A stretch of DNA of 25,691 nucleotides, taken from positions 1-25,691 of IMG/VR virus record IMGVR_UViG_3300044621_000806; one strand, given 5' to 3'. Made by a program: the position numbers and the translations under genes. Numbering within the stretch: the first letter of the stretch is position 1; every line of letters starts with the position of its first letter. The notes under the pieces are model-generated. The model saw nothing but the letters and a program-made list of their open reading frames with translations, was not told the DNA's origin and ran no database searches. Origin of the DNA: a virus. Positions 1 to 25,691 of the stretch are shown piece after piece.

Positions 1-63
1 AGTCTCTAACAATCTGTACGGTTCACAAGTTGGGACGGGTTCCCATTATGGCGGGAGGATTCC

Positions 64-468
64 ATGCCGGCACAGCCAAAACCACCCGGTCAGCGCAGAA
101 GGCGCAACGCGGGGCAATCACAGTGGAAAGAACTGCCAGCCGAAGGGCGCAAAGGCACTGCGCCCGAGCTCCCCGACCTTGAATGGCTGAATGACACCCG
201 CGAATGGTGGGCAACCATCTGGGCATCGCCAATGGCTACGGTCTGGCAGCCGGCAGATGTTGACCCGCTGATCCGGCTTGCGCGTTTGCGCGATGCGGAC
301 GCTCGAGGTGACGGTTCAGTTTCCGCGCTTGCTCAGATCACCGCACTCGAGGACCGCTTCGGCCTAAGTCCGAAAGCGCGTCGAGCACTTCAATGGGAGA
401 TCAACACCGCAGAAGGTAGCGCCGGGCAATCGCAGCCCACCAAGCGCAGACTTCGCGCTGTTAGCTAA
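64..468 (+). CDS. Terminase small subunit (putative)
   Basis: This probably encodes the DNA-recognition subunit of the packaging motor, which hands phage DNA to the large terminase at the procapsid portal. The 134-residue product opens with a basic, Pro/Arg-rich stretch (PGQRRRRNAG, residues 8-17). A predominantly helical region follows, with an EWWATIWASPM segment and an RLARLRDADARG helix typical of small terminases of actinobacterial phages. The start is supported by a GGAGGA ribosome site at 54-59. The stop overlaps the large-terminase ATG by one base (TAATG), which implies translational coupling. The assignment rests on length, composition and position directly before the large terminase, since small terminases diverge quickly. 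A P27-type small subunit is the likeliest family. Confidence 0.8.
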   Translation: MPAQPKPPGQRRRRNAGQSQWKELPAEGRKGTAPELPDLEWLNDTREWWATIWASPMATVWQPADVDPLIRLARLRDADARGDGSVSALAQITALEDRFGLSPKARRALQWEINTAEGSAGQSQPTKRRLRAVS

Positions 469-2069
469 TGCCCTGGCGTGGGGCTGAAACACCGGGCGAG
501 TTCCCAACGCTCGGCTTCCTTGTGGCCGACTGGATCGAGGATCACTGCGCGATCCCAGACCGCGAGATGATCGGGGAGCCGTTTCTGCTCACCGACGAGC
601 AGCTGGACTTCCTGCTGAACTTTTACCGCCTGATCCCAGAGACTGGCGAGTTCTACTATTCACGCGGTGCCCAACTGACCCGTCCACAGAAGTGGGGAAA
701 GGGTCCGCTATCTGCCTCCATCATCTGCGCCGAGGCTTCTGGGCCCGTTACCTTTGACGGCTGGGACGCTGAAGGTCTGCCGGTTGGCAAGCCTTGGACC
801 ACTCCGCTGATTCAGGTCACGGCAGTTTCCGAGGATCAGACCGCAAACGTTTACTCAGCCCTTCTACCGATGATCGAGCTGGGCGCACTCCACGCCGACA
901 TCGAGGACACCGGCCTTGGACGAATCAACCTTCCAGGTGGTGGCAAGATTGAACCCGTCACCGCTTCTGGCCGCTCCCGGCTAGGGCAGCGCGTCACCTT
1001 CATCAACCAGGACCAGACTGAATCGTGGCTACAAAGCAACGGCGGTCGAGTGCTGGCAGACAACCAGCGACGCGGTATCGCCGGCATGGGTGGAAGGTGG
1101 CTTTCGACGCCAAACGCCTACGACCCGGCAGAAGAATCGGTTGCTCAATACACAGCCGAAAACGAAAAGGCCGGCGTCTACCACGATGACGTGGAAGCTC
1201 CGCAGGGTCTATCGGTCAAAAACAAGTCAGACCGCAGAAGGGCTCTGAAAATTGTTTACGGCGACTCCGTTACCGGCACCCGCGACGGAGAAAGCGGCGC
1301 GGTCAAACCTTGGATCAACCTGGACCGCATCGACGCCGAAATTGAAGCACTGCTCGGGCGAGATCCAGCGCAGGCTGAGCGGTGGTTTCTAAACCGCAAG
1401 AGGGCGGCAGAGTCTGCGGCCTTCGAATACGAAAAGTGGCAGCAGCAGGCAACGGACTACCGACCGGACAAAGGCGCGTTCATCGTTGTGGGCATTGACG
1501 GCGCAAGGTTTGACGATGCGCTTGCCATTGTCGCTACTGAAGTTGAAAGCGGGTATCAGTGGGCGGTTGGCATCTGGCAGCGGCCAGAAAACGCCTCCGA
1601 TGACTACGAGCACCCGATGAACGAGGTCGACGGCGCTATTCAGGAAACCGTAGACGAGTTTTCCATCTGGCGAGCCTATGTGGACCCAGGCACCGGCGGC
1701 GGCAACATCGAAGCGCTGTTGGAGCGGTGGCAGGGACGCTGGGGCAACGACAAGTTCGTGCCGTGGCTAATGAGCCGGCCAAAGCAGACCGCTCAGGCAG
1801 TCGGAAAGTTCACCGACGCCATCTCCACCGGAGAAGTCAGCAATGACGGCGACGAAATGTTTACGCAGCACATCAAAAACGCGGTTCGTCGCAAGATCAC
1901 CGCAAAGGACGACGAAGGCCGACCACTCTGGACTGTTGGCAAAGATCGTCCGAACTCTCCCCGCAAGATTGACGCTGCCGCTGCTGCCGTCATTAGCTGG
2001 GAGGCGCGAGGCGACGCAATCGCAGAAAACGCAGAACCAGACGGCCCCTCGCAGGTCTGGTTCACATAA
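468..2069 (+). CDS. Terminase large subunit
   Basis: This is the packaging ATPase and nuclease that pumps DNA through the portal and cuts concatemers. The 533-residue product has an N-terminal ATPase half with a Walker A-like RPQKWGKGP (residues 72-80) and a hydrophobic strand followed by acidic residues, VTFINQDQTESW (176-187), in the Walker B position. The C-terminal half is an RNase H-like nuclease. Its acidic residues sit in VGIDGARFDDA (Asp344), YVDPGTGGG (Asp406) and PRKIDAAAA (Asp502), the usual spacing for TerL nucleases. Length is normal and no frame break is visible. It lies between the small terminase (1-base overlap) and the portal (18-base gap). The family assignment is firm, but the packaging mode (cos or pac) cannot be told from this sequence. 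Confidence 0.95.
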   Translation: MPWRGAETPGEFPTLGFLVADWIEDHCAIPDREMIGEPFLLTDEQLDFLLNFYRLIPETGEFYYSRGAQLTRPQKWGKGPLSASIICAEASGPVTFDGWDAEGLPVGKPWTTPLIQVTAVSEDQTANVYSALLPMIELGALHADIEDTGLGRINLPGGGKIEPVTASGRSRLGQRVTFINQDQTESWLQSNGGRVLADNQRRGIAGMGGRWLSTPNAYDPAEESVAQYTAENEKAGVYHDDVEAPQGLSVKNKSDRRRALKIVYGDSVTGTRDGESGAVKPWINLDRIDAEIEALLGRDPAQAERWFLNRKRAAESAAFEYEKWQQQATDYRPDKGAFIVVGIDGARFDDALAIVATEVESGYQWAVGIWQRPENASDDYEHPMNEVDGAIQETVDEFSIWRAYVDPGTGGGNIEALLERWQGRWGNDKFVPWLMSRPKQTAQAVGKFTDAISTGEVSNDGDEMFTQHIKNAVRRKITAKDDEGRPLWTVGKDRPNSPRKIDAAAAAVISWEARGDAIAENAEPDGPSQVWFT

Positions 2070-2087
2070 CCGAAAGGAGGTCCGTCT

Positions 2088-3446
2088 ATGGCCCCGACGA
2101 CCCCTGCCGAATGGCGCGACCTTCTCGAGCACCGACTTCACACCCGCTGGAGCGAATGGCAGACCTACGACCACTACTACGAAGGCAACCACCGCATCTC
2201 GGAGTGGTTGCGAACCACCCAGGCAGCCTTCCAAGGAACGGTGCTAGGTCAGCTCCTACGCGACCTCACCGATAACTACATGACTCTGGTGGTGGACGCT
2301 CCCGCTGAGCGATGCCGTGTTCAGGGTTTCCGGTTCGGTGAAGACGCCGACGATGAGGCATGGAGCATCTGGCAGGCCAACGGCCTTGACGCTCAGGCCA
2401 ACATGGTCCACACGGAGTCGATCAAGCTGGGAGAGGCGTACTGGATGGTTCAGCCCTCTCCAGACGGCCCGATCATTACTTCAGAGCATCCTTCTCAGGT
2501 CATCGTGGCCCACGCTCCTGGTGATCGTCGCCGGCGGCTCGCTGCTCTCAAGGAATGGAACGACGGCGATGAAACCTACGCCAATGTCTACCTGCCAGAA
2601 GGCGTGTTCAAGTACCGGACAGACGCCAAGCGCAGGCAGCACAAGCGGATCGAAGAGCACTGGCAGCTGATCGAGAGCACTTCTAACCCGCTCGGTGAAG
2701 TTCCCATTGTGCCGATCCCGAACAACCCTTCGATGCTCAGGGGCGGGCGCTCAGACCTTTCCTACGGTGCCGTAAGCCTTCAGGATCAGATCACCAAGAC
2801 TGTCGTTGATTTGCTGATTGGTTCGGAGTACCACGGACTGCCGCAGCGCGTCCTGCTCGGAGTCGAGCCGCCCAGAGATGCCAACGGCAAGCCGATCCCC
2901 TTTCAGCAGGCCGCAAAGTCTCGCCTCTGGTATTTCGGCAACGAGAACGCCAAGGCTCACGAGTTTTCGCAGGCCGATCTCAAAGCCCTGCGTGAATCCA
3001 TCGACGGCTACATTGGCGACCTGGCGGCGCAGACGCGCATTCCGATCTACTACTTCCGGCCAGCCGCCATCTCTAACATCTCCGCAGAAGCGCTGATTGG
3101 TCTGGACGCCGGCTTGGTGTCGAAGACCAACGACAAGAAGGACGCCTTTGGTGAAGGTCACGAAGAGGCTATGCGCCTTGCCTTCAAGTCGATTGACGCC
3201 AACGATCCCCGCGCAACGGCCACTGACGCGGAAACGATCTGGAAAGACACCGAGTCCCGTTCTCAGGCCCAGCTCACCGACGCGGTGACGAAGGAAGTCT
3301 CGATTGGTTTGCCGTTTGAGGCGGCGCTCGAAAAGCTCGGCTACAGCCCTCAGGCGATTTCCCGCATTCTTGACATGAGGGCAGAAGAAACCTTCCTGAT
3401 ACCGGAGCCTGATGCCCAGGTCGCCCCAGAGCCTCCGGTTAACTAA
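2088..3446 (+). CDS. Portal protein (SPP1 gp6-like)
   Basis: The dodecameric portal forms the DNA entry and exit vertex of the head and docks both terminase and the head-tail connector. The 452-residue product shows the usual portal course. An N-terminal helical region (HYYEGNHRISEWLRT, about residues 25-39) is followed by TDNYMTLVVDAPAERCRVQGFRF (about 63-85). A beta-rich wing and a conserved VPIVPIPNNP segment (about 206-215) come next, then the stem/tunnel region around QDQITKTVVDLLIGSEYHGLPQR. The C-terminal clip and crown contain SNISAEALIGLDAGLVSKT. A strong ribosome site, CGAAAGGAGG at 2071-2080, precedes the ATG. Its 3' end overlaps the MuF-like gene by 35 bases. Length is normal for the Phage_prot_Gp6 family. 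Confidence 0.93.
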   Translation: MAPTTPAEWRDLLEHRLHTRWSEWQTYDHYYEGNHRISEWLRTTQAAFQGTVLGQLLRDLTDNYMTLVVDAPAERCRVQGFRFGEDADDEAWSIWQANGLDAQANMVHTESIKLGEAYWMVQPSPDGPIITSEHPSQVIVAHAPGDRRRRLAALKEWNDGDETYANVYLPEGVFKYRTDAKRRQHKRIEEHWQLIESTSNPLGEVPIVPIPNNPSMLRGGRSDLSYGAVSLQDQITKTVVDLLIGSEYHGLPQRVLLGVEPPRDANGKPIPFQQAAKSRLWYFGNENAKAHEFSQADLKALRESIDGYIGDLAAQTRIPIYYFRPAAISNISAEALIGLDAGLVSKTNDKKDAFGEGHEEAMRLAFKSIDANDPRATATDAETIWKDTESRSQAQLTDAVTKEVSIGLPFEAALEKLGYSPQAISRILDMRAEETFLIPEPDAQVAPEPPVN

Positions 3447-4218
3447 CCGCTATTCCGCGCAGCTGGCAACCACAGCGGCGCGGATTGCGCGGATTGCGCG
3501 AAGCCGGTGGAGCCTGGACCCCGCAGACTTCGACCGCAGCTACGAAACGTGGCTCGATGTGGTGGTGCCGCTGGTCACATCGGCCCAGAGATCGAACGAA
3601 CGGCTCACGGCGGCGTACCTGACTTCGTTTATCGCGTCAGAAACCGGCAGACGCCCACGACTCAGCAAGGTCGACTCCGTTGCGGGCTTCAGCAGCACCG
3701 GTCGCCCACTGCGTGAAGCATGGGAGTCGCCACCGATCCGCGCCAAGATCGTTATGGCAAACGGCGGCACCACACAGCAGGCTTCCGAGGTTGCGAGGAC
3801 AGCCGCCCTACGGTGGGCAGACGTGGATACATACTACGGAGCCAGAGGGCCAATGACGGCGCTTCTGGTGGCTGTGGCAGCCATCACGGGCTACACACGG
3901 GTCACCGGCGGGAACGCCTGCGGAGCGTGTCTGGGAGCAGCGGACGGAACCACCTTCGCAACGGACGAAGTGTTTGAGTTCCACGCTAACTGCGACTGCG
4001 TTGCCGAACCCGTCCTGATTGACGACCCCGGCACAGTCGAGCGTCCTACGGGGCAAGAAATCTTCAACGAACTTCCCAAGGCCGAACAGAACCGGCGACT
4101 TGGGGAAACAGCCGCAGAAGCAGTGCGCGGCGGTCTTCCGCTGAAAACGCTTGTGGGCCATGAGCCCGTAGGCGACGGCGCGGAATGGCTGACACAGAAG
4201 CCGCTCGCGGCGCTGTAA
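3412..4218 (+). CDS. MuF-like minor head protein
   Basis: Proteins of this kind are minor capsid components encoded next to the portal and thought to be packaged at the portal vertex; some carry maturation or effector activities. The 268-residue product has a helical N-terminal half. It ends in the zinc-finger-like MuF signature: Cys170-x2-Cys173 (CGAC), then FHANCDC with His191, Cys194 and Cys196. The tail after residue 205 is polar and does not resemble a toxin or protease. The ORF overlaps the end of the portal gene by 35 bases. No strong Shine-Dalgarno is visible before ATG 3412, so coupling to portal translation is likely. No separate capsid protease gene is seen nearby, but a protease role here is not supported by visible catalytic residues. 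Confidence 0.88.
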   Translation: MPRSPQSLRLTNRYSAQLATTAARIARIARSRWSLDPADFDRSYETWLDVVVPLVTSAQRSNERLTAAYLTSFIASETGRRPRLSKVDSVAGFSSTGRPLREAWESPPIRAKIVMANGGTTQQASEVARTAALRWADVDTYYGARGPMTALLVAVAAITGYTRVTGGNACGACLGAADGTTFATDEVFEFHANCDCVAEPVLIDDPGTVERPTGQEIFNELPKAEQNRRLGETAAEAVRGGLPLKTLVGHEPVGDGAEWLTQKPLAAL

Positions 4219-4228
4219 CAAAACCGGA

Positions 4229-4245
4229 CCCTGGCGGAACCAGGG
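4229..4245 (+). other. Hairpin before scaffold gene
   Basis: A 6-bp inverted repeat, CCCTGG with CCAGGG around a 5-base loop (CGGAA), lies in the 51-base gap between the MuF-like gene and the scaffold gene. No T-run follows, so it is not a canonical intrinsic terminator. It could act as an RNA stability element or be chance in G+C-rich DNA. Confidence 0.35.
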
Positions 4246-4269
4246 GCAACCCACCCGAAAGGGGCTCAT

Positions 4270-4767
4270 ATGGCAGACGAAGCGGCAATCGCCGAATCGG
4301 AAGCAACCACGGAATCGGCACCAGCCGAAACCACCACCTTCACCCAGGATCAGGTTAATGCCCTGATTGCCAAGGAGAAGGGCAAGATCCAGTCCAAGTT
4401 CGCGGATTACAGTGACCTGAAGTCCAAGGCCGCGAAGCTGGAAGAGATTGAATCGGCCAACGCTACTGAGCTTGAGAAAACTCAGAAGAGAGCAGCCGAG
4501 CTGGAGTCCAGGTTGAAGGAAACCGAAACCATCGCACTCCGCCAGAAGGTCGCAGCAGAAAAGGAACTACCGGCAAAGCTGGTTCCGTTCCTGACCGCCA
4601 GCGACGAGGACGGTTTGGCTGAACAGGCCACAACCCTGCTCGAAAACCTGAAGCCGGTGACACCGGACTTTGACGGTGGAACGCGAGAGCCGCCCGCCGA
4701 TCCCAAGCCGCCCGAGGTAGCACACAACGATGTGTTCCTTGCCGCGCTCGGGCTCAAGAACAACTAA
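4270..4767 (+). CDS. Scaffolding protein (GP20/DUF4355-like)
   Basis: This is predicted to be the internal scaffold that directs procapsid assembly and is absent from the mature head. The 165-residue product is acidic and Glu/Lys/Ala-rich. It has an FTQDQVNALIAKEKGKIQSKF motif (about residues 25-45), then a long predicted coiled coil (about 45-100) with regular E/K/L spacing. A less charged region with LPAKLVPFLTASDEDGL follows, and the C-terminus is short and polar, ending DVFLAALGLKNN. This layout is typical of phage scaffolds of the minor structural GP20/DUF4355 type. Its position immediately before the major capsid gene supports the call. The ribosome site is CGAAAGGGG at 4256-4264. Because the capsid protein lacks an N-terminal delta domain, a separate scaffold is expected. 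Confidence 0.9.
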   Translation: MADEAAIAESEATTESAPAETTTFTQDQVNALIAKEKGKIQSKFADYSDLKSKAAKLEEIESANATELEKTQKRAAELESRLKETETIALRQKVAAEKELPAKLVPFLTASDEDGLAEQATTLLENLKPVTPDFDGGTREPPADPKPPEVAHNDVFLAALGLKNN

Positions 4768-4781
4768 ACCGCCCCGGATTC

Positions 4782-4797
4782 GCCGTCACATGACGGC
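4782..4797 (+). other. Inverted repeat upstream of capsid gene
   Basis: A perfect palindrome-like repeat, GCCGTCA-CA-TGACGGC, lies between the scaffold stop and the capsid ribosome site. As RNA it could fold as a 6-bp stem with a 4-base loop. No T-tract follows. It might be a processing or stability element for the capsid message, but a function is not shown by the sequence. Confidence 0.35.
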
Positions 4798-4842
4798 TTC
4801 AGCCACCGGATAGCGGGGCTCCTAACGCAAGGAGTCAGCCAT

Positions 4843-5781
4843 ATGGCTAACCAATCACCGTTTTCCAGCCTCAGTGATGCGGCTGGAGGCATACTTCTCC
4901 CTCCAGAACAGGGTGCCCTCCTCATCGACGGCATCCAGCGTGAATCCGGTGCGCTTCAGCTCGCCGGCGACTACCGCACCACCTCCTCACGGCGTGAAGC
5001 GTTCAGCATCTTCAACGGACGCGCCACGGCAGAGGTAGTTGGCGAAGGTGGCACCAAGCCAGTCACCGGCGCTGAGTTCAGCGGCGGAACCCTGACCGTC
5101 AAGAAGATCGCCTCAATCGTGACCTTCACGGATGAAATGATCGAGGACGTTCAGAACGGCGACGTCAACATTCTCGTTGACACCGACGTTCGGCAGGCCA
5201 TCGCTGACGTTGCTGACGCTAACGCGGTCGGCAAGGATTCCGGGACCAACATCTCGGGAACCTTCGACAGTGAGCTCACCGGCACCACCTCGACAGTCGA
5301 GTGGGACGCCAGCAAGCAGGACGGGCTCCAGATCGCAATCAGCGCAGCCATGGGCACGCTTGAGGCGAACGGCTACGGCGCGTTCAACAACCTCGGCATC
5401 CTGGTTCATCCGTCCGTGGCCCGTCAGGTCCGTGACGCCCGTGCGACTGGTGGAGGCACCGCCTCAGCTACCGCTCAGGCCCAGGGGCTCTACGGTCAGG
5501 CAGCAGATCCGTTCTACGGTCTGCCGATCTACACCTCGACCAACCTGAACACGTTCACCGAAGCCGGTGGATCGAACAAGGTTGTAGCGGTTGTGGCTCA
5601 TCGTCCGAACATCCACGTGCGCGTCCGTCACGACGTTCGTGTGGCAGTCTCGAACGAGGCTTCTGTCGGCGGCACCTCACTGTTCCAGAACGACCTCACC
5701 GGATTCCGGTACGTCTGGCGCGGTGGCATGTTCATCCACGACCTGAACCGTGCGGTCGTGAGCATCACCAACGGCTCGTAG
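4843..5781 (+). CDS. Major capsid protein (HK97 fold)
   Basis: This is the main shell protein of the icosahedral head. The 312-residue product begins SPFSSLSDAAGGILLPPEQG and shows features of the HK97-type phage capsid family. These are the N-arm leading into LLPPEQGALLIDGI, an E-loop region rich in Gly/Thr (AEVVGEGGTKPVTGAEFSGG), and the spine-helix region with TFTDEMIEDV and DTDVRQAIADVADANAV. The P-domain/A-domain stretch contains GILVHPSVARQVRDAR, PFYGLPIYTSTNL and a C-terminal NDLTGFRYVWRGGMFIH. The length suits capsid proteins that use a separate scaffold. The ribosome site AAGGAG (4829-4834) fits ATG 4843. The gene ends with tandem stop codons (TAGTAG) and is followed by a strong G+C-rich hairpin, consistent with high expression of a discrete message. 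Confidence 0.95.
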   Translation: MANQSPFSSLSDAAGGILLPPEQGALLIDGIQRESGALQLAGDYRTTSSRREAFSIFNGRATAEVVGEGGTKPVTGAEFSGGTLTVKKIASIVTFTDEMIEDVQNGDVNILVDTDVRQAIADVADANAVGKDSGTNISGTFDSELTGTTSTVEWDASKQDGLQIAISAAMGTLEANGYGAFNNLGILVHPSVARQVRDARATGGGTASATAQAQGLYGQAADPFYGLPIYTSTNLNTFTEAGGSNKVVAVVAHRPNIHVRVRHDVRVAVSNEASVGGTSLFQNDLTGFRYVWRGGMFIHDLNRAVVSITNGS

Positions 5782-5799
5782 TAGAGCTAGCGAAGCAAC

Positions 5800-5827
5800 G
5801 GGCGGGGGCAACCAAGCGCCCCCGCCC
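5800..5827 (+). terminator. GC-only hairpin after capsid gene
   Basis: A 10-bp perfect stem made only of G and C (GGGCGGGGGC at 5800-5809 with GCCCCCGCCC at 5818-5827) closes an 8-base loop, 18 bases after the capsid stop. The downstream bases lack a T-run, so this is a terminator-like or RNA-stabilising structure rather than a textbook intrinsic terminator. Its place directly after the most highly needed structural gene suggests a role in setting capsid mRNA level relative to downstream genes. Confidence 0.55.
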
Positions 5828-5850
5828 AGGCTTCACCTGAAAGGAGCGCC

Positions 5851-6027
5851 ATGACAGATCGAGTCCAAGCTCCACTAAACGAAGGCGCTGGCTACTACAT
5901 CCCGCCTCGTGATCCGGCTCACTCGGACCCGCAGTGGTTTGAGAAGGGCACGGACGAAGATTTCAACGATCCCGACCTGGCACCGCTCGAGGTGCTGTTG
6001 ACCCCTAGGCACCGGGCTATCCCCTAG
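5851..6027 (+). CDS. Small protein between capsid and collagen genes
   Basis: This 58-residue ORF starts at ATG 5851 behind a good ribosome site, GAAAGGAG at 5839-5846. Its TAG overlaps the GTG of the collagen-like gene by one base (TAGTG), the same coupling style as neighbouring real genes. The product starts [20 protein letters not shown] and is acidic and polar in the middle ([15 protein letters not shown]). It has no membrane segment and no recognisable domain. I do not recognise a family. Position and coupling suggest a small virion or head-associated protein made with the fibre. The reading frame and ribosome site make it likely real, but its function is unknown. Confidence 0.65.
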
Positions 6028-7562
6028 TGCCCTTCACGCCGAAAGACTGGCGCAACTGGCCCGACACCACCACGCCACTCACAGCAACGGCGCTGGAGGA
6101 TTTAGAAGCCCGTCTAGCCGCCTACTCCGACACGCAGCCAGGGCCAAGCGGACCTTCCGGCGCAGCTGGCGCACCGGGTGCCACCGGGCCAACCGGCCCA
6201 AGTGGAGCGGCTGGTTCAGCAGGGGCCAGCGGCCCTAGCGGAGCGGACAGCACGGTACCAGGCCCAACCGGGCCGACAGGAGTAACGGGAGCCACCGGTC
6301 CGGCAGGTAGCGCGGGCGCAGTAGGAGCCACAGGAGTTACAGGCGCAACCGGACCAGCCGGAGCTACAGGACCAACTGGTGTGACTGGCGCAGCGGGTCC
6401 AAGCGGACCATCGGGACCGTCAGGGCCAGCGGGCATCGCAGGAGCCACGGGACCGAGCGGACCCACAGGACTTACTGGCCCAACGGGACCGACAGGAGTA
6501 ACCGGGGCTACCGGAGCGGCGGGAGCAAGCGGCACACCGGGTACGGCAGGGGTCACCGGACCCAGCGGCCCATCCGGTCCTGCCGGGGGTGGCAGCGGCA
6601 CACTTACCTTTGACTACGGACCCCCGACTGATCCAGGCTCATCCGGTGATTACTACATCGAGATTGACGGCACACCACTCTTTGATATTTGGACCTATGA
6701 CGGTACTGATTGGGTTGATTCGGGCATATCCTTTATTGCCTTCCCCGTTCCTCCGGGCGGCAGCACAGGCGAGGTTCTGGCAAAGGTTGATGCCGATGAC
6801 TGGAATCTTGAATGGGTAGCGGCAGGCGGCGGTCCTTCTGGTCCCGCAGGGGCAACGGGAGCCACCGGCCCAAGCGGACCCACAGGACTTACCGGGGCGA
6901 CAGGACCATCTGGCGTAACCGGCGCAGCGGGTCCAAGCGGACCCTCGGGACCAGCGGGCATCGCAGGAGCCACGGGACCGAGCGGACCCACAGGACTTAC
7001 AGGCGCAACGGGACCGACAGGAGTAACCGGGGCTACCGGAGCAACGGGAGCAACTGGTCCTATTGTAGATGCGACCAACCTCTCAGATACTTCGATATCG
7101 GTAAACTCTACTTCCGCCCAGACGATTGCCACTTTTATACCAAATACTGCTTTATCTTCAGGGAAGGCAATCGAAACAGAAGTAAAGGGATACCTGATAA
7201 ACAACTCTGGGGCCGCAAGGACTTATGTTTTCACCCTCATAGTTGGTGGGGTCACTTACCTGACCTACACCGATGGCGCGACTCTCACAAACTCAGCCAC
7301 AAATTTTTCGATTGTGGAAATATCTGCCGCTATTGTCACTCATTCTTCAGGCAGCGCCTATTTGCAGATGAGTATCAATCGCTACGCTCCTACTGCCGCA
7401 AATGCGAGACAGGCTATCGCCACAACTACATTAGGAGCGATTTATGCTTTGACAACAAATGACTTGACAGGCACTCCGACAATTCAAATAACTTGTCACG
7501 GCCAGAACACTACAGCTACGCAGACATTCCGGCGTAGGTTCCAGAAGAGCATCGTCATCTAG
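6027..7562 (+). CDS. Collagen-like virion fibre protein
   Basis: This is a predicted trimeric fibre on the virion surface. The 511-residue product starts at GTG 6027. It has an N-terminal anchor-like segment ([29 protein letters not shown], residues 2-30). A first Gly-X-Y collagen tract (about 39-187) follows, with one break at 75-78. A beta-rich spacer (about 190-265) includes [23 protein letters not shown], a linker type common in phage fibres. A second Gly-X-Y tract (about 269-344) leads to a non-collagen C-terminal domain (about 346-511) that looks beta-rich and may trimerise or bind a receptor. The triplets are dominated by GPS, GPT, GAT and GVT, so Ser/Thr occupies many Y positions. The C-terminal coding part is visibly richer in A+T than its neighbours, suggesting separate acquisition. 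It sits between head genes, so attachment could be to the head rather than the tail tip. Confidence 0.88.
6426..6517 (+). repeat. Direct repeat copy 1 in collagen gene
   Basis: This 92-base segment in the first collagen tract recurs at 6951-7042 with two mismatches that I can see (in the stretch CTTACTGGCCCAACGGG versus CTTACAGGCGCAACGGG). It encodes the Gly-X-Y run [18 protein letters not shown] and what follows. Homology continues upstream of both copies across a 9-base in-frame indel. Such long near-identical copies inside a degenerate-codon repeat point to recent duplication or gene conversion. Confidence 0.8.
6951..7042 (+). repeat. Direct repeat copy 2 in collagen gene
   Basis: This is the second copy of the 92-base repeat, offset 525 bases from the first, in the second collagen tract. 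Upstream of it the sequence GGCGCAGCGGGTCCAAGCGGACC is also shared. Copy 1 has one extra Gly-X-Y triplet (9 bases) just before the repeat, which fits slippage in units that keep the collagen register. Confidence 0.8.
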
Positions 7563-7592
7563 GTTCGCAACCTCGTGAAGGATCATCTAATC

Positions 7593-8609
7593 ATGAGATT
7601 CCACCTTCCAGCCCTACCCGGCCAGCCCGTCACAGCGGACAACTCAACCTGCGCCTTCACCCAGAAGGTCAGGAAGTTCGCCGACATGATGCGTCCACGC
7701 GGTCACGAGGTCATCACCTACGGCGGCGAAGGAGCAACGGTCGAGTGTTACCCGGCCACCGACCCACCAGCCTTTACACCGCAGGCGTGGGAGGACTTCA
7801 ACCGCAAAGCAGTCGAGGCAATAGCCAAACGCGCTAGATCCGGTGATGTGCTCGCCATGATCGGCGGCATCTGTCAGGAGAGCCTGGTGGACGCGCTCCC
7901 TGACCTTTACCCGGTCGAGTTCGGCATTGGCTACGGCGGCAGCTTCGCACCTTTCCGAATCTTCGAGTCCGTAGCGTGGCAACACACCACCTACGGACAA
8001 CAGCGCGGCACCAACAGCGCAGACGGCAGCTTCTACCACGCCGTCATCCCGGCCTACTTCGACCCTGAAGAACACCCTAGGCACGAAGGCAAAGAGGACT
8101 ACCTGCTCTACATCGGCAGGCTGGAAGAGCGCAAAGGCGTAGGAATCGCTGAGTCCGTGGCGCAGACGCTTGGCAAGCGGCTCATCCTCGCTGGCGCGGG
8201 ACCGTACCAGCCCACATACGGTGAAACCATAGGCGTAGTCGGACCTGAAGAACGGGCGCGGCTTATGTCACAGGCAGAGGCAGTGCTGATGCCCACCACC
8301 TACATTGAGCCATTCGGCTTCGTAGCGGTCGAGGCCCAGCTCGCAGGCACCCCACCGATCACCACCGACTGGGGAGCCTTCACCGAAACCGTCCAGCACA
8401 ACGTAACCGGCTTCCGTTGTCACACTCTAGGGGAGTTCTGCGAAGCAGTACGACGGGCACCGGAGCTCGACGGCGACCAGCTCAGGCAGTCAGCCATTGA
8501 CCGCTACAGCTACGACGCTGTTGCTCCGCAGTACGAGACTTACTTTGACCGCCTTACCACGCTCAACGGTGACGGCTGGCACTCCGACTATGTACCCAAG
8601 GGCTTCTGA
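7593..8609 (+). CDS. GT4-type glycosyltransferase
   Basis: This is a predicted GT-B-fold retaining glycosyltransferase that moves a sugar from a nucleotide donor to an unknown acceptor in the cytoplasm. From ATG 7593 the product is 338 residues. A GAAGGA ribosome site at 7577-7582 favours this start over GTG 7575. The N-terminal half resembles the GT-B acceptor domain (FTQKVRKFADMMRPRGHEV, with GGEGATVECY after it). The donor domain begins at YLLYIGRLEERKGVG (about 170-184) and carries the GT4 EX7E motif EPFGFVAVE (Glu239 and Glu247), followed by AGTPPITTDWGAFTETV. It sits between the collagen-like fibre and the Ser/Thr-repeat protein, overlapping the latter by one base, so either protein is a plausible acceptor. 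Donor sugar and acceptor are not readable from sequence. Confidence 0.85.
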   Translation: MRFHLPALPGQPVTADNSTCAFTQKVRKFADMMRPRGHEVITYGGEGATVECYPATDPPAFTPQAWEDFNRKAVEAIAKRARSGDVLAMIGGICQESLVDALPDLYPVEFGIGYGGSFAPFRIFESVAWQHTTYGQQRGTNSADGSFYHAVIPAYFDPEEHPRHEGKEDYLLYIGRLEERKGVGIAESVAQTLGKRLILAGAGPYQPTYGETIGVVGPEERARLMSQAEAVLMPTTYIEPFGFVAVEAQLAGTPPITTDWGAFTETVQHNVTGFRCHTLGEFCEAVRRAPELDGDQLRQSAIDRYSYDAVAPQYETYFDRLTTLNGDGWHSDYVPKGF

Positions 8610-9088
8610 TGAGCGACCGCTACCCGCGACCAGGGCTGTTCCCCGGAGCCAACATCTTCCCGAACCTGCCAGACCGACCCCGCTCAGGCGCAAGGCCGGA
8701 CGCAACCGTCTCTATCCCGAGCTTGACAGACAGCACCAGCAGGGCAACCACGCCCGACGAGATCAACGAAGCCGAGATCGCCGCAAGCAGTTCAGGCGCA
8801 GCGGTTACGGTAGGACGGTCGGCAGCAGCCATCGCCAGCGAGAGCGGCAAGGTAGCTATGGCATCCGGCACAGGCACGGCAACCGTGACCGTTCAGAGCA
8901 GTAGCGCGACGGCAACACCAGAGCGCGGAGCGGCGGCGGTTTCACCCAGCAGCTCCCGTTCAGCCGTAACCGGCCAAGACGGTGACGCAACTACCAGCAG
9001 CAGCAGCGGGAACGCCACCCCCGACGACACCCAGAGCAAGGGCGACATAACACCCGAGAGCGGAAAGGGGCAGATATTCGATGCCTGA
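8609..9088 (+). CDS. Ser/Thr-rich 9-residue repeat protein
   Basis: This encodes a 159-residue structural-type protein of unknown fold. Residues 1-42 are Pro/Gly-rich (PGLFPGANIFPN). Residues 43-159 divide exactly into thirteen 9-residue units with no gaps, ending at the C-terminus. Examples are SSGAAVTVG (61-69), RSAAAIASE (70-78), SGKVAMASG (79-87), TGTATVTVQ (88-96), RGAAAVSPS (106-114) and QSKGDITPE (142-150). Position 4 is nearly always Ala/Gly/Ser/Val, position 6 is most often Val/Ile/Thr, and most other sites are Ser, Thr, Gly or charged. This could be a short beta-roll or a mucin-like stalk; it lacks the GGxGxD calcium motif of RTX rolls. The gene overlaps the preceding glycosyltransferase (ATGA) and the next gene by 8 bases, suggesting joint expression and possible glycosylation. 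Confidence 0.75.
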   Translation: MSDRYPRPGLFPGANIFPNLPDRPRSGARPDATVSIPSLTDSTSRATTPDEINEAEIAASSSGAAVTVGRSAAAIASESGKVAMASGTGTATVTVQSSSATATPERGAAAVSPSSSRSAVTGQDGDATTSSSSGNATPDDTQSKGDITPESGKGQIFDA

Positions 9089-9407
9089 CTTGACACTGAA
9101 GCAGAACGACACATGGCCCCCGCTGGTTGCCACGCTCACAAAGGGCGACGGCTCACCCATCGACCTGACAACGGCGGGCACCGTCCACATCTACATGAAG
9201 GCACCCGCCGGCTCTATCCGGCAGGGCACCTGCTCGATCACCGACGCAGGGCAGGGTGTTGTGGAATACACCTTCGGCACCGCTGACACCGCCGTTCCTG
9301 GCACCTACAGGGTGGAGTGGGACATCGACTTCGGCACGGGCAAGCGGCAGACGGCTCCCAATGACACCTATCGGGAGATTCTGATCGTCGAATCGCTTGA
9401 CCCCTGA
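9081..9407 (+). CDS. BppU-like beta-sandwich virion protein
   Basis: The 108-residue product resembles the small N-terminal domain of phage baseplate upper proteins (BppU_N type) and related beta-sandwich domains. It starts MPDLTLKQNDTWPPLVATL, has GSPIDLTTAGTVHIYMK (about 25-41), a central turn AGQGVVEYTF and VPGTYRVEWDIDF (about 72-84), and ends in a final strand YREILIVES. Such domains are found as decoration or fibre-base modules in virions. It overlaps the Ser/Thr-repeat gene by 8 bases and is linked through TGATG to a 12-codon mini-ORF. Its place next to the fibre and repeat proteins suggests it anchors or caps them, but direct evidence is lacking. Confidence 0.68.
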   Translation: MPDLTLKQNDTWPPLVATLTKGDGSPIDLTTAGTVHIYMKAPAGSIRQGTCSITDAGQGVVEYTFGTADTAVPGTYRVEWDIDFGTGKRQTAPNDTYREILIVESLDP

Positions 9408-9445
9408 TGCCTGAGATTACCTACACCAAAGGAAGGGTCATCTGA
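9407..9445 (+). CDS. 12-codon mini-ORF bridging two genes
   Basis: An ATG at 9407 overlaps the stop of the BppU-like gene (TGATG) and encodes MPEITYTKGRVI. Its own TGA overlaps the ATG of the adaptor gene (TGATG at 9443-9447). It contains the adaptor's ribosome site (AAAGGAAGG, 9428-9436). It may serve translational coupling or be the remnant start of a lost gene. No function is claimed for the peptide. Confidence 0.35.
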   Translation: MPEITYTKGRVI

Positions 9446-10059
9446 TGCCGCTCACCCGATCATTTACCGGCTATACCCCGCCCCCGCGCTACGACGGACT
9501 GGCTTTCACTTCAGCCGTTATCCGCGAGTCCGACGCAAAGGACGGCACCTACGCCACCATCGAAACGGTTGCCCTGTTCCCGCTTGACACAAACCCGGCA
9601 GACCCCGTATCTCGCAACCTGACCACTGACGGAGCCACGGTCGTGAATGGCTGGTACATCATCCGCTGGGTGGACGCGCTCGGCTCCTACGCCGAAACGG
9701 ACCCGATCAGCTACGCGGCCCTAGCCGAGACTGAGGACGCAAGGGCCAAAATCAGCCGCATGGTCGACGCCGACTCCGAGCCGGTGCTCTCAGCCGAAGA
9801 CCTCGACGATCTTATTGACGCCGCAGCCCGCCCCGACGCTTACGGCCTCTACCGCAACGACGGAGCCTGGACCCCGACTTGGGACTTGAACGCTGCCGCT
9901 GCCGAAGGCTGGGCGCGTAAGTCAAGCAAGGCTGCCAACAAGTTCAACTTCTCCGAGGACGGGCAGCGGTTCGACCGTGCCCAGATATACGCCCACTGCG
10001 CCGCGCAGCAGAAGATGTACGCGGACAAGGCGATGGGCTCGCTTCCTCTTACCACTTAG
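9445..10059 (+). CDS. Head-tail adaptor with extra N-terminal domain
   Basis: The protein is predicted to bind the portal after packaging and form the first connector ring (gp6/gp15-type adaptor). Residues about 97-195 carry the adaptor-like part. It contains RAKISRMVDADSEPVLSAEDLDDLIDAAARPDAYG, then WTPTWDLNAAAAEGWARKSSKAANKFNFSEDGQRF and the helix QIYAHCAAQQKMY, a pattern common in actinobacterial-phage adaptors. Residues about 1-90 form an additional beta-rich domain (YDGLAFTSAVIRESDAKDG, then GWYIIRWVDALGSYAETDPI) resembling a fibronectin/Ig-like module. The product is 204 residues, longer than a bare adaptor. The gene starts at ATG 9445 inside TGATG. The next connector genes lie 4 kb away, past a glycosylation cassette. 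Confidence 0.78.
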   Translation: MPLTRSFTGYTPPPRYDGLAFTSAVIRESDAKDGTYATIETVALFPLDTNPADPVSRNLTTDGATVVNGWYIIRWVDALGSYAETDPISYAALAETEDARAKISRMVDADSEPVLSAEDLDDLIDAAARPDAYGLYRNDGAWTPTWDLNAAAAEGWARKSSKAANKFNFSEDGQRFDRAQIYAHCAAQQKMYADKAMGSLPLTT

Positions 10060-10091
10060 GGCACACGCCCGCCAAGTGTGGAGTGACGGTG

Positions 10092-10125
10092 GGTGGCTGC
10101 CGTTGCTCCGCAATCTTTAGCCACC
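10092..10125 (+). other. Hairpin before glycosylation operon
   Basis: GGTGGCT (10092-10098) can pair with AGCCACC (10119-10125) across a 20-base loop in the 88-base gap between the adaptor gene and the first operon glycosyltransferase. A second AAGCCACC copy follows at 10126-10133, so alternative pairing is possible just upstream of the GAAGGAG ribosome site. It lacks a T-run. It may modulate the operon, but could be chance. Confidence 0.3.
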
Positions 10126-10147
10126 AAGCCACCTGAAGGAGCCACCA

Positions 10148-11344
10148 ATGAGTAAAGAGTCGAGCCTGCTTTGGCACTCGAACGCACCGTGGAGTCCGAC
10201 CGGCTACGGCCAGCAGACTGCCGCGTTTTGTAAGCCGCTCAAGGATCACTACAACCTTGGCATCTCAGCCTTCTATGGCTTGGAGTCCAACGTATTGCCG
10301 TGGAATGGGATACCCGTTTACCCAGGGTTTGCCAACAAGCACGGCAACGAAACGATCCTCGAGCACGCCAACGTTCACTTCAACGGCGACGTTCGAGCTG
10401 GCATTGTCGCCACCCTCATGGATGTCTGGGTTTTGGACCCTGCCATCTGGGAGCGGCTCGACACCTGCTGCTGGGTGCCGGTAGACCACGACCCTGCGCC
10501 TGACGCGGTGGTTGGCTTCTTCCAGGCATCCGGTGCTGTGCCCATCGCAATGTCGAAGTTCGGACGCAGGATGCTCGAGGACGCCGGCCTTGATCCGCTT
10601 TACGTCCCGCACGCGGTTGACACCAGCATTTACAAGCCTCTGGATAAGACAGAGTGCCGGGAGGCAACCGGGATAGATTCCGACGCCTTTGTGGTCGGCA
10701 TGGTGGCAGCCAACAAGGGGAACCCTTCCCGCAAGTGCTTTCATGAGGCGTTTCAGGCTTTCAAGGCTCTCCATGACAAGCACCCAGAGGCGAGGTTGTA
10801 CGTACACGCCGAGGTTCAGGGCCGGTTTGCTGGCGTGAATCTGGCGGGGCTTATGCGCGACATTGGCCTTGATCCCGATGTTGTCATGTTTCCTGACCAG
10901 TACCGGGTGGTCCACTACCCGTACCAGCCAGAGACAATGGCGCGAATCTTCAACTGCTTTGACGTGCTGCTTTCGCCGTCAGCAGGTGAGGGATTCGGTA
11001 TTCCGGTGCTCGAGGCCCAGGCTTGCGGTGTGCCGGTCATCGTGTCGGACTTCTCAGCCCAGCCCGAGCTTTGCGGCAGCGGCTGGCTGGTAACAGGCCG
11101 CAAGGTCTACACGCCGATGCGTAGCTGGCAGTTCCTGCCCGACGTGGACGACATCGTGGACGCTCTCAGGCAGGCATACGACATGCCGGAAGCAGCACAC
11201 AAGCGAATGGGCAAGAAGGCGCGGGAGTTCGCGCTTCCCTACGACATCACAAAGGTCATGGATCAGCACATGCTGCCCGCACTGGCTGAAGTTGAGCGGC
11301 GCTTCGCAGCTCGCAAGCCTCAGACACTCAAGGCGGCAGCGTGA
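10148..11344 (+). CDS. GT4-family glycosyltransferase
   Basis: This is a predicted GT-B-fold glycosyltransferase, the first gene of the tight sugar operon. The 398-residue product has the N-terminal nucleotide/acceptor-side loop SNAPWSPTGYGQQTA (residues 11-25) and a Rossmann-like donor domain from about residue 180 (DAFVVGMVAANKGNPSRKCFHEAF). The GT4 EX7E motif is EGFGIPVLE (Glu281 and Glu289), followed by AQACGVPVIVSDFSAQPELCG. Length and domain order are normal for complete GT4 enzymes. The start is supported by GAAGGAG just upstream of ATG 10148. Its end overlaps the next gene by four bases (GTGA). The acceptor is unknown; the location inside a structural operon suggests a virion protein rather than host cell wall. 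Confidence 0.9.
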   Translation: MSKESSLLWHSNAPWSPTGYGQQTAAFCKPLKDHYNLGISAFYGLESNVLPWNGIPVYPGFANKHGNETILEHANVHFNGDVRAGIVATLMDVWVLDPAIWERLDTCCWVPVDHDPAPDAVVGFFQASGAVPIAMSKFGRRMLEDAGLDPLYVPHAVDTSIYKPLDKTECREATGIDSDAFVVGMVAANKGNPSRKCFHEAFQAFKALHDKHPEARLYVHAEVQGRFAGVNLAGLMRDIGLDPDVVMFPDQYRVVHYPYQPETMARIFNCFDVLLSPSAGEGFGIPVLEAQACGVPVIVSDFSAQPELCGSGWLVTGRKVYTPMRSWQFLPDVDDIVDALRQAYDMPEAAHKRMGKKAREFALPYDITKVMDQHMLPALAEVERRFAARKPQTLKAAA

Positions 11345-12108
11345 AGGTTTCATTCCTCTACGACCCCGGCTGCGCAGACGGCACCCGTGGTGGAGCAGAG
11401 CTGGTAATGGACGAGCTGACAGAAGCCGCTCCGGATTCAGTTGAGTTCACCGGCCCCGCCGACGCTGACACGGTGGTGATCGGCAACTGCGTAACGCTGA
11501 ACAAGGACACGATCCTTTCGCAGATCGAAGGCAAGCGGGTAATGCGCTACCACCACGACCTGGCCCGCGACGAGGACGAGGTTCTGTGGGACTGGCTAAG
11601 CGTCAACGCCGAGCACATCTTCACCTCGCCGTTTCACAAAGAGCAGTACGGACACGAAGGTGACGCGCACCTGATCCCGCCGACCGCCAACCTCAAGTCC
11701 TTCCGCCCGCCACGTGACAAACGCAGGCACCCCAAGCGTGAAGGCATCGTCACGGTGGGATCGTGGCAGGGACCGGGCAAGGGAGCACAGCTTGTCTCGG
11801 AGACTGTCTACCGGATAGGTGAAACCCTGGACTGCTACGGCACCGGCCCCTGGCAGCCAGTAGGCCAGCACGTCAACAGCAAGGGAGCCGTAAGGCACTC
11901 AGACCTGCCGGCGATCCTCTGGACCTACGAGCAGTTCATCTTCCTGCCGTTTGCTGCTGAGCCCTTTGGTCGCTGCGTAGCTGAAGCCTGGGCTGCCGGT
12001 TGTGAAGTGATGACCAACGAGATGGTCGGCTCGAAGTGGTGGATTGAGAACAAGCCCGACGAGCTCTACACCGCAGCTGAAGACTTCTGGAGCATCGTCA
12101 ATGATTGA
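11341..12108 (+). CDS. Compact GT4-like glycosyltransferase
   Basis: This is a GT-B-type glycosyltransferase of only 255 residues, starting at GTG 11341 in a GTGA overlap. The N-terminus MKVSFLYDPGCADGTRGGAEL has the Gly-rich loop seen in GT4 enzymes (GGAEL at 17-21). The region around residue 137 (VTVGSWQGPGKG) starts the donor domain. The EX7E motif is EPFGRCVAE (Glu207 and Glu215), followed by AWAAGCEVMTNEMVG. The protein is shorter than typical GT4 enzymes, with abbreviated linker segments, but both key glutamates are kept, so an active compact enzyme is plausible. It overlaps the following GT-A-like gene by eight bases. Substrates are unknown. Confidence 0.85.
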   Translation: MKVSFLYDPGCADGTRGGAELVMDELTEAAPDSVEFTGPADADTVVIGNCVTLNKDTILSQIEGKRVMRYHHDLARDEDEVLWDWLSVNAEHIFTSPFHKEQYGHEGDAHLIPPTANLKSFRPPRDKRRHPKREGIVTVGSWQGPGKGAQLVSETVYRIGETLDCYGTGPWQPVGQHVNSKGAVRHSDLPAILWTYEQFIFLPFAAEPFGRCVAEAWAAGCEVMTNEMVGSKWWIENKPDELYTAAEDFWSIVND

Positions 12109-12676
12109 CCTGATCGTTCCGACCATCGAAGGCCGCGAAGAGTCGCTGGAGCGCTGCCTTGCTTCCTTCCCAGACCTCAACCACATCGTGGTCAAGGGTC
12201 AGCCGACCTGCGGCCTTGGCTGGATTGAAGGCATCAAGAGAAGCAGCGCGGACTACCTGCTGCTTTGCTGCGATGACATTGAGGCCGAACCAGACTGCGA
12301 CCTCAATGCCTGTATCGAGACGGTCGACGACGATTACCTTCCCGCTCCGATCATCTACCGGCCAAACGGCACCGTTGAGTCCGCAGGCGGCGATATGGGA
12401 GCGCCAGGCTGCCTGCTTAGCGACGTTCAGCCCGACTGGACCCCTGTGGACTTCACGCCGCTTCCCTTTGTCAGCAGGGAGCAGATCGAAAAGATCCGAA
12501 TGATCGAGGCCCACTACATGACCGACGTGTACCTCTCCCACAAAGGCAGGCAGCTCGGTTACGAAACGGTCCTGAGAAACGACTTCCGGCTGATCCATCA
12601 CCACGAGATGGCCGGCAGGAAGTCACCCGGCCCCGACGATCAGGCGCTTTACGAACGAGGGCTGTCGGATGCGTGA
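12101..12676 (+). CDS. GT2-like (GT-A) glycosyltransferase, short
   Basis: This is a likely GT-A-fold glycosyltransferase of 191 residues starting at ATG 12101. The N-terminus MIDLIVPTIEGREESLERCL matches the first strand and helix of GT2 enzymes. DYLLLCCDDIEAEPD (residues 51-65) holds an acidic DD pair in the DxD position. The C-terminal segment YMTDVYLSHKGRQLGYETVL with a downstream HHHEM resembles the rhamnosyltransferase-like GT2 ending, where a His is often conserved. A longer frame opening at 12044 exists, but ATG 12101 begins the conserved strand exactly and overlaps the preceding stop region as is usual in this operon. The enzyme is short for GT2. It overlaps the methyltransferase-like gene by eight bases. 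Confidence 0.78.
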   Translation: MIDLIVPTIEGREESLERCLASFPDLNHIVVKGQPTCGLGWIEGIKRSSADYLLLCCDDIEAEPDCDLNACIETVDDDYLPAPIIYRPNGTVESAGGDMGAPGCLLSDVQPDWTPVDFTPLPFVSREQIEKIRMIEAHYMTDVYLSHKGRQLGYETVLRNDFRLIHHHEMAGRKSPGPDDQALYERGLSDA

Positions 12677-13103
12677 CCCTTACGCCAGCCACCTGAGCGT
12701 CCTGACAACGCTGCTGAACACCTACCACCCAGAGCGCGTGCTCGAATACGGCTCAGGCAAATACTCAACTCCGCTTTTTCTATCGCGTCGGCACATCAAA
12801 AAGCTCACCGTCGTGGAGCAAGACTTGGTTTGGCGTCAAGAGCTGGTCTACAACAACCACGACCCGCGAATGACCGTATTGGCCGAGGGCAACCCGAGCC
12901 CGATGAACTACGACCTCATTTTGATTGACGACGGCATTACGTCTGAACAGCGATGCCGAACCATTCGCGCCGTTTTATCCCGCCGCCACCCGGTAGTCGT
13001 AATCCACGACGCCGAAGTAGAGGAGTACCGAGAACTGATGGACGAGCTGGCAGACGAAGTGCTGATCTACAGAACCGGGCCAGACACGGCGGTGATCTTG
13101 TGA
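12669..13103 (+). CDS. SAM-methyltransferase-like protein
   Basis: The 144-residue product looks like a small Rossmann-fold class I methyltransferase domain. Motif I is VLEYGSGKYSTPLFL (residues 24-38, with GSG as the SAM loop). An acidic residue ends the second strand in LTVVEQD (46-52), and the fourth-strand motif is YDLILIDDG (81-89). VVVIHDAEVEEY follows (about 110-120). It is short for the family and may be a minimal or partly degenerate enzyme. Within this operon an O-methyl capping of a sugar is the natural guess, but the substrate is not shown. It overlaps the upstream GT2-like gene by eight bases and the epimerase gene by four (GTGA). Confidence 0.72.
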   Translation: MRDPYASHLSVLTTLLNTYHPERVLEYGSGKYSTPLFLSRRHIKKLTVVEQDLVWRQELVYNNHDPRMTVLAEGNPSPMNYDLILIDDGITSEQRCRTIRAVLSRRHPVVVIHDAEVEEYRELMDELADEVLIYRTGPDTAVIL

Positions 13104-14026
13104 GAGTCCTTATCACTGGCAGCCTGGGCACCATTGGGGTGCCGCTAACCTTTGAGCTTGCCAACCGAGGAAACGCTGTCTTTGGCTGCGACGTTCGCCA
13201 CGCGGACCAAGAGCAGGACACCTACATGCGGGCCGACGTTGCCGACTTTCGCCAGCTTGAGCGGGTCTTCGCTGAATACCAGCCCGAGGCCGTCTATCAC
13301 CTGGCCGCTGAGTTCGGAAGGCACAACGGCAACCGGCACTTTGAGCAGGTCTGGCGCACCAACCTGATCGGCACTCACAACGTTCTGCTGCTCTGCGAGC
13401 AGTTCGGAGCCAAGCTGATCTTTGCCAGCACGTCAGAAATCTACGGCGAGTGCGACGCAAAGCTCTTGAGCGAAGACCTGAGCCATCAGATCCCGCTTCG
13501 CCAGCCCAACGAATATGCCTTGAGCAAGTGGGCAAACGAGCAACAGATACTCAACTTCACCCGGCTTCACGATGTGGAAGCAGTCAGGCTCCGGTTTTTC
13601 AACGCCTACGGGCCCGGAGAGAACTACCACCCTTACCGCTCAGTGATCGCTTTGTTCTGCCACCGGGCGCTCAACAACATCCCGTGGGAAGTCTACGAGG
13701 GCTACTACCGGACCTTCATGTACATCACGGACTTCACGCCCACCCTGGCGAACGTGCTGGACTACGGCGTACCGGGCGAGGTCTACAACATCGGCGGCAA
13801 CGATTACCGCGCCGTCAAGGAAGTCTCCGACCTGATCCTCGAGCACACCGGAGCCGACCCCGGCCTTGTGAGCTATTTGCCCGAGGATGTTCACAACGTC
13901 AAAAGCAAGAGGCCGGACAATCGCCGCGCCATTGCCGAGCTCGGACACAGCCCGCAGGTTCGGATTGAGGAAGGCGTGCCGCTGACGCTGGACTGGATGC
14001 TTTCGCAGAAACCACTTGCCGCATAG
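13100..14026 (+). CDS. NAD-dependent sugar epimerase/dehydratase
   Basis: This is an extended short-chain dehydrogenase predicted to convert a nucleotide sugar (epimerisation, 4,6-dehydration or similar) and so feed the neighbouring glycosyltransferases. From GTG 13100 the product is 308 residues. The dinucleotide loop is MRVLITGSLGTIG (GxxGxxG at 7-13). An acidic Asp31 ends the second strand (GCDVRH), favouring NAD(H). YHLAAEFG (66-73) and FASTSEIYG (108-116) are family motifs, and the catalytic YxxxK is YALSK (Tyr139, Lys143). RFFNAYGPGE and the C-terminal YNIGGNDYRAVKEVSDLI complete the fold. A longer ORF from 12953 would run through the methyltransferase gene and is less likely. The exact nucleotide sugar is unknown. 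Confidence 0.9.
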   Translation: MRVLITGSLGTIGVPLTFELANRGNAVFGCDVRHADQEQDTYMRADVADFRQLERVFAEYQPEAVYHLAAEFGRHNGNRHFEQVWRTNLIGTHNVLLLCEQFGAKLIFASTSEIYGECDAKLLSEDLSHQIPLRQPNEYALSKWANEQQILNFTRLHDVEAVRLRFFNAYGPGENYHPYRSVIALFCHRALNNIPWEVYEGYYRTFMYITDFTPTLANVLDYGVPGEVYNIGGNDYRAVKEVSDLILEHTGADPGLVSYLPEDVHNVKSKRPDNRRAIAELGHSPQVRIEEGVPLTLDWMLSQKPLAA

Positions 14027-14035
14027 GAGGCCCAC

Positions 14036-14389
14036 ATGCTGACCGAATCCGAACTTGCCTCAATGCGCGAGGTGCTGACCGACTCTCTGGCCGGCACTGC
14101 GGTCATCTTCAACTCTGCCTTCGTGAGTGATGGCGGCGGCGGTGGAACCACAACCTGGACGGCAGCTGGCACCGTCGATTGCCGGGTGGCACCGATTGGC
14201 GGCACCGAAGAGCAGCAGGGCGACCGGCTCCAGCCTGAAACGGAAGTCATCTTCACCGTTCCGCAAGGCATTGCTATCACCGCAGACGCCCAGATCAGGT
14301 ACGACGGCGGCACCTATTCGGTTATTGCCTTGCGAGCACCACGCACCTGGGAGCTTTCACGGCGTGTCGAAGCCAAGGAGATCGAGTAA
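14036..14389 (+). CDS. Head-tail stopper/connector protein
   Basis: This is predicted to form the second connector ring that gates DNA exit, below the adaptor (SPP1 gp16/HK97 gp9-10-region type). The 117-residue product begins with a helix (LTESELASMREVLTDSLAGTA), then has a beta-barrel-like series: TTWTAAGTVDCRVAPIGG, EQQGDRLQPETEVIFTVP, GIAITADAQIRYDGGTYSVIAL. The phrase beginning IRYDGGTYSV is typical of stopper-like proteins. A strong AGGAGG ribosome site (14025-14030) overlaps the end of the epimerase gene and fits ATG 14036. The stop overlaps the next gene by one base (TAATG). Gene order supports the call. Confidence 0.82.
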   Translation: MLTESELASMREVLTDSLAGTAVIFNSAFVSDGGGGGTTTWTAAGTVDCRVAPIGGTEEQQGDRLQPETEVIFTVPQGIAITADAQIRYDGGTYSVIALRAPRTWELSRRVEAKEIE

Positions 14390-14802
14390 TGCCAGCCAAG
14401 TCAATCTTTCAACGCACCGGCGCGGTTGTCGCCTACGTCACCCTGAACTCCGAGCTGGACAACATTGCCAGCGGCATCAGCGACGAGGTTGCCGAGATCA
14501 TGCGTGAGAAGACTGAGGACATAGCTAACGCGGCAAGGCAGGCTGTCCCACGTAACACCGGCAACTTGGCCGACTCCATTGAGGTCGTCGAGTCCGACCT
14601 GAGAGGCCAGCGCGGATACCGGGTCGTGGCAGACGCCAGATCCACCAGCGGCAAGTACGACGTGCCCTATGCCCACATGGTCGAATACGGCTCGGTCCAC
14701 AACGACCCACCTAGACCTTTCCTTGGTCCCGCACTTGATGAGCGCCGCGAAGAGATCGAGAAGGCCGTGGATGCGAAACTGAAGGAGCTGGCAGAAGGAT
14801 GA
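14389..14802 (+). CDS. HK97-gp10-like neck/tail-completion protein
   Basis: The 137-residue product matches the HK97 gp10-like (minor tail/neck) family in length and layout. It has a helical stretch with EVAEIMREKTEDIANAARQAVPRNTGNLADSI (about residues 32-63), containing the family hallmark of Pro-x-x-Thr-Gly-x-Leu-x-x-Ser-Ile. It also has PYAHMVEYGSV (about 93-103) and PPRPFLGPALDE (about 106-117), the typical C-terminal signature. These proteins sit at the head-tail interface or help tail joining. It overlaps its upstream neighbour by one base and the tail-terminator gene by four bases. Confidence 0.9.
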   Translation: MPAKSIFQRTGAVVAYVTLNSELDNIASGISDEVAEIMREKTEDIANAARQAVPRNTGNLADSIEVVESDLRGQRGYRVVADARSTSGKYDVPYAHMVEYGSVHNDPPRPFLGPALDERREEIEKAVDAKLKELAEG

Positions 14803-15206
14803 GCACAGCAATCCGCAAAGGGCTCTACGCCAAACTGACGGCCACAAGCTCTGTGACTACCCTGCTTGCCACCAGCACGTCAATCTTTCACGGGCAGGCA
14901 CCGCCAAACGCGGCATACCCGTACATCATTTTGAGCAAGCAGTCCAACGCCCGCACCCGTTCGTTCAACCAGGTTGCGTTTGAGGCCGAGACTTGGATGG
15001 TCAAGGCTGTGGACCGCAACACGACTTCTGACCGCGCCGAAGGAATCAGGAACGCCGTCGCAACGGCGCTGACCAACGGCACCATCACGGCAAGCGGTCG
15101 AACCATCCAAGACATTTTTCCCACAGGCGATATTGACTACCTCGAAGCTGAGGGAGATCAAACCTATCGCCACCACGGTCTGCTGTTTCGGATCGTGACC
15201 TCCTAG
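14799..15206 (+). CDS. Tail terminator protein (DUF3168-like)
   Basis: This is predicted to cap the head-proximal end of the tail tube and stop polymerisation. The 135-residue product has an N-terminal helix (IRKGLYAKLTATSSVTTLL), then SIFHGQAPPNAAYPYIILSK, a family-typical turn and strand. A central AFEAETWMVKAVDRNTTSDRAEGIRNAVATALTNG follows, and the C-terminus has YLEAEGDQTYRHHGLLFRIVT. This fits the HK97 gp11/DUF3168-like tail terminators in both length and strand order. It overlaps the gp10-like gene (ATGA) and lies just upstream of the tail tube genes. Confidence 0.88.
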   Translation: MSTAIRKGLYAKLTATSSVTTLLATSTSIFHGQAPPNAAYPYIILSKQSNARTRSFNQVAFEAETWMVKAVDRNTTSDRAEGIRNAVATALTNGTITASGRTIQDIFPTGDIDYLEAEGDQTYRHHGLLFRIVTS

Positions 15207-15226
15207 CCCGACTAACGAAAGGCCAT

Positions 15227-15403
15227 ATGTCTCAGTACCGCGTGAGCGGAGCACTTCCGGTGCTCGGCAACGAACCGGGTGCCGTGTTCTCAGCGGTGCT
15301 TGACAAGGAAACGGAATCCCGGCTCTTGGAGCGCGGGTCCATAACCCGCGTCCTCAAGGACGCCTCAAACAAGGGCACTACGCCCAAGAGCGACAAGGAG
15401 TAG
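15227..15403 (+). CDS. Small conserved-style protein before tail tube gene
   Basis: This 58-residue ORF begins at ATG 15227 after CGAAAGG (15216-15222). It ends at TAG 15401, four bases before the major tail protein ATG. Its last codons contain the AAGGAG ribosome site of the tail gene, so the two are coupled. The product starts MSQYRVSGALPVLGNEPGAV and continues with charged residues (LDKETESRLLERGSITRVL) and a Lys-rich end. Similar tiny proteins with a G-x-E-P-G turn and an L-x-x-G-S-I motif occur before tail tube genes in actinobacterial phages as far as I recall. The role is unknown. Confidence 0.72.
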   Translation: MSQYRVSGALPVLGNEPGAVFSAVLDKETESRLLERGSITRVLKDASNKGTTPKSDKE

Positions 15404-15406
15404 CAA

Positions 15407-15829
15407 ATGGCAAAGCAGGTATTGCGTGACGCATACGTAGTAGTGGACGGAACCAACCTCTCCACCCACGTGTCGAGCGTCACCATCGAAGACAGCGCAG
15501 ACGAAGTTGAGTTCACGGGCTTTGGTCCCAGCTCATACCGCGAGTACGGCCAGGGGCTCAAGACCGCCTCAGTCCAGCTCGAGGTCTTTCAGGACCACGC
15601 CTCCGGTTCGGTCGACTCCGTGTTTCACCCGCTCTACACCACGGGCGGCACCTTCGGCGTTGAGATCAGGCCGACCAGCGCCGTTGTCTCAGCGACGAAC
15701 CCGAAGTACACCATGACCGGTCGCCTCTTCACCTACAGCCCGCTTCAGGGTGCCGTGGGTGATGCGAACACCACCTCGATCACCGTGAACAACGCCGGCA
15801 CCGCTGGCCTCGTTCGGGGCACCACCTGA
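15407..15829 (+). CDS. Major tail tube protein
   Basis: This is predicted to be the subunit that stacks into the tail tube. The 140-residue product begins MAKQVLRDAYVVVDGTNLS, then has the paired strands SSVTIEDSADEVEFTGFG and a SYREYGQGLKTASVQLEVFQDHASGSVDSVF segment. The second beta sheet includes GGTFGVEIRPTSAVVSATNP, YTMTGRLFTYSPL and VNNAGTAGLVRGT. This single-domain plan and length match the small tail tube proteins of actinobacterial siphophages. It precedes the chaperone pair and the tape measure, the canonical order. A G+C-rich hairpin follows the gene. Confidence 0.88.
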   Translation: MAKQVLRDAYVVVDGTNLSTHVSSVTIEDSADEVEFTGFGPSSYREYGQGLKTASVQLEVFQDHASGSVDSVFHPLYTTGGTFGVEIRPTSAVVSATNPKYTMTGRLFTYSPLQGAVGDANTTSITVNNAGTAGLVRGTT

Positions 15830-15844
15830 TCCATGAGTAACGGG

Positions 15845-15860
15845 GGGCGGGCACCCGCCC
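15845..15860 (+). terminator. GC-rich hairpin after major tail gene
   Basis: GGGCGG (15845-15850) pairs with CCGCCC (15855-15860) across a GCAC loop, with further G and C runs outside (GGG at 15842-15844, CCCC at 15864-15867) that could extend it past an internal bulge. It lies 15 bases after the tail tube stop and lacks a T-run. Like the hairpin after the capsid gene, it may limit readthrough or protect the message of an abundant structural protein. Confidence 0.45.
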
Positions 15861-15911
15861 GCTCCCCTAGCCACCGGCTGTACCCAGCCACCAACCGAAA
15901 GGAGACTCGCT

Positions 15912-16361
15912 ATGCCGAGACTCACCAAGGAAGCCCTTCTCAAGGCGTCCGACATCAGCACCAAGGAAGTAGAACTCCCGAGCATCGGCGGCAGCGTCGT
16001 AGTTCAGGGGCTCTCTGCCGCCTACAGCAACCAGGCTTCTTCCGAAGCTCTGGAAATGACCACCACCGCACGCGGTGAGCAGATTGCCAGAGTCAACACC
16101 GCCAAGCTCGAGGTGATTCAGGCTCAGCACGGGCTGGTAGATCCCGCCCTTGCCACCTTTGAGGAAGCAGAACAGTTCGCCAAGAACTGCGGCCCTGCCT
16201 TCAAGAAGGTCATTGAGGCCATTGACGAGCTGAGCGGCTTGGACAAGGAGGCCATCACGGAAGCGAAGGCCACATTTCCGAGCAGCGGAGCGAGCCAGGT
16301 CGGGCCAGTGGTGGACGATGGAACTAGCGCCGGGAGTACCGGACCCGCTGTTTCTTCATGA
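15912..16361 (+). CDS. Tail assembly chaperone (gpG-like)
   Basis: This is predicted to be the chaperone that coats the tape measure during tail assembly. The 149-residue product is helical and acidic. It starts PRLTKEALLKASDISTKEVELPSIGGSVVVQGLS, a typical opening, then shows AEQFAKNCGPAFKKVIEAIDELSGLDKEAITEAKATF (about 86-122), the usual core ending. It finishes in a low-complexity Gly/Ser tail. The ribosome site is CGAAAGGAG (15896-15904). Its 3' part overlaps a second ORF in the +1 frame, matching the G/GT arrangement of siphophages, in which a fraction of ribosomes change frame to add a C-terminal domain. Confidence 0.88.
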   Translation: MPRLTKEALLKASDISTKEVELPSIGGSVVVQGLSAAYSNQASSEALEMTTTARGEQIARVNTAKLEVIQAQHGLVDPALATFEEAEQFAKNCGPAFKKVIEAIDELSGLDKEAITEAKATFPSSGASQVGPVVDDGTSAGSTGPAVSS

Positions 16362-16503
16362 ACTAGCCCTGGAGTTGGGCAAGAGCGTCCGAGAAATCGG
16401 AGAGTCAATGTCGGCACATGAGTTGTGCGTGATGTGGCCTGAGTTTTTTGCCGCTCGAAACAGGATGCGTCAAGCAGAGGAAGCAAAACAGGCGGGTCGT
16501 TGA
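16234..16503 (+). CDS. Second tail chaperone domain (gpT-like), frameshifted
   Basis: This frame is open from 16234 to 16503 and is shifted +1 (equivalently -2) relative to the upstream chaperone. The conserved part reads VPDPLFLHELALELGKSVRE, then IGESMSAHELCVMWPEFFA, resembling the gpT-type extension with its L-x-x-E-x-G-x-[ST]-V-x-E plus S-x-x-E-L-x-x-W pattern. An internal ATG at 16318 could start a separate 61-residue protein, but no good ribosome site precedes it, so expression as a frameshift fusion is more likely. Possible +1 slip points in the overlap include TTT-CCG (16275-16280), GGG-A (16332-16335) and CCC-G (16344-16347); none is proven. The start given is the frame opening, not a start codon. 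Confidence 0.75.
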   Translation, partial: AAWTRRPSRKRRPHFRAAERARSGQWWTMELAPGVPDPLFLHELALELGKSVREIGESMSAHELCVMWPEFFAARNRMRQAEEAKQAGR

Positions 16504-16520
16504 TCGGCTCGCCTGTTTTT
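16485..16520 (+). terminator. Intrinsic terminator before tape measure
   Basis: AAAACAGGCG (16485-16494) is perfectly complementary to CGCCTGTTTT (16510-16519). The pairing can extend inward by further G-C and G-T pairs, and the right arm ends in five T residues. This is a classic hairpin plus T-run. The left arm lies inside the last codons of the second chaperone frame, so translating ribosomes would cover it. It lies 26 bases before the tape measure TTG and probably attenuates transcription into the minor tail genes. Confidence 0.8.
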
Positions 16521-16527
16521 AGTTAGT

Positions 16528-16548
16528 CGAAAGGAGCTGGTCTAGTTG
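16528..16548 (+). promoter_or_regulatory. RBS and TTG start of tape measure
   Basis: CGAAAGGAG (16528-16536) is followed nine bases later by TTG (16546-16548), which begins the frame of the tape measure (Ser-Gln-Thr-Ser next). No ATG or GTG gives a comparable start with a ribosome site. A strong ribosome site with a weak TTG codon suggests tuned, low-level initiation, in line with the terminator just upstream. Confidence 0.7.
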
Positions 16549-19500
16549 TCGCAGACTTCATTGAACATCCTGGTCACCGCTACAACCGCGCAGGCACAGG
16601 CGCAGCTGGCGGCGGTCAATGCCCAGATGAAGACCATGGCGGCTCAGGCCGGCATCTCCGGTGGTGCCTTGGGCAAGATTGGCAAGGGCGGGGCTGGCAT
16701 CGCTGCTGTGGGTGCGGTCGCTGTTGTGGCGGGCAAGCAGCTCTATGACCTAGCCAAACAATTCGACGAAGCCTACGACACCATCCGAGTAGGCACGGGA
16801 GCGACGGGCAGGGAGCTAGAAAAGCTCAAAGGCAATTTCAAGGAAGTAGCCAGGACAGTCCCTAACGATTTCAAGGAAGTCGGCACAGCCGTAGCGGACC
16901 TGAATACCCGCCTGGGTCTTTCCGGGAAGCCGCTTGAAGCAATGGCGGAGAACATGCTCCACCTCTCCAACATCACAGGCACAGACCTCGAGGGAAACAT
17001 CAAGTCAGTGGCTAGGGCGTTCGTGGATTGGGAAGTGCCGGTCAAGAAGCAGACCGGGGCACTCGACGGCCTGTTTCGGCTAAGCCAGAAGTCCGGTGCC
17101 AGCGTGAGCGAAATAGCGGACAACATCCAGAAGTTTGGCTCACCGCTCAGAACGCTTGGGCTGAACATTGACTACGCCGCTGCGATGTTCGCCAACTTTG
17201 AGCGGGCAGGCGTGAACATGCAGACGATGGTTCCCGGCCTGAAGTTGGCAATCGGCAACATGGTCGATCCGACCGACGAGCTCGCCAAGAAGTTTGAGAC
17301 TCTGGGCGTCGAGGCTGATAAGCCAGCCGCCGGCCTTCAGAAAATATTCGCTGCTATTGGCAATGATTCTCAACTCAGCAAGGTAGAGAAGATGACCTTG
17401 GCAATGGAGGTCTTCGGCAAGCGGGCCGGTGCGGATATGGCAGAGGCCGTGCGTCAGGGACGCTTTGACGTTGGGGCGTTCATGGACACTTTCAACGACA
17501 AAAACGGCGACAGCATCCGTAAGGCGGCTGACGAAACCTATGACTTCTCAGAGAACGTAAGAATCCTGACCAATAATCTGAAGATTTATCTGGAGCCAGC
17601 AGCAAATGAAGTGTTCACTGCTCTCGACCGGATGGTCAGAAGGATCAACGATGCGATGACGGCACAAAGAGAAGGACGTGCCGAAACAGATGACCTTGCT
17701 ACGGCCTTTCAGGTTCTTGGAGCGGCCATTAGGGCAACCGGCTGGTTGTTTAGGCAGTTCTTCACGCTTGTCAGGAATTCCTTTACAAAAGCCAAGTCAA
17801 ACGTTCGAGACTTTTCCCTCGCTTGGAAGTTCTTGAAAGAAGAAGTCACAGAAAACATCAACCAGATCAAACGAGCATTCGGGATGCTTTACAACTTCAT
17901 CAAGGCCAATATAAACAAGGTTGTTGGCGACATGAAGGCTTTTGCGTCAACTACGAAAAACGTTTTTGGCGCGGTCAAGGATGGAATCGTAAGCGCATTC
18001 AGTTCCGCATGGGGCCGCGTAAAATCCATTTTCCAAGGTGCCAAGGGTTTTGTTGTCGGTTTTGTCAACTCCATCCTTGGAATCTTGGACAGCATCCCTG
18101 GCGTTGACATATCGCCTATCTCTCTGGGCACTGGCGAAGGGACAAGCAAACGGGGACGCCCTCGTGGTCTACAGCGCGGCGGTGTGCTTCAGGGCGGCGC
18201 AGCTTCTGGCGATTCAATCCCGGCCATGCTGGAGCGCGGCGAGTACGTGCTGAACAGAAAAGCAGTCGAGAAAATCGGTGTAGGACGGCTCAATCACATC
18301 AACTTCAAGTCTGCTTCACGGTTCCAGACCGGCGGGGTAGTCGGACTTCAGGATGGCGGCTACCTTGACACTTTGACCGAGCTGCCGGGCAAGTTAATCA
18401 GCCCTATTGCTGACGCTGGGACTGCGGCGCTGGATCTTTTGATGAACGGCCCTGCTCAGTTCCTCAAGATGCTGCCGAAGCCCAATATCCCGCAGCCTCT
18501 CACCGGCGTAGGTCCGTATCTGTTGGAGAAGGCAATCTCGTTTATAAAAGAGAACGCCCAGAGCCCGCTCAAAGACAACGAGTGGGTTGACAGCAACACC
18601 TTCGCCGTCGCTAACTTCCTTGCCAACAAGTTCAGCGCGTCGATCAGCTCGAGCTACAGATCGCCGGCACAAAACGCAGCTGCCGGAGGCGTAACGAACT
18701 CCTCGCACACCAGAGGCACGCCTTCCAACCCCGGCGCTTTTGACTTTGTGCCGCCGTCTGGCGGAATGCAGGGCTTCGTCGGCAGCAACATCGCTGGCGT
18801 ATCAGAGAACATGATTCACGATGTCGGCTCTGGCCTTCACAACCACGTTGCCTTTTTCAGCAGGGGCGGACTGGTTGGGAAAGCTAAGCGCACGCTTTCA
18901 TACGCAAAGGACGTCCAGAAAGAGACTAAGAACAGCAAACTTGCCGGGCAAGCGGTCAAGGCCGCAAGCAGGGCGCTTGACTTTGCCAAAAATGGCAAGC
19001 CTGGCATGGCCAAGAAGTTCATGAAGCGAGCCCAGAGGCTGAGCTCAAGGGCAGCCAGTTCTATCCCCGGCCTAAGTTCTGGGCCACCAAATCTGGCTAC
19101 TAATAGCTTTGACGAAAGCAAGCCTTTCAGTCCTACAAACCTGCCGGGCTTTTCGTTCTTGCCGAAACAAGTTCAGGATCTGATGATGTCACCCGGCCTG
19201 AGTCCTGCCGCTCGACAGAACCTGACGGGCATGGCGCTCACAATGGCTGGGCAGACTCCGACCAAGACTGATGACGCTGCCGCTCTCAACGTCATTTTGC
19301 GAACGCAGATAAACCAGAAGTCAAAAGCGCAAAAGGATCTCCGCAAGGCGAACGCGATGCTTGCCAAGGGTGGCCTGACCAAGAAGGAGAGGCAGCGCTG
19401 GATGGGAGTGCGCGACAGGTCGCTGAACAGCCTGACCACCGCGACTGGCGACATCATCTCAACCACCGACTCCATCAACGAGCTAAACGGCGGCGATGGG

Positions 19501-19686
19501 GAAACCTCTATGGCGGACGCCATGAAGGAGCTGGCCGATGCCATCAAGGAGCAAAACAGGCTCCAGTCGGGCGTCCAGGCTGTCGGCTCCCGCGAAGCGC
19601 TGCGGATGCTCTCGGACGTAATCAGCGGTGAGATCGTCGGCAAGAGATCAGCACCGGCAAATTCCTACTCTGGAGTGAGGTACTAA
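16546..19686 (+). CDS. Tape measure protein with peptidase-like domain
   Basis: The tape measure sets tail length and is ejected with DNA. The 1,046-residue product has an Ala-rich helical N-terminus with a hydrophobic Gly/Ala/Val stretch (about residues 50-65). A phage TMP core contains the EVARTVPNDFKEVG and LAKKFETLGVEADK segments. A helical region (about 370-500) is followed by the conserved GDSIPAMLERGEYVLNRKA motif from residue 555. Residues about 700-770 resemble an M15-type (LAS) peptidase: SSSYRSP (701-707), SSHTRG with His721, AFDF with Asp733 and LHNHV with His765/His767. A C-terminal coiled-coil region follows (about 900-1010). Coding around 17700-18060 is visibly more A+T-rich. 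The start is TTG. The peptidase could thin peptidoglycan during infection. Confidence 0.93.
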   Translation: MSQTSLNILVTATTAQAQAQLAAVNAQMKTMAAQAGISGGALGKIGKGGAGIAAVGAVAVVAGKQLYDLAKQFDEAYDTIRVGTGATGRELEKLKGNFKEVARTVPNDFKEVGTAVADLNTRLGLSGKPLEAMAENMLHLSNITGTDLEGNIKSVARAFVDWEVPVKKQTGALDGLFRLSQKSGASVSEIADNIQKFGSPLRTLGLNIDYAAAMFANFERAGVNMQTMVPGLKLAIGNMVDPTDELAKKFETLGVEADKPAAGLQKIFAAIGNDSQLSKVEKMTLAMEVFGKRAGADMAEAVRQGRFDVGAFMDTFNDKNGDSIRKAADETYDFSENVRILTNNLKIYLEPAANEVFTALDRMVRRINDAMTAQREGRAETDDLATAFQVLGAAIRATGWLFRQFFTLVRNSFTKAKSNVRDFSLAWKFLKEEVTENINQIKRAFGMLYNFIKANINKVVGDMKAFASTTKNVFGAVKDGIVSAFSSAWGRVKSIFQGAKGFVVGFVNSILGILDSIPGVDISPISLGTGEGTSKRGRPRGLQRGGVLQGGAASGDSIPAMLERGEYVLNRKAVEKIGVGRLNHINFKSASRFQTGGVVGLQDGGYLDTLTELPGKLISPIADAGTAALDLLMNGPAQFLKMLPKPNIPQPLTGVGPYLLEKAISFIKENAQSPLKDNEWVDSNTFAVANFLANKFSASISSSYRSPAQNAAAGGVTNSSHTRGTPSNPGAFDFVPPSGGMQGFVGSNIAGVSENMIHDVGSGLHNHVAFFSRGGLVGKAKRTLSYAKDVQKETKNSKLAGQAVKAASRALDFAKNGKPGMAKKFMKRAQRLSSRAASSIPGLSSGPPNLATNSFDESKPFSPTNLPGFSFLPKQVQDLMMSPGLSPAARQNLTGMALTMAGQTPTKTDDAAALNVILRTQINQKSKAQKDLRKANAMLAKGGLTKKERQRWMGVRDRSLNSLTTATGDIISTTDSINELNGGDGETSMADAMKELADAIKEQNRLQSGVQAVGSREALRMLSDVISGEIVGKRSAPANSYSGVRY

Positions 19687-22305
19687 GTGGCTGCTGAATC
19701 TCTGATCCTCACCCCGCCGTCAACCGTTGGCGCTGGCATAGACCTGAACGGCACCAAGTGGCGGATACAGGAGCTGAGCCTTGGCAACCCATCCCGGCGT
19801 GAGGATCTGGTCACTTCCAACGATTCAGACGGCGGCATGCCGGCGAGAGTATCCATGCGGGACGCAAGGGAAGTCACCGCCACCCTGCGGCTGATGGATG
19901 CGGCCAACATGAACGCAGCACTTGAGTCCATCGGTGACCTCGAGCAGAAGCTGGAGCTGGCAGAGCGGCTGGCCTCGAGCGGCCCGACCAACCCGGTTGA
20001 AGAGTGCGTCCGGCTGGTCTACACGCCCAAGGACTCCACCCAGACCTTTAGCCTGATCGTGCTGACGGGAGAGATCAGCCAGGTCCCGAGAGATCACCAG
20101 GGCTGGCTGATTGGCTACCCAACGGTAGAAGTCCGCTTCATCTGCGACCCGTTTGCCTACGGTGCGCTGCGTACCTACCTTGACACCACCACCACGGCTG
20201 AGATCGCACCCAGCATCTCAGTGCCGGGCGGACCCGGTGACGTATCACCTTGGACGCGCATGGCGATCAAGGACACGGCAGCCGTAGGACGCGGCCTGCT
20301 TCGCATCGGTGTCAAGAACACAGCGCAGAACACCACCGCCACCGCCTTCGACGGATCAGATGACCGGATTACCACGACCTACAACCCGTTCACCAACGGG
20401 AGCACCCGCACGTACATGGGGTGGGCGAACCGGACTACCTCGACTACCGCAGACACGCTCTTTGCCGGATCAGTTGCCAGCCCTGCCGTGCTTGCGCTTT
20501 CATCGGGCAGCCAGAACGTGACGTGGAAGCCGCAGAACTCTACGACCACCACGTGGACAGCGGCGTGGCCGGGCAACGCTCAGTGGGTTCATTGGGCGCT
20601 GGTCTTCAACGAGGGCACTGATGCGGCCAGTCTGTTCATCAACGGAGCGCTAGTCACCGCCACCACGAACGCCCAGGCATACAACGGCACCCCCGGCAAC
20701 CTTGTCATCGGTGCCCGACAGAGCACCACCGATCCTTTCGTTGGATCTATGGCGTGGTTCAGCGTCCACGAAAAGGCGCTTACGGCAGAAGAGATCAGCG
20801 CGGCATCACGTCGCTTCTCAGCCGACCAGCTCGTGTCGTTCGGTGGGCTTGGCATCCTGCTCCCGCTGGACGCGGCATCGGGTTTGACTGACCTTTCAGG
20901 CAACGTGCGAACCGGCACGGCGGCGGGTGGTATAACCATCGGCGGCGTGACGGGCCCACTGGATGAGTCGGCGCTGTCGGCTGTCATCTCATCCTCGACG
21001 TGGACGGCAGTGGCCGGAAGCCTTACCGCCGGACCGCCTGCGTATGTCAGCAACGCCACGACCGACTACGACAATTTCACGGTGCTCGCGCAGCTGCCCC
21101 GCCAGTTTCGCACGGGATCATTCCGCGTTTACGCGCACCGGATCTACAACACCTCCGGCATAGAGGGAAGCACAGTCAGGTTGGCGTGGCGCGGTGTCGG
21201 CTCAAGCATCAGGCGCGGCCCGGTGGTGGACATTCAGCCAGCTTCATCAGACCTGTATCTGGGGGAGATCAGCACCGAGACAGCGTGGGACGGCTGGCTT
21301 GAGACTCGCGGCCCGGTGTTCGTCACCGACCTCATCCTCGTGCCGGTCGACTCCTACCTTGAAGCGTCAGGCCCACAAGCGTCTATTCAGATGGTCGGCA
21401 CCACAGCGGCGCTCGACGCGCTTCAGACCACCTCTACCCACATTGACACAAGGACGCTGACAACCGGCGGCGCATGGTCAACGGTCAACTCAGCATCACC
21501 GACCTGGCCTGTGTCGGCAGCGAACTACGCCCGGCGCACTGCGGTCAGCATGGCCTCTCCCGCTTTTGCTCAGGCAGGCACGGCCAACCACATGGAAGTT
21601 CAGGTTCAGGCCACGGTTCGCTTTTCCGATGGCGTTCCCCAGGGCGGTGCCCTTGTTACGGCGCACGGCATCTACGCACGATACGTGGATTCAAGCAACT
21701 ACCTCGCGTTTGGTATGCGAGGAGGTGGGTTTTTGTCCCTTGCCTCAAACCCAGCCTTAGTGATGGTGGTTGCTGGCACCGCAACTGTTCTTTGGAATGG
21801 GCTACAGACTGGAAATACGAATGCCTCTGGCGAAATGACGCTAAAACTTCAGCTCACTTCAGACGGCAGATGGTACGTGGACTTCAGCGGCGGCGGCACG
21901 AACGCCGTCCAGACTGCTTTTGGTCAGAACGGAGTTCTTTCATCCGGTGGCACCCTTGGCAATACGGGCGCGGCGAAGGCCGGTCTTTTCGACAACCACA
22001 CCGCAGCAGGTGCGTCCACCCGAGACTGGAAAGACTTCTCCATCGGCAACCTCGCAGGAGTCACGCCACCCCCGCTGCCCGCATCCCAGACCATCCGCCT
22101 ACAGGGACCGAAGCTCACCACCACAGACGGCACCGAGTATCCCTACATCGGCAGCAGCGGCGTCACACTAGAGCCAGAAGCCAACAACAACCTGACAGTC
22201 ATGGCGCAGCGGATGGCAGGACTCCACGGCGCAGACGCAGACACCCCGGCGCTGGACATCGACATTGACGGATACCCGCGATTTCTGTCAGTGCCGCACA
22301 CATGA
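19687..22305 (+). CDS. Dit-like distal tail protein with LamG domains
   Basis: The 872-residue product starts at GTG directly after the tape measure stop. Residues about 1-175 look like a distal tail (Dit/siphovirus tail component) domain: GIDLNGTKWRIQELSLGNPS, then VRLVYTPKDSTQTFSLIVLTGEI and PTVEVRFICDPFAYG. Residues about 215-375 form a LamG/concanavalin-like domain: TAFDGSDDRITTTYNPF, WVHWALVFNEGTDAASLFIN, GNLVIGARQSTTDPFVGSMAWFSVHEKALTAEEI. A second lectin-like beta domain lies at about 620-790 (MEVQVQATVRFSDGVPQGG, SNYLAFGMRGGG, DGRWYVDFSGG). These domains probably bind surface glycans at the tail tip. Coding near 21720-21860 is slightly more A+T-rich, hinting at modular exchange. It overlaps the hub gene by four bases. 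Confidence 0.82.
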   Translation: MAAESLILTPPSTVGAGIDLNGTKWRIQELSLGNPSRREDLVTSNDSDGGMPARVSMRDAREVTATLRLMDAANMNAALESIGDLEQKLELAERLASSGPTNPVEECVRLVYTPKDSTQTFSLIVLTGEISQVPRDHQGWLIGYPTVEVRFICDPFAYGALRTYLDTTTTAEIAPSISVPGGPGDVSPWTRMAIKDTAAVGRGLLRIGVKNTAQNTTATAFDGSDDRITTTYNPFTNGSTRTYMGWANRTTSTTADTLFAGSVASPAVLALSSGSQNVTWKPQNSTTTTWTAAWPGNAQWVHWALVFNEGTDAASLFINGALVTATTNAQAYNGTPGNLVIGARQSTTDPFVGSMAWFSVHEKALTAEEISAASRRFSADQLVSFGGLGILLPLDAASGLTDLSGNVRTGTAAGGITIGGVTGPLDESALSAVISSSTWTAVAGSLTAGPPAYVSNATTDYDNFTVLAQLPRQFRTGSFRVYAHRIYNTSGIEGSTVRLAWRGVGSSIRRGPVVDIQPASSDLYLGEISTETAWDGWLETRGPVFVTDLILVPVDSYLEASGPQASIQMVGTTAALDALQTTSTHIDTRTLTTGGAWSTVNSASPTWPVSAANYARRTAVSMASPAFAQAGTANHMEVQVQATVRFSDGVPQGGALVTAHGIYARYVDSSNYLAFGMRGGGFLSLASNPALVMVVAGTATVLWNGLQTGNTNASGEMTLKLQLTSDGRWYVDFSGGGTNAVQTAFGQNGVLSSGGTLGNTGAAKAGLFDNHTAAGASTRDWKDFSIGNLAGVTPPPLPASQTIRLQGPKLTTTDGTEYPYIGSSGVTLEPEANNNLTVMAQRMAGLHGADADTPALDIDIDGYPRFLSVPHT

Positions 22306-23894
22306 AGCCACCGGCAGAGATCAACGCGGAGGTGGTGCTGCCGTCCGGCGACCGCATCCGCTGGGACTCCGCAGCACCGAACGTCGAGAACCGTCCGCTC
22401 TCACCGACCTTCACAAGCGAGTCGGGCAAGGGCTTTGCCGCCGGTTCGGTCACGCTCACAAGGCCGACCGAGCGCGACTACCCAGAGCTGGGACTGCTGA
22501 ACGAGCTCATCCTTCGCACAGCCACCGGCAGGACGGTCTATCAGGGCAGGGCTCAGGGTGTGCCTGTATCTGACACGTTCCAGTTCGACTGCGACGGGTG
22601 GTGGAGCCACGGCGAGCAGCGCACCATGACTGAGGTGCTGATCGACCGCGACCTGGGCCGGTGGGAAGGTCCGCGCCTTTCGCGCAGAACCCTTCTCGTT
22701 GCTCTTTCCAACACGCCGATTACCGAGCCTGCTGTTTCGCCGGATGACATAGACAAACTGATGGCGCTCAGATTGTCCATGCCGCCTTCCCCCGCATCGC
22801 CGGTTCCGTGGTCGGAAGCTTGGTATGACGCTGGCTCTTCAAGGGTTGCGGCGATTTACTACGACATGATTTCAGTCAGCGCTTCAGGTGACTTTGGGTT
22901 TATCGGCACCGCAACTGACGAGGTTGGATTCGGGCCGCTTTCCACTGCCGACCTTCTGACCGGCACCAACTCAACTGCGGTTGGCACCTTTACACCCAGC
23001 ACACCGGCCAGGTTCGGTCGAGCGTTTGCCTACCGCTCAGGCACGGCCAACACCGCTGAGAAGTCCATGACGCTCCGCAAGCTCACCGTCGTAGGTGACC
23101 ACGGCATTCCGACCGTTACCCACGCAGAAGGCACCCCGGCAGTTACGGCATCTGAGGCGATCAAATATCTGGCGAGCAAGTACGCGCCGAAGTGGGATGT
23201 ATCAGGCGTACAAGACACCTCCTACCCGATCCCGCACGCCACATGGCATGACCCGACCACCGCAGCCGACGCGATCAAGCAGCTCAACTCCTACCACCTG
23301 TGGAAGCTCGGAGTCTGGGAAGACCGCCGACTGGAGTTCGCACCCTACGACCTGGCTGTGGCTGACTGGCAGGTAGCCAACGGCATTGACGGCGTGAGTG
23401 TCGAGTACCAGGGAGACACCACCGAGAACGTCTTCAACGGCTGCTCTGTGACCTTTACTGACTTTTCAGGACTACGGCAGAGGCTCACGCCCGAGGACAC
23501 CAACGATCTCAAAGACGAAGCCGAGTGGATTGCCGCCAACCAGTGGGGAGATCAGGCTTGGCTGGAGATCACCGTTTCGTGGCCGACCACGGCAGACGAC
23601 GCTGTGACCATCGGGAACATCGCACTTGCTTCGGCTAATCAGGCCAAGCGGCCTTCAACGATCACGGTCCCCATGCACATCAAGGACATCAACGGCTCAT
23701 GGTGGCCGAGCTCCTACGTGCGAGCCGACCAGACGATTCTCGTAACCAACCAGCACACGCCCGTACCGCGACTGATAACCCGCGCTTCCTGGTCTAACCA
23801 CGTCCTGACTCTTACGACGGACAACGCCATTGACACGATGGAAGCCTTCAACCAGCGCATCGGGACTGCCCTTACAGCGAATGGACTGACATGA
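22302..23894 (+). CDS. Tail hub / minor tail protein (Tal-like)
   Basis: The 530-residue protein probably forms the central baseplate hub at the tail tip. It starts MKPPAEINAEVVLPSGDRIRW and has a first beta domain ending near RAQGVPVSDTFQFDCDGWWSHGE, typical of hub proteins that redefine a local coordinate (the gp27/gpD-like fold). An insert at about 165-270 (SEAWYDAGSSRVAAIYYDM through RSGTANTAEKSMTLRKL) looks like a separate beta sandwich. Then come TASEAIKYLASKYAPKWDVS and ATWHDPTTAADAIKQLNSYHLWKLGVWEDRRLEF, features common to minor tail hub proteins. No catalytic peptidase motif is visible. It overlaps the Dit-like and lysis genes by four bases each (ATGA). Confidence 0.8.
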   Translation: MKPPAEINAEVVLPSGDRIRWDSAAPNVENRPLSPTFTSESGKGFAAGSVTLTRPTERDYPELGLLNELILRTATGRTVYQGRAQGVPVSDTFQFDCDGWWSHGEQRTMTEVLIDRDLGRWEGPRLSRRTLLVALSNTPITEPAVSPDDIDKLMALRLSMPPSPASPVPWSEAWYDAGSSRVAAIYYDMISVSASGDFGFIGTATDEVGFGPLSTADLLTGTNSTAVGTFTPSTPARFGRAFAYRSGTANTAEKSMTLRKLTVVGDHGIPTVTHAEGTPAVTASEAIKYLASKYAPKWDVSGVQDTSYPIPHATWHDPTTAADAIKQLNSYHLWKLGVWEDRRLEFAPYDLAVADWQVANGIDGVSVEYQGDTTENVFNGCSVTFTDFSGLRQRLTPEDTNDLKDEAEWIAANQWGDQAWLEITVSWPTTADDAVTIGNIALASANQAKRPSTITVPMHIKDINGSWWPSSYVRADQTILVTNQHTPVPRLITRASWSNHVLTLTTDNAIDTMEAFNQRIGTALTANGLT

Positions 23895-24187
23895 CACCAG
23901 GCGACATCAACACCATTCTTGTTGAGCTGGGGCGCATCGCCACGAAACTTGACGCACAGCAGGAGGCGCTGACGGAGATCCGCAGCGAGGTCAAAAAGAC
24001 CAACGGGCGAGTGACCGAGCTCGAAGGCAGGGAGCAAGTCGACAAGGCGCTCATCAACCAGCGCCAGCAGCGCGATCAGCAGTACCGCGAGCGGATTGCC
24101 CGCTGGGTGGCACCGGGGGTCATCGGTTTTCTAGTTGTCATCGGTAGTGCCGCGACGGTGGCACTGCTGAATCTGGACAAGCTCTAA
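23891..24187 (+). CDS. XhlA-like coiled-coil membrane protein
   Basis: The 98-residue product is a predicted coiled coil (residues about 5-62, rich in Glu/Gln/Arg, including KLDAQQEALTEIRSEVKKTNGRVTEL). A basic linker follows, then one C-terminal membrane segment (about 74-93, WVAPGVIGFLVVIGSAATV) with a short tail. This is the plan of XhlA/hemolysin-type accessory lysis proteins that work with a holin and lysin. It starts in an ATGA overlap with the hub gene and lies directly before two lysin genes. An N-in orientation is guessed from the basic linker. It may help holin function or tether lysin at the membrane. Confidence 0.75.
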   Translation: MTPGDINTILVELGRIATKLDAQQEALTEIRSEVKKTNGRVTELEGREQVDKALINQRQQRDQQYRERIARWVAPGVIGFLVVIGSAATVALLNLDKL

Positions 24188-24202
24188 CAACAGGAGGGCC
24201 AA

Positions 24203-24739
24203 ATGGCCGCACCACTTTCCACTCTGCGGAACAAACTGCGGAGGCGCAAGTCTGCCCGCGAACGGCAGGCCAAGCTCTACCGCAAGAACCGCCAGCGAGG
24301 AAACGCCAAAGCCGTCCGCACCCACAACGGCGCAATCGCCAAGCTGCGGAAGCTCATCAAGCGAGCAGTGCTTCGCAGGCCAGAGTCGGGAACGGGCCCG
24401 TGGCAGGGCTGCCAGTCGATTGCCACCAACGAGATCATCCCGATTGGCCGCAAGTGGGGCATCCCGGTCACATCGAGGAAGCGCAGCGAGACTTACGGCA
24501 ACCCGTCAAGCGATCATTACTTTGGGAACACCAACGCTTATGCGGTGGACTTCGGCACCGACTCCAACTATGCCTTCGGTGCGGCCATAGGCGATGCGCT
24601 CGGAGTGCCTTACAACGGCGCAGGCGACGATTACGCTGAGCACATCATCAGCAGGGCAGGGCGGCAGTTCCGCATCCAGATCATCTGCGGCACACACGGC
24701 ACCGGCCCACACACCCACGTCGGAATCAGGCGAGTCTGA
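24203..24739 (+). CDS. Endolysin: M15-like metallopeptidase
   Basis: This is a predicted peptidoglycan peptidase for host lysis. The 178-residue product has a strongly basic helical N-terminus (about residues 8-59, many Arg/Lys). A catalytic domain (about 65-178) with LAS/M15-like metal ligands follows: SSDHYFGNTNAYAVDFG with His105 and Asp116, and GPHTHVGIRR with His170 and His172. The His-Asp spacing is longer than the classic S-x-H-x-x-G-x-A-x-D, so the class call is by motif style. The ribosome site AGGAGG (24192-24197) fits ATG 24203. Its basic N-terminus aligns without gaps to that of the following lysozyme. The stop overlaps that gene by one base (TGATG). Confidence 0.8.
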   Translation: MAAPLSTLRNKLRRRKSARERQAKLYRKNRQRGNAKAVRTHNGAIAKLRKLIKRAVLRRPESGTGPWQGCQSIATNEIIPIGRKWGIPVTSRKRSETYGNPSSDHYFGNTNAYAVDFGTDSNYAFGAAIGDALGVPYNGAGDDYAEHIISRAGRQFRIQIICGTHGTGPHTHVGIRRV

Positions 24740-25443
24740 TGCTGACCAAGCTCAGGCAAAAGCTCAAGCAGCGCATCCGCTCACGCAATCGCCAGGTGGG
24801 AAAGTGGGAACAGACCAAGGCACCCGGTTACGCCAAAGCAGCCAGAGGCCATGTTCGCGCCATTCGCAAGCTGAGGCGCATCATCCGTCGAAAGACCGAC
24901 GCATCAAACGCGACCCTTTCTGACAAGGGAGCCGCTTTCATCTCATCGTTTGAGGGTTTCTTCTCGAAGCCTTACAACGATCCGGTCGGCTACGCCACGG
25001 TGGGCTACGGGCATCTGCTCGGATACCGGCCTGTGAACGACGCTGACCGGCAGGGAGTCTGGATCAAGGGCCAAGACAAACCGGGACAGCTCACGGAGCG
25101 CGAGGCCCGGCAGCTGCTGCGCCAGAAGGTCGCTGCCGACTATGCGCCTGCGGTCAAGGCGCTGTTCGACAAAGGCGGGCCGCTCGAGGGCCAGTTCACT
25201 CAGGAGTTTTTTGACGGGCTGGTTTCGTTTGCCTTCAATCTCGGACCCGGCGCAGTCACACCCGGCACACCCGGCTTTGAGACTGTCGGCAAAGCCATCG
25301 ACTCTGGCAACCGTCGAGCCATTGCCAGTGCCTTGCTGCTCTATCACAAGGCCGGCGGCTCTGCTTTGCCAGGGCTGACCCGCCGACGCAGGGCTGAGAA
25401 TCGTCTAATCAGAACCGGGAACTACTCAACAGAGTTCCCCTGA
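24739..25443 (+). CDS. Endolysin: GH24 lysozyme (T4 lysozyme-like)
   Basis: This muramidase cleaves the glycan backbone of peptidoglycan. The 234-residue product has a basic N-terminal helical domain (about 5-53) and a GH24 domain from about residue 60. The catalytic triad matches T4 lysozyme spacing exactly: Glu72 (FEGFFSKPYNDPVGY), Asp81 nine residues on and Thr87 six further (ATVGYGHLL). The lower lobe follows: QLTEREARQLL, FDGLVSFAFNLGPGA and the C-terminal GLTRRRRAENRL, all family features. It is coupled to the peptidase gene upstream and, through TGATG, to the tiny membrane ORF downstream. There is no signal peptide, so release depends on a holin. Confidence 0.95.
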   Translation: MLTKLRQKLKQRIRSRNRQVGKWEQTKAPGYAKAARGHVRAIRKLRRIIRRKTDASNATLSDKGAAFISSFEGFFSKPYNDPVGYATVGYGHLLGYRPVNDADRQGVWIKGQDKPGQLTEREARQLLRQKVAADYAPAVKALFDKGGPLEGQFTQEFFDGLVSFAFNLGPGAVTPGTPGFETVGKAIDSGNRRAIASALLLYHKAGGSALPGLTRRRRAENRLIRTGNYSTEFP

Positions 25444-25514
25444 TGGACCCCGTGCTTCTCGTGTTTGTCCTAGTGCTGATGGTCGCCAGTCATATCTCGA
25501 AAGGAAACCCGTGA
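25443..25514 (+). CDS. 23-residue membrane peptide
   Basis: A 23-codon ORF begins at ATG 25443, overlapping the lysozyme stop (TGATG), and ends at 25514, overlapping the next GTG (GTGA). The product starts MDPVLLVFVLVLMVAS and ends HISKGNP, so nearly all of it is one hydrophobic segment. Its last codons contain the next gene's ribosome site (CGAAAGGA, 25498-25505). It could be a small lysis regulator or holin partner, or only a coupling device. The conserved-style overlaps favour real translation. Confidence 0.5.
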   Translation: MDPVLLVFVLVLMVASHISKGNP

Positions 25515-25691
25515 GATCAATACTCAGAGCTTTCTACATTGAGCCAACCGTTGTGCTGCTCACCGCCAATGCCGTAGTAGCGGCCTTGGCTGCTGAGGGA
25601 ATCATTGCCGGTTGGATCTCCGTCGTGGTCATCGCGGCCACCGCTCCAATCCTTCGCCACTTTGTCGAGCCGGTGGGAAGGCGCTCTGGCC
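25511..25691 (+). CDS. Holin-like membrane protein, partial
   Basis: The frame starts at GTG 25511 behind CGAAAGGA (25498-25505) and stays open to the end of the window, so the C-terminus is missing. The visible 60 residues have a short amphipathic start (RSILRAFYIEPT), a hydrophobic segment (VVLLTANAVVAALAAEGIIAG) and a second one (WISVVVIAATAPIL), then a basic turn. Two membrane segments after a lysin gene suggest a holin that permeabilises the membrane for lysin release. The call rests on topology and position only. Confidence 0.6.
   Translation, partial: MRSILRAFYIEPTVVLLTANAVVAALAAEGIIAGWISVVVIAATAPILRHFVEPVGRRSG

Follow-up and report, generated by a model that had tools for sequence, protein, structure and literature searches.

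A terminator-like hairpin at the chaperone/tape measure junction of a viral tail operon and its possible role as an attenuator

In phage lambda, the tail assembly chaperone and its frameshifted form are reported to occur at a ratio of 30:1 and both to bind the tape measure protein (PMC5009743). The end of the frameshifted chaperone gene meets the start of the tape measure gene (T ends at 10549 and H starts at 10542), as at the locus described here, but lambda differs in that the shift is –1, the T and H genes overlap and our scan matched no hairpin at the junction; a link between the two genes would there be translational. Terminator-like hairpins between structural genes of one operon are also on record. 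The HK97 record annotates several putative terminators, one of which lies just before the tape measure gene, and a terminator has been described after the major tail gene of Corndog (PMC4351075). The locus described here resembles both (and HK97 also in the position before the tape measure gene), but the sites lie after a moron gene in HK97 and after the major tail gene in Corndog, and neither of them over a frameshifted chaperone stop.

A further likeness is to the ribosome-repressed terminators treated in PMC4824070, including attenuation of the pyrBI type as cited there, in which a stop codon likewise lies near the hairpin and the ribosome hinders its folding. According to that paper, an E. 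coli terminator located 5 nt after a stop codon works at less than 10% and one at 28 nt at about 90%, removing translation abolishes the repression of the terminator, and distances above 27 nt lead to full termination. In the systems of that paper the translation is ordinary and the effect was measured, whereas here a programmed frameshift and a phage structural gene would be involved and the effect is one that we infer. Terminators within structural operons have precedents, as does the repression of terminators by ribosomes; joining the two to a programmed frameshift would be new. The open-access literature searched yielded no account in which chaperone frameshifting, a terminator and the tape measure gene are linked.

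The chaperone/tape measure junction in the window

The window, i.e. the whole stretch of DNA analysed, is an IMG/VR virus record of 25.7 kb (IMGVR_UViG_3300044621_000806; 25,691 nucleotides), classed as linear, in which the major tail protein gene is followed by a two-frame tail assembly chaperone and the tape measure protein gene. The features of this region are as follows:

15407–15829, plus strand: major tail protein gene (PHROG 4574, E 1.6e-18)
15912–16361, plus strand: tail assembly chaperone ORF1, the unshifted product, with stop TGA at 16359–16361 (PHROG 344, E 3.2e-10; alignment)
16275–16278, plus strand: TTT-C, proposed +1 frameshift site (TTTC conserved in ORF1 phase)
16276–16503, plus strand: tail assembly chaperone ORF2, +1 frame, with stop TGA at 16501–16503 in the hairpin loop (alignment)
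16485–16499, plus strand: hairpin left arm AAAACAGGCGGGTCG, coding in ORF2 (folding)
16500–16504, plus strand: hairpin loop TTGAT, holding the ORF2 stop (folding, sequence)
16505–16519, plus strand: hairpin right arm CGGCTCGCCTGTTTT (folding)
16516–16520, plus strand: T run (TTTTT) of the terminator-like element, overlapping the stem base (sequence, terminator scan)
16530–16536, plus strand: Shine-Dalgarno sequence AAAGGAG of the tape measure gene (sequence)
16546–19686, plus strand: tape measure protein gene, TTG start (PHROG 991, E 2.3e-35; PF10145)

Relatives of the tape measure protein were found in actinophages, though Streptococcus phages carried them more often. Upstream of the tail genes, the window carries genes for a collagen-repeat protein (6027–7562), a glycosyltransferase (10148–11344) and an NAD-dependent sugar epimerase (12953–14026), which possibly have a role in glycosylation of virion proteins, and the gene next after the tape measure gene (19687–22305) contains a laminin-G-like (concanavalin A-like) domain.

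ORF2 lies in the +1 frame relative to ORF1, and its profile match (PHROG 337, E 7.6e-6) covers 16318–16500. The conserved part of ORF2 starts at 16276, upstream of the first ORF2 ATG at 16318, and ORF2 is therefore most simply reached from ORF1. As in chaperones of the lambda G/GT type, two overlapping frames are thus found between the major tail and tape measure genes, with the second conserved upstream of its own first start, and the frames fit a frameshifted tail assembly chaperone with a predicted fusion product. The likely +1 shift site is the TTT-C at 16275–16278, as TTTC was present in ORF1 phase in all 27 distinct homologues with an ORF2 match starting at this residue, compared to only 7 TTT versus 77 TTC among the Phe codons upstream in the same ORF1 stretches (TTC in 77/84). 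Here, tRNA-Phe might slip from UUU to UUC and so enter the +1 frame. Such forward shifts are known, with PRFect counting 350 forward cases among the slippery sites of annotated phage frameshifts (PMC10885494).

The first-pass annotation of 16485–16548 had placed a perfect 10-bp hairpin with a T run at the end of the chaperone gene, with its left arm in the frameshifted frame, and had the tape measure gene start at a TTG 26 bases further on. The coordinates indeed proved right, and the tape measure ORF starts at TTG 16546, 26 bases past the stem. The stem itself turned out to be longer, since the perfect 10 bp (AAAACAGGCG/CGCCTGTTTT) form the outer portion of a 15-pair stem with a 5-base loop and G-U pairs in its upper part. 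The hairpin overlaps the chaperone gene end as claimed, and because the ORF2 stop sits in the loop, the left arm lies within translated sequence in the shifted frame only. By this geometry only shifted-frame ribosomes can cover the hairpin, as the ORF1 stop lies 123 nt upstream of the left arm in the window, and 69–163 nt upstream across the 15 hairpin-bearing junctions described below (computed with the +1 relation of the frames fixed). A ribosome on the upstream frame can therefore cover a terminator arm, which is the geometry of an attenuator of the pyrBI type.

The window hairpin combines a stable G+C-rich stem-loop with a T run directly after the stem, in the manner of an intrinsic terminator. 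In our own terminator scan it was the sole plus-strand match in the 25.7 kb (core stem dG –19.2, tail TTTTTAGTT), next to one weaker match on the minus strand, and 60 dinucleotide shuffles of the window yielded 1.17 matches each at dG ≤ –8 but none at –19.2, the best being –16.7. A stock terminator scanner, which reported 15 sites in the window versus 13.7 in shuffles, did not list the hairpin, probably because its rule lets the full stem consume the T run. The whole 15-pair stem was contained in the minimum-energy fold, with 3/200 shuffles folding equally well (z –2.39), and for a second segment in which the window hairpin folded, 0/200 shuffles were as good (z –3.48). An Rfam search returned no match.

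Hairpins at homologous junctions

Related contigs were gathered by scans with the tail proteins of the window and with alignments of these proteins. The junction set comprised 44 loci plus the window; one locus (L174) was dropped for having no stop in the contig, and the 44 rows were merged to 33 distinct junctions by shared 10-mers. A hairpin with dG ≤ –15 enclosing the ORF2 stop in its loop was found at 15 of these 33 junctions, versus 2 of 239 other gene stops in the same contigs, the latter being mechanical gene calls of 90 aa or more. The difference was pronounced (Fisher 7e-14, Mann-Whitney 1e-5), with the reservation that both values ignore the relatedness of the junctions and that the counts are therefore not independent. 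When the flanks were shuffled around a fixed stop, 13 of the 15 hairpins were reached by 0/200 shuffles, and those of L141 and L167 by 2% and 1%, respectively. The ORF2 tails themselves vary in length and sequence among homologues. In L139, a close relative of the hairpin-bearing L138 and L011, the hairpin is absent and a 4-pair remnant is left, which looks like a natural loss.

Covariation was counted in a well-aligning subset (alignment A7, consisting of the window, L138, L011, L009, L169, L172, L143, L150 and L142; 8 distinct rows), with L141, L144, L014, L160, L161 and L166 (in alignment A6) and L167 outside the count. In this alignment, 93.1% of the cells were paired and 11 cells were changed on both sides. 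The covariation score was 0.429 versus 0.229 in shuffles (0/500 as high) and reached at most 0.169 when slid, while the numbers of pairs with two-sided change (4) and of pair types (13) were not unusual (202 and 72 of 500 shuffles, respectively). RNAalifold likewise recovered the helix, with 13 pairs. T made up a mean of 4.87 of the 8 bases following the 15 hairpins, compared to 1.31 at randomly chosen places, where the highest of 2000 draws was 2.33. Our own T-run rule was passed by 9 of the 15 stop-enclosing hairpins (window, L138, L011, L143, L144, L150, L160, L169 and L172), with tails being weak in L142 and L166 and poor in L141, L014, L161 and L167. A chance hairpin was ruled out by the control stops, the covariation and the window shuffles, and the control stops, covariation and T-rich tails support a terminator-like hairpin that appears to be selected at the chaperone/tape measure junction.

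Terminator-like matches were also collected at dG ≤ –13 in 79 records, yielding 36 on the plus strand and 22 on the minus strand. An ORF stop was located inside the hairpin in 7 of the 36 plus-strand matches, and 6 of these 7 were the chaperone/tape measure junction (window, L031, L009, L011, L033 and L041, of which L009 and L011 are near-copies), the seventh belonging to a 180-nt ORF in L065. Enclosure of a stop in the loop is therefore not the usual terminator layout in this 79-record sample.

Stop–start layout, tree and cultured phages

The hairpin was found at 14 of 16 junctions where the next start is detached from the ORF2 stop, and at 1 of 17 where it adjoins or overlaps that stop (Fisher 2e-6, for junctions that are related and show few changes on the tree). 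The layouts were assigned by hand. L157 was classed as adjoining because a small ORF starts at its stop, although its tape measure start is 157 nt off, and counting it as detached instead gives 14/17 and 1/16; L173, with a start 9 nt past the stop, was classed as adjoining, and L143, whose next gene carries no assignment, as detached. On the tree, the layout changes 3 times and the hairpin 5 times (at least 3 of them forced by well-supported branches), leaving 1 to 3 independent pairs only, and the hairpin state clusters. A tie between the hairpin and detached tape measure starts is thus suggestive but not proven, as it rests on few events.

The two detached junctions lacking a stop-enclosing hairpin are L139, which has none, and L162, in which a strong terminator starts 24 nt past the first stop base. 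The sole adjoining junction with a hairpin is L167, where the T run is absent and both the ORF2 stop and the ATG of the tape measure gene fall within the loop of one hairpin. Separately, L160 and L166 carry a second hairpin 20–60 nt after the ORF2 stop, with the tape measure ATG in its loop. In L144, L014 and L161 the hairpin is followed by a different short gene, HK97 gp10-like by eye. Together with the unassigned gene of L143, this indicates that the hairpin is tied to the chaperone end, mostly but not always before a tape measure gene.

The first-pass annotation had read the hairpin and the TTG start together as a two-level control of tape measure dosage. The first level is borne out insofar as the terminator-like hairpin appears to be selected, but the second is not, because the 11 listed detached junctions have 7 ATG, 3 GTG and only 1 TTG start, that of the window, and the start in the window is preceded by a good Shine-Dalgarno sequence. 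The TTG was therefore rejected as a second brake conserved across junctions. A strong Shine-Dalgarno sequence of their own is often present in tape measure genes whose start is detached.

Among cultured phages, no match to the window was found at the level of near DNA, and none to the ORF2 protein at E 0.1, while the ORF1 protein had one match, in Thermobifida phage P1312. A scan of genome contigs gave a single weak 25-residue match in Mesorhizobium, which was not used. In 17 reference records, our T-run scan matched the junction in HK97 only, at the annotated terminator after the moron gene; there was no junction match in the Arthrobacter and Gordonia records, Thermobifida phage P1312, TM4, lambda or phiC31, in which the next starts lie close to or overlap the chaperone stop. 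In 6 of the 17 records, from Arthrobacter and Gordonia phages, a terminator-like hairpin was seen just upstream of the major capsid gene (L120 1040, L121 553, L122 482, L124 898, L129 579 and L130 1049).

In the Curtobacterium phages Buldak and Shayna, folding placed a strong hairpin immediately downstream of the chaperone stop, and a search with the Buldak junction retrieved 107 phage records, 94 of them from Microbacterium phages. All nine cultured phages examined (three Curtobacterium phages including Buldak, and six Microbacterium phages) had a hairpin, with poor T runs throughout. The stop of the joined chaperone lies in the loop in five (Celaena, FlameThrower, Stoor, AvGardian and IndyLu), which count as one case because their arms are identical, and the left arm starts 2–4 nt after the stop in the other four (Dismas, Buldak, Olliecat and Shayna). 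The stretch from the hairpin to the tape measure gene holds small reverse-strand genes in Shayna (L126 5491–5676), Stoor (L178 1796–1930), AvGardian (L179 1765–1899) and IndyLu (L180 1759–2028), as if this interval accepts inserted genes.

Proposed attenuation at the hairpin and rival explanations

We propose that the hairpin and T run act as a partial intrinsic terminator, i.e. an attenuator, where the frameshifted chaperone frame ends. RNA polymerase arriving from the major tail and chaperone genes would be partly released at the hairpin, and the tape measure gene would be transcribed via readthrough, so that its product is kept scarce. Dependence on readthrough is probable because the tape measure start lies only 26 nt past the stem and no sigma-70-like promoter was found at 10000–25691 in a scan covering this promoter type. 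A shifted ribosome following close behind the polymerase would occupy the left arm and the loop and impede their folding, while unshifted ribosomes would halt 123 nt upstream of the left arm, too early to interfere with the terminator. With the ORF2 stop in the loop, readthrough should therefore rise with frameshifting. By analogy with the stop-distance effect in E. coli, repression of the terminator would be expected from a ribosome in the shifted frame but not from one that has stayed in the ORF1 frame.

Judged from the sequence comparisons, attenuation of some kind at the hairpin is quite probable. We give a probability of about 0.5 to the reading as a whole, in which an attenuator limits tape measure transcription and gating by the frameshift is a likely but not required part. 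Taken separately, gating of the hairpin by frameshifted ribosomes in vivo is a tentative proposal that we would not yet bet on, and the full scheme, in which the +1 shift opens the attenuator and tape measure transcription scales with the amount of frameshifted chaperone, is if anything a shade more doubtful. The gating step would need close coupling of transcription and translation in the host. Runaway transcription, in which the polymerase outruns the ribosomes, is described for some hosts in PMC13323073, and in such a host a plain leaky terminator would remain.

Such a plain leaky intrinsic terminator might by itself set the tape measure dosage, with ribosomes having no influence (for example because the polymerase outruns them) and the stop lying in the loop due to a compact genome and inherited geometry. 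This is possible, though rather unlikely in our view. It would agree with the terminator-like sites inside the structural operons of HK97 and Corndog, with the clustering of the hairpin state on the tree, by which shared ancestry could explain much of the geometry, and with the stop being outside the hairpin in 4 of the 9 other phages. However, the stop lies in the loop in 15/15 hairpins (an enclosure that the search required) even though the ORF2 tails differ, only 1 of the 16 detached junctions has a terminator elsewhere, and stop-enclosing plus-strand terminators in the 79 records were few and, with one exception, confined to this junction.

A hairpin that does not itself terminate, and whose main role is protecting or shaping the 3′ end left on the upstream mRNA by processing or by Rho-dependent termination, seems improbable: several hairpins do lack a good T run, but T is enriched after the hairpins as a set, and the tails are canonical in the window and several relatives. 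More improbable by far is a transcription-unit boundary at the hairpin, with a separate promoter close by for the tape measure gene. The frequent strong Shine-Dalgarno sequences of detached tape measure genes, pointing to independent translation, would suit this arrangement; against it, only 26 nt separate the hairpin from the start, and the sigma-70-like scan was empty from 10000 on (other promoter types lying outside its scope).

Under the frameshift-gated scheme, phages of the same family that lack the hairpin would have a similar link via a frameshift stop that adjoins or overlaps the tape measure start. As cultured phages of Microbacterium foliorum carry the layout, the scheme is open to test. 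Tail assembly needs fixed ratios, and if the frameshift-gated scheme is true, one rare frameshift event would set two linked dosages, that of the frameshifted chaperone and that of the tape measure protein.

What the first reader, a model, noticed from the sequence alone, without database searches (positions are those of the whole stretch)
24224..24892. Two adjacent lysins of different catalytic families share one basic N-terminal domain
Residues 8-54 of the peptidase and 5-51 of the GH24 lysozyme align without gaps with 21 of 47 identical by my count, including LR-x-KL, R-x-RQ, AKA-x-R-x-H and KLR-x-x-I. The domain is strongly cationic and helical. It may target both enzymes to anionic wall polymers or the outer surface, or act as a membrane-active peptide. 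Fusion of the same module to two unrelated catalytic domains in tandem implies duplication and domain swap.
Basis: seen in the sequence. Interest (0 to 1): 0.6.

Follow-up and report, generated by a model that had tools for sequence, protein, structure and literature searches.

The report
Split phage lysins sharing one module
A bacteria-killing virus makes its cell-wall-cutting enzyme as two separate proteins and gives both the same small positively charged helical handle, an arrangement that recurs with different handles in other viruses of actinobacteria and probably holds each cutter to the wall.

Summary
Residues 8-54 of the peptidase and 5-51 of the GH24 lysozyme are 21/47 identical without gaps. 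No shuffle reaches this, including ones that keep the K/R pattern or the helical phase, so composition does not explain it. A second virus (L007, 51-57% identical) has the same tandem pair with the domain on both enzymes. The domain is a predicted helical hairpin, net charge about +19, with no significant match in Pfam, PHROGs, NCBIfam or the PDB.

The pair is best read as a split actinophage endolysin ("split LysA"). In at least three further groups both halves of such a pair carry one accessory module: basic C-terminal domains on GH24 plus VanY-type peptidases in Thermoleophilia genomes; N-terminal hairpins on an M15-like peptidase plus Amidase_2; and a non-basic C-terminal domain on Gordonia phage split lysins. 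In four single-gene relatives checked, the Gordonia domain occurs once; in split pairs, twice. Mayweather shows no sharing, so the rule is not universal.

Most likely the module anchors each separated enzyme to the wall. Binding is inferred, not shown. Targeting by charge alone, an outer-surface role and a membrane-active peptide are less supported.

The parts
23891..24187 (+). Holin-like protein, 98 aa: coiled-coil-like stretch followed by one C-terminal hydrophobic segment
   Evidence: Sequence; weak PHROG 689 holin match, E 0.011. Role inferred from position.
24203..24739 (+). Lysin 1: N-terminal basic hairpin plus M15-like peptidase domain, 178 aa
   Evidence: strong Shine-Dalgarno AGGAGG just upstream; M15-like by motif and bridging relatives
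24224..24364 (+). Shared basic hairpin, copy 1 (residues 8-54)
   Evidence: 21/47 identities with copy 2, 0 of 20,000 shuffles in each of several nulls
24374..24736 (+). M15-like peptidase domain; H105, D116, H170 and H172 conserved in L007
   Evidence: metal binding is inferred from the motif
24737..24741 (+). TGATG overlap of stop and start codons, translational coupling inferred
   Evidence: sequence
24739..25443 (+). Lysin 2: N-terminal basic hairpin plus GH24 lysozyme domain, 234 aa
   Evidence: PF00959 E 1.4e-24; phrog_7 endolysin E 1.7e-39
24751..24891 (+). Shared basic hairpin, copy 2 (residues 5-51)
   Evidence: predicted helices 2-26 and 29-56, pLDDT about 80
24946..25398 (+). GH24 catalytic domain (residues 70-220); E72, D81, T87 spaced as the T4 lysozyme triad
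   Evidence: the comparison with T4 rests on established knowledge
25511..25690 (+). Small hydrophobic protein cut by the window end, possible second holin
   Evidence: sequence; an intact homologue lies downstream of the lysins in L007 at 5764-5949

Best explanation
This is a split endolysin of an actinobacterial siphovirus. The two cutting activities, an M15-like peptide cutter and a GH24 glycan cutter, are made as two probably translationally coupled proteins. Each carries its own copy of the accessory module, a basic two-helix hairpin. When an endolysin is one protein, a single anchoring domain serves all its catalytic domains; when it is made as two proteins, each needs its own anchor, so the module is duplicated. 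After holin-mediated release the hairpin most likely holds each enzyme to the host wall (peptidoglycan or an anionic wall glycopolymer) so that both work at the same sites. Shown: homology of the two copies, conservation in a second virus, recurrence of the matched-module arrangement with other modules, and one copy in the fused lysins examined against two in the split pairs for the Gordonia module. Inferred: wall binding and its ligand, that the ancestor was fused, and metal catalysis by the peptidase.
For: Homology of the two copies beyond composition and helical phase. Same tandem pair with both copies in L007, whose proteins are 51-57% identical. Recurrence in Thermoleophilia genomes: GH24 + VanY/M15 pairs with a shared C-terminal basic domain in G001 and G083 and probably G236, and M15-like + Amidase_2 with a shared N-terminal hairpin in G386. 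Gordonia phages: KappaFarmDelta gp20/gp22 share a C-terminal domain, score 144 against 34.9 +/- 5.4; it is present once in fused lysins (CosmicSans, RGL3, Denise, TouchMeNot) and once on each half of split pairs (KappaFarmDelta, Clown, Trax). Split peptidase + glycosidase LysA is a described arrangement in Gordonia phages (PMC9671378). Terminase places the virus with actinophages.
Against: No binding was measured. Mayweather's split pair shows no shared domain, Culver's only marginally. The hairpin has no known relative with a tested function. The Gordonia module is not basic, so it is an analogy of arrangement and not homology. The fused/split comparison used a handful of records, not a full survey.
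Confidence: 0.58

Rival explanations
1. The hairpin is a docking device: the two lysins pair through it (hetero- or homo-oligomer of helical hairpins) into one two-enzyme complex.
For: A shared helical hairpin on two co-made proteins. Endolysin isoforms of phage phi2638A do form a heterodimer, though through their amidase domains (PMC12203907).
Against: Two surfaces of about +19 each should repel. Recurrence with a non-basic Gordonia module that is also present once in fused lysins does not need pairing.
Confidence: 0.15
2. The hairpin is membrane-active: it binds anionic lipids, helping the enzymes gather at or cross the cytoplasmic membrane, or damage it, during lysis.
For: High charge, and a second helix of high hydrophobic moment (0.57-0.78).
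Against: The first helix has a low to moderate moment and very low mean hydrophobicity. No hydrophobic SAR-like segment is seen. Holin candidates lie beside the genes, so an export helper is not required.
Confidence: 0.13
3. The hairpin holds the lysins in the cytoplasm by binding nucleic acid or ribosomes until the holin opens the membrane, as a timing device.
For: Arg/Lys-rich helices commonly bind nucleic acid (general knowledge); net charge about +19.
Against: No DNA- or RNA-binding family matches. The Gordonia module in the same position is not basic.
Confidence: 0.08
4. The second copy is a by-product of recombination in a mosaic region and has no role of its own.
For: Phage lysin genes are mosaic (PMC3314691, known modularity); the tandem position would favour recombination.
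Against: Both copies are kept in L007 although the proteins differ by almost half, and matched modules recur in other groups.
Confidence: 0.05

Closest known systems
Split LysA of Gordonia phages, e.g. KappaFarmDelta gp20/gp22 and Clown gp44/gp45 (PMC9671378)
   Same: Peptidase gene followed by a glycosidase gene, one catalytic domain each, next to holin-like genes; in these phages both halves also share one accessory domain.
   Different: The shared domain is C-terminal, not basic (net -2) and unrelated in sequence; the glycosidase is not GH24; the peptidases are M15_4-type with no detectable sequence similarity to the window's.
Tandem GH24 + VanY/M15 lysins of Thermoleophilia genomes (L030/G001, L068/G083, L089/G236)
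   Same: Same pair of activities, tandem genes, a shared basic helix-rich domain on both; GH24 of L030 is 48% identical to the L007-based query.
   Different: The domain is C-terminal and homology with the window hairpin is not detectable; gene order in G001 and G236 is GH24 first.
M15-like peptidase + Amidase_2 pair in G386 (L087)
   Same: Closest peptidase relative in genomes (E 3e-25), overlapping genes, N-terminal charged hairpin on both.
   Different: Partner is an amidase; hairpins are longer and less basic (+7 and +3); homology with the window hairpin is only suggestive.
Pneumococcal lysins such as Cpl-1 and Pal (from general knowledge, not tested here)
   Same: Different catalytic families carrying the same wall-binding domain.
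   Different: They belong to different phages and not to a tandem pair in one phage; the domain is a set of choline-binding repeats.
phi2638A endolysin isoforms (PMC12203907)
   Same: Two lysin polypeptides from one locus that share a wall-binding domain (SH3b).
   Different: One gene with an internal start; the shared part includes a catalytic domain and the polypeptides dimerise through it.

Membership tests
GH24 / Phage_lysozyme (PF00959) | Profile match above the curated cut-off | tested here: met
   87.3 bits against a cut-off of 22.3, residues 70-220
GH24 / Phage_lysozyme (PF00959) | Catalytic E, D and T with the spacing of T4 lysozyme (E11, D20, T26) | tested here: met
   E72, D81 and T87; E72 and T87 are invariant in the ten-row alignment and D81 is kept in the closest rows; T4 numbering from general knowledge
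Peptidase M15 (PF08291 and related) | Profile match above the curated cut-off | tested here: inconclusive
   No direct match. A relative found with the domain's profile at E 1.6e-14 (L084) scores 22.4 against a cut-off of 23.2, and a more distant one (L086) scores 43.5.
Peptidase M15 (PF08291 and related) | Conserved metal-ligand motif SxH...D...HxH | tested here: met
   H105, D116, H170 and H172 are invariant in window and L007, and SDH...D...HxH recurs in most confirmed relatives; zinc binding itself not tested
Peptidase M15 (PF08291 and related) | M15 (LAS) fold | tested here: inconclusive
   The model is weak (pLDDT 58) and fold searches gave no clear match
Split LysA of actinophages | Two adjacent lysin genes of different catalytic type, one catalytic domain each, beside holin-like genes | tested here: met
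   arrangement as in Mayweather and KappaFarmDelta. Both lysins share the hairpin, an additional feature.
Split LysA of actinophages | Actinobacterial host | tested here: inconclusive
   Host inferred from terminase similarity and relatives in Thermoleophilia genomes; no direct host link
Known wall-binding domain families (LysM, SH3b, PG_binding_1, CW_7 and others) | Profile match of the hairpin to a curated family | tested here: not met
   No Pfam match up to E 1 except a stray Snf7 hit at 0.088 on one L007 copy; none in NCBIfam; PHROG hits only at E of about 0.02 or worse to families of unknown function
Wall-binding domain in the functional sense | Binds cell walls | not testable with these tools
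   Needs a binding assay

The most novel reading that the evidence does not exclude
Endolysins made as two proteins tend to carry one matched anchoring module per protein, with the module itself freely replaced (basic N-terminal hairpins, a basic C-terminal domain, a non-basic Gordonia-type domain). The window's hairpin would then be an undescribed wall-binding fold specific to these viruses.
Probability: 0.4. Interest if true: 0.6.

Novelty: new variant of a known kind. Interest (0 to 1): 0.45.

Why it matters
Why some phages split their endolysin, and how the halves stay coordinated, is open: the Gordonia survey states that the contribution of split genes to lysis and fitness is unknown (PMC9671378). 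Matched modules on both halves, against one copy in fused relatives, suggest a simple testable rule: each separate polypeptide needs its own anchor. It also gives a sequence-only way to find undescribed wall-binding domains: look for what two neighbouring, catalytically unrelated lysins share.

Tried and rejected
Composition, helical periodicity and chance were rejected by shuffles. Searches for the hairpin in viral contigs gave only two near-identical records and L007; L065 is a chance match in an unrelated long protein. The hairpin profile in 399 genomes of the class gave only hits that look like chance, in unrelated frames. tblastn of the peptidase and of an L007 hairpin against 50,697 phage records gave nothing meaningful; the low-complexity filter may hide some. 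Homology of the window hairpin with the C-terminal type was considered and left open: hhalign finds nothing, and the set-level score (34.1; 5 of 500 column shuffles as high) is close to a reversed control (32.8). Homology with the G386 amidase hairpin is suggestive (46.8 against 30.2 +/- 3.1, 0/500; forward 44.8 against reversed 32.8), but the G386 peptidase copy shows none with the window set. Fold searches of the weak peptidase model gave no clear match. PHROG 7773 and 2154 matches are too weak to use. The order of duplication could not be resolved: ortholog identities are 27 and 27, paralog and cross identities 22-26, of 51. Scans for promoters and terminators around the cassette showed nothing above shuffles. 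No paper found describes shared accessory domains on split lysins, but the library lacks most subscription journals.

Full report
Check of the observation. The two genes are as described: a 178-aa protein at 24203-24739 and a 234-aa GH24 lysozyme at 24739-25443, overlapping in TGATG. The ungapped match of residues 8-54 and 5-51 has exactly 21 of 47 identities. Plain shuffles average 5.7; shuffles that leave every K/R position basic average 9.9 and reach at most 19 in 20,000. Shuffles within helical phase (4 or 7) reach at most 17.

Structure and charge. The domain carries +19 (peptidase) and +18 (GH24) against +2 and +5 for the rest of the proteins. AlphaFold2 with ten related rows models the GH24 copy as two helices, 2-26 and 29-56, at pLDDT near 80; only three of those rows contain the domain. 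The peptidase model is weak. No family library or PDB sequence search recognises the domain.

Conservation. Viral contigs contain two near-identical records and one clearly different virus, L007, whose peptidase and GH24 are 51% and 56-57% identical to the window's and lie in the same order with overlapping genes. Both L007 lysins carry the hairpin; 16 columns are invariant over all copies, among them L, G, H, A and I positions. The window record and the L007 record each hold exactly two copies.

What the proteins are. GH24 is clear. The peptidase has no direct profile match; its SSDH...AYAVDF...HxHVGI motif and an intermediate relative that nearly reaches the PF08291 cut-off make it M15-like. 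The terminase is closest to Streptomyces phage Kromp (40%), and nearly all matching records are actinophages.

Recurrence. A genome scan with the GH24 alignment found one MAG of Solirubrobacterales. There a GH24 and a VanY/M15-type peptidase stand side by side and share a basic C-terminal domain, 54% identical. The same domain type is on both members of the pair in G083 and, in a diverged form on the peptidase, probably in G236 (37 of 3,000 shuffles scored as high). A search with the peptidase catalytic domain in the same class found G386, where an M15-like peptidase overlaps an Amidase_2 gene and both start with a related hairpin (66 against 33.7 +/- 6.2, 0 of 5,000 shuffles as high, though the best shuffle reached 65; reversed control 39). 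Whether these are active prophages was not established.

Comparison with isolated phages. Split LysA genes with a peptidase and a glycosidase are described in Gordonia phages (PMC9671378); the passages read there and the papers found did not mention a shared accessory domain. In KappaFarmDelta the two proteins do share a C-terminal domain (144 against 34.9 +/- 5.4, 0/500). It occurs at 310 places in 186 phage records; nearly all the listed Gordonia records have two places and the listed Rhodococcus and Corynebacterium records one. Reading seven records shows one copy in fused M23+GH25 or M23+Amidase_2 lysins (CosmicSans, RGL3, TouchMeNot, Denise) and one on each half of split pairs (KappaFarmDelta, Clown, Trax). 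Culver is marginal and Mayweather negative, so this is a tendency.

Interpretation. The modules differ in sequence, charge and end of the protein, but in these pairs both halves carry the same one. The simplest reading is that each separated enzyme needs its own anchor. Trax gp35, which carries the Gordonia module, is annotated by its depositors as having a peptidoglycan-binding domain; that is annotation, not a test, and the protein also has an Amidase_2 domain. For the window's hairpin, wall binding is inferred by analogy with these pairs and from its charge. Charge alone is a weak argument: the Gordonia module has net -2, and raising the charge of PlyC CHAP did not help it (PMC6628322).

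Rivals. Docking of the two lysins through the hairpin, membrane activity, cytoplasmic retention by nucleic-acid binding, and a recombination by-product were weighed; none is excluded by experiment. Docking is disfavoured by like charges, the by-product view by conservation in L007 and recurrence elsewhere.

Limits. The comparison of fused and split lysins was not done on a random or complete sample. Several loci were found because they resembled the query, so their number says nothing about frequency. The fused ancestor is inferred. The host of the window virus is inferred from relatives. Structural evidence for the hairpin is a prediction from few sequences.

Noticed in passing
window 7575-14026: Several glycosyltransferase-like genes, a methyltransferase-like gene and an NAD-dependent epimerase-like gene lie between the capsid and tail genes; judged by eye from the translations, no family search was run. 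L007 also has a glycosyltransferase-like gene directly before its lysins (L007:3387-4442).
   Followed up: no
window 6027-7562: A 511-aa protein with long collagen-like G-x-x repeats ([13 protein letters not shown]...) just after the major capsid gene.
   Followed up: no
window 16546-19686: The tape measure protein holds a weak Peptidase_M15_3 match (residues 699-736, E 7e-4), so a second, tail-borne M15-like peptidase is possible.
   Followed up: no
window 64-468: The small gene before the terminase matches phrog_226, labelled 'minor tail protein' (E 1.2e-25); by position a small terminase subunit would be expected.
   Followed up: no
L063, minus strand frame from 1606: A protein of another kind (looks like a CHAP-type domain, by eye) carries a partial match to the Thermoleophilia C-terminal lysin domain near its N-terminus (E 1e-5), hinting that this module is mobile.
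   Followed up: partly
L070, L071, L080: Relatives of the window's peptidase domain in Thermoleophilia sit behind a membrane segment and a glucosaminidase-like stretch in cellular-looking proteins, perhaps from conjugative elements.
   Followed up: no
L072, L081: Further relatives of the peptidase domain lie at the end of long proteins that look like phage tail proteins, so the domain is used both in tails and in lysis.
   Followed up: no
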